This document shows positions 1-64,000 of a stretch of DNA of 64,000 nucleotides, one piece after another. Positions within the stretch are counted from its first letter, which is position 1, and every line of letters begins with the position of its first letter. Source of the DNA: Sutcliffiella horikoshii (GTDB taxonomy: Bacteria > Bacillota > Bacilli > Bacillales > Bacillaceae_I); NCBI RefSeq assembly GCF_002157855.1, contig NZ_CP020880.1, forward strand, positions 806,001-870,000, given 5' to 3'. Made by a program: the position numbers and the translations under genes. Under the pieces are notes generated by a model. It ran no database searches, was not told the origin of the DNA, and worked only from the letters and a program-made list of their open reading frames with translations.

Positions 1-2
1 AA

Positions 3-1382
3 ATAACTATATGGTCCTCCTTGGTACTATTCGTTCTTTTCGTAGCATACAACTCTGTTCAATATTATGTGATGAGAACATGGATGATTGAACAAGAAGA
101 ACGCAATATACAGGAAAAAATGAATGAAATTCAAGCATATTTCTCGGAGCAACCTTTTTTTGTAGGTAGGACGGAAATAGTAAATAGCAGCGGTTTTATC
201 GAGAAAGTAAATGAAGCGAATGAACTTATCCGTGTCATTGATAAAGATGGAACTCTTCTGGTTGCAGTTGCAACAAATCTCCCTCGAGAATTACTTATTA
301 CTCCAGTAGAAAGCAAAAACCTGGAGCATGTGAAGGTAAATGGAAAACATTATCTCATTCATCGAAAACCTGTGATTACCAATGGGTTTATTGGGTACAT
401 AGAAATTATTAGAGACTTAAAGAATTATGAACGACTTCGAGGGTTGATTTTCCTTGTCACCTGGTCTGCCGGTGCCGGAGCGATTCTTTTGAGTGGAGTC
501 GGTGGTATGCTTATTGCCAAACAGCTCCTCGCTCCAATTCAAGCGCTCACAGATACGATGAAGCGGATTAAGATGCGCGGCTTTAAAGAACGGGTGCGGC
601 AAGATAAAAATCAAAAGGATGAAATAGCAGACCTTTCCAATGTTTTTAATGAAATGATGGATGATGTGGAGATTTCTTTCCAAAAACAAAAACAATTTGT
701 GGAGGATGCCTCTCATGAACTGAGAACCCCAATCTCTATTTTAGAGGGACATCTTAAACTGCTCAACCGATGGGGGAAAAATGACCCTGAGGTGCTGGAA
801 GAATCATTGAAGGCATCCCAACAGGAAGTAGAAAGGCTCAAAATGCTCGTCTATGAACTGTTGGAACTTACCCGTCTGGAATCCGACCGATTGGAATTAG
901 CTGAGGACTTCATTGAGCCGGTCCATGTTGTGGAAGATGTTGTGAAGAAATTCACTTTGCTATATCCATCTCTGACATTCAAATATGAAAATTCCTTAAA
1001 AAGTGAAATGAAAGTAGCGATTGCAGAAAGGCACTTGGAACAGGTGCTTATCATCTTACTGGACAATGCGGTGAAATACTCTAACGGATCTACAACTGTG
1101 GAAATTGTTACAGAACAAATACAAGATCACTTTGCTTTATCCATAAAAGATTACGGCATCGGTATCCCAAAAGAGGATCTGGAAAAAGTCTTTGATCGTT
1201 TTTATAGAGTGGATAAAGCACGGAGCAGAGAAAAAGGTGGTCAAGGTCTTGGTCTGTCCATCGCAAAGAGGATGGTGAATAATTATAAAGGAACCATTTC
1301 AGCGGACAGTGAGGAAGGCGAATGGACAATTATTACGGTTAAGTTAAACGGTGTTATAGAAGAAATAACACAACAAGAGTAG
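3..1382 (+). CDS. Sensor histidine kinase, ArlS/YkoH type (5' end outside window)
   Basis: Membrane two-component sensor kinase that autophosphorylates on histidine and passes the phosphate to a response regulator, presumably encoded just upstream of the window. The frame is open to the first bases of the window and reads through part of a first membrane segment, so the true start lies outside; the TTG at 21 is not a convincing start. Counting from that TTG, an extracellular sensor region runs to about residue 140, a second membrane segment covers about 142-165, and a HAMP linker follows. The H-box SHELRTP has the phospho-acceptor His at 232. The N-box (LLDNAVKYS), DYGIGIP, FDRFYRVD and GGQGLGLSIAK motifs complete the ATPase domain. 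HtrA follows 102 bp downstream, which suggests an envelope-stress role, but the signal is unknown. Confidence 0.9.
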   Translation: MTIWSSLVLFVLFVAYNSVQYYVMRTWMIEQEERNIQEKMNEIQAYFSEQPFFVGRTEIVNSSGFIEKVNEANELIRVIDKDGTLLVAVATNLPRELLITPVESKNLEHVKVNGKHYLIHRKPVITNGFIGYIEIIRDLKNYERLRGLIFLVTWSAGAGAILLSGVGGMLIAKQLLAPIQALTDTMKRIKMRGFKERVRQDKNQKDEIADLSNVFNEMMDDVEISFQKQKQFVEDASHELRTPISILEGHLKLLNRWGKNDPEVLEESLKASQQEVERLKMLVYELLELTRLESDRLELAEDFIEPVHVVEDVVKKFTLLYPSLTFKYENSLKSEMKVAIAERHLEQVLIILLDNAVKYSNGSTTVEIVTEQIQDHFALSIKDYGIGIPKEDLEKVFDRFYRVDKARSREKGGQGLGLSIAKRMVNNYKGTISADSEEGEWTIITVKLNGVIEEITQQE

Positions 1383-1484
1383 CACAACGAAAATTTCTCA
1401 TCATATTCTCATTTTTCTTTAAGATTACTTTCATTCTTATAGGGTTTAATAGAAGTAGATAAAAAATAATGAGGTGAACCAAGT

Positions 1485-2726
1485 ATGGGTTATTATGACG
1501 ATCATGTAACTCAAAAGAGAACAAGAAAAGAAAAGAGCTTCGGGAAAGTAGTGTTTGCAGCTGTGACTGGAGGAGTTGTTGGAGCGCTTGGAATAGTGGC
1601 GATGTTACCTGTCCTTTTAGATTGGGGATTTTATATGGATAACAATGAGGCGGGTACTTCGGAAACAGCTCCAATGAGTGTGGAAACCAACTCGGTTGTT
1701 CAAACAGACCAGGTGGAATACGAAAAAATACAAACAAATATAACAAATGCGGTAGAAAACGTTTCTGAAGCTGTTGTTGGGGTAGTTAATATACAAAGAG
1801 GCGGAAATTCCCTATTCGACCCACGCGGTGGACAGGGAGATCAAGAGGCAGGAACCGGCTCGGGTGTTGTTTACAAAAAGGAGAACGGCAAAGCCTATAT
1901 TGTAACTAACGCACATGTTATTGACGGAGCGTCAAAAGTGGAAGTAAGTCTTGTGGATGGAACAAGAGTAGAAGCGGAAGTTGTAGGCAGTGATGCTCTA
2001 ACGGATTTAGCCGTATTAACGGTGGATGATGCAAACATCAAACAAGTTGCAAAATTCGGTGACTCTGATGCAATCACGCTTGGAGAACCGGTCATTGCTA
2101 TTGGAAATCCATTAGGACTTGAATTTTTTGGATCTGTGACTCAAGGGATCATAAGTGGAAAAGAGCGGATTATTCCCGTTGATATAGATCAAAATGGCCA
2201 ACCAGACTGGGAGGCAGATGTTATTCAAACAGATGCAGCCATTAATCCAGGTAACAGTGGTGGAGCACTTGTAAATCTTCGTGGTGAAGTCATAGGTATC
2301 AACTCCATGAAAATAGCTCAATCAAGAGTTGAGGGTATAGGATTTGCCATTCCAATCCGTGCTGTTCAACCAATCATTGAGGATCTTGAAAAACATAAAG
2401 AAGTACAAAGACCGTTTATGGGAGTGGGCTTGGCTTCACTTTCAGATGTTCCTCTTGAAGCACAAAGGTCTACTTTGAAGCTTTCGGAAGATGTGAAAAG
2501 TGGAATTGTCGTGACAGGAGTAGAACCGACTTCCCCTGCGGATAAAGCAGGTCTTAAACAATACGATGTTATCGTAAAACTAGATGACCAAGAAATAAAG
2601 GACGCACTTGGTTTAAGAAAATTCCTTTATAGCCAAAAGAATATCGGCGATACAATGAAAGTTACCTATTATCGTGATGGTAAATTAGAAGAAACAGAAA
2701 TGAAACTAGTGAAGCAAATGTTCTAG
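1485..2726 (+). CDS. htrA: HtrA/DegP-like membrane-anchored serine protease with PDZ domain
   Basis: Cell-surface quality-control protease of the S1C family that degrades misfolded exported proteins. A short basic N-terminus is followed by one membrane anchor at about residues 22-45. The trypsin-like domain carries the triad His144 (TNAHVID), Asp174 (LTDLAVL) and Ser258 (GNSGGAL). A PDZ domain covers about residues 305-405. The length of 413 aa is normal for Bacillus HtrA, HtrB or YyxA, and I cannot tell which paralogue this is. The ATG follows GAGGTG at good distance. In Bacillus such genes answer to secretion-stress two-component systems, and the kinase gene directly upstream is consistent with that; no operator was recognised. 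Confidence 0.92.
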   Translation: MGYYDDHVTQKRTRKEKSFGKVVFAAVTGGVVGALGIVAMLPVLLDWGFYMDNNEAGTSETAPMSVETNSVVQTDQVEYEKIQTNITNAVENVSEAVVGVVNIQRGGNSLFDPRGGQGDQEAGTGSGVVYKKENGKAYIVTNAHVIDGASKVEVSLVDGTRVEAEVVGSDALTDLAVLTVDDANIKQVAKFGDSDAITLGEPVIAIGNPLGLEFFGSVTQGIISGKERIIPVDIDQNGQPDWEADVIQTDAAINPGNSGGALVNLRGEVIGINSMKIAQSRVEGIGFAIPIRAVQPIIEDLEKHKEVQRPFMGVGLASLSDVPLEAQRSTLKLSEDVKSGIVVTGVEPTSPADKAGLKQYDVIVKLDDQEIKDALGLRKFLYSQKNIGDTMKVTYYRDGKLEETEMKLVKQMF

Positions 2727-2792
2727 AAGGATATGAAGATTAAATATGTATGTGTGAAAGTCCAATAATCTAATGAATAGAGGGATGAAAAC

Positions 2793-2927
2793 ATGCAAAA
2801 GACTGTTGAAAAAGCAAAAAAAGGAATCGATGTTAGGAAAATTGTTGATAAGTACAAAGCTAAAGGAATTAAGGTAGAAGTTGTAAAACCAAGGTTAGAT
2901 CTAATTAAAGGCTTAAGCCCACAATAA
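2793..2927 (+). CDS. Small basic hypothetical protein, 44 aa
   Basis: Not recognised. The frame has an ATG preceded by GAGGG at proper spacing and ends at TAA just before a strong terminator. The peptide is rich in Lys and Val, begins MQKTVEKAKK and ends LIKGLSPQ. It has no Cys, no membrane segment and no obvious signal. It lies 66 bp after htrA and shares its terminator, so it may be the last gene of that transcript. It could be a false frame, but the ribosome site, terminator and strand all fit. Confidence 0.5.
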   Translation: MQKTVEKAKKGIDVRKIVDKYKAKGIKVEVVKPRLDLIKGLSPQ

Positions 2928-2958
2928 CTATATATACTCCCCCCCTTAAATATATATA

Positions 2959-2997
2959 GGCGACCTGTTATCAAGTTTGGTAACTGGTCGCCTTTTG
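2959..2997 (+). terminator. Rho-independent terminator of htrA unit
   Basis: GGCGACC at 2959-2965 pairs with GGTCGCC at 2986-2992, and an inner GTTA/TAAC pair tightens the stem. TTTT follows. It closes the htrA plus 44-aa unit. Confidence 0.85.
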
Positions 2998-3070
2998 TGT
3001 TTGTATTATAGTATTTTTAGCCAAATTAAAAAACCGGACACTTGTCACGGTTTTAAAAGGGGGAATTCTT

Positions 3071-3235
3071 TTATTTTGTAATTAATTCTTGAACCATGTA
3101 TTTTTGATAGATGTGAATGATTTCTTCATCATCCATTCCTAGAACATCTTCACGCAGGTGGCCTTTGTTAGTCAATGTTTGTTCTACACTTTCACGTTCC
3201 ATGTCCGTTAAAAAGTATCTCTTTGAAACTATCAT
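3071..3235 (-). CDS. Small BH0509-like protein, 54 aa
   Basis: Function unknown. The reading frame is open further upstream, but the ATG at 3235 follows GAGGTG by 7 nt and gives a 54-aa protein, so I prefer it. The C-terminal half (GMDDEEIIHIYQKYMVQEL) resembles the conserved end of BH0509-family proteins, and the same pattern (MTDADIEHLYN) appears in the gene at 9978-10127. The N-terminal half (MIVSKRYFLTDMERESV) is unlike the family, so this is at best a divergent relative. No membrane segment or cysteine is present. Confidence 0.6.
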   Translation of the reverse strand: MIVSKRYFLTDMERESVEQTLTNKGHLREDVLGMDDEEIIHIYQKYMVQELITK

Positions 3236-3349
3236 CTTCAAGCACCTCGTTTGTTTTTTAGTATTTAATAATAGTATTCCCAGTTTAGTAGAATAATATA
3301 CATTAAATCTAAAAAAACCGAAAAAAATTCTGAAATTACTCAAACTCCG

Positions 3350-3474
3350 CTGTTGATTTCCGCAAATGGCTTCGCTTTCCTAGGGGCGCTGCTGGAGTCT
3401 CCTAGGAAAGCCTGTGGGGTCTCCACCTAGCACTATCTCCCTCAGGAGTCTTCGCCTTTTGCTCCAATCAACAG
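3350..3474. repeat. Dispersed palindromic element, copy 1 (diverged)
   Basis: The ends are the inverted pair CTGTTGATTTCCG and CCAATCAACAG. The interior has the GGAGTCTCCTAGGAAAG and GTGGGGTCTCC blocks seen in other copies at 4745, 11831, 15810 and 52851. This copy is the most diverged. It fills most of the gap between the small gene at 3071 and yfhP; nothing else was seen from 3236 to 3550. Confidence 0.65.
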
Positions 3475-3550
3475 CTGTAAATCATTATAAACCGCAGAAG
3501 TCTCGCGTCTTTCACTCCAACCAGCAAGGTGGATTTGTTCATACTTAGTG

Positions 3551-4417
3551 TTACTGCTTTTCTATATATTCAAATAGAAAGGATTGGCCGTTTCGGTAGA
3601 ATCTTGGGTCGTAGATGCCGAGTCTTTCTTGGTCATCGACAATGACGACGAAGGGAGACCATTCGTATAAGGTTTTTGCTTCTGGCACTTCGGCAAATAG
3701 TGTGTCCAAGTCGGCTTCTTCTGCTGACTTTAAGGTGTATTGCAATTTAGGGCTAGTGAATAGTGCGTCGTCAAAGATTTCCACTGTATGTTCATTTCTA
3801 CCTATCACAGAAAAATGCCATGGGAGGAAGCTTGCAGACAGTGCCACTTGCTCGTATTTATCTTCATATTGCTTGTACAACAGATATCCCTGGCCTGTTT
3901 GGATGGCAACATGGGCAATAATCAATATCCATACTAATCGATAAAGTTGATGTCTTTCTTTATTCCATAGTTTTCTCGAGAAAAAGGCAATGGCAATAAT
4001 TGTCCAGATGACAAAATCCACAATAGGGATTGTCCCAAAGGTTACTCTTATGGAGGAAAAGGGTTCTAGATAGCCGGTTCCCCATGCATTGAATAAGTCT
4101 GCTGTGTTATGTATGAATACAGCAATGAGTGGTACAAAGAGAAAGCGCCAATCTTTTCTTTTTAAAAACCAGATACTGAGTAAAAAGAAGAGCAATGCCC
4201 AAATCGGAACCATAAACAGGGAGTGAGTAATCCCTCTGTGCCACATTTGATACATGCCTTCTGTGTCCCAGAGGCTTGAGATAACATCACTGTCAGGAAT
4301 TTGGCTTGCCCCAACAGCTGTGACAAACATTGCTATTTTAGTCTTTTTGTCATCCTGACGCTTATCCACTGCGCCGAATATGGTCATCCCAAAAAGTGTG
4401 TGGGTAATGGTATCCAC
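3551..4417 (-). CDS. yfhP: YfhP-like membrane-bound metal-dependent hydrolase (DUF457)
   Basis: Polytopic membrane protein of the YdjM/YfhP family, often annotated as a putative metal-dependent hydrolase; its substrate is unknown. The N-terminus DTITHTLFG and the blocks IPDSDVISSLWDTEGMYQMWHRGITHS, NTADLFNAWGTGYLEPFSS and TFGTIPIVDF are family hallmarks, with His and Asp residues that could bind metal. Several hydrophobic segments follow. I place the start at GTG 4417 because GAGGTGG lies 6 nt before it and the family begins M-DTITH; an ATG 15 nt upstream overlaps that ribosome site. The protein is 288 aa, somewhat shorter than the roughly 330 aa of B. subtilis YfhP. It is probably transcribed after the small gene at 4507-4674, although a terminator lies between them. 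Confidence 0.85.
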   Translation of the reverse strand: MDTITHTLFGMTIFGAVDKRQDDKKTKIAMFVTAVGASQIPDSDVISSLWDTEGMYQMWHRGITHSLFMVPIWALLFFLLSIWFLKRKDWRFLFVPLIAVFIHNTADLFNAWGTGYLEPFSSIRVTFGTIPIVDFVIWTIIAIAFFSRKLWNKERHQLYRLVWILIIAHVAIQTGQGYLLYKQYEDKYEQVALSASFLPWHFSVIGRNEHTVEIFDDALFTSPKLQYTLKSAEEADLDTLFAEVPEAKTLYEWSPFVVIVDDQERLGIYDPRFYRNGQSFLFEYIEKQ

Positions 4418-4473
4418 GGTATGCCACCTCATTGTATGTCTATTTCTTTTTTTATTTTACCTTATTAAGGGGA

Positions 4474-4508
4474 AATAAAAAAAGAAACAACCTTCTTGAG
4501 GCTGCTTC
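4474..4508 (-). terminator. Terminator of the 55-aa membrane protein gene
   Basis: On the minus strand a 10-bp stem (arms 4499-4508 and 4484-4493, two G-U pairs) has a 5-nt loop and is followed by seven T. It overlaps the stop codon of the gene at 4507. Confidence 0.8.
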
Positions 4509-4674
4509 ATTTTGCGTTTATGGATTCATTTTCTTCTATCGGCTCTGGAGGCAGAGGATCGATTTCTATGGCGTCTTTTTTGTTAAGTCCTAGTGAGACA
4601 TTGTAGAGAAAGATGCCCATCAGTAAGAATAATAATAAGACAAATCCTATGGTTGCTGCGTATAGAAAAAACAT
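4507..4674 (-). CDS. Small single-pass membrane protein, 55 aa
   Basis: Not recognised. The protein starts MFFLYAATIGFVLLLFLLMG, one long membrane helix near the N-terminus, and ends in an acidic proline-rich tail (DPLPPEPIEENESINAK). The ATG at 4674 is preceded by AGAGGGGGGATAAGC, which decides it over an ATG 21 nt upstream that lies before this ribosome site. It is followed by its own terminator and then by yfhP. Confidence 0.65.
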   Translation of the reverse strand: MFFLYAATIGFVLLLFLLMGIFLYNVSLGLNKKDAIEIDPLPPEPIEENESINAK

Positions 4675-4744
4675 GCTTATCCCCCCTCTGTACACTTATA
4701 TGCATAAGAGGGAAAGGCTAGTACTATGATTGTTTCGTTTTAAC

Positions 4745-4872
4745 AAGTTGATTTCAGTTTCAGGCGCTTCGCTTATCCGAAGGGCGGTCCGGGACCCTCC
4801 TCGACTTCGTCTGCGGGGTCTCCCCTGTCCCTTCCTCCCGCGGGCGTCTGCACGCCTTCCACTACAATCAAC
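4745..4872. repeat. Dispersed palindromic element, copy 2
   Basis: The ends are GTTGATTTCAG and ACTACAATCAAC as an inverted pair. The GC-rich interior carries GCGCTTCGC, GGCGGTCCGGGACCCTCC, GCGGGGTCTCCCC and CTTCCTCCCGCGGG, the same blocks as copies 3 and 4 on the opposite strand. It separates two minus-strand genes. A frame of about 60 codons inside it is not a gene. Confidence 0.8.
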
Positions 4873-4895
4873 TGGGTTATTGCATTATATTTTCA

Positions 4896-4923
4896 ACAAA
4901 AAACACCTACCGAAGTAAGTGCT
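4896..4923 (-). terminator. Terminator of yfkK
   Basis: On the minus strand AGCACTTAC pairs with GTAGGTGTT around a TTCG loop and a run of T follows. It lies 13 bp beyond the yfkK stop codon. Confidence 0.8.
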
Positions 4924-4935
4924 TTGTAAATCGTA

Positions 4936-5160
4936 TTATTGTTTGCGCAGGTTGCCGAGTTCTTCTGCGATTGCTTGCATTTCGTTGGGACTGAATGATG
5001 GTTTTCTCATGACAAGTTCATAAATATCTTTTAGTTCTTCATACATTTCTTCATCAAAGTGTGAAGGCTTGATGGCTCCAAGGTTTAATACTTTTAGTTT
5101 TCCTTTAATGGCTTCGATCATATATTCTACATTTTCAGTTGATTTTTCTGTTAAGTTCAT
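4936..5160 (-). CDS. yfkK: DUF1128 family protein YfkK
   Basis: Small soluble protein of unknown function that is conserved across Bacillaceae. The sequence [22 protein letters not shown], then [17 protein letters not shown] and [10 protein letters not shown], matches B. subtilis YfkK along its whole length (74 aa against about 71). It is predicted to be helical and acidic, with no membrane segment. The ATG follows AAAGGACG. In B. subtilis yfkK also lies close to yfkH, which is found here 600 bp away on the opposite strand. Confidence 0.88.
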
Positions 5161-5354
5161 CTGAACCGTCCTTTCGTACAGAAGCTTTTCTTTATTTTAT
5201 CATGAATGAGGAAAAAACAGTATCTTCTTCTGGAAACTAGGGTATTAAACCATTACAAGATTCGTGAAAGTTTCAAAATATGTTTATAATAAGAATAAGT
5301 ATAATGGAAGAAGTAATTAAAAGAAAAAACGATATGGATAGGAGAGAGGACAAT

Positions 5355-5711
5355 ATGGGGAACAGAAATAAATTAGTGGATGGAATGTTGATAGGGGCGC
5401 TTATTGGAGGGGCCATTTCTTTATTAGATAAAAATACAAGAACCACTTTCATACATAATGGCAAGTGTGTTGGTGGAAAATTAAAGTATGCGATACAGCA
5501 TCCACAGGAAATTGCTGATTCAGTTCGTCATCAAATTGAATCTGTTAAAACAACGGTGGAAGATGTAACTAATGATATTGATTATCTTCGTTCTAAAGTG
5601 AATGAGTTAAAAGAAACAACACCGCAGATGCTTGAAATAATTTCTGAAACAAAAGAGGTCATTACCAAGCATTTGGATTCAGCAGAGCGCAAAAATAAAT
5701 ACTTGTCGTAA
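5355..5711 (+). CDS. YtxH-domain protein
   Basis: Small protein with an N-terminal glycine-rich hydrophobic segment (LVDGMLIGALIGGAISLLD, about residues 6-24) and a long amphipathic helical tail, the layout of the YtxH/YhaH (gas-vesicle-like) family. Members are often general-stress proteins; no activity is known. The reading frame extends 25 codons upstream, but ATG 5355 follows GGAGAGAGG at good spacing and gives the family-like start MGNRNKLVDG, 118 aa. It lies 54 bp before yfkH and is probably co-transcribed with it. Confidence 0.75.
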   Translation: MGNRNKLVDGMLIGALIGGAISLLDKNTRTTFIHNGKCVGGKLKYAIQHPQEIADSVRHQIESVKTTVEDVTNDIDYLRSKVNELKETTPQMLEIISETKEVITKHLDSAERKNKYLS

Positions 5712-5765
5712 GGTGGACTTGCTCACAATAGAATAGAGTAAATGAGTCGTGCTGGAGGAGAGTGA

Positions 5766-6590
5766 ATGGGAATATTACGTTTTGGAAAACAGCTGTTTCA
5801 TCGCCTGGATCGGAATGAAGCATTGGGAATGTCAGCAGAGTTAGCGTACTTTTTCTTATTATCTCTTTTTCCGTTTTTAATTTTTTTGCTTACGTTGATT
5901 GCCTATGTGCCGATTACACAGGAAGATGTGTTAGGAGTGATTCACCAATATGCTCCTGGAGATACGATGCTTCTAATTGAATCAAATGTATCGCGGATAC
6001 TGAATGAACAACGTGGGGATCTATTGTCATTTGGTATTATTGCAACGATTTGGTTCGCTTCCAATGGAATTAATGCGATTGTTCGGGCATTTAATCGAGC
6101 TTTTGATGTAAATGAGAACAGACATTTTTTTATTGTAAGGGGCACGGCAATCTTGTTGACCCTTGCGATGGTTTTTGTCATTATTGTGGCGCTATTATTG
6201 CCTGTTTTCGGTAGGGAAATCGGGTTGTTCATTTTTTCTTCCTACGGTCTTTCTGAAGAATTCCTCACCATTTGGAATACCATCAGGTGGGGAGTGAGCT
6301 TTGTCATTTTGTTTTTTGTTTTTACCTGTTTGTATTTAGCTGCACCAAACATCAGGTTGCATTTGAAAGATGTTCTTGCAGGTTCTTTTTTTGCAACGAT
6401 TGGCTGGATGTCCGTGTCGGTGTTGTTTTCCTATTATGTGAGCAACTTTGGGAACTATACAGCGATGTATGGGAGTCTTGGAGGGATCATTGTTTTGTTG
6501 GTGTGGTTTTACCTTTCCGGCCTAATGATAATCATTGGTGGAGAAATCAATGCAATCTTGCTGCAATGGAAGAAAAGCTTTGTACGATAA
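5766..6590 (+). CDS. yfkH: YihY/BrkB-family membrane protein YfkH
   Basis: Integral membrane protein of the UPF0761 (YihY, virulence factor BrkB) family. The molecular function is not settled. Six or so hydrophobic segments are visible, with the family blocks MSAELAYFFLLSLFPFLIFL near residue 23, NGINAIVRAFNRAFDV near 100 and GSLGGIIVLLVWFYLSGLMIIIGGEINA near the C-terminus. The length of 274 aa equals B. subtilis YfkH. ATG follows GGAGGAGAGTGA. It is probably in one transcript with the upstream YtxH-type gene. Confidence 0.9.
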   Translation: MGILRFGKQLFHRLDRNEALGMSAELAYFFLLSLFPFLIFLLTLIAYVPITQEDVLGVIHQYAPGDTMLLIESNVSRILNEQRGDLLSFGIIATIWFASNGINAIVRAFNRAFDVNENRHFFIVRGTAILLTLAMVFVIIVALLLPVFGREIGLFIFSSYGLSEEFLTIWNTIRWGVSFVILFFVFTCLYLAAPNIRLHLKDVLAGSFFATIGWMSVSVLFSYYVSNFGNYTAMYGSLGGIIVLLVWFYLSGLMIIIGGEINAILLQWKKSFVR

Positions 6591-6668
6591 AAATTTCCAG
6601 AAAACTTTTTTAAGCAAAAGGGAAATCTATTGTTGAAAGACACTCTAACCAAATCGGAGGGAACTTTC

Positions 6669-6773
6669 ATGACAAAGCATACGAAAAAAGACGGCGGTAC
6701 AAAACAAAACTCCAAGCACAAACCGAAGAACAAAACTTCAGGTAGTGCAAACGGGCAAAATGGCTACCACTAG
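6669..6773 (+). CDS. Very small Lys/Asn/Gly-rich protein, 34 aa
   Basis: Not recognised. ATG 6669 follows TCGGAGGGAACTTTC, a strong ribosome site, and the frame closes at TAG 8 bp before a hairpin terminator. The peptide is very hydrophilic and basic (MTKHTKKDGGTKQNS to SGSANGQNGYH) with no hydrophobic core. This composition recalls minor small acid-soluble spore proteins, but no family motif was recognised and that link is a guess. Confidence 0.6.
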   Translation: MTKHTKKDGGTKQNSKHKPKNKTSGSANGQNGYH

Positions 6774-6780
6774 ATAGCAA

Positions 6781-6813
6781 AAAGCAGCGAGGTTATGTAC
6801 CCGCTGCTTTTTA
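6781..6813. terminator. Bidirectional terminator between the 34-aa gene and zosA
   Basis: AAAGCAGCG at 6781-6789 pairs with CGCTGCTTT at 6802-6810. T runs lie on both sides, so it can serve the plus-strand small gene and the minus-strand zosA. Confidence 0.75.
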
Positions 6814-6824
6814 CATTGTAGTAT

Positions 6825-8726
6825 TTATCTCAATAACCTTAACCCATTTAAGATTACGAGTATGGTGCTTCCTTCATGGCCGATGACTCCGAATGGGAGA
6901 TCAATGAACTGAAGGAAATTGGAGCTGATCAGAAGCATGATAACGGTAATGGAAAAAATGACATTTTGTTTGATGATTTTATTCATCCGTTTTGAAAGTT
7001 TAATGGCCTCGGCAATTTTAACTAGGTCATTTTTCATCAGAACCACATCAGCGGTTTCTAATGCTACATCTGTTCCTTCTCCCATGGCTATGCCTACGTT
7101 TGCTGTTGCAAGTGCGGGAGCATCATTGATCCCGTCACCAACCATACCGACAATGTTATATTCCTCTTTTAAATTTTTCACCGTTTCTACTTTTGTCTCC
7201 GGCAAGCATTCTGCAACATACTTTCCAATAGCGGCCTGTTTTGCAATTGCCGCGGCTGTGCGTTCGCTATCACCCGTAATCATAATGGTTTGAACGTGAA
7301 GAGCTTGCAGTTGCTTAATGGCTTCCACGGTTTCTTTGCGGATAACATCTTTTAAAGAAAGGATGCCGACAATTCCAGCGTCATCACTTACGTAAACCAC
7401 CGTTTTGCCTTCATTGGTAAAGGTTTCTGCAACTCCATTTCCAAATAATTTGGCAGCATCTGTACCAACAAAATCGGCCTTTCCAACAAGATATTCTTTT
7501 TCGTGAAGATTACCCTTTACTCCCCAGCCGGCCTTGTCGTCCAATTGATCAGGACGCTGTAGCGGTTTAGGGCTGTTCTTTTTGGCGTAAGCAGTGATAG
7601 CTTGTGCCAAGGGGTGGTTAGAATAACTTTCAATAGAGCCAACGATATAGATAAATTCTTCTTGTGTGATATCTTCACGTACGATCACATCTGTCACTTC
7701 TGGCTTTCCTTTAGTTAGCGTGCCTGTTTTATCAAATGCGATGGCTTGCAGGTGGCTTAAGTTTTCAAGGTGCACGCCTCCTTTAAACAAGATTCCTTTG
7801 CGTGCCCCGTTGGAGATGGCCGATAATGTTGCGGGCATAATGGAAGCAACAAGTGCACAAGGAGAAGCAACTACAAGTAAAATCATCGCTCTGTAAAATG
7901 TTTCGTTCCAACTCCATCCCAACAGGAAATGAGGAAGGACCATCATGACTGCGACAACGCCAAGGACTATTTTTACATAGGGCCCTTCAAAACGTTCTAA
8001 AAATTGTTGAGAAGGGGACTTTTCACTTTGTGCATTTTGGACAAGATTAATAATTTTTTGGAACAAGGTTTCTGTAGATAGTTTTGTGACCTCAACCACT
8101 ATGGAGCCATTAACGTTCATGGTCCCCGCATAGACACCATCGCCTTGTTTTTTCTCAAGAGGGATGGATTCACCAGTGATGGCAGCTTCATCTATTGCGG
8201 ATTCCCCTCGGACAATGTTCCCATCGGTGGGTATACGCTCACCAGGCTTTACAAGTACGTGATCACCGATGGCAAGTTCGGAAATATGTACCCTTTCTTC
8301 CTTGTCAGCGGTAATTCTTAAAGCTTCCTCAGGCTGAATATCCATGAGGGCTGAAATTTCTTTTTGACTTCGGTTCATCGTGTAAGTTTCCAAAGCGCCA
8401 CTTAATGCAAAAATAAAAATAAGAATTGCACCTTCCATCCAGTACCCAATGATGGCCGCACCAATGGCCGCAATGATCATCAGCATTTCCACATTCAGCT
8501 CTTTTTCTTCTATAGTATCCTGAATGCCTTCTTTCGCTTTATAATATCCGCCGATCAAAAAAGCGAGAATAAAGATAGGAACCGCAGCTGTCTGAACATC
8601 AAACTTTAAAAGGAGCCATCCTGTAAAAATAAGAATTCCTGAGATAATAGCAAAAATAAGTTCAATATGAGTGGTGAACCTATTAAAAAGTGAATCTTTC
8701 TGTGGATTTTCTGTCATTTCTTTCAT
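6825..8726 (-). CDS. zosA: P1B-type metal-transporting ATPase ZosA
   Basis: Heavy-metal P-type ATPase. It matches B. subtilis ZosA (YkvW), described as a zinc importer induced by peroxide stress. There is no N-terminal heavy-metal-binding domain. Six to eight membrane segments are present, with the intramembrane motif SPC (VVASPCALVAS), TGES, the phosphorylated Asp332 in DKTGTLT, HP in SNHPLAQ and GDGINDAPAL. The C-terminus (FGVIGHEGSTILVILNGLRLLR) is nearly diagnostic. The length of 633 aa is close to the 637 aa of ZosA. The ATG follows AGGAGGTC. The AT-rich upstream region of 262 bp held no clear Per or Zur box that I could see. Zinc is the likeliest ion by homology. Confidence 0.9.
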   Translation of the reverse strand: MKEMTENPQKDSLFNRFTTHIELIFAIISGILIFTGWLLLKFDVQTAAVPIFILAFLIGGYYKAKEGIQDTIEEKELNVEMLMIIAAIGAAIIGYWMEGAILIFIFALSGALETYTMNRSQKEISALMDIQPEEALRITADKEERVHISELAIGDHVLVKPGERIPTDGNIVRGESAIDEAAITGESIPLEKKQGDGVYAGTMNVNGSIVVEVTKLSTETLFQKIINLVQNAQSEKSPSQQFLERFEGPYVKIVLGVVAVMMVLPHFLLGWSWNETFYRAMILLVVASPCALVASIMPATLSAISNGARKGILFKGGVHLENLSHLQAIAFDKTGTLTKGKPEVTDVIVREDITQEEFIYIVGSIESYSNHPLAQAITAYAKKNSPKPLQRPDQLDDKAGWGVKGNLHEKEYLVGKADFVGTDAAKLFGNGVAETFTNEGKTVVYVSDDAGIVGILSLKDVIRKETVEAIKQLQALHVQTIMITGDSERTAAAIAKQAAIGKYVAECLPETKVETVKNLKEEYNIVGMVGDGINDAPALATANVGIAMGEGTDVALETADVVLMKNDLVKIAEAIKLSKRMNKIIKQNVIFSITVIMLLISSNFLQFIDLPFGVIGHEGSTILVILNGLRLLR

Positions 8727-8988
8727 ACAATAGACCTCCTAATTGAGAAAAATAATCAACATCATTAGCCTTATTAAATGACGAAAGCTGCCATCTATGG
8801 TGATAGCAGCAATACTTTATAAGGTGTATTACTTAATGAGAGTAGTTATCAATAAATTATATTAATTATTATCTAGTTATTATTATAGATTATTAACATG
8901 AAGATATCCAGTATTTTTTCTTTTCCAAGACTATACAGTATGTAACCTGTGATTCTTCTGTGTATAATGTAGCTTGGAGAGAAGGTGA

Positions 8989-9948
8989 ATGGCCGTGAAG
9001 GCTGAAAAATTTTTCACAAGCAAGCTTGGGATCATTGCAGCGGCTATGTTTGCAACATTTTTATGGGGCAGTGCATTTCCTGCAATTAAACTAAGTTATA
9101 CAGCTTTAAATATAGGAGCGAATGAATATGACAAGCAGCTTTTATTTGCTGGTTATCGATTCTTCCTCGCTGGTGTCATGATCTTTTTATTTTTTACCCT
9201 ATTCAAGCAATCGCTAAAACTGAGAAGAGCGACAATCGTTCCATTGGCACAGTTAGGACTTGTTCAGACTTTCTTGCAATATTTATTGTTTTACTTTGGA
9301 TTAAGTTATTCAACTGGCATGCAAGGAGCGGTTATTGCAGGTACAGCTTCGTTTTTTCAAATCCTGTTTGCTCATTTTTTATATGCCGACGATTCATTGT
9401 CTGTACGAAAATGGCTTGGAATTGCCCTCGGCTTCGGGGGAGTGTTGATTGTTAATTTGCCAAAAGCAGGAGCGGACTTTCAGTTTGGTATTGGAGAGTT
9501 ATTGTTGTTGCTTGCTATGATGGCCTCAGCTTATGGAAACATCATGGCAAAGGAACGTGCGGCATCCATGGATGTATCCTATTTGACGGCTTATCAAATG
9601 TTGTTCGGGTCAATAGGATTAATTATCGTTGGTGGAGCGAGTGCAGGGTTTCTTCCATTTGACTTTAATAGTTATACGCTGTTACTTGTGGTGTATCTTG
9701 CATTTTTATCGGCAGCAGGCTTTATATTGTGGAACAATGTCATGAAATATAACAAGGTTGGGAAAGTATCGATGTACCTGTTCCTAGTACCGGTATTTGG
9801 TGTGTTACTATCTGGTTTGTTTTTAAATGAGGTTATGCACTATACGATTTTGATTGGGTTAATGCTTGTGGTTGTAGGCATTATTGTTGTGAATGGACAA
9901 AAGTCAGCCGATAAAGCACCAAAAGAAAAACTGCAATCTTCCGCTTGA
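8989..9948 (+). CDS. EamA/DMT-family transporter
   Basis: Ten-helix drug/metabolite-type permease of 319 aa with the two EamA repeats. The first begins FATFLWGSAFPAIKLSYTALN; the second ends in FGVLLSGLFLNEVMHYTILIGLMLVVVGIIVVN, the standard closing motif. The substrate cannot be told from sequence; relatives export amino acids or metabolites. ATG follows GAAGGTGA. It stands alone with its own terminator, diverging from zosA. Confidence 0.85.
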   Translation: MAVKAEKFFTSKLGIIAAAMFATFLWGSAFPAIKLSYTALNIGANEYDKQLLFAGYRFFLAGVMIFLFFTLFKQSLKLRRATIVPLAQLGLVQTFLQYLLFYFGLSYSTGMQGAVIAGTASFFQILFAHFLYADDSLSVRKWLGIALGFGGVLIVNLPKAGADFQFGIGELLLLLAMMASAYGNIMAKERAASMDVSYLTAYQMLFGSIGLIIVGGASAGFLPFDFNSYTLLLVVYLAFLSAAGFILWNNVMKYNKVGKVSMYLFLVPVFGVLLSGLFLNEVMHYTILIGLMLVVVGIIVVNGQKSADKAPKEKLQSSA

Positions 9949-9970
9949 TATGGGAGGATTGCAGTTTTTT
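9929..9970 (+). terminator. Terminator of the EamA gene
   Basis: AACTGCAATCTTCC (overlapping the 3' end of the gene) pairs with GGAGGATTGCAGTT, followed by TTTT. It may also act on the converging BH0509-type gene. Confidence 0.85.
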
Positions 9971-9977
9971 CATTTGT

Positions 9978-10127
9978 TTAAAGGCTCTGATGAATCATCA
10001 TTTGCTCGTAAACATTATTGTATAAATGCTCGATGTCGGCGTCCGTCATAAAAGCTAACGACTCACGATCCGCCTTCTTCATCACTTCAATAAAATTAAT
10101 CATGTTTTTACGTTCCTGTCTGCTCAT
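9978..10127 (-). CDS. BH0509 family protein, 49 aa
   Basis: Small Bacillus protein of unknown function. The start MSRQERKNMINFIE and the block FMTDADIEHLYNNVY are family hallmarks. ATG 10127 follows GGAGGA by 9-10 nt and the frame ends with TAA at 9978. No membrane segment or cysteine is present. It is monocistronic and converges on the EamA gene. Confidence 0.8.
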   Translation of the reverse strand: MSRQERKNMINFIEVMKKADRESLAFMTDADIEHLYNNVYEQMMIHQSL

Positions 10128-10229
10128 GTTTCATTCTCCTCCTTTGTATTAGTACAGTGTATATTCGATTGATATTATTATATAACAGAATATTTAGAAA
10201 TGGAACAACTTTTTGAGAATTTTTTTAAA

Positions 10230-10247
10230 AAAGGGTCAGACCCCTTT
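10230..10247. repeat. Short GC palindrome GGGTC-A-GACCCC
   Basis: AAAGGGTCAGACCCCTTT is an inverted repeat with one bulged C, in an AT-rich gap of 242 bp. Such GGGTCAGACCCC sequences recur as short interspersed motifs in Bacillus genomes. No T run follows, so I do not call it a terminator. Confidence 0.4.
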
Positions 10248-10369
10248 ATGTCGCGGTAATGAGGTGGTGTGACAAAGGGAAAGGTTGGTGTAATGTATGT
10301 ATTCCAGATGTTAGCGGTATGGTAGGATTAGATATTATATTGAGTTATTTTGAGTCAGGAGGATAATTT

Positions 10370-10807
10370 ATGGTGAATGTTATAACAGAGATTATAATTA
10401 ACTGTCCGAAAATGCAGGTAGCGGACTATGCAGCAAATCCAGATCATGCGCCGATTTGGTATGATAATATCGATTCGTCCGATTGGAGAACCCCCAAGCC
10501 TTTGCAGTTAGGTTCGCAAATTGCGTTTAAAGCAAAATTTCTTGGCAAGGAGCTCGCATACATATATGAAATTGTTGAATTCGTACCAGGTGAAAAATTA
10601 ACGATGAAAACTGCCCAAGGCCCATTCCCAATGGAAACAACTTATACATGGACAGCTATTAATACCAACACAACTAAGATGACACTACAAAATAAGGGAG
10701 AACCAAAAGGTTTTTCCAAACTATTCTCACCTGTCATGGCAACCATGATGAAAAAGGCAAACGAGAAAGATTTGAAGAAAATAAAGGGTATATTGGAGAA
10801 GGAATAG
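10370..10807 (+). CDS. SRPBCC-family protein
   Basis: Soluble 145-aa protein with the START/SRPBCC (polyketide cyclase-like) pattern: an early ITEIIINCPKMQVADYAANPDHAPIWYDNI, a central FLGKELAYIYEIVEFVPGEKLTMKTAQGPFPMETTYTWTAIN and a long C-terminal helix. Such proteins bind lipids or hydrophobic small molecules in a deep pocket; the ligand here is unknown. ATG follows GGAGGATAATTT. The zinc-ribbon gene begins 28 bp after the stop. Confidence 0.8.
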   Translation: MVNVITEIIINCPKMQVADYAANPDHAPIWYDNIDSSDWRTPKPLQLGSQIAFKAKFLGKELAYIYEIVEFVPGEKLTMKTAQGPFPMETTYTWTAINTNTTKMTLQNKGEPKGFSKLFSPVMATMMKKANEKDLKKIKGILEKE

Positions 10808-10834
10808 ATTCCGGAAGGATAAAGGAGACTAATA

Positions 10835-10972
10835 ATGTTTTTCAAAAAGACATGTTATTTTTGTAAGAAAAAAATAAGAACCTATTTCATTTATAAGGAA
10901 AAGAATCAAAAGATTTATTGCTGTTCCCTTTGCAAAACTTATGCAGATATAAGAGCTTTTGTACCATATTGA
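10835..10972 (+). CDS. Small zinc-ribbon-like protein, 45 aa
   Basis: Not assigned to a named family. ATG 10835 is preceded by AAAGGAG at good spacing. The protein has two cysteine knuckles, CYFC (Cys7, Cys10) and CCSLC (Cys29/30, Cys33), separated by a basic and aromatic stretch, which suggests one structural zinc site. It probably forms an operon with the SRPBCC gene and shares the terminator at 11061. A role in nucleic-acid or protein binding is possible but not shown. Confidence 0.6.
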   Translation: MFFKKTCYFCKKKIRTYFIYKEKNQKIYCCSLCKTYADIRAFVPY

Positions 10973-11060
10973 TCAGTGTAAAAAATAGTTCACTTACATG
11001 TTGGTTTCTCCATTACCAACCAAAGTTTCTAGCTTATGTTTTGGGATTAATGATCGGCTA

Positions 11061-11105
11061 AAAACATCGGTTATCCTAATTAATAGGAAAATCGATGTTT
11101 TTTAT
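11061..11105 (+). terminator. Terminator after the zinc-ribbon gene
   Basis: AAAACATCG at 11061-11069 pairs with CGATGTTTT starting at 11093, with an inner ATCCTA/TAGGA pair and a T run. Confidence 0.75.
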
Positions 11106-11189
11106 TGAGACCATTTATTGATACTATTTTTACAAAATAAGAAACTACCCTTACTCGAGCGTCGTCTATAATGGGAAGGGAGGAGGAAT

Positions 11190-11525
11190 ATGGAAATTAT
11201 GGCGGAAAATAAAGTATTTTATTCAAAAGAAAGTTTACTTGAAGGACTAATAGATGATTATGGAACAGAATTGAAACGCATAGCATTTCTCTATGTAAAG
11301 GACGAGTCGCTTGCTGAGGATATTATTCAGGAAGTTTTTATCAGCTGTTATCATCATCTTGATTCTTTTAGAAAAGAGAGCTCTTATAAAACTTGGTTAA
11401 TCAGAATTACAGTTAATAAGTCGAAGGATGCATTGAAATTGTGGAGCTTTCGAAATTTTGTTTCTAAAGCGGAGGTAGAGCCCCGGTTTTTTGAGGTAAA
11501 TACACCTGAATCTGATACGCTATGC
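11190..11525 (+). pseudogene. Truncated ECF sigma factor
   Basis: N-terminal part of an extracytoplasmic-function RNA polymerase sigma factor. Region 2 is intact: LKRIAFLYVKDESLAEDIIQEVFISCYHHLDSF, then SYKTWLIRITVNKSKDALK. The linker follows (TPESDT), and then the sequence changes abruptly into the reverse complement of an IS1182-type transposase near 11515-11530. Region 4, which reads the -35 box, is missing and the frame stops at 11552. No anti-sigma gene follows. The start is well supported by GGGAGGAGGAAT, so the gene was once real. The remaining product could at most bind core polymerase. Confidence 0.8.
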
Positions 11526-11752
11526 ATGGAACGAATTCCAAAAGTGTACTGAATGAAAGTTAGTTTAATAAGAATAACAGGGTCAATACTTGGACGACCT
11601 ACTTCCGAATAGACATCCTTCACCACATCATAAATAAAAGAAAAGTCAATGGTAGCTTCCCTCTTGCGGACTAAGTGATTTAGTGGAACAAGCTGGTCTA
11701 AGGCAACCATTTCTAACTGATCTCGTTGGATTGGGTTGTTTTTCGAAAGCAT
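11520..11752 (-). pseudogene. Remnant of an IS1182-family transposase (N-terminus only)
   Basis: Reads MLSKNNPIQRDQLEMVALDQ at the start, then DFSFIYDVVKDVYSEVGRPS and IKLTFIQYTFGIRSM, which is the N-terminal domain of IS1182/IS5-type DDE transposases. Homology stops at about residue 80, where the sigma factor fragment begins on the other strand. The DDE catalytic core is absent. GAGGTG sits 6 nt before the ATG. Only the transposase start and a little upstream DNA of the element remain; a second IS end was not found. Confidence 0.8.
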
Positions 11753-11830
11753 CGTCATCACCTCATGTATAATATGTATTTATTTTAAAACAGGATAAGC
11801 TTTCATTCTACGATAAAATGTAGAACCCCA

Positions 11831-11954
11831 GTTGATTGTAGTGGAAGGCGCGTAGACTCCTGCGGGAGGAAGGGACAGGGAAGACCCCGCAGGCATAGCC
11901 GAGGAGGCTTCCGGACCGCCCGCGGAAAGCGAAGCGCCTGGAACGGAAATCAAC
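11831..11954. repeat. Dispersed palindromic element, copy 3
   Basis: Runs from GTTGATTGTAGTGGAAGGCG to CGCCTGGAACGGAAATCAAC, whose ends are inverted copies. The interior carries GCGGGAGGAAGGGACAGGG, AGACCCCGCAGG, GAGGAGGCTTCCGGACC and GCCCGCGGAAAGCGAAGCG. Closely related to copies 2 and 4. It sits beside the IS1182 remnant. Confidence 0.85.
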
Positions 11955-11964
11955 CGCTTTACGA

Positions 11965-12014
11965 AAACAAAAAAACTGTAGACAGACTCGATTTCCATCG
12001 AGTTTGTCTACAGT
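11965..12014 (-). terminator. Strong terminator of the MFS gene
   Basis: An 18-bp stem (11975-11992 with 11997-12014, one G-U pair) has a 4-nt loop, followed on the minus strand by a T-rich tail. It lies 44 bp beyond the transporter stop codon. Confidence 0.85.
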
Positions 12015-12057
12015 CTGAAACGTATTTCGTATAGATATGCTTTTTTCTTATCCTGGT

Positions 12058-13221
12058 CTACCCTTTCACTGCAACCAATCCGCGCTCTCCAAAAGAATAG
12101 GTTAACAAAAATATCACAAACAGCAAAAAGCTGATGATGTGGAAAAAGCTGATGTCTGAAAAGTATTGAATGAAAAGTCCTCCAAAGAATGGCCCGCCCA
12201 GACTTCCAATACTAAAGGCGATTCCGCACATTAGGTTTCCAGTCGGGAGCAGGTTTTTTGGCATCAGGTCTGTCATGTAGCTGATACCGAGCGAGAAGGT
12301 AGATCCCACAAGCATTCCTGCAATGAAGATGCATACAGCCAATGCAATAAATGTACCTTCTAGGAAACTTGCTGTTACAAAACTTAAGCAACCCAGGGAA
12401 AGAATGACTAATAAGATATTCCGACGACCAAATTTGTCACTCAATATCCCAAGTGGCAGCTGAAAAACGATTCCACCAATAGCAAAGGATGCCAGTAATA
12501 CCGAAACACTTCCGACCTCAATACCGGTTCGCAAAGCATAGATGGGAAAACTACCGTTCAGTGAAGCTTCCAGAAACCCATAACCTAAAGGTGGAAGGAA
12601 TGCAATCCAGCCGTACTTCCAAGCTTTACGAAAACGTTTGATGGTCTCGAAGAACGAATTCACTCCAAGTTCTTGTTCTGGATGTTCATTTTTCAGGAAA
12701 AATAAGAACAACCAACCTATCAAACAAAGAATGGAAGATACGATAAAAGGTAGGGCCTGATTAATTTCGACTAGTGGCGTCATTAATGGTCCAGTTGCAA
12801 AGCCTATTCCAAAAAACACGCCATATAGTGATATATTTCGTCCGCGCACATTTTCAGCAGAGAAGGATGTAATCCAAGTTTGTGTTGCAAAGTGCAAGGC
12901 GTGGTCCCCGATTCCGATCAGCAACCTCAGTACAAACCAGAACCAAAAGCTTTGCCATAATGGAAAAAGGGCAAGTGATACAACCACCAGAAAACCACCA
13001 ACCAATATAACAGGACGGTAGCCGTATTTACGTAATGGCTGTTCCATAAAAGGTGATGCAAGTAAGATTCCTATATATAAGGCAGTAGCGTTCAATCCAT
13101 TTAAAGTGGAGGAGACACCACTATTTTCAAAAATGACAGCAATTAATGGTAGCAGCATTCCTTGGCTGAAGCCGGAAACTGCGACAATGGATACAAGGAT
13201 CCAAAAACGGAAACGATTCAT
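12058..13221 (-). CDS. MFS transporter, YfkF-like
   Basis: Twelve-helix major facilitator transporter of 387 aa. The early block VSGFSQGMLLPLIAVIFE, the motif FVLRLLIGIGDHALHFATQTWITSFSAENVRGRNISLYG and the central loop DKFGRRNIL resemble B. subtilis YfkF. The substrate is unknown; relatives are annotated as efflux pumps. The ATG at 13221 follows GAGGTTGC by 8 nt; an in-frame TTG 9 nt earlier lies within that ribosome site. It is monocistronic, with a strong terminator. Confidence 0.85.
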   Translation of the reverse strand: MNRFRFWILVSIVAVSGFSQGMLLPLIAVIFENSGVSSTLNGLNATALYIGILLASPFMEQPLRKYGYRPVILVGGFLVVVSLALFPLWQSFWFWFVLRLLIGIGDHALHFATQTWITSFSAENVRGRNISLYGVFFGIGFATGPLMTPLVEINQALPFIVSSILCLIGWLFLFFLKNEHPEQELGVNSFFETIKRFRKAWKYGWIAFLPPLGYGFLEASLNGSFPIYALRTGIEVGSVSVLLASFAIGGIVFQLPLGILSDKFGRRNILLVILSLGCLSFVTASFLEGTFIALAVCIFIAGMLVGSTFSLGISYMTDLMPKNLLPTGNLMCGIAFSIGSLGGPFFGGLFIQYFSDISFFHIISFLLFVIFLLTYSFGERGLVAVKG

Positions 13222-13371
13222 AAGATGCAACCTCGAAAGTTAAGTATTTTTACCATCCCTAATTCTACATAACTTATGACCATTTTGGAATGGATAATAC
13301 GTAGCAAACAAAAAACTGGCAGGATTATTTGCCGATTTGCTATTCTATAGAAAGAAGGAGATGACAGCCAA

Positions 13372-13752
13372 ATGGAATTCAAGATGAAAGAAGTCGGATT
13401 TACAACGAATCTCGAATATGGAGAATTACATGTTGCAGGGGATGAGCAGTATGGTTTCCGTCCATATCAATTGATGGTATCGTCCATCGCAGTCTGCAGC
13501 GGAGGCGTGCTAAAGAGCATTCTAAAGAAAAAGCGTCTAGAAATTGAAGACATAGCCATAAAAGCGGATGTGACACGTAATGAAAAAGAAGCGAACCGAA
13601 TCGAGAAGATACATATTCATTACACGATAAAAGGAAAAGACCTGGTAGAAAGCAAAATCGAGTCTGCCATCGAACTTGCCAGCAAGAACTGCCCGATGGT
13701 CCAATCAGTCAAAGGCAGCATTGAAATTGAAGAGACATTTGAATTGGTTTGA
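13372..13752 (+). CDS. OsmC/Ohr-family protein
   Basis: Soluble 126-aa member of the OsmC superfamily, which reduces organic hydroperoxides with a cysteine pair. The two expected cysteines are in SIAVCSGGVLKSILKKK (about residue 43) and ASKNCPMVQSVKG (about residue 109). The fold motif RPYQLMVSSIAVCSGG is typical of the shorter OsmC branch. ATG follows GGAGATG by 8 nt. It diverges from the YfkF-like gene and has its own terminator. Confidence 0.85.
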   Translation: MEFKMKEVGFTTNLEYGELHVAGDEQYGFRPYQLMVSSIAVCSGGVLKSILKKKRLEIEDIAIKADVTRNEKEANRIEKIHIHYTIKGKDLVESKIESAIELASKNCPMVQSVKGSIEIEETFELV

Positions 13753-13761
13753 TATATGATG

Positions 13762-13796
13762 AAGCACTGTCCACTGAGTTGGATAGTGCTTTTTAG
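13762..13796 (+). terminator. Terminator of the OsmC gene
   Basis: AAGCACTGTCC at 13762-13772 pairs with GGATAGTGCTT at 13781-13791 (one G-U), followed by TTT. Confidence 0.8.
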
Positions 13797-13934
13797 TTTG
13801 TTCAATTGGGAATTGCCCTTACTAGAATTGGTTTTAGGTAATTGGTCTTTTTCATTAGGGATAGAGCACAGATCATGGAGCTAATTTTGGAGAAAATCAG
13901 CAAAAACACTTACTTTAATTCACTTCTAAAAGTG

Positions 13935-14145
13935 TTCGGTCATTTTGTGCGGTGGTTCGGACATTTTCCTCGCATATTAGGTGTGTTCGGACAATTGAGG
14001 GGGTGGGTTCGGTCAACTTTCCCCCACCTTTGGACTACCCCAAAATTTCGTTCGGTCATTTAACATCAATCTTCGGTCAACTTCGCCAAATCTTAGGTCA
14101 AATTCACGGAAACTTCGGCCAAAAATCCAAAATCTTCGGACATTT
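13935..14145. repeat. Degenerate 21-bp-period array with core TTCGGTCA
   Basis: A core of TTCGG(T/A)CA recurs at 13935, 13956, 13986, 14008, 14051, 14072, 14114 and 14135. Weaker versions lie at 13977 (TTAGGT), 14029 (TTTGGACT) and 14093 (TTAGGTCA). Most steps are 21 bp, with one slip between 13977 and 13986. It fills the 529-bp gap between the OsmC gene and map. Frames crossing it are by-products of the repeat. Nothing else was seen there. Confidence 0.7.
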
Positions 14146-14281
14146 AGACTTCCGAAACAAATCGAGGGAACCCCAAATCCCCAAAACACTTTCCACAAGT
14201 ATTTTCATAAACTAACTATCATCATAAAAAAGGAAAATTTTATACTATATAGAATACAAACAGATAAAGGGTGCAAAAACA

Positions 14282-15028
14282 ATGATAATTCTAAAATCAG
14301 AAAGAGAAATAGAAGCAATGGCAAAGGCTGGAGAACTTTTGGCAGCCTGTCACAGGCGGTTGGCGAAAATGATCAAACCCGGCATCACCACGATGCAAAT
14401 AGACAAATATGTGGATGCATTTTTAAAAAAGAATGGTGCTAAATCGGAGCAATACGGTTACAAAGGGTACCAGTATGCTACCTGCGCCTCCATTAATGAT
14501 GAGATTTGCCACGGCTTCCCGAGAGAGACTCCCCTAAAAAGAGGGGATCTTGTCACGATTGACATGGTAGTGAATCTCAATGGTGCGCTCGCTGATTCGG
14601 CTTGGACCTATGCCGTTAGTGAGGTGAGTGATACAGCGAGAAAACTAATGAATGTGACAAAGAACTCTTTATATATTGGAATTGAACAGGCTGTTATCGG
14701 AAACAGGGTGGGTGATATCGGTCATGCCATTCAGACATATGTAGAGGGAGAAGGGTATTCGGTTGTCCGTGATTTTACCGGGCACGGCATTGGCAAAAAC
14801 ATTCATGAAGAGCCGCAAGTGTTACACTATGGTTCGCCTGGACGTGGTGTCCGTCTAAAAGAAGGAATGGTCATCACCATTGAACCGATGGTAAACGAAG
14901 GAACTTGGCACAGTAAAATGGATGATAATCGATGGACAGCGAGGACAGTGGATGGAAAGCTTTCTGCCCAATATGAACATACCATAGCGATCACAAAGAA
15001 TGGGCCGGTGATATTGACAGAGCAATAG
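14282..15028 (+). CDS. map: Type I methionine aminopeptidase (MapB-like)
   Basis: Cytoplasmic metalloprotease that removes the initiator methionine from new proteins. The five metal ligands are visible: two Asp 11 residues apart in TIDMVVNLNGALADSAWT, His in TGHGIGKNIHEEP, Glu in ITIEPMV and Glu in QYEHTI. The length of 248 aa is usual for type I without a zinc-finger extension. Bacillus has two paralogues; this one is outside the ribosomal-protein cluster and so is probably the MapB (YflG) type. The start has AAAGGGTG upstream. The next gene begins 15 bp after the stop. Confidence 0.92.
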   Translation: MIILKSEREIEAMAKAGELLAACHRRLAKMIKPGITTMQIDKYVDAFLKKNGAKSEQYGYKGYQYATCASINDEICHGFPRETPLKRGDLVTIDMVVNLNGALADSAWTYAVSEVSDTARKLMNVTKNSLYIGIEQAVIGNRVGDIGHAIQTYVEGEGYSVVRDFTGHGIGKNIHEEPQVLHYGSPGRGVRLKEGMVITIEPMVNEGTWHSKMDDNRWTARTVDGKLSAQYEHTIAITKNGPVILTEQ

Positions 15029-15043
15029 AAAGAGGAGATGTAA

Positions 15044-15769
15044 TTGATAAATAGTTTGAATGATTTAACGGCCTATGAGTGGATAGAAGAAAGTACAGTA
15101 AGTGTTGATTTTGAAAATTGGAATGGTGGCAGGGTTTGCAATCTAATCCCTAATGGCTATACCCACTATTGCAAAATCATGAATTCGACCTTTTATCGAG
15201 ACCGAGGCATCACAGATGAGACGCTTCTCTGGAGTCAGTTTCATCCACTTGAACATGACATAAAGATCGATTTAGGAGAAGGAATTACCTTAAAAGAACT
15301 TGCATTAAAATACAGCATCCCTTACGACAAAAAAGTTAGTAGTACGGCGATTGAAAGAAAGCTAGGCGGTTGCCCAAGATACTTGATTTATCCTGATGAG
15401 GGTCATATCAATCTTGAAATACTGAAGGAAATGACCAAGGTATTGGCACCCTTCACAAAAGATCAATCATGTTATTTTTATTATAATATCCTAAAACTAA
15501 TTGACAGGCTCCCGATTGATACAATACAAAACCCTCACCTGTACACAGGCAAACTCAACGATATTTTCACTGTTTACAACAAGGGGGAAATGGACGGATT
15601 AGCCTCCCCTACCTATTGGTGGCCCGAAGACCACAGCTGGTGCATGTCCACTGACTATGACCTTGATTTCACGATTTTCGGAGGAAGCAAACAACTATTC
15701 GATGCATTAATGTCCAATGATAAACTAGAATGTATAGAAGTGGATTTAGAAACTAGGGTTGATGAATAA
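15044..15769 (+). CDS. Conserved-looking hypothetical protein, 241 aa, TTG start
   Basis: Not recognised. A soluble acidic protein with many aromatic residues and no membrane segment or signal peptide. Distinct stretches include VSVDFENWNGGRVCNLIPNG near residue 20, then GYTHYCKIMN, and PTYWWPEDHSWCMSTDYDLDFTIFGGSKQ near residue 190. The TTG at 15044 is chosen because GAGGAGATG sits 6 nt upstream and no good ATG follows. It lies 15 bp after map and is probably co-transcribed. The C-terminal block looks like a sugar- or ligand-binding surface, but this is only an impression. Confidence 0.7.
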   Translation: MINSLNDLTAYEWIEESTVSVDFENWNGGRVCNLIPNGYTHYCKIMNSTFYRDRGITDETLLWSQFHPLEHDIKIDLGEGITLKELALKYSIPYDKKVSSTAIERKLGGCPRYLIYPDEGHINLEILKEMTKVLAPFTKDQSCYFYYNILKLIDRLPIDTIQNPHLYTGKLNDIFTVYNKGEMDGLASPTYWWPEDHSWCMSTDYDLDFTIFGGSKQLFDALMSNDKLECIEVDLETRVDE

Positions 15770-15809
15770 AAACATATAGACTTAATTCTACTTAATATGC
15801 GATAACCTT

Positions 15810-15995
15810 GTTGATCGTAGTGGATAGCGCGCAGACTCCTCGAAAATGCTAACGCATTTTCTTCGTGCGATGAATCGCTGCCGTAGCCTTCCTTGTCCTG
15901 CGGGAGGAAGGGACATGGGAGACCCCGCAGGGCATAAGCCCGAGGAGGCTCCCGGACCGCCCGCGGAAAGCGAAGCGCCTGGAACGAAGATCAAC
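15810..15995. repeat. Dispersed palindromic element, copy 4, with nested insertion
   Basis: Begins GTTGATCGTAGTGGATAGCG and ends GCGCCTGGAACGAAGATCAAC. It has the same interior blocks as copy 3 plus about 60 extra bp (roughly 15841-15900) carrying its own hairpin, GAAAATGC-TAAC-GCATTTTC. It fills most of the space between the unknown gene and the salvage-operon promoter. Confidence 0.85.
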
Positions 15996-16018
15996 AGTTA
16001 CATGTGAATTTCTACGTC

Positions 16019-16047
16019 AAAAAACCACTCACCCCGAGTGGTTTTTT
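16019..16047. terminator. Terminator upstream of the salvage operon
   Basis: AAAAAACCACTC at 16019-16030 pairs with GAGTGGTTTTTT at 16036-16047. T runs occur on both strands. It insulates the salvage operon from map transcription. Confidence 0.85.
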
Positions 16048-16055
16048 AGAACCAT

Positions 16056-16076
16056 TTTTGAAATTAAGTTTCAAAA
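16056..16076 (+). promoter_or_regulatory. Candidate MurR operator palindrome
   Basis: TTTTGAAA-ttaag-TTTCAAAA is a perfect inverted repeat with a 5-bp spacer, ending 13 bp before the -35 box. RpiR/MurR-type regulators usually bind palindromes near the promoters of their own sugar operons, and murR is the second gene here. The assignment is inference. Confidence 0.55.
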
Positions 16077-16089
16077 TAAAAAATAATTG

Positions 16090-16118
16090 TTGACACTAAA
16101 TATCAGAAAATTTATACT
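16090..16118 (+). promoter_or_regulatory. Sigma-A promoter of the MurNAc salvage operon
   Basis: TTGACA at 16090-16095 and TATACT at 16113-16118 are separated by 17 bp. This near-consensus promoter lies 31 bp before the first start codon. Confidence 0.8.
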
Positions 16119-16148
16119 TATCTTAATAAAAGTGTTAGGGGATAAACA

Positions 16149-17144
16149 ATGATTATAGGCATTGATGGGGGAGGCACCAAGACTACCGGAATGGCTGTAG
16201 ATGAGGATGGCAAGGTCCTGGCATTTAAAACAGTAGGTCCCTCTAACCCGAATAGTTCGACAGAAGAAACAGTTCGTTCAGAAATAAATGAGTTGATCTC
16301 TATTTTAACAAAAGGGAAAGCGCTTACAGAAGAAGATGTTGTTTTTGCCGGTATTTCTGGTGTTGAAAGTGGCGGGAAAAAAGAATGGTTCATCAAGTTG
16401 TTGAGAGAGTTCACGGGACCGCTTGCAAAAATTTTTGTTGATAATGATGCTGTAACAGCACTATATTCTGAAACACAAGGCCAGCCGGGGATCGTATGTA
16501 TCAGCGGAACAGGTTCTATCGTTTTTGGAATTAATGACAAGCTAAAACGTGACCGTGTAGGTGGCTGGGGGTTCCTGATTGGCGATGGGTATAGTGGATT
16601 TGCAATAGGAAAAAAAGCGTTAGAGTGTATTTTTTCCGAATTCGATCGTGGCGAGTTACCTGGAGAAATGGCAACTCTGATTCTCAAAAAATTCGATGTA
16701 AATACAATTCCAGAACTGATACCCAATATGTATGAGTTGGGGAAAAGCCGGGACCGTGTTGCCTCCATTGCTAAAATCGTGCTAGAGCTTGCTGATAAAG
16801 GTGATGAAAGAGCCATCGAATTCCTGTATGAAGCAGCAGAGTGCATGTTGAAAGATATTACTCTACTCTTTCATAAATTATATGAGGTTGAAGGCGACCA
16901 CAAGCAAATACCTATTGTGTTAACAGGTGGAATCAATCAGCATGCCAAAGTAATAATAAACTATCTACAAGAAAAAGGGTTGAAAGAGCGTTCGCCGTTT
17001 TCTTTCAAGCTGGCAGCCCAACAACCTGTGGCAGGTGCTATCTATGCTAGTCATAGGGAAACGGGAAAAAACATCACGCCTTCTTTTGTAAAAAGGTTGG
17101 AAGAAGAGTTAACAACATGGATGAAAACGGATGTTAAAGGATGA
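16149..17144 (+). CDS. murK: BadF/BadG-type amino-sugar kinase (MurK/NagK-like)
   Basis: Cytoplasmic ATP-dependent kinase of the BadF/BadG/BcrA superfamily. The phosphate loop GIDGGGTKTTGMAVDEDG, the second phosphate motif GIVCISGTGSIVFGIND with GGWGFLIGDGYSG, and the adenosine motif VLTGGINQ are in the right order over 331 aa. Relatives include human N-acetylglucosamine kinase and clostridial MurK, which phosphorylates both MurNAc and GlcNAc at O-6. Its place before murR and murQ argues for the MurK role, since sugar taken up by an ABC transporter arrives unphosphorylated. ATG follows AGGGGATAA. It is the first gene of the operon. Confidence 0.85.
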   Translation: MIIGIDGGGTKTTGMAVDEDGKVLAFKTVGPSNPNSSTEETVRSEINELISILTKGKALTEEDVVFAGISGVESGGKKEWFIKLLREFTGPLAKIFVDNDAVTALYSETQGQPGIVCISGTGSIVFGINDKLKRDRVGGWGFLIGDGYSGFAIGKKALECIFSEFDRGELPGEMATLILKKFDVNTIPELIPNMYELGKSRDRVASIAKIVLELADKGDERAIEFLYEAAECMLKDITLLFHKLYEVEGDHKQIPIVLTGGINQHAKVIINYLQEKGLKERSPFSFKLAAQQPVAGAIYASHRETGKNITPSFVKRLEEELTTWMKTDVKG

Positions 17145-17150
17145 TAGAAA

Positions 17151-18002
17151 ATGAATGGTGGTCTATTACGCTTACGTGAAGCGTTATCAACAATTAATCC
17201 GGCGGAGAGGAATGCCGCTACTTTTATACTTGAAAACCCTGAGCAGGTTTGCACATTATCAGTAAAGGAATTAGCTGATAAAAGCAATTCCAGCCAAGCT
17301 GCTATCATAAGACTTTGTAAGAAAATCGGCCTGGACGGATACAAAGAATTAAAGCTGCGCATAGCGGGGGATGTTACAAGCATCTCGTCTAACAGCCAAG
17401 AAGCATATCATGAGTTTAAATATAACGCAGATATTCCGACATTTATGAAAACCATTACCGAAAACAATATTAAATCTTTACGAGACACATTGGAATTACT
17501 TGATAAAGAGGAAGTATCCAAAGCAGTCGAGTTGTTACATAAAGCACATAGAATAGACTTCTACGGAGTGGCGGCATCACAGCTCATCGCGCAGGATGCA
17601 CAACAGAAATTCATGCGGATAAACAAACTTTGCACCGCATACAGCGATTCCCATCTACAACTGACTTCTGCTACAACGATGACTAAGGGTGATGTAGCTG
17701 TTGGGATATCGTATTCGGGAGAAACAACACAGACGATTGAAGCATTAAGGGAAGCGCAAAAGGCAGGAGCTGCAACAATCGCCATTACGAAGTACGGAAA
17801 TAATACTCTGAAGGAACTATCCGATATTTCTTTATCCATTTCTTCCATGGAATCTTCCATTCGAAGTGCAGCAACTTCTTCTAGAATCTCGCAATTGAAT
17901 GTAATAGATATATTATTCACAGCAGTTGCTGCGATTGACTTTGAGCAATCAGTCGAATATTTGAAAAAATCCAGAGAGACAATCAATAAGACATACAGAT
18001 AA
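17151..18002 (+). CDS. murR: MurR/RpiR-family transcriptional regulator
   Basis: DNA-binding regulator of 283 aa. An N-terminal helix-turn-helix (TLSVKELADKSNSSQAAIIRLCKKIGLDGYKELK, about residues 35-70) is followed by a SIS sugar-phosphate isomerase-like domain (about 125-260) with VAVGISYSGETTQTIEALREAQKAGA. In this family the SIS domain senses a phosphosugar; E. coli MurR responds to MurNAc-6-P. It lies 6 bp after the kinase gene. It probably controls this operon through the palindrome at 16056-16076 and is likely to be a repressor, but activation cannot be excluded. Confidence 0.9.
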   Translation: MNGGLLRLREALSTINPAERNAATFILENPEQVCTLSVKELADKSNSSQAAIIRLCKKIGLDGYKELKLRIAGDVTSISSNSQEAYHEFKYNADIPTFMKTITENNIKSLRDTLELLDKEEVSKAVELLHKAHRIDFYGVAASQLIAQDAQQKFMRINKLCTAYSDSHLQLTSATTMTKGDVAVGISYSGETTQTIEALREAQKAGAATIAITKYGNNTLKELSDISLSISSMESSIRSAATSSRISQLNVIDILFTAVAAIDFEQSVEYLKKSRETINKTYR

Positions 18003-18030
18003 TAAGAGTGTCATAAAAAAGGTGATGGTG

Positions 18031-18945
18031 ATGATGGGATTAGAAAATTTACAAGACTTAGTGACAGAGCAGCAAAATTTAAAAACATTAAAAATCGATC
18101 GTAAATCTACTGAAGAGATTCTTGAAGTCATCAATGAGGAAGACCAAACAGTTCCAACACATATAAAAAGGGAAATCCCGAGCATTGCTGCGGTAGTGGA
18201 TCAAGTGGTGAAATCCTTTGAAGTGGGAGGTCGGCTCTTCTATGTTGGTGCAGGAACGTCCGGTAGAATCGGAATCCTGGATGCATCGGAATGTCCTCCG
18301 ACTTTTGGAACTCCATCAGAAATGGTGAAGGCGATTATTGCAGGCGGAGAGTCGGCCATTTTTAAAGCGGTGGAGGGTGCAGAAGACAGTGAAGAACTGG
18401 GAGCCTCTGACATACACAGCAATGGGGTAAGGCTTCATGATGTGGTTATAGGCATCACGGCGAGCGGAAGAGCACCTTATGTAATAGGTGCGCTAAAAGA
18501 AGCGAAGAAGCTTGGAGCAAGTACAGTCTCCTTCACCTGCACAAAGGATTCTGCCCTTAATAAAGTAGCAGATTATAAGATTAATATAGAGGTTGGTCCT
18601 GAAGTGATCACGGGATCCACAAGAATGAAAGCTGGTACCACACAAAAGCTGGTTCTTAATATGATTACAACCACTTCCATGGTGAAACTAGGAAAAGTTT
18701 ATAACAACTTGATGGTGGATGTTCAACCGCTGAATAAAAAATTGGTGGACCGAGCAAAAAGGATTATCCAAAATGTGACTGGCTGCACATTTGATGAAGC
18801 TAGTGAGCTTTTTGATCAATCAGAAGGTAATCCGAAAATTGCCATTCTCATTTTCACCTGCCAAGTCGACAAAGACAAGGCGGCAGAATTATTGAAAAAC
18901 GCAAAGGGATTCGTTTATAAGGCTATTAAGGCTTATAATAAATAA
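18031..18945 (+). CDS. murQ: N-acetylmuramic acid 6-phosphate etherase
   Basis: Cytoplasmic enzyme that removes the D-lactyl ether from MurNAc-6-P to give GlcNAc-6-P and lactate. The SIS fold motifs GGRLFYVGAGTSGRIGILDASECPPTFG, then ASGRAPYVIGALKEAKKLGA and GPEVITGSTRMKAGTTQKLVLNM, are those of MurQ and include the active-site Glu of ASECPP. The length of 304 aa is normal. Several start codons are stacked (GTG, ATG, GTG, ATG, ATG); ATG 18031 is chosen because AAAAGGTG lies 6 nt upstream. It lies 28 bp after murR. Confidence 0.95.
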   Translation: MMGLENLQDLVTEQQNLKTLKIDRKSTEEILEVINEEDQTVPTHIKREIPSIAAVVDQVVKSFEVGGRLFYVGAGTSGRIGILDASECPPTFGTPSEMVKAIIAGGESAIFKAVEGAEDSEELGASDIHSNGVRLHDVVIGITASGRAPYVIGALKEAKKLGASTVSFTCTKDSALNKVADYKINIEVGPEVITGSTRMKAGTTQKLVLNMITTTSMVKLGKVYNNLMVDVQPLNKKLVDRAKRIIQNVTGCTFDEASELFDQSEGNPKIAILIFTCQVDKDKAAELLKNAKGFVYKAIKAYNK

Positions 18946-18967
18946 AAAATTTCAAGGGGGAATTGGT

Positions 18968-20290
18968 TTGAAAAGGGGTTTAAGTTTAATAATGGTCATG
19001 TTGCTTGTAGCTGCCGTGATTCTTGGTTGCTCCAACAATTCATCGACATCATCCGATGGAAAAGACGTTGTAACAGTTTGGACATATCCTGTTCATGGTG
19101 AATATGAAGCAGAACTAGAAGAGTTGATTGCTTCATTCGAAAAAGAAAACGAAGATATTAAAGTAGAATATGAAGTATTAAGTTGGGCTGAGGGTCCACA
19201 GAAGTTTGATATTGCTTTGAACTCTGGTAATCCACCGGATGTTTATTTTGGGAAACCACAAGGTAAATATGTGGATTCCGGTTTAATTGTAAATCTTAAT
19301 GACAAATTAAATGTATCTCAAGATGATTATAATGAAGTTGCTTTAGACTATATGAAAATTGAGGACAATCTATACGGATTGCCAATCTACATGTTCTTAC
19401 ATGTATGGGGTGGAAACAAACAAATGCTAGAAGCCGCTGGCGTTGATTATGAAAAGATCCAACAAGAGGGCTGGACATGGGATGAGTTTGAAGAACTAGC
19501 ATCTAAAGGTGTTGGCAAGAAAGACTCTGGTGAAGATACTTACGGATTTGTATTCCAAGGTAACAACGAAGAACTTCTTGTTCATTTAGCGATGAACAAT
19601 GGTCTGCCAAACCGTTATAATGCGGATGGAACAACTTGGAATGACGATAAAATTTTAGACACAATGAAATATATCTCGAACTTAGTTGATTCTGGTATCA
19701 TGCCAAAAGAAACTGCTGCAGTGGATCCTGCAAAACGTATGGAATTGTTCTATAACCACCAAGCAATGTTCTTTGGGCGCGCTATCCCTTATTTCGACCC
19801 GGTAGTAGCTGCTCACAATGAAGAAATCAAAGCAGGTAAAGTCGAAGGGGAAGAAGTAGATTTCGTTCTATTGCCAATCCCTCATAACGAAGGGGAAGAA
19901 CAAGTATCATTCGGTGGATCTGAAGGATACATGTTATTCACTCAAAAGAATGCGAAAGAAGAACACTTGAATAACAGCGTTAAAGTATTAGAACACCTAA
20001 CAAGTGCAGAGGCTGGTAAAGCTGCAGCTGCATTAGCATTGCCACAAGTTCATAAAGATGCTGAAGGCAAGTTTGAAATGCCATTGGCTCCTTATAATGA
20101 AACAGCAGCGGAAGTTCTGGCTTCTAAAGTGTTACCTCCAGCAAACACAAGTGCTGAAATGGCGGCAAAAGATGATCGCTTCCGTACAGAAGTTGTCATC
20201 CCGACATTCCAAGGTCTACTAAGCGGTGAATTGACACCTGAAGAAGCGTTAGAAACGTTTAAGACCAAGGGTGATGAAATCTTTAAGTAA
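18968..20290 (+). CDS. Sugar ABC transporter substrate-binding lipoprotein
   Basis: Extracellular binding protein of the carbohydrate CUT1 type (SBP family 1), 440 aa. The N-terminus is a lipoprotein signal ending in VILGC with the lipidated Cys at 21, then a Ser/Asn-rich linker. VVTVWTYPVHGEYEAELEELIASFEKENEDIKVEYE is the usual first lobe; NPPDVYFGKPQG and FEELASKG also fit. Context points to MurNAc or MurNAc-containing disaccharides as ligand, which is inference. TTG 18968 is chosen behind AAGGGGG. A hairpin after the stop codon probably keeps its expression above that of the permeases. Confidence 0.9.
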   Translation: MKRGLSLIMVMLLVAAVILGCSNNSSTSSDGKDVVTVWTYPVHGEYEAELEELIASFEKENEDIKVEYEVLSWAEGPQKFDIALNSGNPPDVYFGKPQGKYVDSGLIVNLNDKLNVSQDDYNEVALDYMKIEDNLYGLPIYMFLHVWGGNKQMLEAAGVDYEKIQQEGWTWDEFEELASKGVGKKDSGEDTYGFVFQGNNEELLVHLAMNNGLPNRYNADGTTWNDDKILDTMKYISNLVDSGIMPKETAAVDPAKRMELFYNHQAMFFGRAIPYFDPVVAAHNEEIKAGKVEGEEVDFVLLPIPHNEGEEQVSFGGSEGYMLFTQKNAKEEHLNNSVKVLEHLTSAEAGKAAAALALPQVHKDAEGKFEMPLAPYNETAAEVLASKVLPPANTSAEMAAKDDRFRTEVVIPTFQGLLSGELTPEEALETFKTKGDEIFK

Positions 20291-20299
20291 GGTAACAGG

Positions 20300-20335
20300 A
20301 AAAGAGGAGGGGGTAACGCTCTTCCTCTTTTATTT
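20300..20335 (+). terminator. Intra-operon hairpin/attenuator after the binding-protein gene
   Basis: AAAAGAGGA at 20300-20308 pairs with TCCTCTTTT at 20323-20331, then T-rich sequence. Such partial terminators are common between binding-protein and permease genes and allow unequal expression. Confidence 0.65.
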
Positions 20336-20351
20336 TCAAGGAGGTGTAGAC

Positions 20352-21272
20352 ATGTCAGCGAAACCGGCAGCAGCCGCAACTACCAACAAATTTAATTTCT
20401 CCCAGTTTATAAAAGATTATGGATGGTGTTATGCCTTCATAGCCGTTCCTATCATTCTCTTTTTAATGTTTACACTTTTTCCAGTAGGTTACGCCTTTAT
20501 TATGAGTTTTCAAAACTATCATGTATTAGGTTCCACTTGGGTAGGGTTGGAAAACTATCAAACGATGGTGAACGATGATATCTTTTGGAAAGCAATGTGG
20601 AATACATTCATTTTCACAGTGGGGACTGTGCCTGTGAATGTTGCCATTACTCTATTTTTGGCAGTCTTAATCTTTCCTCGTGCCAAAAAGGCTCAAACTT
20701 TTTTCAAAGCGTCCTTATACCTTCCAACGGTAGCTTCTGGGGTAACGATCGCATTAGTATGGTTCTGGATTTATGATCCTACCACTGCAGGACTTTTTAA
20801 TATGTTCTTAGGTCTTTTTGGTATCGATAACATCATGTGGCTCGGGCAGAGTAGTACAGCATTATTTTCTATCATGCTAATGTCTTATCTGACAGGACAT
20901 GGCGCCGGTATTATTCTTTACCTCGCAGCACTTGGTGGAATTCCGAAATCACTTTATGAAGCTGCAGATATCGATCACGCTTCTGAGTGGTCGAAGTTTA
21001 GAAATATCACATGGCCGCTATTGAAGCCTACTACTTTATATCTTTTAGTAACAGGTATCATCATGAGTTTCCAAGTGTTCATGAGTATCTATCTTATGAC
21101 TCAAGGTGGTCCAAACTTTGCGACTACCACCATTGCCTATTTAATTTACACACATGCTTTCGAATATTATAAATTCGGTTTGGCAGCGGCAGAATCATTT
21201 GTTCTTGGAGCCGTAATTATTGTGGCTTCCATCATCCAATTTAAAGTCATGTCATCTGATGTTGAATTTTAG
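20352..21272 (+). CDS. Sugar ABC permease, MalF/UgpA type
   Basis: Membrane permease of a CUT1 sugar importer, 306 aa with six helices. The first is AFIAVPIILFLMFTLFPVGYAFIMSF. The EAA loop is EAADIDHASEWSKFRNITWPLLKP. ATG 20352 is chosen because GGAGGTG lies 6-7 nt before it; the longer open frame has no ribosome site. It pairs with the next gene and the ATPase at 22194. Confidence 0.9.
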   Translation: MSAKPAAAATTNKFNFSQFIKDYGWCYAFIAVPIILFLMFTLFPVGYAFIMSFQNYHVLGSTWVGLENYQTMVNDDIFWKAMWNTFIFTVGTVPVNVAITLFLAVLIFPRAKKAQTFFKASLYLPTVASGVTIALVWFWIYDPTTAGLFNMFLGLFGIDNIMWLGQSSTALFSIMLMSYLTGHGAGIILYLAALGGIPKSLYEAADIDHASEWSKFRNITWPLLKPTTLYLLVTGIIMSFQVFMSIYLMTQGGPNFATTTIAYLIYTHAFEYYKFGLAAAESFVLGAVIIVASIIQFKVMSSDVEF

Positions 21273-21290
21273 GAAAGGAGGAAACATCTA

Positions 21291-22184
21291 TTGGAAACGA
21301 CAACGGTAAGCAATCAAAATTATGCAGAAATTGCTTTGAAAAAAGAAAAAGCAAGAAATCGCAAAAAGAAGATTTATAGTGTGATCAGTTACAGCATCCT
21401 GATCTTATGGGTTATTATCACCATCATCCCTCTATATTGGATGTTAATTTCCTCCTTCCGGGATACCACTGTCAGTGTCTCCTTTAAACCTGAGTGGTTC
21501 CCATCCGAAGTGACACTTGCCACATATGTTCGATTTTTGACAGAAACCGATGCACTGCGTTGGTTATTCAATAGTATTTTCGTATCATCTGTTTTAACGT
21601 TATCAAATGTTGTTTTCTCTTCTCTAGCAGGATATGCATTTGCCAAACTGCGATTCCCGGGAAGAAATACTATTTTCTGGTTACTGCTTGGTACGATGAT
21701 GATACCGGCACAGGTAACATTGATTCCGGTTTACATTATGATTGTAAATGTATTCGGGCTAGTAGATACATATTTAGCCATTATGCTCCCCATGTTTACT
21801 GTAGTGGGCAATATCTTTTTGATGAAGCAGTATATGTCTACACTTCCTACCACTCTTATTCAAGCTGCGCGTATCGACGGATGCAGTGAGATTGGTATTT
21901 TCAGAAAGATTATATTGCCAATATCTAAGCCTGGTGTGGCTGTATTAGCAATCTTCACGTTTGTGTCTACTTGGAATGAATTCTTTTGGCCGTTCCTTGT
22001 TACGCAATCCAGTTCCATGAGAACGATACAAGTTGGATTGGCTAGTTTTAAATTCCAAGATGCAACAGATTATGGGGCAATGATGGCAGGCTCCATGCTT
22101 GCTGCACTGCCAATGTTCATATTGTTCTTTGCATTACAGCGTTACTTCTTACAAGGAATTACAATAGGTGCAGTGAAAGGATAG
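21291..22184 (+). CDS. Sugar ABC permease, MalG/UgpE type
   Basis: Second permease of the importer, 297 aa. It has a basic cytoplasmic N-terminus, six helices and the EAA loop QAARIDGCSEIGIFRKIILPISKPG, ending with the usual FLQGITIGAVKG. TTG 21291 follows AAAGGAGG at proper spacing and is the only sensible start. It lies 18 bp after the first permease. Confidence 0.9.
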   Translation: METTTVSNQNYAEIALKKEKARNRKKKIYSVISYSILILWVIITIIPLYWMLISSFRDTTVSVSFKPEWFPSEVTLATYVRFLTETDALRWLFNSIFVSSVLTLSNVVFSSLAGYAFAKLRFPGRNTIFWLLLGTMMIPAQVTLIPVYIMIVNVFGLVDTYLAIMLPMFTVVGNIFLMKQYMSTLPTTLIQAARIDGCSEIGIFRKIILPISKPGVAVLAIFTFVSTWNEFFWPFLVTQSSSMRTIQVGLASFKFQDATDYGAMMAGSMLAALPMFILFFALQRYFLQGITIGAVKG

Positions 22185-22193
22185 GTGGAAGAA

Positions 22194-23303
22194 ATGGCAA
22201 GTATCATTATGGAAAACATCACAAAAACCTTCGTGGACGAAAAGCGTGGCGGAACTTTCACTGCTGTAAATGATGCCAGCTTTGAGATAAAAGATAAAGA
22301 GTTCCTTGTTTTTGTAGGACCATCCGGATGTGGAAAAACGACTTCCCTCCGCATGATTGCAGGACTTGAAAGACAAACTTCAGGAAACATCTACATTGGA
22401 GATAAAGTAGTAAACAATATGCACCCAAAAGATAGAGATATCGCGATGGTGTTCCAGGACTATGCGCTTTATCCGCATATGACCATTGAACAGAACTTGG
22501 AATTTGGATTAAAGAATATGAAAACATCTAAAGAAGAAATAAAAAAGAAGGTTCAATATGCTTCCAGAATACTTGGGCTTGATGAGATGTTGGATAGAAA
22601 ACCAAAAGAATTGAGCGGAGGGCAACGACAACGTGTGGCTGTAGGTAGAGCGATTGTCCGTGACCCGAAAGTGTTCCTTTTTGATGAACCTTTATCCAAC
22701 TTGGATGCCAAATTGCGTGTGCAAATGCGAATTGAGTTGGCAGAGTTGCATCAGAGATTAGGGGCGACCATCGTTTACGTTACCCATGATCAGGTGGAAG
22801 CAATGACACTTGGGGAACGAATTGTTGTGATGAATAAAGGGGAAGTCCAACAGATCGCTTCACCGAGAGAACTGTACCGCAACCCAGCAAACATGTTTGT
22901 GGCAGGATTCATCGGCTCACCGCCAATGAACTTTTTCGATGCAGTACTTGAAACGGCATCTACCTTACGAATTGGCGACATTATCTTCACTATTCCAGAA
23001 GCACTCGTAAAACAATATTCAGATTATGTTGGCAAAAAGGTTATCTTAGGTTTACGACCGGAAGATATTTACGATGAAGAGTTTGCGTTCACGGTTCCAA
23101 CCAACAATAAAGCGGCCATAAAAGTAAAGGCGATGGAACATCTAGGTGGGGAAAACCTTGTCTACTTCTCGATTGGTGATCGCTTGATTACCGCGAAAGT
23201 ACATGGTGAGAGTTTTGTCCGTCCTGGGGAAGCGAAAAATTATGTATTCAACCTAGATAAAATGCATCTGTTTGATATTGAAACAGAGAAAAGAATATTT
23301 TAA
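22194..23303 (+). CDS. Sugar ABC transporter ATP-binding protein, MsmX/UgpC type
   Basis: ATPase subunit of 369 aa. Walker [11 protein letters not shown], the Q-loop [10 protein letters not shown], signature [13 protein letters not shown], Walker [13 protein letters not shown] and the H-loop VTHDQ are all present, and a C-terminal TOBE regulatory domain starts near residue 240. ATG 22194 follows AGGTGG by 5 nt. In B. subtilis many CUT1 importers share one unlinked MsmX; here the operon carries its own ATPase, which may also serve other importers. Confidence 0.92.
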
Positions 23304-23352
23304 TAGACTTTAACAATAGCAATAAAGAACAGATATTAAAGGAGAGAGTGTA

Positions 23353-24027
23353 ATGGATGGATTAACACAAATTATAAGAGTCACAGGGAGAGAATATTAC
23401 AAACATATAGTTTCTATGGTCATGATCAGCCTTATAATGGTGACGGTACTTAGTCCATCCTTCTTTCTCATTAAACTGCCTTTTTCTCTTGTATACGTCA
23501 TGATCGTAATGGGACCTTTACTTGTTGGGGCTGCCTGGGCGGTTCAACAATTACTGCTTGATAGAAGCACATCTGTCATTAAGAGTTTCTTTCAGGGAGT
23601 AAAGAAATACTTCCTTCCAAGTATCGGGTACAGCTTGTTTTTGTCCTTTTTCGTCCTTATCATTGCTGCTTCCTGGTGGCATTATCATCAAGTGGGTGGA
23701 ACGTTTGCCTTTGCATTAGCGTGCTTTCAGACTTATTTTTGCGGCATGGTTTTCTTAAGTCAGATTTATACGGTTCCTTTATTGGTGAAATTTGAGTATT
23801 CATTGAAGGATAGTATCTTCACCAGTGTGAAACTTTTGGTGAAAAATCCTTTATATACCATTCTATCGTTCTTCCAAATCTTATCGGTTTTTGCTTTATT
23901 GATATTAACTGTTGTGGGCCTTTTCATTATTTTCCCTGCGCTTGCAACACTTTTCAATAATATCGTGACAAGTACCGTTATTGCTACAGAAGAAAACATC
24001 GATAGTTGGGAGACGGCAAATATTTAG
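23353..24027 (+). CDS. DUF624 membrane protein, YesL-like
   Basis: Five- or six-helix membrane protein of 224 aa in the YesL/DUF624 family, which is regularly found next to CUT1 sugar importers but has no proven function. Features include a long hydrophobic stretch at about 25-65, GAAWAVQQLLLDRSTSVIKSFFQGVKKYF, and repeated helices to the C-terminus. ATG follows AAAGGAGAG. It lies 49 bp after the ATPase gene and 9 bp before namZ. An accessory role in import is an inference from context. Confidence 0.8.
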   Translation: MDGLTQIIRVTGREYYKHIVSMVMISLIMVTVLSPSFFLIKLPFSLVYVMIVMGPLLVGAAWAVQQLLLDRSTSVIKSFFQGVKKYFLPSIGYSLFLSFFVLIIAASWWHYHQVGGTFAFALACFQTYFCGMVFLSQIYTVPLLVKFEYSLKDSIFTSVKLLVKNPLYTILSFFQILSVFALLILTVVGLFIIFPALATLFNNIVTSTVIATEENIDSWETANI

Positions 24028-24036
24028 GAGGAAAAC

Positions 24037-25197
24037 ATGGCCAAAGTCTTGTATGGAATTGATTGTTTTGTAGAAGTAGATTCAGGTGCGTGGAGCGGAA
24101 AAAGAATTGCGCTTGTAACAAATCAAACAGGAATTACTTCCGATTTCCGCTCTACCATCGATGTGTTGAAGGAGATGGAGGGAGTCTCCCTTCATAAACT
24201 TTTTGCATGTGAACATGGTGTAAGAGGAGATGTTCAGGCAGGTGTGCATGTAGAAGATTTTATTGATGAAAAGACAGGGTTACCTGTTTTTAGCTTATAT
24301 GGTCTATCCAAAAAGGTATCTACAGAGTTGTTAGAAGATGTAGATGCCATTTTTTTTGATATTCAAGATGTTGGAGTAAGATTTTATACATATTTAGCCA
24401 CAGTAAAGTACATCATGGAGGCTTGTCAGCAGACTGGGACGGCATTTGTAGTAATGGATCGTCCGAATCCCATTGCACCGCTTATGTCAGGGAATACCTC
24501 GGAGGCTGAATTTGTTTCTTTTGTCGGTCCTCATTCCTTGCCGGTTTGTCTTGGGTTGACGATAGGGGAATATGCAAGGCTGATACAAAAGGAATTATAT
24601 CCGGAAGTGGATTTGCATGTGTATGAGGTAAAGAATTGGGGTCGTGACATGTGGGGCGATCAATGGCAGCAACAATGGATTCCGCCATCTCCTAACATTC
24701 CACACTTCACCACTACTTTATGTTATCCCATTACATGTTTTATAGAAGGAACGAACCTATCAGAGGGAAGAGGCACTACTAAACCGTTTGAGTGGATTGG
24801 TTCTCCTTGGTTTAAGCCAGAAGAGATGATTCAGCATTTCGCTGATAAAAACATAGAAGGTGTGGAGCTTATTCCTGCTTACTTTACACCAAACATGAGT
24901 AAGCATGCTGGTGAACTTTGTAAGGGAGTTCAACTTTTGGTTACAGGTCGCGACTCTTTAGAAGTTTCCAAAGCAGCTTATGAGCTATTGCATTCTATCT
25001 TTTCTGTGCATGAAGAGGCAGCGTGGCTAGAACCCTTTAAAGAAGGCATGCACCCTTTTATCGACCTACTGTGGGGAACGGAAAAAGTCCGGTGTGGAAT
25101 CGACGCCCTTTTGCCGTATGAGGTGGTAGCAGAAAGCTGGGACAGAAAATTAGAAGATTGGAACAAACGAATAAATTCCATATTACTTTATAAATGA
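24037..25197 (+). CDS. namZ: NamZ-type exo-beta-N-acetylmuramidase (YbbC, DUF1343), no signal peptide
   Basis: Glycosidase that releases MurNAc from the non-reducing end of peptidoglycan fragments, by similarity to B. subtilis NamZ (YbbC). The family motifs RIALVTNQTGI, FACEHGVRG, DVDAIFFDIQDVGVRFYTYL, MDRPNPI, EGTNLSEGRGTTKPFEWIG and a conserved C-terminal domain are present over 386 aa. B. subtilis NamZ is exported. This protein starts MAKVLYGIDCFVEVD with no signal peptide or lipobox, so it should act in the cytoplasm on imported disaccharides. GAGG stands 6 nt before the ATG. No better upstream start exists. Confidence 0.9.
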   Translation: MAKVLYGIDCFVEVDSGAWSGKRIALVTNQTGITSDFRSTIDVLKEMEGVSLHKLFACEHGVRGDVQAGVHVEDFIDEKTGLPVFSLYGLSKKVSTELLEDVDAIFFDIQDVGVRFYTYLATVKYIMEACQQTGTAFVVMDRPNPIAPLMSGNTSEAEFVSFVGPHSLPVCLGLTIGEYARLIQKELYPEVDLHVYEVKNWGRDMWGDQWQQQWIPPSPNIPHFTTTLCYPITCFIEGTNLSEGRGTTKPFEWIGSPWFKPEEMIQHFADKNIEGVELIPAYFTPNMSKHAGELCKGVQLLVTGRDSLEVSKAAYELLHSIFSVHEEAAWLEPFKEGMHPFIDLLWGTEKVRCGIDALLPYEVVAESWDRKLEDWNKRINSILLYK

Positions 25198-25213
25198 TAG
25201 AGGAGGACTTGGA

Positions 25214-26818
25214 ATGAAGACAATTCACGAAATGTCATTGCAAGAAAAAGTTGGTCAATTGTTTGTTGCGGGATTTCACGGTACTGCCCCTTCTGAAGAG
25301 ATAGTGAAATTAATAAAAGACTATCATATAAGCGGAGTCATTTATTTTGCACGAAATGTGGAAAATCCCAAACAGGTTCATGCGCTTTCAAAAGAATTGC
25401 AAAAAGCTGCCAAGGATGCGGGAGCAGCTCCACTGTTCATTTCCATTGATCAGGAGGGAGGAATGGTTGCCCGTATAACAGAGGGGGTGACGTTAAGCCC
25501 CGGGAACATGCCACTTGGAGCAGGACGTGATGTAGAGACAGTTTACCAGCTAGGAAAAGTAGTGGGGACGGAACTTCGCTTGCTTGGGATAAACATGAAT
25601 TACGCGCCATGCATTGATGTGAACAACAACCCTTTGAACCCTGTCATCGGTGTTCGTTCGTATGGCGAGAGCGCAGAGTTTGTTGCGAAGATGGGGGTAC
25701 AAGCGGTGAAGGGATTTCAGGATGCCAATGTCTCTGCAGTTGTCAAACATTTTCCGGGTCATGGAGATACTAGCGTGGACTCACATTTAGACCTTCCTGT
25801 GGTTCATCATGATTTAAAGAGATTAAAAGAGTTGGAACTGATTCCTTTTTATGAAGCATTTAAGCATGGAGTGGATGCTGTCATGGTCGCCCATGTCGCC
25901 TTTCCTTCTATTGATCCAGAGAAAGTACCTTCCACTTTATCCCGTAAGGTTGTAACGGAATTACTACGTGGAGAAATGGGCTATGACGGTGTGGTTGTGA
26001 CCGATTGCATGGAAATGAATGCAATTATTGATTATTTTGGAATAGAAGAAGCTGCGATCCTGGCCATCGAAGCAGGAATCGATCAAGTCCTGATCAGCCA
26101 TACGTTTGAGCGACAGACAAGTGCGATTGAAGCGGTTATAAAAGCAGTGGAATTGGGCCGGATCTCATTAGAGCACATTGACGCAGCGGTGGAGAGGGTT
26201 CTTACATTGAAGAAAGCACGTAATCTTCAAGAAGGTCTTCATGAATGGCATGATTGTGAAAGTGAAATTGGCACTTCAAGCAATGTTGAACTTGCGCAAA
26301 CAGCTAGTGAAGCGAGCATCACACTTGTAAGGGAAAGTGTTGGACTACTTCCACTTACATCTAAAGACAAAATTCTGCTGATATCTGTAGATCCTTATGT
26401 CACCTCAGGAGCAGATGAAACTTTATATTCACAGGTCACTATTGGTAGCTTCTTAGAGGGGAAATTACCAAATCTAACAGAAGTCATCATTTCTGTCACT
26501 CCAGAGGAAGAAGAGATAGAAAAGCTACTTCTTTTAGCTTCAGGTGTGGATAAAGTAATGGTTGCGACATATCAAGCCGTTCAGCACGATTCACAGGCGG
26601 ATCTTGTTCGAAGACTTGTTATGAAATATGGTGATAAGGTAGGCGTTATCGCGTTAAGAAGTCCATATGATGTGGATAAGTTCCCAGAGGTATCCACCTA
26701 TATCCTTACTTATGAAAGCAGGAAACTTGCCCTTCAGTCGGTCAGCAAATTCCTCTTAGGCGAAATGGAAGCAAAAGGGAAGCTACCTATTACACTTGGT
26801 ACAGCTCAGGTAAATTAA
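25214..26818 (+). CDS. nagZ: Beta-N-acetylglucosaminidase NagZ (GH3), cytoplasmic form
   Basis: Family 3 glycoside hydrolase that removes GlcNAc from peptidoglycan-derived sugars. The catalytic Asp-Ser-His of the mobile loop is D189-S190-H191 in KHFPGHGDTSVDSH, and the nucleophile is Asp264 in VVVTDCMEMN. A C-terminal domain from about residue 350 follows, giving 534 aa. B. subtilis NagZ is longer and exported as a lipoprotein; this one begins MKTIHEMSLQEKVGQLFVAG with no signal. With NamZ it should split MurNAc-GlcNAc units inside the cell. It lies 16 bp after namZ; GAGGAGG precedes the ATG. Confidence 0.93.
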   Translation: MKTIHEMSLQEKVGQLFVAGFHGTAPSEEIVKLIKDYHISGVIYFARNVENPKQVHALSKELQKAAKDAGAAPLFISIDQEGGMVARITEGVTLSPGNMPLGAGRDVETVYQLGKVVGTELRLLGINMNYAPCIDVNNNPLNPVIGVRSYGESAEFVAKMGVQAVKGFQDANVSAVVKHFPGHGDTSVDSHLDLPVVHHDLKRLKELELIPFYEAFKHGVDAVMVAHVAFPSIDPEKVPSTLSRKVVTELLRGEMGYDGVVVTDCMEMNAIIDYFGIEEAAILAIEAGIDQVLISHTFERQTSAIEAVIKAVELGRISLEHIDAAVERVLTLKKARNLQEGLHEWHDCESEIGTSSNVELAQTASEASITLVRESVGLLPLTSKDKILLISVDPYVTSGADETLYSQVTIGSFLEGKLPNLTEVIISVTPEEEEIEKLLLLASGVDKVMVATYQAVQHDSQADLVRRLVMKYGDKVGVIALRSPYDVDKFPEVSTYILTYESRKLALQSVSKFLLGEMEAKGKLPITLGTAQVN

Positions 26819-26820
26819 CC

Positions 26821-28008
26821 ATGCTTCAGAAACTATTAAACGTTACAAGTAAACCGGAGCGGATCGGACTTGGCATTATGTCTGGAACGTCTGTAGATGG
26901 CGTGGATGTGGCAATTATTTCTGTGAAAGGCAGCGGGGAAGAGCTGAGTTATCAACAACTTGCCTTTGATACGGTGGATATTCCTCAAGCGTTGAGACGG
27001 GAGATTTTTAAACAGTTCAGCCCTGCCGAGAGCTCTGTGGATAAACTGTGCAGTCTTAATTTTAAACTCGGGGAGTTATTTTCCACAGCTGCTCGTTCGG
27101 TTGTGGAAAAAGCAGGTTTAAGTTTAAAGGATATTGACTTCATCGGGTCCCATGGACAAACGATTTATCATATCCCAGTGGATCAGAAAGAGGAAGGTTT
27201 AGTAAAATCGACCTTGCAGATCGGAGAAGCATCAGTTCTTGCAGAGAAGTTTCAATGCCCTGTCATCTCTGATTTCCGGGTCCGCGATATGGCGGCTGGT
27301 GGGGAAGGTGCACCATTAGTTCCTTATGTGGATTATTTACTTTTCCGTTCTGAAACGGAGAATATCGCCTTGCAGAACATTGGAGGCATTGGGAATGTTA
27401 CCTATCTATCTAAAGGTGGCTCTGCTTCTGATGTGATCGCGTTTGATACGGGACCGGGGAATATGATTATGGATGAGGCGGTTCGTATTCTGACGCATGG
27501 TAAATTCTTGTTTGATAAAAATGGGGAGCTGGCTGCTAGAGGTAAGGTCAACGAGGAATTTTTAAATGAGTTAATGGCGCATCCTTACTTTACGTTGCCT
27601 GTACCTAAAAGTACGGGCAGGGAGATGTTCGGGGCTACTTTTACGAGAAAGCTAGTTGATAGAATGCTTGAGAAGGGGCTATCTTCTGCTGATATCTTGG
27701 CAACAGTAACAATGTTTACAGCTATGACTATTGTAAATCAATTAGATCGATTTCTTCCTAGTGGAGGTGGAGTTGACACGCTTGTTGTGAGTGGCGGAGG
27801 GGCTTATAATGCTACCCTTCTTGGTTACTTGAAGGTGTTAGGTAGTTTTGCGGTGAAAACACAGGAGGATTTGGGGTTTTCAAGCGATTCTAAAGAGGCG
27901 GTGGCTTTTGCATTATTGGCAAATGAGACGTTGTTCGGTGTGCCAAATAATGTACCAAGTGCAACTGGTGCGGCTAAGCAGGTGGTGCTTGGGAAGTTGA
28001 CGATTTGA
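26821..28008 (+). CDS. anmK: Anhydro-N-acetylmuramic acid kinase
   Basis: Kinase that opens 1,6-anhydro-MurNAc and phosphorylates it to MurNAc-6-P, the substrate of MurQ. Family motifs are GLGIMSGTSVDGVDVAI at the start, IGSHGQTIYH, FDTGPGNMIMDEA and the adenine loop VVSGGGAYNATLL. The length of 395 aa is normal. The start lies 2 bp after nagZ with only a weak ribosome site (CAGGTAAATTAACC), which suggests translational coupling. It ends the operon. AnmK occurs in many Bacillus species and implies that anhydro-muropeptides, made by lytic transglycosylases or obtained from Gram-negative neighbours, are also recycled. Confidence 0.93.
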   Translation: MLQKLLNVTSKPERIGLGIMSGTSVDGVDVAIISVKGSGEELSYQQLAFDTVDIPQALRREIFKQFSPAESSVDKLCSLNFKLGELFSTAARSVVEKAGLSLKDIDFIGSHGQTIYHIPVDQKEEGLVKSTLQIGEASVLAEKFQCPVISDFRVRDMAAGGEGAPLVPYVDYLLFRSETENIALQNIGGIGNVTYLSKGGSASDVIAFDTGPGNMIMDEAVRILTHGKFLFDKNGELAARGKVNEEFLNELMAHPYFTLPVPKSTGREMFGATFTRKLVDRMLEKGLSSADILATVTMFTAMTIVNQLDRFLPSGGGVDTLVVSGGGAYNATLLGYLKVLGSFAVKTQEDLGFSSDSKEAVAFALLANETLFGVPNNVPSATGAAKQVVLGKLTI

Positions 28009-28034
28009 AAAGTTGAGGGAGGTCTCTTTTCTTT

Positions 28035-28289
28035 ATGAAGACATCTCTTTCAAGAAAATCGGAAGGGAGGGGTCTTCATCGGGGCTATGAAGACATCTCT
28101 TTCAAGGAAATCGGAAGGGAGGGGTCTTCATCGGGGCTATGAAGACATCTCTTTCAAGGAAATCGGAAGGGAGGGGTCTTCATCGGGGCTATGAAGACAT
28201 CTCTTTCAAGGAAATCGGAAGGGAGGGGGCTTCATCAGGGCTATGAAGACATCTCTAGCAAGAAAATCGAAGGGGAGAGGTCTTCATCC
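28035..28289. repeat. Tandem array A: five units of 52 bp
   Basis: Units begin with ATGAAGAC at 28035, 28087, 28139, 28191 and 28243, exactly 52 bp apart and nearly identical. GTCTTCAT closes most units, so each junction reads GTCTTCAT, a 7-nt loop, ATGAAGAC: a perfect 8-bp hairpin. The array lies between the converging anmK and glcF genes and may help end both transcripts. The gap from 28009 to 28311 holds nothing else. Confidence 0.9.
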
Positions 28290-28311
28290 GTGATATCCAC
28301 AGATCCCTAAC

Positions 28312-29652
28312 CTATTTGCTGCCTTCTAATTGACCCTCCAACCCCTCTAACAAAAAGTCTGCAATATGAATGGCCCTCAGCACCCCGCTTAATCCTTCTC
28401 GCTCAATCCCAAGCTTCATTTGCAACAAGCATCCCGGGTTCGCAGTCACAATGGTCGTTGCCATACTTTCGGCAACTTTCTCCATTTTGTGATCCAGGAT
28501 CTGCATGGACATTCCCGATTCGACGATGTTGTAAATTCCGGCAGAGCCGCAGCATCGGTCAGCATCTTTCATCTCATAGAAGTCTGCACCAGCCACTGCC
28601 TGCAATAAAACCCTTGGCTGAAGAAAGGTGCCCTGTACATTGCGGAGGTGGCAGGAGTCCTGGTAGGTAACTCGTTGTGGTTGCACCGACAAATCTTTCT
28701 CATGAAACTTCAATTCCACCAAAACGGCGGACATATCTTTGATTTTCTCTTTAAAAGCAACCGCCCTCATAAACCACTCGGGATCATCTTTCAGCAGATG
28801 GTCGTAGTCCACAAGAAAGGCTCCGCATCCACCTGCATTGGTGATGATATAGTCAACTTCCAAGTCTTCAAACGCAGCGATATTACGCTTTGCAAGCTCC
28901 TTCCCCATATTCTTCTCGCCACTATGGCCGTGAAGCGCTCCACAGCAATTTTGCTCCTTTGGTATGACAATTTCACAGCCTGCATGCTGTAAAAGCTTGA
29001 TTGTGGCATCATTTGTCTTAAGGAACATCGTATCCATCAGACACCCGGAAAAGAAAGCTACCCGTTTTTTCTGTGCTTGAAGGGCTGGCAGATGTGTAGG
29101 CCGATTTTTCATTTCCTTCATGGTAGGCACTTTTGGCAGAACACGCTCCATACTTGTCATACTATCCGGTAACAATCTTAGTAATCCAGAGTGATGAACG
29201 GCGCTTTGAAGTCCAGAGCGTTGATAGATTCCCAGTAAGTTTGTCAAAACACGCATCCGATTTTGGTACGGAAACAGTCCTTCAAAAACAGTCTGCCTCA
29301 GCACCCTTACCGGAAGCGAGTGCTTTTTGTTTTGATTGATGATGTCGCGTGCTTCTTCAAGCAAGTGGCCATATTTTACACCTGAAGGACAAACAGGTTC
29401 ACAAGCTCGGCAGCCTAAGCACAGATCAAGGGTGCGTTCGACATCTTCGTCTGGTTCGATGACGCCATCTACCACTGCTTTCATCAAGGCGATTCGGCCT
29501 CGTGGGGAATGGGATTCTTTGAAACCAGACTCTATATAGGTTGGACAAGAGGGAAGGCAGAAGCCACAGCGCATACAGTTCAGCAGTTCATCCTCATCCA
29601 TGCGTTTTTTAAATTCGTCTTGAATGACTTGCTTTTCTTTTACAGAGGTCAT
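28312..29652 (-). CDS. glcF: Glycolate oxidase iron-sulfur subunit GlcF
   Basis: Electron-transfer subunit that works with GlcD in oxidising glycolate (or lactate) to the 2-oxo acid. Two [4Fe-4S] motifs are near the N-terminus: CMRCGFCLPSCPTY and CLGCRACEPVCPSG. Two CCG domains follow (SGCLMDT with NCCGALHGHSG; DSCHLRN with DRCCGSAGIY). The length of 446 aa matches B. subtilis YsfD. It overlaps glcD by 4 nt (ATGA), so the two are translationally coupled. Confidence 0.92.
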   Translation of the reverse strand: MTSVKEKQVIQDEFKKRMDEDELLNCMRCGFCLPSCPTYIESGFKESHSPRGRIALMKAVVDGVIEPDEDVERTLDLCLGCRACEPVCPSGVKYGHLLEEARDIINQNKKHSLPVRVLRQTVFEGLFPYQNRMRVLTNLLGIYQRSGLQSAVHHSGLLRLLPDSMTSMERVLPKVPTMKEMKNRPTHLPALQAQKKRVAFFSGCLMDTMFLKTNDATIKLLQHAGCEIVIPKEQNCCGALHGHSGEKNMGKELAKRNIAAFEDLEVDYIITNAGGCGAFLVDYDHLLKDDPEWFMRAVAFKEKIKDMSAVLVELKFHEKDLSVQPQRVTYQDSCHLRNVQGTFLQPRVLLQAVAGADFYEMKDADRCCGSAGIYNIVESGMSMQILDHKMEKVAESMATTIVTANPGCLLQMKLGIEREGLSGVLRAIHIADFLLEGLEGQLEGSK

Positions 29653-31061
29653 CTTGACACCACCACCCGTTTTCTGGATTCCTTCGCAAAAACCTTGCCG
29701 GGATTCATGATGTTGTTCGGGTCGAATGCCAGTTTAATAGCCTTCATGGCTGCGATACCTTCTGCCCCTAGCTTCCACTCCAGGTAAGGTGCCTTCATCA
29801 TTCCGACACCGTGCTCGCCGGTGATGGTTCCGCCAAGTTCAATTGCCTTTGCAAAAATGTCTTCAAATGCCGCTTCGACCCGTTCCATTTCTTCGTGGTC
29901 ACGAGCGTCCGTCGCAACTGTAGGGTGAAGATTGCCGTCCCCTGCATGTCCGAATGTACAGATTTTCACCTGGTGCTTGATCGCAATCTCATTGATCGCT
30001 TTTACCATTGCGGCGACTTCCGAGCGTGGGACCGTTGCATCCTCGAGTATCGTCGTCGGCTTCAGTCTTGCGAGTGCGGATAAAGCAGAGCGTCGGGCGG
30101 TACGTAATGCTTCTGCTTCTAGTTCAGATTGAGCCACCTGAACGGAAACAGCCCTTTCTGCCAGACAAATCTCCTGTATTTTTTGCATATCCCTTGCCAC
30201 CACTTCAAGCGGGCCGTCCTGCTCAATCAGAAGAACAGCCTGCACGTCTGTAGGGAGGCCGATTTTAGCAAAATCCTCCACAACCTCAAGGGTCGGCTGA
30301 TCTAGAAACTCAAGTGTAGCAGGGATGATCTTATTGGAAATGATGGTGGAAACGGTTTTGGCTGCGGCCTCGATATCTTGATAGAGGGCAAGCATCGTCT
30401 GCTTCGTTTCCGGCATGGGCACAAGTTTCAACGTTGCTTCTGTGATGATGCAAAGCGTTCCTTCTGAACCGACAAATAGTCTTGTAAGGTCATAACCTGC
30501 AACATCCTTCGCCAGCTTGCCGCCCGTCCGGATGACATCCCCATTCGGCATAACGGCCTCCAATGCAAGCACATAGTCTCGCGTTACACCGTATTTTAAT
30601 CCGCGCAATCCACCTGAATTTTCATTAATGTTTCCGCCAATCGTGGATATTTTCATGGAGCTTGGATCTGGTGGATAAAATAGCCCTTTCGCTTCAACCG
30701 CTTGAATCATATCAAGGGTGACAAGGCCAGGCTGAACGGTCGCTGTTAAGTTCTCTTCATCCAACTCAAGGAGCTTGTTCATGCGGGTGAAAAGGAGCAC
30801 GATACCGCCTTCTGTTGGACAGGTTCCTGCGCAAAGGTTGGTGCCGGATCCTCTAGGGACGAGTGGAATCTTGTGTTCGTTGCATAGTCTTACGATTTGA
30901 GAGACTTCTTCTGTGTTGCGGGGAACGATGATAGCATCCGGCATTGCTTGATAATTTGGTGTGGCATCATAGGAATAGACAAGCTTTTCGGCCTTGCTGT
31001 CCAAATAATTTTCGGATCCTACAATATGGATGAATTGCTTTTTTAACCGTTCACTTATCAT
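29649..31061 (-). CDS. glcD: Glycolate oxidase FAD subunit GlcD
   Basis: FAD-linked oxidase of 470 aa. The FAD-binding PCMH domain covers about residues 40-215, with PRNTEEVSQIVRLCNEHKIPLVPRGSGTNLCAGTCP and DPSSMKISTIGGNINENSGG. The C-terminal oxidase domain ends with the FGHAGDGNLHPT and GGTITGEHGVGMMK motifs that hold substrate and flavin. ATG follows GGGAGGG by 7 nt. In B. subtilis the equivalent ysfC is induced by the neighbouring regulator YsfB; the same neighbour is present here. Confidence 0.93.
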   Translation of the reverse strand: MISERLKKQFIHIVGSENYLDSKAEKLVYSYDATPNYQAMPDAIIVPRNTEEVSQIVRLCNEHKIPLVPRGSGTNLCAGTCPTEGGIVLLFTRMNKLLELDEENLTATVQPGLVTLDMIQAVEAKGLFYPPDPSSMKISTIGGNINENSGGLRGLKYGVTRDYVLALEAVMPNGDVIRTGGKLAKDVAGYDLTRLFVGSEGTLCIITEATLKLVPMPETKQTMLALYQDIEAAAKTVSTIISNKIIPATLEFLDQPTLEVVEDFAKIGLPTDVQAVLLIEQDGPLEVVARDMQKIQEICLAERAVSVQVAQSELEAEALRTARRSALSALARLKPTTILEDATVPRSEVAAMVKAINEIAIKHQVKICTFGHAGDGNLHPTVATDARDHEEMERVEAAFEDIFAKAIELGGTITGEHGVGMMKAPYLEWKLGAEGIAAMKAIKLAFDPNNIMNPGKVFAKESRKRVVVSR

Positions 31062-31154
31062 AAAAAAACCCTCCCAGTCTATAAAACATCTTATCTTTAT
31101 TTTAAAAGAAGGAAGGGGGGAACTCTATGTATATTTATCTAAAGTAATAGCTGG

Positions 31155-32276
31155 TCAACTAGTGCTTTTTTGTAGAATCATCCAAAAGCATGCAGCTAGG
31201 TAAAGAGTAGTCAAATCATGCGGTTTTTTCAGTTCTAAACCAGTTAACATCTCCACTTTACGTAAGCGGTAATGCAAAGTATTAACATGGATATGCATGG
31301 CTTTGGCCGTCTCTTTCAAGGATAAGTGGAAGGTAAAATAGACCTGAATTGTTTCAAGTAAATCCTTCTCCGATATGATAGGTGATAGGAGACGTTGAGC
31401 AAATTCTTTCTTCACCTCAAAAGGGATTGCTTGCAATATCATTTCAAGGCGAAGGTCTTCTTCAAATATAATCGGCACATCCATCGAACAGGCGTTCAGA
31501 GCTCTTTCAGCCTCCAGATAGGAATCTTTTAACGAAGAATAGTTGCATGCTTTCCCAATTCCCATAAAAATAGGTGCAGCGATATAGCTTTGAAGTTGAG
31601 ATTGGATATTTTTCAGCATCTTAAGGAGTGGTTCTCTGTTCAAAGTATTATGGCTTGCCAGAAGTAATATCAGTCTGTTCTGTCCCCATTGCACAAAAAT
31701 GTCTTCCTTCTTCAGGTCCACATCCATTTCGGAAAAATGCCATCTCTTTGTTTTCATGAACGCTTCACTTGTCTGAAACTCTATTAAAATAACTTGTCGA
31801 TTCACTTCCATGTTTATTCCTAGCACTTCCGCACGTTTTTTAATGGAAGTGGATGGCCCGTCTTCCAATAACCAATCAAACACAAATGTTTCCATTGATC
31901 TTGCTTCCCATTCAAATTGGTCCTGATAATGACTTTCTTGAATCAATAGCTCTGTCATTTTTTTGATCAATTCCCCGTATGGAAGCACTTTTTCTGGCGT
32001 TCCTGTAATACCGATTACGCCAACAACTTTTTGCTGATGGAAGAGGGGAAGGGTGATGCCGGCTTTTACACCGGATAGAGTTGTTTCATCCTGTTTTGAT
32101 ATCACACGCATTTGCTTTTCTGCTGCTGCAAGATATGCCCCTTCATGGAAATTACTAAGTCTATCAGGGTCTGTGCTTGCAACGATGATACCGGATGTAT
32201 CGACGATAATTAAGTCTTCTTCTATAAAATTTTTCACTTCTCTTATGATCTTTTTGGCAAGGGATGTTCGTAGCAA
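31155..32276 (-). CDS. CdaR-family regulator of glycolate oxidase (YsfB-like)
   Basis: Transcriptional regulator of 373 aa. An N-terminal sugar-diacid recognition domain covers about residues 1-135 (LAKKIIREVKNFIEEDLIIVDTSGIIVASTDPDRL, GVIGITGTPEKV), a GGDEF-like middle follows, and a PucR-type helix-turn-helix is at the C-terminus (SLKETAKAMHIHVNTLHYRLRKVE). It lies upstream of glcD on the same strand, 93 bp apart, and probably activates glcDF in response to a hydroxy acid. TTG 32276 follows AGGAGG by 8 nt. B. subtilis YsfB is the closest relative I recognise. Confidence 0.88.
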   Translation of the reverse strand: MLRTSLAKKIIREVKNFIEEDLIIVDTSGIIVASTDPDRLSNFHEGAYLAAAEKQMRVISKQDETTLSGVKAGITLPLFHQQKVVGVIGITGTPEKVLPYGELIKKMTELLIQESHYQDQFEWEARSMETFVFDWLLEDGPSTSIKKRAEVLGINMEVNRQVILIEFQTSEAFMKTKRWHFSEMDVDLKKEDIFVQWGQNRLILLLASHNTLNREPLLKMLKNIQSQLQSYIAAPIFMGIGKACNYSSLKDSYLEAERALNACSMDVPIIFEEDLRLEMILQAIPFEVKKEFAQRLLSPIISEKDLLETIQVYFTFHLSLKETAKAMHIHVNTLHYRLRKVEMLTGLELKKPHDLTTLYLAACFWMILQKSTS

Positions 32277-32289
32277 AGGGAGACCTCCT

Positions 32290-32323
32290 ATAAAAAAAGC
32301 GGCCTATGAAGAAGGGCCGCTTT
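32290..32323 (-). terminator. Terminator of the pyridoxamine-oxidase-like gene
   Basis: On the minus strand AAAGCGGCC pairs with GGCCGCTTT and seven T follow. It separates the gene at 32371 from the CdaR gene. Confidence 0.8.
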
Positions 32324-32370
32324 CTAGTCGTTATAGTTAACTTACCATAAGTATAGGTAGGCTTCTACTG

Positions 32371-32787
32371 CTATTTCAACACTTCTGCTTCACTGCCTGC
32401 CTTCTCATGATACCGAATAACAGAAGGCGTCAGTTTTAGAAGCAAATACTCTGGGTCGTCTGGACTTTTAATCCATTCAGATAATTTCTCATCCCAGAAT
32501 TTCTTTTTCAGATCTGCACTGTCTTCAAAGCTTGCTTGTGCCTCAATTTCAGCGTAAGGCTCCTTCCAACTTGTGCCCTCCATGCCTAGAAGGATATGTA
32601 CATGTGGGTTCGCTTTTATGTCTTCAATTTTATGAGTGTGCTCGTTTGTTGCACAGTACAATACCAAATCTTCATTGAAGAAAAGCATGAAACGGGAGTA
32701 TGGGCGGTCCCCTCTTATTGTTGCGAGCGTCCCGATCTTATGGTTACTGAACATCGACGTGATCTTGCTTTTTAAGTCGGTAGTCAT
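32371..32787 (-). CDS. Pyridoxamine 5'-phosphate oxidase-like (general stress protein 26 type)
   Basis: Flavin-binding split-barrel protein of 138 aa, like B. subtilis YdaG and other general stress 26 proteins. Motifs are HKIGTLATIRGDRPYSRFMLFFNEDLVLYCATNEHTHKIEDIKANPHVHILLG in the first half. The function is uncertain; family members bind FMN or F420. ATG is preceded by AGGAAGGGTG some 13 nt upstream. A sigma-B promoter was looked for and not found. It has its own terminator. Confidence 0.82.
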   Translation of the reverse strand: MTTDLKSKITSMFSNHKIGTLATIRGDRPYSRFMLFFNEDLVLYCATNEHTHKIEDIKANPHVHILLGMEGTSWKEPYAEIEAQASFEDSADLKKKFWDEKLSEWIKSPDDPEYLLLKLTPSVIRYHEKAGSEAEVLK

Positions 32788-32929
32788 TTTTATTCTCTAC
32801 ACCCTTCCTGTAAAAAGTTCTCTCCGTTAATGTGGCATGTTAGGCGAAATTTTAAACACGGATGTCGGCGGTTCTTTACGATAAAAAGAAGGGGGTGGGG
32901 ATATCATAAAGGTAATAGGGTGAATGAGG

Positions 32930-32991
32930 GTTTTGGCACGAACTCGGGGTGTTTTGGCACGAACTCGGGATGTTTTGGCACGAACTTTTAA
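32930..32991. repeat. Tandem repeat, three units of 21 bp
   Basis: GTTTTGGCACGAACTCGGG starts at 32930 and 32951, and a third, partial copy (GTTTTGGCACGAACTT) at 32972. It lies just beyond the candidate small RNA terminator. Together with that RNA it accounts for the non-coding stretch 32788-33322. Confidence 0.8.
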
Positions 32992-32999
32992 AATGTGAC

Positions 33000-33186
33000 A
33001 AAAAAGACTCTGTGCGGTAGGCTGCACAGAGTCCCAAAGCATGTAGGGCTAACTCATCACTTCTAAGTACCAAGGGGTTAAAGCTTTGAACTAAGGAATA
33101 AAAAGCTTTATATGTGCACTGTGTAGGTGTAAATCACTCCTTCACTCTAAGGTGTTTATCCGCTTTTTCCCTCCTTCGTTTTTAGG
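33000..33186 (-). ncRNA. Candidate forespore small RNA (possibly CsfG)
   Basis: About 187 nt on the minus strand with its own signals at both ends. GACTCTGTGC/GCACAGAGTC (33024-33033 with 33006-33015) is a perfect 10-bp stem followed by six T. Upstream is GAATA-18-TATACTA, close to the sigma-G pattern. Inside, two AAAGCTTT palindromes and a purine-rich GAGTGAAGGAGTG are visible, and no convincing reading frame exists. CsfG is a sporulation RNA of endospore formers made under forespore sigma factors; size and promoter fit, but I cannot confirm the family by eye. The transcript start is inferred from the -10 box. Confidence 0.45.
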
Positions 33187-33192
33187 TATTTA

Positions 33193-33222
33193 TAGTATAT
33201 AAACATAATCTTATAAATATTC
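33193..33222 (-). promoter_or_regulatory. Sigma-G/F-like promoter for the candidate small RNA
   Basis: On the minus strand GAATA (33222-33218) is followed after 18 bp by TATACTA (33199-33193). The sigma-G consensus is G-A-A-T-A/G, 17-18 bp, C-A-T-A-C-T-A; one base differs. Confidence 0.45.
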
Positions 33223-33322
33223 TGATTTATTTAATCTTTTTTTTCTTTTTCATATTTTGATGATTCACGCTTACAATGGTAAAGTAGGACAAGTGACAGT
33301 AAAATGTAGAGGAGTTATCATA

Positions 33323-33931
33323 TTGTTTATTAGGTCTTTATTTTATTTAATTGGACTTTTTGTCTTATCCTTCGGGATCAGTTTAACGATAAAATCAGAT
33401 ATGGGGGCAGGAGCGTGGGATGCACTTAATGTAGGACTTTCCACTACATTTGGACTGACCGTAGGGAGCTGGGTGTTTATTGTCGGGATTATCCTGATTG
33501 CTATCAATGCATGGCTGCATAAAAGTAAACCTGATTATCTGGCGGTCATTACGATTTTCCTTGTCGGGGTGTTTATCGACTTCTGGTTGATACAAGTGTT
33601 CGGCGCATGGATTCCAGTGGGGATGTTTTTCCGTTTTGTTGTCCTTTTAGCCGGAATGGTTATTATGGCGATAGGAATTTCCGCATACCTGCAAGCTAAA
33701 TTCCCTGTCATTCCAATCGACAACTTGATGCTCGGGATTCAAAATCGTTTCAAGGTGAAGATGATGACGGCTAAAACCATCGGAGAAGTATTTGCGCTTA
33801 TTTTCGCTCTAATTTTCAAAGGGCCGATTGGCGTAGGAACATTTATCATCACGTTTGGGATCGGTCCATTAATTCAGATTTTCTACCCGCGTTTAGAAAA
33901 CTTATATAAGAAACTGCGACACGAGAGCTGA
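33323..33931 (+). CDS. YczE/YitT-type membrane protein
   Basis: Five-helix membrane protein of 202 aa, related to B. subtilis YczE. It starts FIRSLFYLIGLFVLSFGISLTIKSDMGAGAWDALNVGLSTTFGLTVGSW, the family signature, and later has PVIPIDNLMLGIQNR and GPIGVGTFIITFGIGPLIQIFYP. Function is unclear; YczE affects lipopeptide production in some bacilli. TTG 33323 is chosen because GAGGAG lies 8 nt before it. Upstream in-frame GTG/TTG codons have no ribosome site. It has its own terminator. Confidence 0.82.
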   Translation: MFIRSLFYLIGLFVLSFGISLTIKSDMGAGAWDALNVGLSTTFGLTVGSWVFIVGIILIAINAWLHKSKPDYLAVITIFLVGVFIDFWLIQVFGAWIPVGMFFRFVVLLAGMVIMAIGISAYLQAKFPVIPIDNLMLGIQNRFKVKMMTAKTIGEVFALIFALIFKGPIGVGTFIITFGIGPLIQIFYPRLENLYKKLRHES

Positions 33932-33952
33932 GATTAGCTTTCGTGTTTTTCT
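33920..33952 (+). terminator. Terminator of the YczE-like gene
   Basis: CACGAGAGCT pairs with AGCTTTCGTG (one G-U) and a T run follows. The stem overlaps the stop codon. Confidence 0.85.
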
Positions 33953-34051
33953 TTTGGTAAAAAGTTTCACCTTTCATGGATAATCTGAAATCGCTTCGAA
34001 AAAGATAACAGTACATAGATTTCAAGACGATTGAAAGGAGTAATACACATC

Positions 34052-34861
34052 ATGCGCATACTTCAAATTTTGTTGGCAGTCTTTATTGCATTTGGTTTTA
34101 CCATGAGTAGTGTCCAAGCTGAAGAAACAAAAGTAAAAGCTGATAATAAAAAACTGGAGGTACCGAATTCCGTTCTAGACATCTCCAAGGATAACACGTA
34201 TCCAAACCCATCACAGGATGTGCCATACCTGCAGCCAAGTGAGCTGTCTCAAGAACTGATTGACTCTTCCAATGTAAAAATTGAAAACCCGAAACTGATC
34301 AAGATTTTAAATGAGTCTAACATTTCGCCTTCCCCTGTGGCAATTGGTTATCGGGCTACCATCTACCTTGGACAGTGGCCGCTTTCCTATGAATCCACGG
34401 AAACGAGCGTGAACTGGGAATACCAAAAAATTAACACCAATTACACAGATAACCGCGGTGGAAAAGTCCCGCAACAGCTTCACTATCGTCAAGAAGCTCA
34501 GAAAAGTGTCAAAGGCGGTTTGACTTCCAAAGTGGAGGCGGCTGATGATGTAAAAGAAATGATGATGTTAAAAGCGATGGATAAAACAAAGCTGCCTCTA
34601 TCCTTCCAGACAATCGTTGGAGCGGGCACGAAAAAGGATCAGGTTTATAACATTCCTGTAAAAAAACTGGGTTACCTATATGCATACTCCCCGGCTGTTA
34701 GTGAGAAAGGGAAAATTACGTACGGTGAAGTCTACCTTGTGTTAAAAGGAAAAGAAATGAAAATAGTTGTGAAAAACGTGACATCACAAGGAATTGGGGC
34801 CTGGATTCCGGTTCAAGACCATGTGAGTTTCATTTTTGCAGCGTCCGATCGTCCAAGATAG
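34052..34861 (+). CDS. yfkD: Exported YfkD-family protein
   Basis: Exported protein of 269 aa with a signal peptide (MRILQILLAVFIAFGFTMSSVQA, cleavage near residue 23). The body matches B. subtilis YfkD (264 aa): an early PNSVLDISKDNTYPNPSQDVPYLQPSEL, then KIENPKLIKILNESNISPSPVAIGYRATIYLGQWPL and a C-terminal GIGAWIPVQDHVSFIFAA. The function is unknown. ATG 34052 follows AAAGGAG by 11 nt. It stands between terminators and is monocistronic. Confidence 0.88.
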   Translation: MRILQILLAVFIAFGFTMSSVQAEETKVKADNKKLEVPNSVLDISKDNTYPNPSQDVPYLQPSELSQELIDSSNVKIENPKLIKILNESNISPSPVAIGYRATIYLGQWPLSYESTETSVNWEYQKINTNYTDNRGGKVPQQLHYRQEAQKSVKGGLTSKVEAADDVKEMMMLKAMDKTKLPLSFQTIVGAGTKKDQVYNIPVKKLGYLYAYSPAVSEKGKITYGEVYLVLKGKEMKIVVKNVTSQGIGAWIPVQDHVSFIFAASDRPR

Positions 34862-34874
34862 TACTTATGTTTTG

Positions 34875-34907
34875 CACTAGCCTAACTCAAATGGCTGGTG
34901 TTTTTTT
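34875..34907 (+). terminator. Terminator of yfkD
   Basis: CACTAGCC pairs with GGCTGGTG (one G-U) and seven T follow. Confidence 0.8.
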
Positions 34908-35072
34908 GTTGAAAGTTGTGATTATTTTACTAGTTTCAATTCTTTTCAAAGCTGGGTAAAAGAAGGTTACAGAACTCCACTACCTTGTCGAACGAAAAGC
35001 AGCCGCAGACCGAAACTTTTTCCGCCTTCAAGCGTCTTAAAAAGTGAGAATAAAAAGGAGGTCATCAACACG

Positions 35073-35396
35073 ATGATGCACCTGGTATTATTGGTCTTAG
35101 GTTTATTTGTTTTATTAGTTATCGTTCGCACAATGGTCACAGTTGAATTGAGGCAAAAGCCATCTTATATAGAAAACGAAGATAAACACCATGCTATCTT
35201 ACTGCTCTGGGGTGTAGGAATCATTTTTTTACTTTTGTTCATTCCATATCAAGCATGGCAATTGGAAGGAAGCTCGCGTGATTGGGACGGAGCATTGATC
35301 CTGGGTTCAAGCTTGATGGGAAGTGTGCTTATTTGTTTAGGATTCTATTGCGCACTGAAGGGAAAAAGACTTAAAGCGAGAGTGCCAACCACTTGA
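35073..35396 (+). CDS. Hypothetical membrane protein, 107 aa
   Basis: Not recognised. Three hydrophobic helices are visible (about residues 3-22, 43-60 and 75-95), with a conserved-looking WGVGIIFLLLFIPYQAWQLEGSSRDWDG in the middle and a basic C-terminal tail. ATG follows AAGGAGGTC; the second codon is also ATG and either could be used. It is monocistronic, between yfkD and yfkAB. Confidence 0.65.
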   Translation: MMHLVLLVLGLFVLLVIVRTMVTVELRQKPSYIENEDKHHAILLLWGVGIIFLLLFIPYQAWQLEGSSRDWDGALILGSSLMGSVLICLGFYCALKGKRLKARVPTT

Positions 35397-35411
35397 ATTT
35401 CAACCTAAAAG

Positions 35412-35443
35412 AAAGCCTGGGAGTAGGTGTCCCAGGCTTTTGC
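35412..35443. terminator. Bidirectional terminator between converging genes
   Basis: AAAGCCTGGG at 35412-35421 pairs with CCCAGGCTTT at 35431-35440 around a 9-nt loop. It serves the membrane protein gene and yfkAB. Confidence 0.85.
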
Positions 35444-36568
35444 TTATTTGGTCAATTTTGTTTCGCGCACGGTGAAATCCGTGGTTGGATAGTACGCATT
35501 TTTCACTAATATGTTAGGTCCAAGACAGGCAACCGCTGGACAGTGACAGTCTAATTCTTTTGCAATGGAGGTATCTTTCCATTTTTCATAGGCAGTTGGC
35601 AAGTCTGTTGTTTGAATGTTGCCAAGTGGAGGCGTGTCACCAAAGTCTGTAACAATGATGTCGCCGTTGAAAATATTCACATTCAAACGAGAGCGGCCGT
35701 CCGGGTCATTTCGAACCGTCACATTTTTTGCTTCATACACGCGTTTTAGTAATTCTCGATCTTCGGGATTATCACTGCAAGGGTAGAACGGCAGGGTCCC
35801 AAACAGCATCCATGTATTTTCATCACGCATATCAAGGAGACGATGGATTGCATCGCGCATCTCATCAAGCGTCAGAACTTCCATGCCGCTAGCAAAATCA
35901 CTTGGGTACATAGGGTGCACTTCATGCCTTTGGCAGTTCATCTCGTCGACAATTTGCTTATGAATATGCTCAATATGAGGGAGGGTACGTTTATTTAACA
36001 TCGTTTCAGCAGATACAATAACACCTGCGGCAGTCAGCGCCTTCGAATTCTCAATCATACGCTCGAAATACTTCGCTCGTTGTTCATACGTCGGTTTACG
36101 GTCCATCATCGCAAATCCGCCTTCCACAAAGTCATCCATCGTACCCCAGTTATGAGAAATATGCAATACATCCAGGTAAGGAATGATTTTCTCGTATCTG
36201 GCTAAATCTAACGTTAAGTTCGAATTAATCTGCGTACGCACACCGCGTTCATGCGCATATTTTAGTAACGGTACGACATATTCGTTCACTGACTTCATGC
36301 TCATCATCGGCTCACCACCAGTGATGCTGATGGAACGAAGACGTGGGATTTCTTCCAGGCGTTGAATAAGCAATTCTATTGGCAAGGCCTGCGGGTCTTT
36401 TGACTGCAAAGTGTAACCGACTGCACAGTGTTCACACCGCATGTTACAAAGCGTCGTAGTTGTAAACTCTACGTTTGTCAGTTCCATTTGGCCGTATTCT
36501 TTTACATCTAAATAAGCTTCCCATGGATCATAGGAAGGGGTAATTGATGGTAGTATGGTTGTCTTCAT
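35444..36568 (-). CDS. yfkAB: Radical SAM/CxCxxxxC protein YfkAB
   Basis: Radical S-adenosylmethionine enzyme of 374 aa with unknown substrate. The cluster motif is CNMRCEHC in the N-terminal third, the SAM-binding GGEP lies in ITGGEPMMS, and the C-terminus carries the naming motif CHCPAVAC. Extra conserved features are HISHNWGTMDDF and HEVHPMYPSDFASGMEVL. It matches B. subtilis YfkAB, whose single frame was once split into yfkA and yfkB. ATG lies behind AAGGAG at good spacing. Confidence 0.93.
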   Translation of the reverse strand: MKTTILPSITPSYDPWEAYLDVKEYGQMELTNVEFTTTTLCNMRCEHCAVGYTLQSKDPQALPIELLIQRLEEIPRLRSISITGGEPMMSMKSVNEYVVPLLKYAHERGVRTQINSNLTLDLARYEKIIPYLDVLHISHNWGTMDDFVEGGFAMMDRKPTYEQRAKYFERMIENSKALTAAGVIVSAETMLNKRTLPHIEHIHKQIVDEMNCQRHEVHPMYPSDFASGMEVLTLDEMRDAIHRLLDMRDENTWMLFGTLPFYPCSDNPEDRELLKRVYEAKNVTVRNDPDGRSRLNVNIFNGDIIVTDFGDTPPLGNIQTTDLPTAYEKWKDTSIAKELDCHCPAVACLGPNILVKNAYYPTTDFTVRETKLTK

Positions 36569-36719
36569 CGTAAACTCCTTTATCTAAAAACCTTACCCTT
36601 CATTGTATCATGATTCATGGGATTGCAGACCGGAAAATTTCATGTGAAGGTTGCCTGGAGTGCTGTAGTGCGGTAGTATAAAGAAAAACTTACAGGAATA
36701 ACAGAAAGGTGCGATTATC

Positions 36720-36902
36720 ATGGGCAAAGCAACAGAAAACAAAGATTCCCAAGTCGATTACTTGAAAAATAGATTGAATATGTTTTTGGAGGTTGTGGAT
36801 TCCTTAGATCCAGAATCAACGGATGTTGAAGACATCGACCGCCTGATTCAGATGCTGGATGATTTAGAAGGGAAGTATAATCAGTTTAAGAAGGATTGGT
36901 AA
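36720..36902 (+). CDS. SE1561 family protein, 60 aa
   Basis: Small acidic helical protein conserved in staphylococci and bacilli; function unknown. The sequence MGKATENKDSQVDYLKNRLN followed by MFLEVVDSLDPESTDVEDID and RLIQMLDDLEGKYNQFKKDW fits the family end to end. ATG is preceded by GAAAGGTG. It is monocistronic with a bidirectional terminator. Confidence 0.85.
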   Translation: MGKATENKDSQVDYLKNRLNMFLEVVDSLDPESTDVEDIDRLIQMLDDLEGKYNQFKKDW

Positions 36903-36904
36903 GT

Positions 36905-36940
36905 AAAAAAGGGATCGAGCACTTCGCTCATCCCTTTTTC
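36905..36940. terminator. Bidirectional terminator between SE1561 and the GNAT gene
   Basis: AAAAAAGGGATCGAGC pairs with GCTCATCCCTTTTT around ACTTC, with T runs on both strands. It overlaps the 3' end of the GNAT/pentapeptide gene. Confidence 0.85.
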
Positions 36941-37830
36941 TTAACCATCCTATAAACCTCTAACAACTCCTCTACAGACACCCCATCAATCTTCATCCCG
37001 GAAATGTCGCAGTCGTTAATCTCCACGTCACCCAGCTTACAATTGTTAAACCGCGTCCCCATCAATTCACATCTCTCAAAACTTACCGGTGCACCTTCTA
37101 TAGTTGTATCACTAAACGCTACACCGCTCATTTCAACATGCTTCACCCTGCTTCCGGAAAGATTCAAGTCAGCAATCAACGTATCTCGAAAATTGATGTT
37201 CTGAAATTTTGAGCTGCTTAAATTTATGTTACTGAAATGTGCTCCAGCTAATGTGCTATTGCTGAAAGCGCTGTTTGCTAAATTCGCCTGATAATAGGTC
37301 GCACCTTCCAAGTTACAGGATTCAAATTCATTTTCCGCAGTAGTTGTTTCAGTCTTAATCCGCTTGATGTAGCACACCTCATCCTCTGTTTCAAATGTGC
37401 GCTCAAAGCCCATCTTTTCATAAAAATAGAGATTGCCTTTTTGTCTAGGGGAAGTCTCCAAATCCCAAGTTGTCACAGAGGGATGTTCTCTCTCTACTAA
37501 CCGAATCACTTCTGAACCGAACCCTTGCCCTTGATATGAAGGGTCTATGAAAATTCGGTCAATCCGGCCGAAACGGCTGCCTGTCAGCGTCAAAATAATT
37601 CCACCTACAAGTTGCCTGTCCGCCATTATTTTATAGTAAGTAAGTTCTTCTATCATATAGCGGGTTGTATGAATGGAATCGTAGCCTGGCGGTTGTATAT
37701 TATAGTCCACAATATGTGAGTCCAACGAGCCAAGCCAATGAAGAGCTTCCACATCAAAAGTTCCTTTCATCATTGCAGTCAGTTGATCTGCATCTTCTAG
37801 TCTTGCTCGTAAAAGTGTAATCTGTGCCAT
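36928..37830 (-). CDS. GNAT acetyltransferase fused to a pentapeptide-repeat domain
   Basis: Two-domain protein of 300 aa. Residues about 1-155 form a GNAT fold, with the acetyl-CoA site at RIFIDPSYQGQGFGSEVIR and a closing NLYFYEKMGFERTFETEDEVCYIKR. Residues about 165-295 are pentapeptide repeats of the A(D/N)LxX type (ANLANSAFSNSTLAGAHFSN, INLSSSKFQNINFRDT, GVAFSDTTIEG), which should fold as a right-handed beta-helix. Pentapeptide proteins can mimic DNA or act as scaffolds; the target of this pair is unknown. ATG 37830 is chosen because GGGAG lies 8 nt before it, over an ATG 15 nt upstream. Confidence 0.85.
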   Translation of the reverse strand: MAQITLLRARLEDADQLTAMMKGTFDVEALHWLGSLDSHIVDYNIQPPGYDSIHTTRYMIEELTYYKIMADRQLVGGIILTLTGSRFGRIDRIFIDPSYQGQGFGSEVIRLVEREHPSVTTWDLETSPRQKGNLYFYEKMGFERTFETEDEVCYIKRIKTETTTAENEFESCNLEGATYYQANLANSAFSNSTLAGAHFSNINLSSSKFQNINFRDTLIADLNLSGSRVKHVEMSGVAFSDTTIEGAPVSFERCELMGTRFNNCKLGDVEINDCDISGMKIDGVSVEELLEVYRMVKKKG

Positions 37831-38011
37831 ATTAGTTTCTCCCATCTCTAGTCTCTATTTTCCACCTTACCACAAAAATCCAACTGGTATTAGGGTTTTG
37901 GTGGAATCGGTTACAAAGTGCTTTATCCTTCTAATTAGAACAAGTATAATGAAGGATGTATAAAAGAAACGTAGATAACTTTTCAACTGGGGATAGGAGA
38001 GGGAATTAAAG

Positions 38012-39553
38012 ATGAATAAATTATATGAGAGCATGTATGACTTGATCGTAGAAACCTCTACAAAGCTGCCTAAAGATGTGCGTCGTGCGATTGCGAAAGC
38101 AAAGCTTGGCGAAAGTGCCGGTACACGTGCAGCGATGTCACTTGCGACAATCACGAATAACATTACTATGGCAGATGAAAATGTGTCTCCAATTTGCCAA
38201 GACACAGGACTGCCTACATTTAAAATAAAAACACCTGTTGGCGTAAACCAACTCGAAATAAAAAAGGTAATTAAAGAAGCGATTGTTCAGGCAACAAAGG
38301 ATGGGAAACTGCGCCCGAATTCTGTGGACTCTTTAACTGGTGCAAACAGCGGGGACAACCTAGGCGATGGAGTTCCTGTCATCAAATTTGAACAATGGGA
38401 AAAAGATTATATTGATGCTCGTCTTATTTTAAAAGGCGGAGGCTGTGAGAACAAGAATATCCAGTACAGCTTGCCGTGTGAGCTTGAAGGACTTGGTCGT
38501 GCGGGCCGTGACCTTGATGGTATCCGTAAATGTGTGATGCACTCTGTGTACCAGGCACAAGGACAAGGCTGTAGCGCCGGCGTTATCGGGGTTGGAATTG
38601 GTGGCGACCGTACTTCCGGTTATGAACTTGCGAAAGAACAACTTTTCCGTAGCCTTGATGATGAAAACACAGTACCTGAATTAAAAGAACTAGAAGAGTA
38701 TGTGATGGAAAACGCCAATAAACTCGGTATCGGAACAATGGGCTTTGGCGGCGAAACAACTTTGCTTGGCTGTAAAGTTGGAGTTGCGCACCGTATCCCA
38801 GCAAGTTTCTTCGTATCAGTTGCTTATAATTGCTGGGCGTATCGCCGCTTAGGAGTGAAAATCACTCCGGAAACTGGTGAGATTAACGAATGGTTGTATC
38901 AAGAAGGGGAAATGATTGACTTCTCCAAAGAGTTGGCAGAGCAAGAAGAAGTGGCAGCAACTTCTGAAGCTGGTGAAATCGTTCTGGAAGCGCCGATTAC
39001 GGAAGAGAAAATTCGTTCTTTAAAAGTGGGAGACGTGGTACGAATCAATGGAAGAATGTACACCGGCCGTGACGCGATCCACAAACACTTGAGCGACAAT
39101 GATGCACCAGTTGATCTAGACGGTCAAATCATTTACCACTGTGGTCCCGTCATGTTGAAAGATGACGAAGGAAAATGGCATGTAAAAGCAGCTGGCCCAA
39201 CGACAAGTATTCGGGAGGAGCCTTACCAAGGAGATATCATGAAGCGCTTTGGTATCCGCGCTGTTATGGGTAAAGGCGGAATGGGTGCGAAAACGTTAAA
39301 GGCGTTAGAGGAGCACGGTGGTGTGTATTTAAATGCAATCGGCGGAGCGGCACAATATTATGCGGACTGTATCAAAGGTGTGGAGGGTGTTGACCTGATG
39401 CAGTTTGGTATTCCCGAAGCAATGTGGCATTTGAATGTAGAAGGCTTTACAGCGGTAGTAACGATGGATTCGCATGGAAACAGCTTGCATGCGGATGTCG
39501 AGAAATCTTCTTTACAGAAGCTTGCGCAGTTTAAGGATAGAGTGTTTAACTGA
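38012..39553 (+). CDS. Class I fumarate hydratase (iron-sulfur)
   Basis: Oxygen-sensitive [4Fe-4S] hydro-lyase converting fumarate to malate. It is 513 aa with the alpha-type domain (about 1-285) and beta-type domain (about 330-513) fused. Cluster cysteines are in NVSPICQDTGLP, LKGGGCENKN and TLLGCKVG. The beta half has GRMYTGRDAIHKHL, IYHCGPVM and AAGPTTSIREEP. ATG follows GGAGAGGG. B. subtilis has only the class II enzyme (CitG), so this is an addition relative to that species. It is monocistronic with its own terminator. Confidence 0.92.
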   Translation: MNKLYESMYDLIVETSTKLPKDVRRAIAKAKLGESAGTRAAMSLATITNNITMADENVSPICQDTGLPTFKIKTPVGVNQLEIKKVIKEAIVQATKDGKLRPNSVDSLTGANSGDNLGDGVPVIKFEQWEKDYIDARLILKGGGCENKNIQYSLPCELEGLGRAGRDLDGIRKCVMHSVYQAQGQGCSAGVIGVGIGGDRTSGYELAKEQLFRSLDDENTVPELKELEEYVMENANKLGIGTMGFGGETTLLGCKVGVAHRIPASFFVSVAYNCWAYRRLGVKITPETGEINEWLYQEGEMIDFSKELAEQEEVAATSEAGEIVLEAPITEEKIRSLKVGDVVRINGRMYTGRDAIHKHLSDNDAPVDLDGQIIYHCGPVMLKDDEGKWHVKAAGPTTSIREEPYQGDIMKRFGIRAVMGKGGMGAKTLKALEEHGGVYLNAIGGAAQYYADCIKGVEGVDLMQFGIPEAMWHLNVEGFTAVVTMDSHGNSLHADVEKSSLQKLAQFKDRVFN

Positions 39554-39561
39554 TTTTTAAG

Positions 39562-39602
39562 AAAAGAGCAACCTGACGTGAATGTTGGGTTGTTCTTTTT
39601 TG
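39562..39602 (+). terminator. Terminator of fumarase
   Basis: AAGAGCAACC pairs with GGTTGTTCTT (one G-U), with T6 following. Confidence 0.8.
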
Positions 39603-39634
39603 TGAGAAGAATTTTTAATAACATATCTGATTTT

Positions 39635-39890
39635 GATGCCCTAAAGCGGTGGAAAAGAGGGTGCAGGGGTAATCAAAGAGGTCATCTGATGCCTTGAAGT
39701 GGTGGAAAAGAGGGTGCAGGGGTAATCAAAGAGGTCATCTGATGCCTTGAAGTGGTGGAAAAGAGGGTGCAGGGGTAACCAAAGAGGTCATCTGATGCCT
39801 TGAAGTGGTGGAAAAGAGGGTGCAGGGGTAACCAAAGAGGTCATCTGATACCTTGACTAAATGGAAAAAAGGTTCAGGGGTAACCAAAAT
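39635..39890. repeat. Tandem array C: nearly five units of 53 bp
   Basis: Units begin GATGCC at 39635, 39688, 39741 and 39794, then a degenerate unit begins GATACC at 39847; the period is exactly 53 bp. The purine-rich unit contains GAAGTGGTGGAAAAGAGGG and GGGGTAA(T/C)CAAAGAGGTC. Its order of blocks aligns with array D at 62653. It fills most of the gap between fumarase and pdaA. Long minus-strand frames across it are by-products of the repeat. Confidence 0.9.
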
Positions 39891-40002
39891 AATCCTTTCA
39901 TTCGTGCAGCCCCCAATTGGAAAACAATACACGGTATCAATCCCTTATTCCAAACGAAACATAATAGTAGCTAGAAATCATGGAAGGGAGGAACACCACA
40001 TC

Positions 40003-40818
40003 ATGCGAAAATTACTTACTATCCTAACCATTACTGTTGTTGCGCTTTTTGTTATTCCGCATTTATGCCAAGCGAACAACTATTCCACAACAACCCTGCA
40101 CTGGGGGTTCAAAAAGAGCCAAAATCATGAGCCACCTGATGCAGGACATAAATACAATGAACTTTTAAGAAAACATAATGCCTTTTACCTTGGAGATACA
40201 ACCAAAAAAGAAATATACCTTACCTTTGATAATGGCTATGAAAATGGATACACCGAAAAAGTATTGGATGTGCTTAAAGAGAAAAAAGTACCCGCAGCTT
40301 TTTTTGTAACAGGGTATTACTTAAAGGATCAGCCTGACTTGGTTAAACGAATGGTTAATGAAGGACATATTGTAGGCAATCACAGCTGGCATCATCCTGA
40401 TATGACGCAAGTAAATGATGTACGCTTTAAAAAAGAACTCGACATGATCAAAGAAGAGTACAAAAACATAACCGGGCTCGATAATATGACATACCTAAGA
40501 CCGCCTAGAGGTACATTCAGCGACCGAACCTTGGCACTTGCGAACCAAATGGGCTATCAGCATGTGTTTTGGTCCTTGGCATATGTTGATTGGTACACGG
40601 ATCAGCAAAAAGGCTGGAGATATTCTTATGACAACATCATGGCGCAAATACATCCTGGAGCGATACTTTTATTGCATACGGTCTCTAAGGACAATGCCGA
40701 AGCAATGGAAAAGGTGATTGATGACCTTCAGGAACAGGGATATGAATTTAAAAGTTTGGATCATATTGCTGCACAACATACTATCCCCAATCCAATATTG
40801 CTTATTCAAGAAAACTGA
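40003..40818 (+). CDS. pdaA: Delta-lactam-biosynthetic de-N-acetylase PdaA
   Basis: Exported polysaccharide deacetylase that removes the acetyl group from MurNAc during spore cortex synthesis, a step to muramic delta-lactam. It has a signal peptide (about residues 1-25) and the NodB domain motifs YLTFDNGYENGY (Asp76), GNHSWHHPDM, RPPRGTFS and LLLHTVS. It matches B. subtilis PdaA (YfjS, 263 aa) closely at 271 aa. ATG 40003 follows GGAGG by 11 nt; the longer open frame enters repeat DNA. A CATAATA about 37 bp upstream resembles a sporulation sigma -10 box, with no clear -35. Forespore expression is expected from the family. Confidence 0.93.
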   Translation: MRKLLTILTITVVALFVIPHLCQANNYSTTTLHWGFKKSQNHEPPDAGHKYNELLRKHNAFYLGDTTKKEIYLTFDNGYENGYTEKVLDVLKEKKVPAAFFVTGYYLKDQPDLVKRMVNEGHIVGNHSWHHPDMTQVNDVRFKKELDMIKEEYKNITGLDNMTYLRPPRGTFSDRTLALANQMGYQHVFWSLAYVDWYTDQQKGWRYSYDNIMAQIHPGAILLLHTVSKDNAEAMEKVIDDLQEQGYEFKSLDHIAAQHTIPNPILLIQEN

Positions 40819-40850
40819 CTCCTTTGCACTTTTGCAATGGAGTTTTTTCG
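40818..40850 (+). terminator. Terminator of pdaA
   Basis: ACTCCTTTGCA at 40818-40828 pairs with TGCAATGGAGT at 40833-40843 with one mismatch, and TTTTT follows. Confidence 0.8.
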
Positions 40851-40950
40851 TGTACTCTACCTCGCATATCGAATTTTCCACTTCCCTTGTTTGGCAACAC
40901 ACCAGAAAGCCGTTATAATTGGGAAAGTAAATTAAAGGACGGTGGGGAAA

Positions 40951-41832
40951 TTGGTTAAGATAAAGATAAATGGACCATATGATTTTGACAGAGTGTTGCA
41001 ACGGCTTTCCATTGATCCGCTAATGGCCATCCATTCAACAGAGCGTTTTGTAAAAGTTCCGATGTACCAAGAAAAAACACCGATAGTTGTAAAGGTACAG
41101 GCGACTGGTACGAAACAGAACCCGAGCTTTGAATTATCCAGTAGTGCAACGCTGACCGAAAAGGAAATCCAGCACATCAAGGCTATTTTCCAATGGGATA
41201 AGCCGCTTCAAGACATCAGTAACCATTTTGCCAAAACAGATCTCGCCACTATATTCCAAGAGCACGAAGGAACGCCGCTCGTACTCGATTTTGACCTGTA
41301 CCATTGTTTAATGAAATGTATCATTCATCAACAGGTCAATATGAAATTTGCACATACATTGACAGAACGTTTTGTTCATACATTCGGTTTTGAAAAAGAA
41401 GGAGTTTGGTTCTATCCAAAGCCCGAAGATGTTGCTAAGCTTGATTACGAGCAAATCACAGCACTAAAAATGAGCCGCAGAAAAGCGGAATATATTATAG
41501 ACACCTCCAAACTGATTGCAACTGGCGACTTGCCACTATACAGCTTGGACAACATATCAGATGAAGAAATTCTTAAAATGCTTATAAAAGTAAGAGGAAT
41601 TGGCCCTTGGACTGTTCAAAACCTGCTTCTATTTGGACTCGGCAGGCCGAATCTATTTCCTATCGCAGATATTGGCATCCAAAATGCCTTGAAAAAATTA
41701 AAAGGACTCGACCAAAAGCCTACTGTTTTGCAGATGCAGGAGTGGGCGAAGGACTGGGAACCATATTTAAGCTATGCATCCCTTTATCTTTGGAGAAGCA
41801 TCGAACCGCAAGTTGAGGAGTTAGTGAAATGA
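40951..41832 (+). CDS. yfjP: DNA-3-methyladenine glycosylase, AlkA-like (YfjP)
   Basis: Base-excision repair glycosylase of 293 aa. The helix-hairpin-helix motif is [21 protein letters not shown], and the catalytic Asp lies 13 residues on, in [14 protein letters not shown]. The N-terminal domain (about 1-100) is the AlkA-N type. It is likely to remove alkylated purines. I place the start at TTG 40951; GTG 40942 is an alternative, but it lies almost on the AAAGGAC ribosome site. The stop codon overlaps the next start (ATGA), so the two are coupled. Both neighbours match B. subtilis yfjS-yfjP-yfjO. Confidence 0.88.
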
Positions 41833-43238
41833 AAACGAAGAAACCATATAATAAGCAACAACAATCCAATGTCGATATGAAAGTCGGACAGACTTTTCCG
41901 CTAACGATTAAGCGTCTTGGAATTAACGGAGAAGGTGTGGGTTATTTTAAAAAGCAAGTTGTGTTTGTCCCGGGTGCACTGCCTGAAGAAGTGGTCGTAG
42001 CGGAAGTGACAGATGTGAAAAACAAGTTTGCGGAAGCGAAAATCAAAAAGATCCGCAGTAAATCCCCACATCGAACTACACCGCCATGCCCGATTTATGA
42101 GCAATGCGGAGGCTGTCAACTGCAGCATCTAAAATACGATCAACAGCTGACCTTAAAGCGAGACATTGTCATTCAGTCTTTGGAACGTCATACAAAGCTG
42201 AATGTGAGTAAATTAGACATTAAACCGACCATCGGCATGGAAGATCCGTGGTATTACCGTAATAAGAGTCAATTCCAGGTTGGCAAGCAAAAGGAAAAAG
42301 TGATCGCAGGCCTTTATGGTGCCAATTCGCACAAGCTAATTGATATCGACAATTGTATCGTCCAGCACAGTGCTACAACAGAAGTGACCAACACGGTCAA
42401 AAAGATTCTGCATGACTTCAATATTCCTGTTCATAATGAGAAAAAGGGGCAACCTTCTGTTCGGACCATCATGACAAGAGTCGGTTTTTCCACAGGAGAA
42501 ATTCAAGTGGTATTGATTACGACCGATGAAAAATTGCCTCGCAAACAATTAGTAGTAGAGGAAATTCAAAAACGTTTGCCAAAAGTGAAGAGCATCATGC
42601 AAAACATAAATGGCAGAAAAACCTCTCTTATTTTCGGAGAAGAAACGATTCATTTGAGCGGAGAAAAAGTCATCCAGGAAACACTTGGAGATGTATCGTT
42701 TGAGCTGAGCGCACGCGCATTCTTCCAACTCAACCCTGTCCAGACTATAAAATTGTATGATTTGGTGAAAGAAGCGGCACAATTGACAGGAAAAGAAAAA
42801 GTCGTTGATGCATATTGCGGAGTGGGAACCATCGGACTTTGGCTCGCAGAAGGCGCCGGAGAGGTTCGCGGTATGGACACCATTGCAGAATCTATTGATG
42901 ATGCGAAGGAAAACGCCAAACGCCATGGTTATACCAACATGAAATATGTTGCAGGTAAAGCGGAGAAATGGCTGCCAAGATGGGTAAAAGAAGGCTGGAG
43001 ACCAGATACAATAGTTGTGGATCCACCACGTACAGGCCTGGACGAAACATTCATGAAGACCGTTCTTGACGTAGAGCCGAAGAATTTCGTCTACGTATCC
43101 TGTAATCCATCCACACTTGCCAAAGATATTCAGTTCCTTAGCAAGAAGTATAAAGTGGACTGGATCCAACCTGTGGATATGTTCCCTCAAACCGCTCACG
43201 TAGAGAGTGTTGTGCGGTTTGTGTTGAAAAAACAGTAA
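41829..43238 (+). CDS. yfjO: 23S rRNA uracil-5-methyltransferase, TrmA/RlmD family (YfjO)
   Basis: RNA m5U methyltransferase of 469 aa. An N-terminal TRAM domain (about 18-75) binds RNA. Cysteines in [13 protein letters not shown] and the later DNCIVQ should hold a [4Fe-4S] cluster. The SAM fold has [23 protein letters not shown] and [10 protein letters not shown], and the nucleophile Cys is in [12 protein letters not shown]. It is a paralogue of B. subtilis RlmCD (YefA), so the exact target base is not certain. The start ATG overlaps the upstream stop. Confidence 0.9.
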
Positions 43239-43240
43239 AG

Positions 43241-43293
43241 TTATCCACAGATAGATAGTTGGTTATCAACAAACAATCAACATTTTATACACA
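43241..43293 (+). promoter_or_regulatory. Three DnaA-box-like 9-mers at 22-bp spacing
   Basis: TTATCCACA (43241), TTATCAACA (43263) and TTATACACA (43285) lie on the same strand at exactly 22-bp steps. The first and third match the DnaA box consensus TTAT(A/C)CACA; the second differs by one base. They fill the 95-bp gap between yfjO and the DUF1456 gene. B. subtilis has scattered DnaA-box clusters that bind DnaA away from oriC; this may be one. Confidence 0.55.
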
Positions 43294-43333
43294 GGTTGTT
43301 AACAGCCAGTAGTGAATTACAAAGGAGTTTAAT

Positions 43334-43855
43334 ATGACTAACAACGATATTCTAATCAGATTAAGATACGCACTAGATATTAAAGACAACGAAATGGTTG
43401 AGATATTTCAGCTTGGTGACATTGACGTGACAAAAGAAGAGGTTCAAATGATTCTCACCAAAGAGGTGGATAGCTATGACTATGACACTGAGGAAGAGTA
43501 CGAGCAGGCTCTTGAAGAGGAAGAAATCCTTCCTATCAACAACAACAAGCTTGAGTCTTTCCTAAACGGTTTAATTATTTTCAAAAGAGGCAGACAGGAA
43601 CCAAAGCCCGGCCAACCAGTCAAATCCCCATTTTCCAATGAGCCGGCAAACAATATTCTTCTGAAAAAAGTAAAGATTGCCCTTTCGTTAACAACCGAAG
43701 ATATTATCGACATTATTGGAGAAGCCGGTGTGACAATAACAAAGGGCGAATTGGGTGCTTTTCTACGTAAGAAAGGGCACAAGAACTATAAAACATGCAT
43801 GGATAAATACGCGAGAAACTTCTTAAAAGGTTTGGCGCTTAAATACCGCGATTAA
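43334..43855 (+). CDS. DUF1456 family protein (YehS-like)
   Basis: Soluble 173-aa protein built from two copies of the DUF1456 unit: NNDILIRLRYALDIKDNEMVEIF at about 3-45 and NNILLKKVKIALSLTTEDIIDIIGEAG at about 97-140, joined by an acidic linker. The C-terminal GHKNYKTCMDKYARNFLKGL is typical. The function is unknown. ATG follows AAAGGAG. The putative DnaA boxes lie directly upstream and could affect its expression. Confidence 0.85.
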   Translation: MTNNDILIRLRYALDIKDNEMVEIFQLGDIDVTKEEVQMILTKEVDSYDYDTEEEYEQALEEEEILPINNNKLESFLNGLIIFKRGRQEPKPGQPVKSPFSNEPANNILLKKVKIALSLTTEDIIDIIGEAGVTITKGELGAFLRKKGHKNYKTCMDKYARNFLKGLALKYRD

Positions 43856-43865
43856 TACACCTAAT

Positions 43866-43908
43866 AAAACAGCACTTTCCTGAAGAAAAGAGGAGAGTGC
43901 TGTTTTTT
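43866..43908 (+). terminator. Terminator of the DUF1456 gene
   Basis: AAAACAGCACT pairs with AGTGCTGTTTT, with further inner pairs TCC/GGA and a T run. Confidence 0.85.
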
Positions 43909-43954
43909 GTCGAAATGAGAGAGAAGGACCAATTACATAAAAGGGGATTTTAAC

Positions 43955-45031
43955 ATGAAGAAAATGAGAGTAGGTATTATTGGTACGGGATTCGGAGCAA
44001 AAGTTCATGCACCTGTGATGCAAAGTCATCCAGGGTTTGAGGTAGTGTCGATTGCAAGTGTATCCCGTGGCAGGCTGGATGAAATTAAAGAGGAAACAGG
44101 CATCGGAAAAGTTTATGGAAACTGGGAAGAAATGCTGGAGTCAGAAGAACTTGATTTGGTGTCGGTTGCTTCGGCCCCATTGTTACACCATGATATGGTG
44201 GTAAAAGCATTTGCGAGCGGTAAGCACGTTCTATGTGAGAAACCTATGGCTTTTGATTCAATTGAGGCAGAGAAGATGATACAGGCAAGAGATGCGGCTG
44301 GGAAATTGAGCTGGATCAATTTCGAGTATCGTTTCTTACCTGCAAGGCAAAAGGTTAAAGAACTCATTTCAAGTGGGAAAATTGGCAAGGTCTTGCATGT
44401 GAATTTCTCTCTGAACATTGCAGGGTATGAGAGGTATGCTACAAGTAAACGCGGCTGGCTTAGTCAAAAGGATCAAGCTGGCGGAATGCTCGGAGCAGTG
44501 GGCTCTCATTTGATTGATTCTCTATTGTGGTGGACAGATGGGAAAGTGGAGTCTGTTTCAGGTCAGCTGACCACACATGTACCGGAATTCGTAGATGAAA
44601 ATGGTGAGAAGGAAATCCGAACTGCGGATGACGCTTTTCAGGCGATGGGAACATTCGTAGGCGGGGGCACTTTTAACATCGGTTCGAACATTGCTGTTCG
44701 CCATGCAGAAGGATGGGAGCTAGAAGTTTACGGAACAGAGGGCACGATTAAAATGTTGCAGGACAACAAGGTGCTTGTTGGAATTGGAAATGGTCCTTTA
44801 GAAGAAGTGGATATAGAGGTAGCTTTGTCGATACCAGAGGGGATGAATCCGGTTGCTGCTGGGTATTACAATGCTTTTTATCGCTCGTTGGATGAGGTGT
44901 ACAATGCACTTTCAGGAGACGGGGGTAACCCTCATTTGCCTGTTTTAGAGGATGGGTATGGGGTGCAGGTCGTGATGGATGCAATTCGCCGTTCTGATGA
45001 GGAAGGAAGAACGGTTAAAGTTGAATATTAA
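43955..45031 (+). CDS. Gfo/Idh/MocA-family oxidoreductase
   Basis: NAD(P)-dependent sugar or polyol dehydrogenase family, 358 aa. The Rossmann motif is VGIIGTGFGAKVHAPVMQSHPG at residue 6; the EKP motif is in GKHVLCEKPMAFD, and the C-terminal domain has GGMLGAVGSHLIDSLLWW with the probable catalytic His. The substrate cannot be told; relatives act on inositol, glucose or sugar-derived compounds. The start has AAGGGGATTTTAAC upstream. It is monocistronic. Confidence 0.88.
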   Translation: MKKMRVGIIGTGFGAKVHAPVMQSHPGFEVVSIASVSRGRLDEIKEETGIGKVYGNWEEMLESEELDLVSVASAPLLHHDMVVKAFASGKHVLCEKPMAFDSIEAEKMIQARDAAGKLSWINFEYRFLPARQKVKELISSGKIGKVLHVNFSLNIAGYERYATSKRGWLSQKDQAGGMLGAVGSHLIDSLLWWTDGKVESVSGQLTTHVPEFVDENGEKEIRTADDAFQAMGTFVGGGTFNIGSNIAVRHAEGWELEVYGTEGTIKMLQDNKVLVGIGNGPLEEVDIEVALSIPEGMNPVAAGYYNAFYRSLDEVYNALSGDGGNPHLPVLEDGYGVQVVMDAIRRSDEEGRTVKVEY

Positions 45032-45045
45032 TATTGTTGTGTTGG

Positions 45046-45080
45046 TGCAGTTGCTGTTTGGTGGCTGCACTTTTACATTT
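45046..45080 (+). terminator. Weak terminator of the oxidoreductase gene
   Basis: GTGCAG pairs with CTGCAC over a 14-nt loop, and TTTTACATTTT follows. Confidence 0.55.
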
Positions 45081-45089
45081 TATGGGTTA

Positions 45090-45186
45090 TATAAGACGTT
45101 TCGAGCTGAATTGGAATGCTTCGGTCGTATAGAAGCGTTCTATAAGACATTTCGAGCTGAATTGGGATTGCTTCGGTCATATAGAC
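45090..45186. repeat. Tandem array E: two units of 51 bp
   Basis: TATAAGAC starts at 45090 and 45141. Each unit contains TTTCGAGCTGAATTGG and closes in TTCGGTC(G/A)TATA. At the junction GTCGTATAGAA and TTCTATAAGAC form an 11-bp hairpin with one mismatch and a 3-nt loop. It lies between the converging oxidoreductase and nucleoside hydrolase genes. Confidence 0.8.
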
Positions 45187-45228
45187 AAATTAAAACATGA
45201 AACCCCACCAAGGGATTCCATGTTTCTC

Positions 45229-46182
45229 TTAATCATTCCTAATCAAATTTCTCAGCACATCAACAAAGAAAATACCTTCATCCATCTCCGTTGCAATCCT
45301 CACGCAACCTGCACCTGTGCATTCTGGTACTCCCGGCCTGAAGTCTGCAATCGAAAGTCCCTCTGCATAACCTTCCTTATATTCGACCTTCACCTGTTTA
45401 CTCGTGTAAGAGAATAATTCAGGAATCCCTAGGCTTGCCATCACTGCAGCCATATCGTGCTGTGGGGTCCCGGCAATCCCGGGTTCCAGCTCTTGATAGG
45501 CCTCATAGTAGAAATCAAGAATCGGTTTGATGATCTGCTGGAGCGGAGTAGTGGCAACACTGTCGATAAAGTCCACGACTCTCGGTGTAATGAGTGCTTT
45601 GCGGGTTACATTTAAAGGGATGATTGTCAGGTTAGGGGCATTTTGTCCAATGAAATTGGCTGCAATAGGGTCTCCGAAAAAGTTGGCTTCTGCTACCTCT
45701 GTAACGTTGCCCGGCTCTAAAAATGAGCCTCCCATGATATACGTTTCTTTTACCAATTCCATCACAGAAGGACTCAAGAACCAAGCCATAGCAAGCGATG
45801 TACAGCGGCCTACATTCACAATGGTTAGTTCATTTTGGTTTTCTTTAATGATACGGAACAACTGACTGAAATTTGTTCGATTCATAAAACGTTCTGCAGG
45901 GATGGGCGGAGTGATTGGCCCCAGTCCTTCTTCACCATGAATTTCCGGGAAGTACTCCGGTTGCTCCCCACTTAATGGCCTTGTACTTCCAGCGATAACG
46001 GGAATGCTTTCCTGACCCGCCAATTCCAATAGATACTCTGCATTTCTTGCGCTTCGATCACGGTCCGTATTTCCATAACCTGCAACAACGGCTTTCAACT
46101 CTACCTCGGGATTTTTCAAAGCGTAGATTACTGCAATGGCATCATCTATCCCCGTATCAGCAAACAAAATAATTTTTTTCAA
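45229..46182 (-). CDS. Inosine/uridine-preferring nucleoside hydrolase family
   Basis: Calcium-dependent hydrolase that splits nucleosides into ribose and base, 317 aa. The N-terminal FADTGIDDAIAVIYAL carries the metal-binding aspartates, and NVGRCTSLAMAW, GNVTEVAEANFFGDPIAA and the C-terminal HDMAAVMAS fit the family. TTG 46182 is chosen because GGAGGTG lies 8 nt upstream and the conserved beta-strand begins immediately; the frame runs 29 codons further without a ribosome site. It diverges from the xylose-type transporter operon, so the substrate may be a pentoside. Confidence 0.85.
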   Translation of the reverse strand: MKKIILFADTGIDDAIAVIYALKNPEVELKAVVAGYGNTDRDRSARNAEYLLELAGQESIPVIAGSTRPLSGEQPEYFPEIHGEEGLGPITPPIPAERFMNRTNFSQLFRIIKENQNELTIVNVGRCTSLAMAWFLSPSVMELVKETYIMGGSFLEPGNVTEVAEANFFGDPIAANFIGQNAPNLTIIPLNVTRKALITPRVVDFIDSVATTPLQQIIKPILDFYYEAYQELEPGIAGTPQHDMAAVMASLGIPELFSYTSKQVKVEYKEGYAEGLSIADFRPGVPECTGAGCVRIATEMDEGIFFVDVLRNLIRND

Positions 46183-46323
46183 TCTATTATCACCTCCTAC
46201 TATTATTAATGAAAGATTAATAGAAGGTGCTTGTATGAAAGTACTAGAGATGGTAGAGAAATTATCCACCTTTAAATATTCCCAATAATTAAAAAAGTAC
46301 AGGCAATACCAAAAGAGTGCTAG

Positions 46324-46337
46324 TGATAGCGCTTACA
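46324..46337 (+). promoter_or_regulatory. Catabolite-responsive element (cre)
   Basis: TGATAGCGCTTACA matches the CcpA consensus TGNNARCGNWWWCA at every defined position. It overlaps the -35 box of the promoter at 46333-46362, so binding should repress. Confidence 0.75.
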
Positions 46338-46362
46338 ACTTAATCGTCCCCCACCATATAAT
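46333..46362 (+). promoter_or_regulatory. Sigma-A-type promoter of the xylose-type ABC operon
   Basis: TTACAA and TATAAT are separated by 18 bp, 51 bp before the start codon. The -35 box lies inside the cre site. Confidence 0.6.
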
Positions 46363-46413
46363 TAAGAAGTAATCAAATCCATGAAACAAGCCATTACAAA
46401 GGGGGAGCTACAA

Positions 46414-47523
46414 ATGAAGAAGACTTGGAAAGCTATGTCATTATTACTGGTTTTAATGCTTTTTACAGCTATGCTTGCAGCGTGTAACAGCAGTACAGGG
46501 GGAAGCGGCAGTGTAAGTGTGGGAATTGTTTTGCCAACAAAGGATGAACCAAGATGGGTGCAGGACGAGCAACGATTCAAGGATGCATTGAAGGATTCTG
46601 ACTATACAACTGAGATTCTCTTTAGCCAAGGATCTTCCGCTAAGGAAAAAGAGAATGTTGAAACATTGATCAACAAAGGAATTGAAGTGTTGATCATCAC
46701 TCCTCAAGATGGAGATGCAGCAGCTGCAGCGGTAGAAGCAGCAAAAAAAGAAGGCATTACAGTTATCTCATATGACCGTTTAATTACAAATACAGATGCA
46801 GTAGATTACTACGTGACATTTGACAGTGTGGCAGTTGGTGCAGCACAAGGTCAATATCTGATTGATAACGTACAAGGTTCAGGCGTACCACTTTACCTAT
46901 ATGCAGGTGCAGCTTCTGACAACAATGCATTCTTGTTCTTTGAGGGAGCTTGGAAAACATTACAACCCAAAATTGCAGATGGAACATTCAAGATTGCAAA
47001 CTCCAGTGAAGCGGAAGCGTTAAAAGATACAGCGGAACTTACTCGTGACCAAATGAGTAAAATCCTAGGTCAGGTTACGACAAACTGGGATCCAAACGAA
47101 GCGAAAAACAAAGCGCAAACGCATCTGACAGCTGTTGGTGCAGATATGAAAGGTGACGTGGCAGTACTTGCTCCAAATGACGGGACAGCCCGTTCTATCG
47201 CAGATGTATTCGGAACAGACGGTGAAGTTTCAAGCTTCTTGGTAACAGGTCAGGATGCGGAAAAAGCGTCCATCCAATACATCATTGATGGCAAACAATC
47301 GATGACGGTATTCAAAGACGTGCGTACATTAGTGACAGATGCTATGGGAATCGCGGTAGAAATCCTAGACGGCAAGACTCCAGAAACAACAGGTTCTTAC
47401 GATAATGGAGAAGTAGAAGTAAAAGCGAAACAAACAGATGTCATCGTAGTGGACGAGGAGAATGTAAAACAAGAACTAATCGACTCTGAATACTACGAAG
47501 CAAGCGAATTCACAGGATTATAA
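46414..47523 (+). CDS. Xylose-type ABC transporter substrate-binding lipoprotein (XylF-like)
   Basis: Extracellular sugar-binding lipoprotein of 369 aa, PBP1 type. The lipobox is MLAAC (Cys about 24). VGIVLPTKDEPRWVQDEQRFKDAL, then VLIITPQDGDAAAAAVEAAKKEGITVISYDRLI and VTGQDAEKASIQYIIDGKQSMTVFKD follow the XylF pattern. D-xylose is the first guess; other pentoses are possible. ATG 46414 is chosen behind AAGGGGGAG, over an in-frame ATG 33 nt upstream. It is the first gene of the transporter operon. Confidence 0.9.
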   Translation: MKKTWKAMSLLLVLMLFTAMLAACNSSTGGSGSVSVGIVLPTKDEPRWVQDEQRFKDALKDSDYTTEILFSQGSSAKEKENVETLINKGIEVLIITPQDGDAAAAAVEAAKKEGITVISYDRLITNTDAVDYYVTFDSVAVGAAQGQYLIDNVQGSGVPLYLYAGAASDNNAFLFFEGAWKTLQPKIADGTFKIANSSEAEALKDTAELTRDQMSKILGQVTTNWDPNEAKNKAQTHLTAVGADMKGDVAVLAPNDGTARSIADVFGTDGEVSSFLVTGQDAEKASIQYIIDGKQSMTVFKDVRTLVTDAMGIAVEILDGKTPETTGSYDNGEVEVKAKQTDVIVVDEENVKQELIDSEYYEASEFTGL

Positions 47524-47542
47524 TTTTTTCTAAAGAAACTTT

Positions 47543-47577
47543 GCGAAATAGTGATGGCAACTTTATCACTATTTCGC
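47543..47577 (+). other. Intra-operon hairpin after the binding-protein gene
   Basis: GCGAAATAGTGAT and ATCACTATTTCGC form a perfect 13-bp stem with a 9-nt loop and no T run. Such hairpins usually protect the upstream binding-protein mRNA from 3' decay. Confidence 0.65.
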
Positions 47578-47610
47578 CATTGTCATTGCTTTTGTTAAGG
47601 GGGGAAAAGG

Positions 47611-49131
47611 ATGGGCAACTATATACTCGAGATGAATGATATCTCTAAAGAATTTACAGGAGTCAAAGCGCTGAGTAATGTGAATTTCAAAGTTGAAGAA
47701 GGAGAAATTCACTGCTTAATCGGGGAAAATGGAGCAGGAAAATCCACGCTGATGAAGGTGCTGAGCGGAGTGTATCCTTTTGGAACATACGATGGAGATA
47801 TCGTATTTGAAGGGAATGTTCAGCAATTTAACAAAATCAGTGACAGTGTAAATGCCGGCATAGCCATCATCTATCAAGAACTTGCATTGTTTCCGGATCT
47901 TACGGTCTATGAAAATATTTTTGCTGGAAATGAAATGAAGCTTGGTGGAGTGATTGATTGGAACAGAACGATAGTGGAAGCAAAAAGATTACTTCGGAAA
48001 GTAAAACTAGACGTTAATCCTGACACACTTGTCAAAGATTTAAGTGTGGGGAAACGCCAACTAGTAGAAATAGCCAAAGCGTTAAGTAAAGAAGTTAAGC
48101 TTCTTATTTTGGATGAGCCTACTGCAGCACTAAATGAAGACGATAGTGAAAACTTGCTGAAACTACTAAAAGAACTAAAAATGCAAGGAATTACTTGTAT
48201 CATGATTTCCCATAAGCTGAAAGAGGTAATTAGCATCGCAGACAAAGCAACAGTCATCCGTGATGGTAAGACGATCTGTACGCTTGATGCTTCCAAAGCT
48301 GAAATCACTGAAAGTGTCATCATCAAGAACATGGTAGGAAGAGAAATTGAAGACATCTATCCAAAAAGGGAAAAGAAAGTTGCCGGAGAGAATGTACTTG
48401 AACTTAACAACTGGTCAGCCTATGATCCGCAACTTGGAAGACAGGTAGTAAAGAACGTCAACCTTCATGTGAAAAAAGGAGAAATCGTCGGCATCGCAGG
48501 CCTGATGGGATCGGGAAGAACGGAGCTTGCCCTCAGTATATTTGGAAACGCCAAATCCTACAAAATTCAAGGCGATATGATGTGGAATAACACTCCTACT
48601 ACACTTAAGCATACTAGTGAAGCAATTAAGGCAGGAATTGCCTATGTTACTGAGGACCGAAAAGATGATGGGCTTTTCCTTTTGCAGGATATTAAGAGCA
48701 ATATTTCTGCAGCAAATTTAAAGGGAATAGCTTCACAAGGGGTCATAAATGACAATGAAGAAATCAAGGTCGCAGAACAATATAAACAATCACTTCATAT
48801 TAAAGCTTCTTCTTTGGAACAACTTGTAGGAAATCTAAGTGGCGGTAACCAGCAGAAGGTGTCTATTGGGAAGTGGCTGTTTGTCGGTCCAAAACTGCTA
48901 ATTTTAGACGAACCGACACGCGGCATCGACGTTGGGGCAAAATTTGAAATCTATACTGTAATGAACAAGCTTATAGATGAAGGTCTTAGTATCGTGATGA
49001 TCTCATCTGAGCTTGGAGAGGTACTTGGCATGAGCGATAGAGTCTATGTCATGGCACAAGGCGAAATTAAAGGGGAATTGGAAATAGAAGAAGCGGATCA
49101 AGAAAAAATTATGGAGCTTGCGACGCAATAG
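47611..49131 (+). CDS. Sugar ABC transporter ATPase, two-domain (XylG-like)
   Basis: Tandem ATPase of 506 aa. The first domain has GENGAGKSTLMKVLSG, the signature LSVGKRQLVEIAKALS and LLILDEPTAAL. The second has a degenerate Walker A (GLMGSGRTELALSIFG), the signature LSGGNQQKVSIGKWL and LLILDEPTRGIDVG. This is the RbsA/XylG/MglA arrangement. ATG follows AAGGGGGG. It works with the permease 11 bp downstream. Confidence 0.92.
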   Translation: MGNYILEMNDISKEFTGVKALSNVNFKVEEGEIHCLIGENGAGKSTLMKVLSGVYPFGTYDGDIVFEGNVQQFNKISDSVNAGIAIIYQELALFPDLTVYENIFAGNEMKLGGVIDWNRTIVEAKRLLRKVKLDVNPDTLVKDLSVGKRQLVEIAKALSKEVKLLILDEPTAALNEDDSENLLKLLKELKMQGITCIMISHKLKEVISIADKATVIRDGKTICTLDASKAEITESVIIKNMVGREIEDIYPKREKKVAGENVLELNNWSAYDPQLGRQVVKNVNLHVKKGEIVGIAGLMGSGRTELALSIFGNAKSYKIQGDMMWNNTPTTLKHTSEAIKAGIAYVTEDRKDDGLFLLQDIKSNISAANLKGIASQGVINDNEEIKVAEQYKQSLHIKASSLEQLVGNLSGGNQQKVSIGKWLFVGPKLLILDEPTRGIDVGAKFEIYTVMNKLIDEGLSIVMISSELGEVLGMSDRVYVMAQGEIKGELEIEEADQEKIMELATQ

Positions 49132-49142
49132 GGGGTCTTACA

Positions 49143-50315
49143 ATGAATGTTATTCAAGAAGCAAGAACGCTAATTCATGAAAACATCCGTGACTACGGAA
49201 TGTATATCGCATTATTTGTTATTATATTAACTTTTACGTTCATGACTGACGGTTTATTTATGTCGTCAAGAAACATTAGTAATCTGCTGGACTCTGCAGG
49301 ATATATAGCAGTACTGGCAGTTGGGATGACGCTCGTTATTGTAATCCGCCATATCGATCTTTCCGTTGGATATGCTGCTGGATTCCTTGGGGCAATTGCA
49401 GCTATCTTGCTTACACAAGCAGGAGTATCTGTATGGGTAACCATTCCAGTGATTTTACTATTAGGAGTTGCAGTTGGATTATTTAACGGGGTGCTTATTG
49501 CTTCGATTGGGATTCCATCCTTTGTAGCCACTCTTGCTGGAATGCTTATTTTCCGTGGGGCTTTGCTGCAGGTGACAGAGAAAACAGGTACCATCATCAT
49601 TCAGGATGATACTTTTAATGCTATTGGTAACGGCTATATCCCTTCCCTCGTGGAAGTAAACGGTTTACATTTGCTTTCTCTGTTAGTCGGGTTAGTCGGT
49701 ATTTTGCTTTACATTTACAGTGAAATCTCAACACGCAGAAATAAAATCAAATATGATTTTGAAGTCGTCTCCAAGCCGATTTTTGCCCTGAAACTATTCT
49801 TTGTCTCTGCAATAATAGGTTATATAACTTGGATTCTCGCAGGATATAACGGATTCTCCTGGACAGTCATCATCATTTTATTAGTAGTGGTAGTTTATCA
49901 TTTTCTAACAACGAAAACAGTGCTTGGCCGCCATATTTATGCAGTCGGAAGTAACCCGGAAGCGGCACATTTAAGTGGGATCAATGTGAAGAAGATTACT
50001 TATATTGTCTTTGGATCCATGGGAATGCTTGCAGCTCTTTCTGGAATCTTATTTACTGCCCGCTTGCAATCTGCTACAACCACTGCAGGTACCCTTTTTG
50101 AACTAGATGCCATCGCTGCTGCTTATGTAGGCGGAGTATCTTCTGCTGGTGGTGTGGGAAAAGTAACAGGTGCCATAATCGGTGCGGTTGTAATGGCATC
50201 TCTATCCAACGGGATGAATTTGCTTGGCGTAGGCATTTCCTATCAATATATGATTCGTGGAGGAGTTCTTGCCGGAGCGGTAATCTTTGATGTGATGACT
50301 CGTAAAAAAAGATAA
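49143..50315 (+). CDS. Sugar ABC transporter permease (XylH-like)
   Basis: Permease of 390 aa in the RbsC/XylH family, with eight to ten helices. The hallmark VGMTLVIVIRHIDLSVGYAAGFLGAIAA lies near residue 60 and TKTVLGRHIYAVGSNPEAAHLSGINVKKITYIVFG near 255. The C-terminal GGVSSAGGVGKVTGAIIGAVVMASLSNGMNLLG is also typical. ATG has a GGGGG stretch upstream. It ends the transporter part of the locus. Confidence 0.92.
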   Translation: MNVIQEARTLIHENIRDYGMYIALFVIILTFTFMTDGLFMSSRNISNLLDSAGYIAVLAVGMTLVIVIRHIDLSVGYAAGFLGAIAAILLTQAGVSVWVTIPVILLLGVAVGLFNGVLIASIGIPSFVATLAGMLIFRGALLQVTEKTGTIIIQDDTFNAIGNGYIPSLVEVNGLHLLSLLVGLVGILLYIYSEISTRRNKIKYDFEVVSKPIFALKLFFVSAIIGYITWILAGYNGFSWTVIIILLVVVVYHFLTTKTVLGRHIYAVGSNPEAAHLSGINVKKITYIVFGSMGMLAALSGILFTARLQSATTTAGTLFELDAIAAAYVGGVSSAGGVGKVTGAIIGAVVMASLSNGMNLLGVGISYQYMIRGGVLAGAVIFDVMTRKKR

Positions 50316-50337
50316 TGAACAAATATAAAAACTTGCT

Positions 50338-50368
50338 ATCCCTGTTGATTCCCTTACTCAACAGGGAT
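50338..50368 (+). terminator. Hairpin at the end of the transporter genes
   Basis: ATCCCTGTTGA and TCAACAGGGAT pair perfectly over 11 bp around a 9-nt loop. The tail (TGTACTATTTCC) is only weakly T-rich, so read-through into the sensor genes is likely. Confidence 0.55.
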
Positions 50369-50435
50369 TGTACTATTTCCATTAGGTGCTATGATGAAAA
50401 TAGTACACCTCAGTTGGAGAAGGGGGATAACACTC

Positions 50436-51413
50436 TTGCGGAGAACAGGAATTCTAGCAATTTGCGTTATTATTATTCTACTATGTCACCTTACTTTTTT
50501 ATCCGCACAAAAAGTCTTCCAATCCGATTGGCAATTGCCTCAGGCGCTAAGTTCGAATAGAGAAGAACATCGTTTAGTTCTTATTACACTGGATATGGAA
50601 ACACCGTTTTGGGACAAGGTGAGTGAAGGTGCCAGAATACAAGCAAAACAAAGTGATGTTAGCCTTGAAGTATGGGGAAGTTACGGTAAGAATCAAGAGG
50701 ACTTCCTGAAAAATATAGAAATTGCCATTCAGTCCAAAATGGATGGGATTATCATACAGGGGCTGGATACAGAGGAATTCAAGGAATTGACGAAGGTGAA
50801 AGCAGCCTTTCATGGTATTCCCATAATAACGGTGGCAAATGATGTGCCGATGGAGGAGAGTATTCGGCGTACGTATGTTGGTTCTGACCAGTATGAAGCG
50901 GGTAAAATGATTGCAAGACAAATATTGATGGATATGGGAAGAGTGGGGAATGTCGTACTCATGTATGATAAGAACCAGGAATATTATCAAAAGCGAAGGA
51001 TGGAAGGAATTCAGGATATCTTGAAATTTTACAATAATATCCATATGATCCATGCCACTACAGATGACACAAGAGAGCAGGTCATAACAACCACTCAAGC
51101 TGTGATGAACCAAGAGCCAAACATTGATGCGTTCATAGCCATCAATGCCAATGTGGCAGGAGCAATGATTGGGGAGATAAGTAAGCGCTCCCAGGTCGAA
51201 CCCTACCATATCTATTCTTTTGACGATGGACCTGAGACCTTGACCTTGTTAGGGCAAGGAAAACTAGATGGTGTCATTGAACAGTCTCCGGAAGAAATGG
51301 GGAGAAAAAGTGTCCAGCTCATGAAGGAATGGCTGAACGGAGAAAGCGTCCCACTTGATAAGGACGGCTATTTGACAGATATCAGAATTAGGAAAGCAGC
51401 GGATGTCCAATGA
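50436..51413 (+). CDS. Membrane-anchored sugar-binding sensor protein (XylFII/RbsB-like)
   Basis: Sugar-binding protein of 325 aa with an uncleaved-looking N-terminal helix (GILAICVIIILLCHLTFLSA) and no lipobox. The body is PBP1 type: VLITLDMETPFWDKVSEGARIQAKQ-like start, then DGIIIQGLDTEEFKELTKVKAAFHGIPIITVANDVPM and AINANVAGAMIGEISKRS. It overlaps the kinase gene by 4 nt (ATGA). In clostridial XylFII-LytS-YesN systems such a protein presents the sugar to the kinase, and the same role is inferred here. TTG 50436 follows GAAGGGGG by 7-8 nt. Confidence 0.85.
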   Translation: MRRTGILAICVIIILLCHLTFLSAQKVFQSDWQLPQALSSNREEHRLVLITLDMETPFWDKVSEGARIQAKQSDVSLEVWGSYGKNQEDFLKNIEIAIQSKMDGIIIQGLDTEEFKELTKVKAAFHGIPIITVANDVPMEESIRRTYVGSDQYEAGKMIARQILMDMGRVGNVVLMYDKNQEYYQKRRMEGIQDILKFYNNIHMIHATTDDTREQVITTTQAVMNQEPNIDAFIAINANVAGAMIGEISKRSQVEPYHIYSFDDGPETLTLLGQGKLDGVIEQSPEEMGRKSVQLMKEWLNGESVPLDKDGYLTDIRIRKAADVQ

Positions 51414-52837
51414 CAAGTATCCAAAAAAAGATTCTTACCCTTACAACGGTAGTATTGGTGATTATGTCAGTAATTTGGATAGCGCTTACATACTACAATC
51501 ATAAAACTCATAAGCAATATAATGATATCCTGCAACGTTACCTGAGCATGAATGAAGTGACTAAGGCGAGTCAACAGTTGGTTACAGATCTGAATAACTA
51601 TACCATTGATCCGACTCCAGACAGCCTTGACCAACTGACGGCAAGCAAGGAAAAGGTCCAGCAGGCAAAATACGGTGTGCATCATTTAAGAAACACAGAA
51701 AACGATTTTACTTTAACCAATTATATGAATTTAATCGATAGTTTGGTAGAAGCTACCGACAGGTCCATTATGTTTCAATCAGAAAATGATACAGAAGCCT
51801 CCGCTCAGGAATTTGCAGAAGCCACACGGATTACCACCTATATTTCCGAAACGACCTTAACTCTAATAGATACAGAGTTAAATACATTTGACCGATTTTA
51901 CAGGGGAATCATGGAACAATCCAGTGAAGTTATAAAGCTCGGAATATGGAGCTTGTTGTTAATAACTTGTTTGTTGCTACTTGTCACCTACTGGTTCTCC
52001 CTTACGATCACACGACCTGTTTTTCAGCTGACAAAAGCGGCCAATGAACTGTCCAAAGGGAATTTTGATCAGCAGGTAAAAATAGAAACCAAAGATGAAA
52101 TTGCCTTTCTGGCAAGGACATTTGATCGAATGAGAATCAATATAAACAACTTGATATCTGAAATTAAACAGAAGGCAGCGCTTGAACGGGAGCTTCAAGA
52201 AAGTAAGCTTCTTTTGCAAGAAAGTCAGTTTAGAAGCCTGCAGAGTCAGATCAACCCGCATTTTCTATTCAACACCCTTAATACCCTTTCCAAAAAAGCC
52301 TATCTCGAAGGGTCTGAAGAGACGAGTGATCTCCTGGTGAGCGTTGCTGGAATTCTGCGTTACAACTTAAAGCAGCAAGACCGTTCTGTAACACTTCACG
52401 ATGAAATACAAGTATTAAAGCAATATATGGACATACAGAAGGCGCGTTTTACCGACCGGCTACAATTACACTGGGATATTGATGAATCTTGTTTAGACTT
52501 GAAAATTCCAGCCTTGACCCTCCAACCAATCATTGAGAATGCCGTCATTCATGCCGTGGAACCGAAGGAGGATGGAGGAAACATCTGGTTTCGGGTCAAA
52601 GTGGAAGGCAGCCGGATAGTGATAGAAATTGAAGATGACGGCATGGGGATGCCTGAACAGAAAATCCAACAGATTCTAAACGAAGAATCCCCTCCACCTA
52701 CAGAAGGCCACTCAACAGGTATCGGCTTTAGCAATGTCGTCAAACGTCTGCGGCTCTTCTACGGATATGACGATGTTATTGATATAAAAGGAATACAAGG
52801 CCAAGGAACAAAAGTTACATTGAAAATAAAGTGCTGA
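51410..52837 (+). CDS. LytS/YesM-type sensor histidine kinase
   Basis: Membrane sensor kinase of 475 aa. A first helix at about 7-27 and a second at about 180-202 enclose an extracytoplasmic helical domain (about 30-178). A HAMP linker (about 203-255) leads to the His-kinase box INPHFLFNTLNTL and an ATPase domain with PALTLQPIIENAVIHAV and GTGI-like loops. It overlaps the binding-protein gene upstream, which argues for direct cooperation. Its partner is the YesN-type regulator at 53022, separated by a repeat element. The signal is probably a pentose bound by the upstream protein. Confidence 0.9.
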   Translation: MTSIQKKILTLTTVVLVIMSVIWIALTYYNHKTHKQYNDILQRYLSMNEVTKASQQLVTDLNNYTIDPTPDSLDQLTASKEKVQQAKYGVHHLRNTENDFTLTNYMNLIDSLVEATDRSIMFQSENDTEASAQEFAEATRITTYISETTLTLIDTELNTFDRFYRGIMEQSSEVIKLGIWSLLLITCLLLLVTYWFSLTITRPVFQLTKAANELSKGNFDQQVKIETKDEIAFLARTFDRMRININNLISEIKQKAALERELQESKLLLQESQFRSLQSQINPHFLFNTLNTLSKKAYLEGSEETSDLLVSVAGILRYNLKQQDRSVTLHDEIQVLKQYMDIQKARFTDRLQLHWDIDESCLDLKIPALTLQPIIENAVIHAVEPKEDGGNIWFRVKVEGSRIVIEIEDDGMGMPEQKIQQILNEESPPPTEGHSTGIGFSNVVKRLRLFYGYDDVIDIKGIQGQGTKVTLKIKC

Positions 52838-52850
52838 ATACAGAATTTAC

Positions 52851-52979
52851 CTGTAGATTGTAGTGCAAGGTGTGAGACTCCAGCGGGGGAGTAACGGTAG
52901 CTTGAGACCCCACAGGCGAAGCCGAGGAGGCTCAAGCACCGTCCCGCGGAAAGCGAACACCTGGAACGGAAATCTACAG
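52851..52979. repeat. Dispersed palindromic element, copy 5, within the sensor operon
   Basis: Runs from CTGTAGATTGTAGTGCAAGGTG to CACCTGGAACGGAAATCTACAG, with inverted ends. The interior has GAGACTCCAGCGGGGGAG, TTGAGACCCCACAGGCG, GCCGAGGAGGCTCAAGC and CCGCGGAAAGCGAAC. It differs in detail from copies 2-4 but follows the same plan. It lies between the kinase and regulator genes, so it must be transcribed with them. Confidence 0.85.
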
Positions 52980-53021
52980 GAGTTATATAGGTAACTATAA
53001 TAATGAAAGGAGTCGAACTGG

Positions 53022-54566
53022 ATGATTAAACTCCTCATTGTAGATGATGAACAAATCGAGCGCGAAGGCATGCAAACCATTCTAGAAAGAAACTTTCCAG
53101 ACCTCTTAATCAAGCAGGCAAAGAATGGGAAAATGGCAGTAGAAATGGCAGATGACTACACGCCTGACCTTATTCTGATGGACATCAAGATGCCTGGATT
53201 AAATGGGTTAGAAGCTGTTGAACAAATCAGTGCAAAGCATCCTTATACAAAATTCATCATGGTCACCGCTTACGATACATTCGGATATGTTAAAGCGGCC
53301 ATCAAACTTGGTGTCAAAGATTACATTCTAAAGCCTAGCAAAGTCAGCGAAATTAAAACAACAGTAGGAAAAGTACTTGAGCAAATAGAGCAGGAGAAGG
53401 CTCAGCAAGTTAAAAACAAACTCCAGGAAGCGGCACTTGAAAAAACACTGACTCTTGTTGAGACAGATGTTGTCACACAACTCCTCTTCGATCACGTGCA
53501 TGAAGTTCATATAGACATGCTAATGGAGCTGCTTGATATCCCTTCCACGAATGAAATGTTTGCCATGATCGTACTTTTACCCCGAGGATCTGAATCCAAT
53601 TATTCTATGATCAAGGATAAAGTAAGGCAGACCAAAAGCGGATGGGTAGGAGCATTGTATGGAAACCAACTGCCAATTATCGTGTTCCGGCAGCCAGATA
53701 AGACTTTTAGATCCCAAGCTAGTACACTTGCACGAGATATTCTGACAATCTCAAAAAAAGGACAAGCTACCGATTGGTTTATTGGAATAGGAGAGGTTTG
53801 CAGCTCTCTTGACCAAGTTCGCCAATCCTATCAGGATGCCCTCATGGCTACAATGGATACCAAAGCGTTAACCAACTATCGTTTTTACACAGACATCCAC
53901 ATAAGTGTAGATGCTCACAATAGTAGCTTGGATAAAAATCAGCAAAAAGAAATGGCAGATCTAATCCGACTTGGCCAGTGGGGTGATGTTTATATCTATG
54001 TGATGAACATTCTTCAATGCTATGAAAAAGAAGGAGCCGATTTACTGCGTACACAACAACGGATGCTGGAGATTCTTTGGATTACTTCTCGTGTATTGAA
54101 TGAAATAGGAGTGGAAGCTACAACGCCGCTCTATTCTGTGCAAACGACAAATTATCGTCAGCTTCGTTCAGAAACAAAGCAGCTCCTTGAGGGGATGAAA
54201 CAATCCTATGACTCGCACTGTAATCACTTGGAGGCAGACACCATTCAACAAATAAAACAATACATCATGGATCATTCACATCAAGATATATCGCTCGATA
54301 CACTTGCCAGAAAAGTAGGCTTGAGCCCAATTTATATTAGTAAAATGTTCAAGGAAAAGCAGGGCATCAACTATATTGATTTCCTTACAGAATGCAGGAT
54401 GGAAAAAGCGAAAAGACTGATGAATAATTCGGAAAAGAGTATAAAGGAAATTACCTTTGAAGTCGGGTATCATGACCCCAATTATTTCAGCAAGGTATTT
54501 AAAAAAATGACTAACGTTTCACCAAAAGAGTATCGTAAAACACTGCTTCGGAATAAAGCTAACTAG
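53022..54566 (+). CDS. YesN/AraC-type response regulator
   Basis: Response regulator of 514 aa. The receiver domain (about 1-120) has the acidic pair DDE, the phospho-acceptor Asp in LILMDIKMPG, and the conserved Lys of DYILKPS. A long middle domain follows. The C-terminal AraC DNA-binding domain (about 410-510) has two helix-turn-helices, ISLDTLARKVGLSPIYISKMFKEKQGINYIDFLTECRM and IKEITFEVGYHDPNYFSKVFKKMTNVSPKEYR. ATG follows AAAGGAG. It should activate the transporter genes upstream. Confidence 0.92.
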   Translation: MIKLLIVDDEQIEREGMQTILERNFPDLLIKQAKNGKMAVEMADDYTPDLILMDIKMPGLNGLEAVEQISAKHPYTKFIMVTAYDTFGYVKAAIKLGVKDYILKPSKVSEIKTTVGKVLEQIEQEKAQQVKNKLQEAALEKTLTLVETDVVTQLLFDHVHEVHIDMLMELLDIPSTNEMFAMIVLLPRGSESNYSMIKDKVRQTKSGWVGALYGNQLPIIVFRQPDKTFRSQASTLARDILTISKKGQATDWFIGIGEVCSSLDQVRQSYQDALMATMDTKALTNYRFYTDIHISVDAHNSSLDKNQQKEMADLIRLGQWGDVYIYVMNILQCYEKEGADLLRTQQRMLEILWITSRVLNEIGVEATTPLYSVQTTNYRQLRSETKQLLEGMKQSYDSHCNHLEADTIQQIKQYIMDHSHQDISLDTLARKVGLSPIYISKMFKEKQGINYIDFLTECRMEKAKRLMNNSEKSIKEITFEVGYHDPNYFSKVFKKMTNVSPKEYRKTLLRNKAN

Positions 54567-54584
54567 CCAGAAAGGGCGGAGGAA

Positions 54585-55685
54585 ATGGAGCTTAGAATAC
54601 GTAGATTATTAACCATGTTTGTTATGCTGGCTCTGTTTTTTGTAGCCTTGGGCTGTGAAAAGATGGATCGTTCCCTTCAGCCAGAAGGAAAACCGGTTCA
54701 GAATACTTCCTTCCTGCAGGATGAAGAAGCAACTTCTAAGGAGGAAAAAATAAAAATTGGTTTTTCTATGGATACCTTAGAAGAGGAAAGGTGGCTGAGA
54801 GACCGAGCTTTATTTAAGGCAGCAGTAGAAAGCCTTGGAGCGGAAGTGGAAATACTGGCAGCAAACGGAGATGACGCCTTGCAGGTTCTACAGGCGGAAA
54901 CTCTAATTAGCCAAGGTGTCGATCTCCTCGTAGTAGTCCCTCATAATGCAGAAGCAGCAGCCACAATCGTGAAGAAAGCACACCTTGCGGGAATCAAGGT
55001 GCTTTCTTATGACAGACTAATTAAAAATGCAGAGATTGACCTTTATGTTTCTTTTGACAATGAACGGGTAGGAGAGCTGCAGGCAGAGGCAATAACAAAA
55101 ATTGTCCCGAAAGGAAAATATGTTTATATTGGCGGCGCGGATACAGACAATAATGCCCACCTGTTTAAAAAAGGTGTCTTCCATGTCCTTCAGCCACTCA
55201 TAGATAAAGGAGATATCACGGTAGTTTATGATCAGTGGACGAAAAACTGGCTCCCAAGCAATGCTTATGCAAACATGCAGGAGGCGCTAATTGCCAATGA
55301 AGGGAAAATAGACGCTGTTATAGCAGCAAACGATGCGACAGCAGGGATGGCAATTGAAGCTCTCATGGAAACGGGACTTGCTGGAAAAATCCCTGTAGCA
55401 GGACAGGATGCAGAGCTTGCAGCCGCACAGCGGATAGTTGAAGGTACTCAGACGATGACGGTGTACAAACCGATACCCACTCTTGCTGAAGAAGCGGCAA
55501 GACTAGCAGTAGCAATGGCCAGGGGAGAATTTATAGACACAGACCGAAAAGTGAATAATGGGAAAGTGGAAGTGCCTTCTGTCTTGCTGCCGCCGATTGC
55601 TGTGAACAGGTCCAATATGGATGAAACGGTCATTGCAGATGGATTTCATTCGAAGGTGGATGTGTATAAAGGGGAGACACGATAA
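54585..55685 (+). CDS. Second XylF-like sugar-binding lipoprotein
   Basis: Binding protein of 366 aa with a lipobox VALGC (Cys about 24). The body follows XylF closely: IKIGFSMDTLEEERWLRDRALFKAAVESLGAEVEIL, LLVVVPHNAEAAATIVKKAHLAGIKVLSYDRLI, YIGGADTDNNAHLFKKG and AGQDAELAAAQRIVEGTQTMTVYKP. It lies 18 bp after the regulator gene with no transporter following, so it may feed the upstream permease or act in sensing. The ribosome site is AAGGG, 8 nt before the ATG. Confidence 0.88.
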   Translation: MELRIRRLLTMFVMLALFFVALGCEKMDRSLQPEGKPVQNTSFLQDEEATSKEEKIKIGFSMDTLEEERWLRDRALFKAAVESLGAEVEILAANGDDALQVLQAETLISQGVDLLVVVPHNAEAAATIVKKAHLAGIKVLSYDRLIKNAEIDLYVSFDNERVGELQAEAITKIVPKGKYVYIGGADTDNNAHLFKKGVFHVLQPLIDKGDITVVYDQWTKNWLPSNAYANMQEALIANEGKIDAVIAANDATAGMAIEALMETGLAGKIPVAGQDAELAAAQRIVEGTQTMTVYKPIPTLAEEAARLAVAMARGEFIDTDRKVNNGKVEVPSVLLPPIAVNRSNMDETVIADGFHSKVDVYKGETR

Positions 55686-55697
55686 CGGGCGTTTGAT

Positions 55698-55741
55698 GAA
55701 ATCTCAGAGGTACTCTGTTTAGAGCAACTCTGAGATTTTCT
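55698..55741 (+). terminator. Terminator of the sensor/binding-protein operon
   Basis: GAAATCTCAGAG pairs with CTCTGAGATTTTC over an 18-nt loop with its own partial pairing, followed by TTTC. Confidence 0.75.
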
Positions 55742-55743
55742 TG

Positions 55744-56457
55744 TCATTCTACATAATAGACTCTCTTTTCTAAAGCCTCCAAACAATACAATCGTCCTCC
55801 GTAAGCACAACCGCCATCAATTCCGATGATATTGTTCTCACCGAAGTAAACCTCAGGCTTTTTATGAAGGTGTTTCGTTGGGGTATGTCCAAAAACTACG
55901 GTCTTTTCTCCTTGGTATCCATTATGAAATTCATCTCTAATCCACACTAAGAGGTGAGGTTCCGTAAGTTCCAATGGTGTCTCAGGGTGTACCCCTGCAT
56001 GAACGAAAATATGGGTATCTGTTTCATAATAGTAAGGAAGGGTTTTTAGAAAGTTTAAATGTGGGCGAATTGCCTCATTTATGACAAGTGCTTCCGGCAT
56101 CTCCTCTGTCGTATACCAATATTTCGCGTCGTCTTTTTCAATTTCATACCCATAATTCTGCAGGGTTTTAATTCCTCCGTTATAGTACCACCTTTTCAGC
56201 TGAAGGGGATCTTCAGGCTGATCAAATGCGTCAACCATCATTTTATCGTGATTTCCCATCAGAGCAATCGCGCCTTTATCGGTCAATTCGATTACCTTGT
56301 CCAAAACCTGACGTGACTGTGGGCCGCGATCCACATAATCACCAAGTAGCAAGAGTTGGTCCTGCTTGCAGTCAAAGTTAATTATTGCAAGAAGCCTTTC
56401 AAATTTCTCTAAATCGCCATGAATATCACTTATTGCAAAGATACGCCTCAATGTCAT
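55744..56457 (-). CDS. PPP-type metallophosphatase (PrpE-like)
   Basis: Soluble phosphatase of 237 aa with a two-metal site. The motifs are FAISDIHGDLEKF, LLGDYVDRGPQSRQVL, LMGNHDKMM and VFVHAGVHPETP, with HTPTKH near the C-terminus. The family includes serine/threonine protein phosphatases and dinucleoside tetraphosphate hydrolases; sequence alone does not choose between them. The start at ATG 56457 has AAGGA close upstream; a TTG two codons on would give better spacing. It is monocistronic. Confidence 0.85.
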   Translation of the reverse strand: MTLRRIFAISDIHGDLEKFERLLAIINFDCKQDQLLLLGDYVDRGPQSRQVLDKVIELTDKGAIALMGNHDKMMVDAFDQPEDPLQLKRWYYNGGIKTLQNYGYEIEKDDAKYWYTTEEMPEALVINEAIRPHLNFLKTLPYYYETDTHIFVHAGVHPETPLELTEPHLLVWIRDEFHNGYQGEKTVVFGHTPTKHLHKKPEVYFGENNIIGIDGGCAYGGRLYCLEALEKRVYYVE

Positions 56458-56572
56458 CCATTCCTTTACTTATAATTATTTAAATTTTATCACAATTTTC
56501 GAAAAGCGAAATATTCTGTGCGATTTTCCATTATAATGATGAAAACGATAAATCGGTGGGAGGATGTTTTCC

Positions 56573-57523
56573 GTGAAAGCAATTCTAATAGGTGTAATAG
56601 CTTCTATGTTTTTTGCTGTTACCTTTATACTAAACCGTTCCATGGAACTCTCAGGTGGTAGCTGGCTATGGAGTTCGTCCTTGCGCTTCTTTTTTATGGT
56701 ACCTTTTTTGTTTTTAATCGTGTGGTTGAGGGGGAATCTTGGACCACTATTTCGTGAAATGCGAACGGCCCCATTCGCTTGGTTTCTTTGGAGTTTTACA
56801 GGTTTTGTCCTTTTCTACGGTCCCATTACATTTGCTGCCGCATATGGGCCGGGTTGGCTTGTTGCCGGAACGTGGCAACTGACCATTATCGCAGGTGTTC
56901 TTTTAGGGCCTTTCTTCTATAAAGTAGTGCAAGGAGTAAAAATACGTGAACGTATTCCAATGCGAGGGCTATTCATCTCCATCGTCATTTTTGCAGGGGT
57001 ACTATTAATTCAGACACAACAAGGAAGCGGTCTAACTGGATCGATGATTGTCTTTGGAATTCTTCCCGTTGCAATCGCATCTTTTGCATATCCACTTGGA
57101 AACCGAAAGATGATGGAGGTGTGCGGAGGTAGGCTAGATACGTTCCAAAGGGTGCTTGGTATGACGTTGTCCACTATTCCAATCTGGCTGCTTGTTGCTG
57201 CAAAGGGATATATGACAGTGGGTGCTCCAGCGCAGGAACAGATTCTCCAAACCTTTATAGTGGCAATCAGTTCAGGCGTCATTGCAACCACCTTGTTCTT
57301 TATTGCAACAGACATGGTGAGAGGCAGTCAGGAAAAACTCGCTGCAGTGGAAGCGACTCAATCGACCCAAGTTTTGTTTGTATTGATTGGAGAGGTACTT
57401 CTTTTATCAACACCATTGCCGAATGGAATTGGAATGCTTGGGTTATTCATCATTATCATCGGAATGCTTTTGCATAGCTTCTTTACTCAAAAAAGAATAA
57501 AGCCAAAGCAACTGGCTGCATGA
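56573..57523 (+). CDS. DMT-superfamily multidrug exporter (EmrE-type family)
   Basis: Ten-helix membrane protein of 316 aa in the multidrug resistance efflux transporter family (PF13536 type). Features are an early FAVTFILNRSMELSGGSWLWSSSLRFFFMVPFL, GPITFAAAYGPGWLVAGTWQLTIIAGVLLGPFF and a closing GEVLLLSTPLPNGIGMLGLFIIIIGMLLHSFF. The substrate is unknown. GTG 56573 is chosen because GGGAGG lies 9 nt before it; an ATG three codons upstream touches that ribosome site. Confidence 0.82.
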   Translation: MKAILIGVIASMFFAVTFILNRSMELSGGSWLWSSSLRFFFMVPFLFLIVWLRGNLGPLFREMRTAPFAWFLWSFTGFVLFYGPITFAAAYGPGWLVAGTWQLTIIAGVLLGPFFYKVVQGVKIRERIPMRGLFISIVIFAGVLLIQTQQGSGLTGSMIVFGILPVAIASFAYPLGNRKMMEVCGGRLDTFQRVLGMTLSTIPIWLLVAAKGYMTVGAPAQEQILQTFIVAISSGVIATTLFFIATDMVRGSQEKLAAVEATQSTQVLFVLIGEVLLLSTPLPNGIGMLGLFIIIIGMLLHSFFTQKRIKPKQLAA

Positions 57524-57556
57524 AGAGTGAAATTCCACCTGGAATCACTCTTTTTT
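57523..57556 (+). terminator. Terminator of the DMT exporter gene
   Basis: AAGAGTG pairs with CACTCTT, with inner ATTCC/GGAAT, followed by T5. It begins at the stop codon. Confidence 0.8.
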
Positions 57557-57615
57557 ACTGTTTTTGAAATAATAAAATAATCCAATTGTGGAATAGCTAA
57601 GTCTTCATTGTCGTG

Positions 57616-57974
57616 ATGAAGACCTGAGTGACAAGGGAAAAGGAGAAGAGAAGTCCTCATAGCTGTTATGAAGACCTGAGTGAGGAGGAAAAAAGAGAAG
57701 AGAAGTCCTCATAGCTGTTATGAAGACCTGAGTGAGGAGGAAGAAGGAGAAGAGAAGTCCTCATAGCCGTTATGAAGACCTGAGTGAGGAGGAAGAAGGA
57801 GAAGAGAAGTCCTCATAGCCGTTATGAAGACCTGAGTGAGGAAGAAAAATGAGGAGAGAAGTCCTCATAGCCTTTATGAAGACCTGAGTGAGGAGCAAGA
57901 AGGAGAAGAGGAGTCCTCATAGCTGTTATGAAGACCTAAGTGACAAGGAAATAACAAAACAGGTGACTTCATCG
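57616..57974. repeat. Tandem array B: seven units of 52 bp
   Basis: ATGAAGAC starts at 57616, 57668, 57720, 57772, 57824, 57876 and 57928, exactly 52 bp apart. Units close with GTCCTCAT, so junctions are GTCCTCAT, 7-nt loop, ATGAAGAC (7 of 8 paired). The unit interior is almost pure purine (GAGTGAGGAGGAAGAAGG). Unit length, opening 8-mer and hairpin are shared with array A. It lies upstream of des; from 57975 to 58088 nothing but AT-rich DNA was seen. Confidence 0.92.
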
Positions 57975-58088
57975 CCGGTTTAAAGTGATTTTTTATTTTA
58001 AAGAATATTTTTTTTGCGATTTTCCAAAATAAAAACATCACGTCCCCCAACGGTTTTCAAGAGGTCTGACAATCCTTTACAAAAACTA

Positions 58089-58118
58089 TATGACATTTGT
58101 CATACTCTACATATGACA
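58089..58118 (+). promoter_or_regulatory. DesR-type operator upstream of des
   Basis: TATGACA-TT-TGTCATA is a perfect palindrome at 58089-58104, followed by a third half-site TATGACA at 58112. B. subtilis DesR binds TGACATTTGTCA repeats before des. The -10 box TATAAT is at 58149-58154 with a poor -35, as expected for an activated promoter. Confidence 0.75.
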
Positions 58119-58191
58119 CCTGCTACTAACTTATTTTTTAAAATTGGTTATAATAAATTTTATCAAGTCAACAACGAAGGGATTTAATAAA

Positions 58192-59229
58192 ATGTCAATT
58201 CAAAATGAAATGAAAAGCCTTAAAAAACAAGTTGCTCCTTTCGAAAAATCGCAAACTAAAAAGAGTATCTGGCAGTTGATCAATACGCTAACGCCATTTT
58301 TCCTGTTATGGTATCTCACTTATATAAGCCTGTCCGTATCCTACTGGTTGGCGTTGGTACCAGCAATCTTTGCAGCAGGATTTATGACACGTATTTTCAT
58401 TATTTTCCATGATTGTACGCATCACTCCTTTTTCAAAAACCGAAAATGGAACCGTGCAGTAGGTACTCTGACGGGAGTTATAACAATGTTCCCGTTCGAC
58501 CAATGGGGACATGACCACTCTGTTCACCATGCAACAAGCGGTAACTTAGACAAGCGCGGTGTTGGTGATATCTGGACACTGACTGTGGAAGAATACAAAG
58601 AAGCATCATTAAAGACGCGTCTTTCCTATCGCCTATATCGCAATCCATTGGTAATGTTCGGTTTAGGACCAATTTACACGTTCCTGATCAGAAACCGTTT
58701 CAACCGTAAAGAAGCAAGACAAAAAGAACGCAACAATTTATATCTGACAAACGTATTGATCGTTGCAGTAGCTGTCCTGTTAAGCTTAGCAATCGGCTGG
58801 CAGGCATTCCTCATTGTACACGGCACCATCTTTATGATCGCTGGAAGTGTTGGGATTTGGTTGTTCTATGTACAACACACGTTTGAAGATTCTTATTTTG
58901 AAATGGATAAAGATTGGGAATATGTATTAGCAGCAGTTGAAGGAAGTTCCTTTTACAAGTTACCAAAAGTACTTCAATTTCTGACTGGAAACATCGGTTA
59001 CCATCATATCCATCATTTAAGCCCAAGGGTGCCGAACTATGAACTGGAAAAATGCCATCACAGCACTCCACCGCTTCAACACGTACCAACCATTACATTG
59101 GCGACAAGCTTAAAGTCATTGAAGTTCCGTCTATGGGACGAAAAGAGTAAAAACTTTGTGACGTTTAGAGAAGCAAAGAAAATGATACACAACACAGTTT
59201 CTTCTGCAGATATGAAGCCAGAAGTATAA
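58192..59229 (+). CDS. des: Membrane fatty acid desaturase Des
   Basis: Acyl-lipid desaturase that puts a double bond into membrane phospholipid chains after cold shock. It is 345 aa with four membrane helices and the three histidine boxes HDCTH, HDHSVHH and YHHIHH that hold the di-iron site. NLDKRGVGDIWTLTVEEYK, then FYVQHTFEDSYFE and AAVEGSSFYKLPKVLQFLTGNIGYHH, match B. subtilis Des. ATG 58192 has GAAGGGA upstream and is preferred over an open-frame GTG 48 nt earlier that lies in the promoter. The DesK/DesR pair, which follows des in B. subtilis, is not within this window. Confidence 0.93.
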   Translation: MSIQNEMKSLKKQVAPFEKSQTKKSIWQLINTLTPFFLLWYLTYISLSVSYWLALVPAIFAAGFMTRIFIIFHDCTHHSFFKNRKWNRAVGTLTGVITMFPFDQWGHDHSVHHATSGNLDKRGVGDIWTLTVEEYKEASLKTRLSYRLYRNPLVMFGLGPIYTFLIRNRFNRKEARQKERNNLYLTNVLIVAVAVLLSLAIGWQAFLIVHGTIFMIAGSVGIWLFYVQHTFEDSYFEMDKDWEYVLAAVEGSSFYKLPKVLQFLTGNIGYHHIHHLSPRVPNYELEKCHHSTPPLQHVPTITLATSLKSLKFRLWDEKSKNFVTFREAKKMIHNTVSSADMKPEV

Positions 59230-59237
59230 CAAATTCG

Positions 59238-59274
59238 AAACCAGCCCTGTTAAATTGAGGGGCTGGTTTTTTTG
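59238..59274 (+). terminator. Terminator of des
   Basis: AAACCAGCCC at 59238-59247 pairs with GGGCTGGTTT at 59260-59269, with T7. Confidence 0.88.
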
Positions 59275-59495
59275 ATGTTGCACTTAAAAAAATGATTTTT
59301 AAACCGATATAAAGGTTGAGGTAACTAGGAAAAAACAAAATATTACAAATAAATATAGATTTAACCATCTGTTACTTGTATAATTATGGTGATATATAGG
59401 AGAAAAGCACGAAAATACATAATGTAACTTCAAGAGAGAAATTCGCACAATTACACCGAGATTAGTAAAAAAATAATCTATAGGGGGATTTAACA

Positions 59496-60050
59496 ATGAG
59501 AAAATTTGGTATGCTTGCTTTCTTTACAATTTTATTTTTAGGGGTTTCATTAGGGTTATCTTCTAATGCACAAGCTGCAAGTGATGCAGACATTGAAAAA
59601 GCATTAGAAATCATTGATGCAGCAAACATGGAAATGGATCTAATTATTGAAACGGGTGTACAAGATGCGGACGCATTATGGGCTGTGTACCTTGAAGAGT
59701 TAGATGTCATGAAAAATGAGTTGGAAACTTTGGATCAAGAGATTGCTAGAGTAGAAACAGACTTAGCAAACGCAACAGAAGCTTCTCAGCAAGAGGGGTT
59801 AAACGTAGCACTATCTGCGCTTCTACAAGAGAAAGCCTTGTTAGAAGAGCGTATGGAACAAAGAACTGCTCAATTTGATCAAGAAGTTGACGCAATCATC
59901 ACGTACGTTTTTGATATTACTTTACTAATGACACAAGAGACAATTGACGAAGTAGCAGAATACGGCGTTGTAGCTGAGTGCTTCTGGAAATACGTAAGAT
60001 TTGCTGATCGTTGGGCTTGGATTGATCCGGTGCGAGTGGTAGCAACTTGA
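59496..60050 (+). CDS. Secreted coiled-coil protein, unknown function
   Basis: Not recognised. An N-terminal signal peptide (MRKFGMLAFFTILFLGVSLG to AQA, cleavage near residue 28) is followed by a long acidic helical region. Residues about 65-125 have heptad-like spacing (LEELDVMKNELETLDQEIAR, ALLQEKALLEERMEQRT), which suggests a coiled coil. The C-terminus is aromatic (ECFWKYVRFADRWAWIDP) and might bind the wall or another protein. The start follows AGGGGGATTTAACA. The HD-GYP gene begins about 66 bp later. Confidence 0.7.
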   Translation: MRKFGMLAFFTILFLGVSLGLSSNAQAASDADIEKALEIIDAANMEMDLIIETGVQDADALWAVYLEELDVMKNELETLDQEIARVETDLANATEASQQEGLNVALSALLQEKALLEERMEQRTAQFDQEVDAIITYVFDITLLMTQETIDEVAEYGVVAECFWKYVRFADRWAWIDPVRVVAT

Positions 60051-60116
60051 TAGATTCTTAATTACAGAGCGACTCAAAAGAAAAGGCGCTCAAAATGGTA
60101 GAGGTGAGTGATTAGG

Positions 60117-61043
60117 GTGGCTTTTACGATTGGAAAGAAAGGAACTAGCTTAGAACAAGTTACTTTAAATAATTTTGATATGAGTCTAATTGCTAAAGGG
60201 AACGGAACGGAAGTAATACTCCAAAACATCACAAAAGGTAATATATTTTATGTTTATCCGAGTGAAAACGAGGGAGTAATGGAGTTTTTTTATATTCTCA
60301 GTGGTGAAGTACTTTGTGAAGTAAATGGAGAAAAGATTTATTTAGGGCCACAAGATTATTTTACAGCTACCGATATAGAAGTTCCTGTTCACTTTTCAGC
60401 TATTACGAATGTAACATATATTTGGGTGATTACAGAGCCAACATTCCATCAGCTTAGTGATAGTATAAGATCACTAAGGGAAGTTGTTCAGAGAGTAGAA
60501 AAAAGAGATATATATACATTTAATCATAGTGAGAGAGTGGCGGAGTATTCTATTAAGATTGCTAAAAAGTTTTCACTCTCTACGGACAGGCTGGAAAATC
60601 TCTTTCTTGCTTCAATTCTACATGACATTGGTAAAATAAACATACCGTCTGAAGTACTTAACAAACCATCTAAGCTGACAGATGAAGAATTTGCCCTTAT
60701 CAAAAAGCATCCCGAAGATGGTGCAAATATGGTTAAGGACTTATACTACGGAAATACAATAGCTGAAATCATAGAACAACATCATGAACGATTAAACGGT
60801 CGAGGTTATCCTGGAGGATTAAAAGGCGATGAGATCCTCCTAGAAGCCCGTATCATCGCAGTGAGTGACACTTTTGATGCTATGACAGAAGATCGCGCGT
60901 ATCGAAATGCATTTACTCCTGAGTATGCTATTGATGAACTACAAAGGCTCTCTCCTTCTCAATATGATCCTGATGTTGTCGCCGCACTTATTGAAGTTCT
61001 TCATGAAGAAGGTAAATTAAAAGTAACAAGCTCTGAAGCGTAA
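60117..61043 (+). CDS. Cupin/HD-GYP domain protein (probable cyclic-di-nucleotide phosphodiesterase)
   Basis: Cytoplasmic protein of 308 aa with two domains. Residues about 20-110 look like a cupin beta-barrel (EFFYILSGEVLCEVNGEKIYLGPQDYFTA). Residues about 130-295 are an HD-GYP domain with NHSERVAEYS, HDIGKINIP, KHPEDGANM, EQHHERLNGRGYPGGLKGDEI and SDTFDAMTEDRAYR. Such domains hydrolyse cyclic di-GMP or related dinucleotides; the cupin could sense a small ligand. GTG 60117 is chosen because GAGGTGA lies 9 nt before it; GTG 60108 touches that site. Confidence 0.88.
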   Translation: MAFTIGKKGTSLEQVTLNNFDMSLIAKGNGTEVILQNITKGNIFYVYPSENEGVMEFFYILSGEVLCEVNGEKIYLGPQDYFTATDIEVPVHFSAITNVTYIWVITEPTFHQLSDSIRSLREVVQRVEKRDIYTFNHSERVAEYSIKIAKKFSLSTDRLENLFLASILHDIGKINIPSEVLNKPSKLTDEEFALIKKHPEDGANMVKDLYYGNTIAEIIEQHHERLNGRGYPGGLKGDEILLEARIIAVSDTFDAMTEDRAYRNAFTPEYAIDELQRLSPSQYDPDVVAALIEVLHEEGKLKVTSSEA

Positions 61044-61066
61044 TTCCATGCTTTAGGGCTTTTTTA
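61028..61066 (+). terminator. Terminator of the HD-GYP gene
   Basis: AAGCTCTGAAGC at 61028-61039 pairs with GCTTTAGGGCTT at 61050-61061 (two G-U), with T6. It overlaps the stop codon. Confidence 0.8.
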
Positions 61067-61281
61067 TTTGTCCATTTTCTACTCACCAAAGTCTTCATTA
61101 AACTACATAACACATACAAACTTTTAAAAACGAACAAAATGGGTAATGTATTTAAAGGAAGGGGAGAAATCAATAAATATATTTATACATAATACAAAAT
61201 TAACTAATTTGTATTATAGATAATTCACTACTACAATGAAAACCGTAAGAAATACAAACACATTTTTGGGAGGAAATAATA

Positions 61282-61947
61282 ATGACTAAACATATATTAA
61301 TGGTAGTAACTACTGCAGATAAAATGAAAGATGGCCACGAAACAGGACTTTGGCTTTCTGAATTTGGTGAGGCGTATGTTGAATTTGCTAATAAAGGTTA
61401 TGAGGTAACAGTAGCAAGTCCACTAGGTGGAAAAGCTCCTGTTGATGCTAGAAGTTTAGAGGGTGGAGAAACTCCTCAAGAAATATTGGACACAGCTAGA
61501 TACCTAGAAGACACCATTAAGTTAGATGAAATTACAGACCTGTCAAAATTTGACGCGATCTTCTTGCCAGGTGGTCATGGTACGATGTTTGACCTGCCTG
61601 ATAACGGAAAATTACACCAAGTGATTCGCGAATTGTATGAAGCGGACAAGTTAGTTGCAGCGGTGTGCCATGGTCCAGCAGGTCTTGTAGGGGTGAAGCT
61701 ATCCGATGGTACTCCACTTGTAGCTGGCAAAACATTGACAGCATTTACTGATGAGGAAGAAAGAGAAACAACATTAGATAAATATATGCCATTCCTTTTA
61801 GAAACTCGCTTACGCGAATTAGGAGCGGAAGTTATTGTAGCAGATAACTGGACAGACCATATGCAAGCAGATGGCAAATTAATCACAGGTCAAAACCCGC
61901 AATCTACCATCAGTGTGGCAAAAGAAGTAGTAAAACAACTAGGCTAA
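61282..61947 (+). CDS. DJ-1/PfpI-family protein (class I glutamine amidotransferase-like)
   Basis: Soluble 221-aa protein of the Hsp31/YDR533C branch. The nucleophile elbow is AAVCHGPAGLV, with the conserved His next to the Cys. FDAIFLPGGHGTMFDLPDN and TGQNPQSTISVAKEVV fit glyoxalase III/deglycase-type members, which detoxify methylglyoxal or act as chaperones. The activity here is not certain. ATG follows GGGAGGAAATAAT. Confidence 0.88.
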   Translation: MTKHILMVVTTADKMKDGHETGLWLSEFGEAYVEFANKGYEVTVASPLGGKAPVDARSLEGGETPQEILDTARYLEDTIKLDEITDLSKFDAIFLPGGHGTMFDLPDNGKLHQVIRELYEADKLVAAVCHGPAGLVGVKLSDGTPLVAGKTLTAFTDEEERETTLDKYMPFLLETRLRELGAEVIVADNWTDHMQADGKLITGQNPQSTISVAKEVVKQLG

Positions 61948-61956
61948 ACACTTTCA

Positions 61957-61997
61957 TCCTGTAAGCAAGAAAAATCTTGTTTGCAGGAATTTTTTTG
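61957..61997 (+). terminator. Terminator of the DJ-1-type gene
   Basis: TCCTGTAAGCAAGA at 61957-61970 pairs with TCTTGTTTGCAGGA at 61975-61988 with two G-U pairs, followed by T7. Confidence 0.85.
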
Positions 61998-62026
61998 AAA
62001 ATTATCGGAGAAAAAGGGGGATATTG

Positions 62027-62314
62027 ATGAAACCTATCACAATTAATGCGATCATGACTGCCAAACCCGGTATGGAAGATGACCTGTTTCAGGAAATGCA
62101 GAAAATGGTGGCACCGTCACGTGCGGAAAAAGGCTGTGAAGAATATACGCTTCATCAGTCCGTTGAGCAGGATGGTGTTTTTGTTTTCTATGAAACCTGG
62201 CAGGATGAACAGGCTTTTAAGGAACATATTGAAACGGAACATTATCAAAACTACCGACGGAAAATTGAAAGTTTAGTGGAAAAACGGGAAGTATATAGAC
62301 TTACAAAGGTCTAA
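62027..62314 (+). CDS. ABM-domain monooxygenase (YgiN-like)
   Basis: Small antibiotic-biosynthesis-monooxygenase fold protein, 95 aa, of the putative quinol monooxygenase group. MKPITINAIMTAKPGMEDDLFQEMQKMV opens the fold, and GCEEYTLHQSVEQDGVFVFYETWQDEQAFKEHIETEHY carries the conserved strands and His. It probably acts on quinones, on family grounds. ATG 62027 has AAAGGGGGATATTG upstream. A LysR remnant follows on the same strand. Confidence 0.85.
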   Translation: MKPITINAIMTAKPGMEDDLFQEMQKMVAPSRAEKGCEEYTLHQSVEQDGVFVFYETWQDEQAFKEHIETEHYQNYRRKIESLVEKREVYRLTKV

Positions 62315-62349
62315 TTTTATGTATGGAAATGCACCGTCCTTCTTAGTGA

Positions 62350-62625
62350 AGAGCGGAGGTTTCTTATAGAAAGGAATTTAATAAGAGACCGGAAATACAG
62401 CCGTCACATGTGATTCCTGATTTAAGAGCCGTGTTGGAAGCAATTGAGAACAACATGGGGATTAGTGCGCTGCCTACCTATCTTATAAGGGATTCAATTG
62501 AGGCTGGAAAAACAAAGATGTTGTTCCCACAACTTGCGGTAGAAAACACTATTTACCTGGCTTATAAAATGGAAAACCAAGATCATCCGCATGTTCTGGA
62601 GATTTTGAGGTGGTTGAATCGGTAG
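62350..62625 (+). pseudogene. C-terminal remnant of a LysR-family regulator
   Basis: The open frame from 62350 reads FNKRPEIQPSHVIPDLRAVL, then EAIENNMGISALPTYLIRDS and a C-terminal block ending HPHVLEILRWLNR. This is the last third of a LysR effector-binding domain. The DNA-binding domain and most of the effector domain are missing, and there is no ribosome site. It is likely a decayed regulator of the neighbouring monooxygenase gene. Confidence 0.7.
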
Positions 62626-62652
62626 GGGTTGAGGAGGACGTAAAATAAGAAT

Positions 62653-62927
62653 GGCGTCTCAAGGCATGAAGAGGGTGGGAGAGTGGAAGACGGTAACAGA
62701 GGAGGGCGTCTCAAGGCCTGAAGAGTGGTGGGAGAGTGGCAAACGGTAACAGAGAAGGCGTCTCAAGGCCTGAAGCGTGGTGGGAAAGTGGCAAACGGTA
62801 ACAGAGAAGGCGCCTCAAGGCCTGAAGCGAGGTTGGAGAGTGGAAAACGGTAACAGAGAAGGCGTCTCAAGGCCCGAAGCGTGGTGGGGAAGTGACAAAC
62901 GGTAACAGAGAAGATGTCTCAATGCGT
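62653..62927. repeat. Tandem array D: five units of 52 bp plus a degenerate end
   Basis: GGCGTCTC-type starts lie at 62653, 62705, 62757, 62809, 62861 and a decayed GATGTCTC at 62913, always 52 bp apart. The unit contains CAAGGCCTGAAGCGTGGTGG and ACGGTAACAGAGAAGG. Order and spacing of CCTGAAG, GTGGTGG, GGTAAC and the closing GTCTC align with array C at 39635. It lies between the LysR remnant and the converging transglutaminase gene. Confidence 0.9.
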
Positions 62928-63020
62928 AAAGCTCAGTGAAATCCAGGGAATTTGTCTAATAGAATCCATATTTCACTAAATGCATATCTCATCTCCCTCA
63001 GTTCAGTCCCGAAATCCATA

Positions 63021-63058
63021 CAAAAAGTGGCCACATAGATACCGTCTATGTGACCACC
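63021..63058 (-). terminator. Terminator of the transglutaminase gene
   Basis: On the minus strand GTGGTCACATAGA pairs with TCTATGTGGCCAC (one mismatch) around a 5-nt loop and TTTTT follows. Confidence 0.8.
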
Positions 63059-63072
63059 AAAATTACAACTCA

Positions 63073-63999
63073 TCAATACCTAACCCCAGTCCGAGTATGT
63101 GTCTTTTTAAAATCATCCGGGTTTGGATCAAAATAATCCTCATTATAAGCAGTAACAAACTTATCATCACGATCGATATATCCTGATCCCCATGTAGGGT
63201 CCATCTCGATCCACTCGCCGTCCAAATTCGCCTCGACCCATGCATGATTCCCCGGCCATGGAGAGCCAGCTCGCCCCTCCACATATCTAGCCTCGACCCC
63301 ACTTGCACGCATTAGAGCAATTGCCAGGTAGGCATAATCTTGACAGACACCTGTCATAGAATCCAACGTCTTCAGTGCACTGTCGTCCCACTCAAACTCA
63401 TTGTTTCTATATTTTTGCACATCATAGCTGACATTCTTAGCAACATATTCGTATATTGTTTTTGCCTTCTCGCGGTCAGAATCCATACGAGCAGTCAGCT
63501 CTTCAGCAAGTTTAATAATCTCAGGCGCATCAGACTGAACGCCTCGAGAAGGCAATAGATCCCGTCTATCTTCCGCTGAAGCGGTCACATCAAATTTAGC
63601 AAATCCATAATAGCGGAAAAAATCACTATTTTCTTCTTTGATTTCAGGAACGCTCAATGTTACCTCATACTCACCAGGTCCGAAACGCAGATAAAAGGAA
63701 CCGTTAAACTCATAGTTTTCCACAGGGATTACATCAAGTGCCTCGTCGTCGCCTTTTTTCGTCGTTACATAAATGTGGGTAGTCTGTGGCCCAAACTCAG
63801 CTTCAGGGTCAATTCTACCTTTTACTGAATAGGTTCCTTCCGCCTCGTCCCCTCCGTATTGTGGGGATTCAAGTGTCACGCCACGCTCTTTATATGCAGA
63901 ATAATATTCTAATGGCTGCATTACTCGTTCAGAGGCGTTGTCTATATATAGAGTCGATGCAAGTTGATAGTAGTCTTCCCGCTCACCATCCGGGACCAA
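63073..63999 (-). CDS. Transglutaminase-like domain protein (5' end outside window)
   Basis: At least 308 aa are visible; the frame is open to the window edge, so the start is missing. The transglutaminase core has Cys in MTGVCQDYAYLAIAL, His in GNHAWVEANL and Asp in EMDPTWGSGY. An upstream region of beta-type repeats (about residues 30-130) may be an extracellular Ig-like or binding domain. Family members include cysteine proteases and cross-linking enzymes, often at the cell surface. Location and substrate here are not known. Confidence 0.88.
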   Translation of the reverse strand: MVPDGEREDYYQLASTLYIDNASERVMQPLEYYSAYKERGVTLESPQYGGDEAEGTYSVKGRIDPEAEFGPQTTHIYVTTKKGDDEALDVIPVENYEFNGSFYLRFGPGEYEVTLSVPEIKEENSDFFRYYGFAKFDVTASAEDRRDLLPSRGVQSDAPEIIKLAEELTARMDSDREKAKTIYEYVAKNVSYDVQKYRNNEFEWDDSALKTLDSMTGVCQDYAYLAIALMRASGVEARYVEGRAGSPWPGNHAWVEANLDGEWIEMDPTWGSGYIDRDDKFVTAYNEDYFDPNPDDFKKTHTRTGVRY

Positions 64000-64000
64000 T

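Follow-up and report, generated by a model that had tools for sequence, protein, structure and literature searches.

The operon at positions 16056-28008 of the window (by which we mean the whole stretch of 64,000 nucleotides of Sutcliffiella horikoshii DNA that was analysed) probably encodes a pathway of wall-sugar salvage by which peptide-free di- and oligosaccharides of peptidoglycan are imported whole and digested inside the cell. In the proposed route, a sugar-binding lipoprotein (SBP) would bind these saccharides and a CUT1 transporter would bring them into the cytoplasm uncleaved, where they would be cut from the non-reducing end, NamZ taking off MurNAc and NagZ taking off GlcNAc. One kinase with MurNAc/GlcNAc activity may then phosphorylate both free sugars, and anhydro-MurNAc ends would be opened and phosphorylated by AnmK. 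MurQ would convert MurNAc-6-phosphate to GlcNAc-6-phosphate and D-lactate, and GlcNAc-6-phosphate would be processed by the NagA of the genome. The enzyme activities in this scheme are predicted from the families to which the proteins belong. If the scheme is correct, it represents a second, MurP-independent architecture for wall-sugar salvage in Bacillota.

Profile matches bear out the gene set, order and coordinates given in an earlier note on this DNA, including a BadF-type kinase at the head of the operon and a CUT1 importer between murQ and namZ. All genes lie on the forward strand. The leading gene (16149-17144) encodes a BadF/BcrA-family sugar kinase, a predicted MurNAc/GlcNAc kinase (PF01869, 125 bits), and is followed by an RpiR/MurR-type regulator (17151-18002) with HTH_6 and SIS domains that stays below the cut-offs of the MurR/RpiR models, and by the MurNAc-6-phosphate etherase MurQ (18022-18945; TIGR00274, 387 bits, cut-off 302). 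The importer (18968-23303) is complete: the SBP (18968-20290; SBP_bac_1) carries a lipobox as read from the sequence, a MalF/UgpA-like permease (20271-21272, with a true start possibly downstream of 20271) and a MalG/UgpE-like permease (21291-22184) match their profiles, and the ATPase of the UgpC/MsmX type (22185-23303) scores 474 bits with NF008653, above the cut-off of 432. Behind it lie a 224-residue membrane protein (23353-24027), NamZ, by family an exo-N-acetylmuramidase (24037-25197; PF07075, NamZ_N, 250 bits, and PF20732, NamZ_C, 147 bits), a GH3 protein, by family an N-acetylglucosaminidase of the NagZ type (25214-26818; PF00933, 325 bits), and a member of the anhydro-MurNAc kinase family, AnmK (26821-28008; PF03702, 354 bits, over the cut-off). 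The regulator and the membrane protein were absent from the gene list of the earlier note. Ahead of the kinase, a palindrome at 16056-16076, found once in the window against 0.01 matches expected, is likely the operator at which the RpiR/MurR-type regulator would act. All six named relatives share its core in front of the kinase gene, and in the loci L138 and L143 comparable palindromes precede MurQ by no more than about 110 bp. A putative Sigma-A-type promoter (16090-16118, forward strand; TTGACA, 17 bp, TATACT), read from the sequence, is also kept in the named relatives.

Neither NamZ nor the GH3 protein has a signal peptide or a lipobox, as had been claimed: just three open codons precede NamZ in frame, which leaves no room for a signal peptide, and the thirteen that precede the GH3 gene include no hydrophobic stretch. 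NamZ keeps most positions that are conserved among exported NamZ proteins, residues 172 and 379 being among those that differ, and a position that is His in 74/74 exported proteins is Leu in the window protein and His in 15/33 signal-less ones. The GH3 protein contains the NagZ-type motif KHFPGHGDTSVDSH and falls just below the cut-off of the NCBIfam beta-N-acetylhexosaminidase model (203 versus 207 bits). Its nearest PDB entry is 6k5j, named "GH3 beta-N-acetylglucosaminidase" (E 4e-152), and B. subtilis YbbD/NagZ is matched with E 4e-90.

The genome is rated 100% complete and comprises two contigs. A search of it for murP and for secreted NamZ or NagZ had been set in advance as a check on the scheme, and neither was found: NamZ occurs in one copy, and no exported NamZ or GH3 protein is encoded elsewhere. 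A second GH3 protein of the genome was considered as an exported NagZ and rejected, as it is signal-less and of the BglX type; its gene adjoins an ABC permease gene. MupG (PF05913) has no match in the genome. The NCBIfam MurP model is so stringent that Bacillus MurP proteins fall short of it (332 and 327 bits, cut-off 516). The query was therefore a MurP-like protein encoded with NamZ and MurQ in the locus L053, and its best match in the genome, at 39%, is a sucrose PTS, so that no MurP orthologue was found. The statement that no PTS gene is present is correct for the cluster and fails for the genome, which has eight PTS_EIIC matches; it is thus narrowed to the absence of MurP. Seven of the eight lie over an NCBIfam cut-off (two for glucose, one each for sucrose, trehalose, the lactose/cellobiose family and mannitol, and one unnamed IIBC type), the eighth has no NCBIfam assignment, and none is MurP. 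A Glucosaminidase domain, sought as a mark of a ligand-supplying enzyme, has one match.

The likeliest imported ligands are MurNAc-GlcNAc and GlcNAc-(anhydro)MurNAc, both free of peptides, and the SBP is a candidate binding protein for MurNAc-containing oligosaccharides. The best fold matches of its model (pLDDT 85) are oligosaccharide-binding proteins, with chitin-oligosaccharide-binding proteins among them; the attempt to read the ligand from the fold narrowed it to this class and to no specific sugar. The importer could perhaps accept peptide-free glycan strands that are short but exceed a disaccharide and in many cases end in anhydro-MurNAc, on which NamZ and NagZ would alternate sugar by sugar inside the cell until AnmK takes the anhydro end. 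Peptidoglycan glycans would then be depolymerised from their ends in the cytoplasm of Bacillota, by a specialised intracellular NamZ subfamily together with NagZ. The 224-residue membrane protein is a probable accessory of the importer, being encoded directly behind the ATPase in 12/12 loci where its profile matches. It resembles MusI/DUF624 proteins weakly (28 bits with the MusI family NF052431, cut-off 160, and 18 bits with DUF624, also below cut-off; a weak MusI match recurs in 5/7 members), and a fold search with its model (pLDDT 73) gave a best PDB match of E 0.23.

The same association of genes recurs across Bacilli. From the matches listed, which reach down to E 3e-72 and cover 147 of the 398 genomes with a match, 100 loci were hand-picked, mostly one to three genomes per genus, with a maximum of six in the largest genus. 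Proteins were scored as exported by hydropathy, if a 12-residue segment in front of the domain had a mean Kyte-Doolittle value of 1.7 or more. In this sample, the kinase lies near 22/26 signal-less versus 4/74 exported NamZ genes, MurQ near 20/26 versus 11/74, the CUT1 permeases near 18/26 versus 5/74 and AnmK near 18/26 versus 0/74, and these four together with GH3 are present in 12/26 versus 0/74 loci; neighbours were labelled with profiles grown from the window's own proteins, which biases towards window-like loci, and as the signal-less NamZ proteins have one origin only, the locus counts are not independent. These counts leave out the window and six named loci, which are included in the NamZ tree and in the GH3 count (L151, L152, L155, L157, L158 and L160 were treated as the same genomes as L017, L012, L015, L014, L013 and L016, respectively). 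In the tree, made by a quick method and with long branches flagged (among them L071, L105, L124, L140 and L097), the 33 signal-less proteins of 107 form one side of one branch, and only one pair provides an independent signal-less/exported contrast. The set is loose: among the 26 signal-less loci, eight lack a CUT1 pair within 9.5 kb and four lack the kinase.

Kinase, MurQ, CUT1 and AnmK occur together in 21 loci with seven gene orders. This recurrence bears on the proposal that the MurNAc genes are passengers in an operon that chiefly serves the use of a different aminosugar, for instance chitin oligosaccharides. The name of the PDB entry nearest to the GH3 protein and the chitin-oligosaccharide-binding proteins near the SBP would fit such a function, but NamZ, MurQ and AnmK, families tied to MurNAc, accompany the importer in distant lineages and in all these orders, and we consider the proposal very improbable. 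The gene set is also found outside the class, in L187 and L188. The SBPs vary: the window-derived SBP profile gives no more than 55 bits for L178 and 50 bits for L188, two loci with most or all of the gene set. Seven of the 20 loci outside the class carry NamZ alone, with or without ATPases; as these 20 were chosen for NamZ frames of about 380-407 residues, they are uninformative on the frequency of signal-less NamZ.

The location of GH3 matches that of NamZ in 56/56 genes with a readable start (58 hits minus a 107-residue fragment in L094 and a gene in L090 whose start is cut off at a contig end). Signal-less enzymes can occur outside cells after lysis, and if NamZ and NagZ left the cell in that way or by a non-classical route, the system would in effect be the B. 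subtilis layout with an ABC importer replacing MurP. However, exported NamZ and GH3 proteins in the same data bear ordinary signals and the loss of the signal in one accompanies its loss in the other, which makes an action outside the cell hardly credible. The absence of MurP and of exported NamZ or GH3, together with the tie of signal-less NamZ to kinase, MurQ, CUT1 and AnmK, supports the earlier scheme of import followed by cleavage inside.

In the host genus, 15/16 genomes have exactly one NamZ, which lies in this operon in nine and is exported in six. The inside and outside versions are thus alternatives within the genus, so that the two strategies can be compared in close relatives; this exclusivity holds in the host genus but is not general, as G018 (L070, L071) and G308 (L135-L137) each carry both kinds of NamZ. 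In the six genomes with exported NamZ, too, MurQ adjoins CUT1 genes, whose SBP is a different one, and exported NamZ is paired with CUT1 permeases and kinase in four sampled loci (L058, L117, L119, L135). An ABC-fed layout is thus not confined to the intracellular version. In these six genomes and four loci a monosaccharide would be the natural ligand, and by analogy the window's importer could carry MurNAc and GlcNAc as monosaccharides that other enzymes set free outside the cell, with cytoplasmic NamZ and NagZ acting on incidental di- or oligosaccharides. We think that this is unlikely: no exported NamZ or GH3 that could produce the monosaccharides is encoded in the genome, the proteins closest to the SBP in fold are oligosaccharide binders, and many loci retain NamZ and GH3 as a pair next to the importer.

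Whole import with digestion inside, the reading that we prefer, shares steps with several known systems, which are compared here on the basis of parts of the cited papers. The B. subtilis cluster murQ-murR-murP-amiE-nagZ-ybbC (namZ) likewise combines MurQ, an RpiR-type regulator, NagZ and NamZ and leads from MurNAc-6-phosphate to GlcNAc-6-phosphate, but there import and phosphorylation are both the work of the MurP PTS and NagZ is active outside the cell (PMC5061867), whereas the window has a CUT1 importer, AnmK and a kinase separate from the transporter, and both glycosidases are inside, with neither MurP nor export signals. Digestion inside would mean that the products are not shared with neighbouring cells. 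S. aureus (mupG-murQ-murP-murR) takes up MurNAc-GlcNAc intact and cleaves it in the cytoplasm, as we infer for the window, but MurP phosphorylates the disaccharide and the 6-phosphomuramidase MupG splits it (PMC6262408); the window has no MupG, and unphosphorylated import and cleavage by NamZ would take its place. The E. coli AmpG/NagZ/AnmK/MurQ recycling also imports first and then uses cytoplasmic NagZ, AnmK and MurQ, with AmpG importing anhydromuropeptides and AmpD removing the peptides (PMC5061867); the window differs by its binding-protein importer, NamZ and predicted MurNAc kinase. PTS-free transport followed by a BadF-like MurNAc kinase and MurQ is known from MurT-MurK-MurQ of Tannerella forsythia (PMC10465942, PMC5790795), which differs as a Gram-negative auxotroph with another transporter and periplasmic muramidases. 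The portions of the literature covered by our search contained no description of a cytoplasmic NamZ or of an ABC importer for MurNAc-containing oligosaccharides.

The window kinase is the sole BadF match over the cut-off in the genome, and the surroundings of its sugar site are similar to those in 8zo3 and human NAGK. 8zo3 carries the MurK name, and at the kinase level alone the window protein can be compared with Clostridium acetobutylicum MurK, a kinase for MurNAc and GlcNAc (parts of PMC5790795 and PMC10465942). Where the lactyl group sits, a position mapped by reading, the window kinase has GGW and neither Glu nor His, as do 8zo3 and NAGK. The residue before the catalytic Asp is Asn in the window kinase and in 8zo3 and Thr in T. 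forsythia MurK; Asn at this position is held to hinder MurNAc binding (part of PMC10465942). The PDB chain nearest to AnmK is the related levoglucosan kinase, followed by AnmK itself. MurQ and NagA each have one match over the cut-off in the genome. As a side observation, a look for D-lactate genes as partners of the gene set gave no more than a hint.

The gene row that ends at 28008 starts with a BadF-type kinase, followed by an RpiR/MurR regulator, MurQ, a lipoprotein sugar-binding protein (18968-20290), two CUT1 permeases, an ATPase, a 224-residue membrane protein (23353-24027), NamZ, a GH3/NagZ-type glycosidase and AnmK. This gene set confirms the operon (16056-28008) of the earlier note, with the kinase in first position, the CUT1 importer between murQ and namZ, and AnmK. 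A sigma-A-type promoter can be read ahead of the row (TTGACA at 16090, TATACT at 16113), and a 21-bp palindrome (16056-16076; one match in the window against 0.01 expected) lies immediately 5' of its -35 box. All six named relatives keep the palindrome core 5' of the kinase, and two distant loci (L138 and L143) have similar palindromes roughly 105-110 bp ahead of MurQ. It is likely the operator, and from its position it could serve in either activation or repression. NamZ has only three open codons upstream of its start and the GH3 enzyme thirteen, without a hydrophobic stretch, and therefore the locus can supply neither enzyme with a signal peptide or lipobox, which bears out the claim made earlier for both.

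The genome is Sutcliffiella-like; the closest named match of its NamZ, from S. horikoshii, shares 90% identity. Rated 100% complete in two contigs, it contains a single NamZ and two GH3 proteins, namely that of the operon and a signal-less BglX-type enzyme adjoining an ABC permease gene, so that the search for secreted NamZ or NagZ paralogues suggested in that note found none. MurQ, the BadF kinase and NagA each have a single match over the cut-off, and a domain search of the genome detected no MupG. The search for a murP elsewhere was negative as well. The NCBIfam MurP model, which also misses Bacillus MurP, matches none of the eight PTS EIIC proteins, and the best genome match to the MurP-like protein of a MurQ-RpiR-PTS-GH3-NamZ locus (L053) is only 39% identical and is a sucrose PTS that adjoins a gene read as fructokinase. 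The same query finds a 56% match beside MurQ in G399, a genome of another species of the genus. The statement that there is no PTS gene holds for the cluster and, genome-wide, for MurP, but not for the PTS in general, given the eight EIIC matches elsewhere in the genome.

Among Bacilli, PF07075 was found in 147 of 398 genomes. In 100 fetched neighbourhoods, neighbours within 9.5 kb were labelled by profiles grown from the proteins of the window, and a simple rule called 26 NamZ without and 74 with a signal. The signal-less loci have nearby a BadF kinase (22/26 versus 4/74 exported), AnmK (18/26 versus 0/74), MurQ (20/26 versus 11/74) and both CUT1 permeases (18/26 versus 5/74), whereas a MurP-like PTS is found only beside exported NamZ (8/74 versus 0/26); GH3 differs little (17/26 versus 32/74). 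Kinase, MurQ, CUT1, AnmK and GH3 are all present in 12 of the 26, and in none of the 74. The location of GH3 follows that of NamZ: leaving out two truncated genes, all 23 GH3 proteins with a readable start in signal-less loci lack a signal, and all 33 in exported loci have one. The sampled signal-less NamZ are spread over 20 genera and 10 families; both kinds occur in three genera, and within one genome in G018 and G308. In a tree of 107 NamZ, built by a quick method after removal of the signal region and carrying long-branch warnings and one independent pair only, the 33 signal-less proteins (26 from the sample, plus those of the window and of six named loci) fall together on one side of a single branch with SH-aLRT 97, and hence are one subfamily, whose counts are not independent events. 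Kinase, MurQ, CUT1 and AnmK nevertheless stay together in 21 loci with seven gene orders, and this co-retention speaks for a function beyond descent. Four mixed loci (L058, L117, L119, L135) combine exported NamZ and GH3 with CUT1 permeases and a BadF kinase, without AnmK; MurQ is present in three of them.

Beyond Bacilli, 20 loci were chosen for short NamZ frames. MurQ is nearby in eight, the kinase in six, AnmK in five and both permeases in nine; two (L187 and L188) have the complete enzyme and transporter set, L187 with the 224-residue membrane protein too, and three others (L178, L185, L186) have much of it. Seven show NamZ and at most ATPases besides, and one of these seven sits on a contig of just 4 kb.

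Of the 16 genomes of the genus, 15 encode a single NamZ each, and the remaining genome, without NamZ, is 80% complete. Nine, including that of the window, have signal-less NamZ in this operon, and six have exported NamZ behind GH3 with an adjoining PTS gene. In L150, the only one of the six tested, this PTS belongs to the GlcNAc type, and GH3 is preceded by a gene whose PBP4B match stays below cut-off. MurQ of these six genomes lies in a separate CUT1 cluster, whose binding protein reaches 72-94 bits on the profile of the operon protein and beside which no kinase was found. CUT1-fed MurNAc salvage is therefore wider than this operon, and what is distinctive to the operon is import ahead of digestion. 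These clusters (L166-L172) group RpiR, a binding protein, two CUT1 permeases and MurQ without a BadF kinase, and all except L171 also have a gene of 336-341 codons read as a beta-lactamase-like hydrolase; they are possibly another ABC route for MurNAc, with the kinase not seen. In G399 (L148, L173), the operon MurQ frame is broken by an internal TAA, and a second MurQ elsewhere adjoins the MurP-like PTS, an RpiR gene and a gene read as MupG.

The gene set, the missing signals, the absence of MurP, MupG and exported NamZ or NagZ, and the recurrence of the set are thus established by the sequence. The genome-wide absences and the recurrence across Bacilli support the scheme proposed earlier, of import, cleavage inside, phosphorylation and MurQ, in which both the ligand and the individual steps are what we infer. 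The importer would take up peptide-free MurNAc-GlcNAc, the product expected of endo-glucosaminidases (the genome has one Glucosaminidase-domain gene, a partial match), and also GlcNAc-(anhydro)MurNAc. NamZ and NagZ would then cleave the imported sugars exolytically, the BadF kinase or AnmK would phosphorylate the products, and MurQ would yield GlcNAc-6P and D-lactate, after which NagA would take over. As the nearest PDB chain of AnmK is a levoglucosan kinase, its substrate rests on context.

According to the excerpts consulted, B. subtilis imports by MurP and has its NagZ outside the cell, MurNAc recycling in S. coelicolor does without MurP (PMC5061867), and S. aureus takes up MurNAc-GlcNAc through MurP and cleaves it by MupG (PMC6262408). 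The operon differs from the B. subtilis system in its CUT1 importer and signal-less NamZ and GH3, and the genome differs from S. aureus in lacking both MurP and a MupG domain. Excerpts of a 2026 review term NamZ extracellular, allow Gram-positive NagZ to be either extracellular or cytoplasmic, and name ABC transporters for fragment uptake (PMC13204101). The portions of PMC5507952 and PMC6165865 consulted do not deal with ABC import of MurNAc. The literature searched, in listings and excerpts, did not describe a cytoplasmic NamZ paired with an ABC importer; an earlier mention is possible.

Cytoplasmic cleavage of MurNAc-GlcNAc would require a kinase for both sugars, and MurNAc and GlcNAc are substrates of C. 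acetobutylicum MurK (excerpt of PMC5790795). According to the excerpt of PMC10465942, Glu or His close to the lactyl group keeps MurNAc out, whereas human NAGK can accept this sugar; the residue before the catalytic Asp is Thr in T. forsythia MurK and Asn in kinases expected to refuse MurNAc. In the lactyl-group stretch the kinase of the window (16149-17144) reads GGW, as do NAGK and 8zo3, a PDB chain named as MurNAc/GlcNAc kinase MurK. The Asn that the window kinase has before the catalytic Asp counts against MurNAc use, although 8zo3 shares this Asn. The sugar-site loop reads GDGYSG in the window, L012, L013 and L017, GDRYSG in L014, GDEYSG in L015 and QDGSSG in L016, and GDEGSG in most kinases of the set; among 31 aligned kinases the change is restricted to the near kin of the window, bar a few single differences. 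The kinases of L083-L085 have Glu aligned to the catalytic Asp of the family (WVVSEGE or WIVSEGE).

The model of the binding protein (pLDDT 85) has its best Foldseek matches among proteins that bind cycloalternan, cello-oligosaccharides, beta-1,2-glucans and other beta-glucosides, and lower down chitin oligosaccharides; the predicted fold fits an oligosaccharide ligand and names no particular one. On one profile, the binding proteins of 22 signal-less loci score 264-764 bits versus 34-79 in exported loci, a gap that is a hint at most. Three signal-less loci (L102, which is cut, L124 and L136) score 54-132 bits, and outside the class L178 scores 55 and L188 50 bits, and thus the binding protein is not uniform. 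The 224-residue membrane protein matches MusI_fam (28 bits) and DUF624 (18 bits), both under cut-off, and its structure model gave no convincing match in a fold search; each of the 12 loci matched by its profile has it behind the ATPase. MusI is an accessory of a corynebacterial maltose importer, and because of this role and the weak likeness we read the protein as a putative accessory of the importer.

The minus-strand genes convergent to AnmK (28312-32276) were read as encoding a CdaR-like regulator and the subunits of a GlcF/GlcD-type dehydrogenase, for either glycolate or D-lactate. As MurQ releases D-lactate, a functional tie to the operon is possible. In L013-L017, L106, L131 and L145, too, the signal-less cluster has GlcD or GlcF relatives nearby, and two exported-NamZ loci (L118 and L120) have weaker GlcD relatives in their vicinity.
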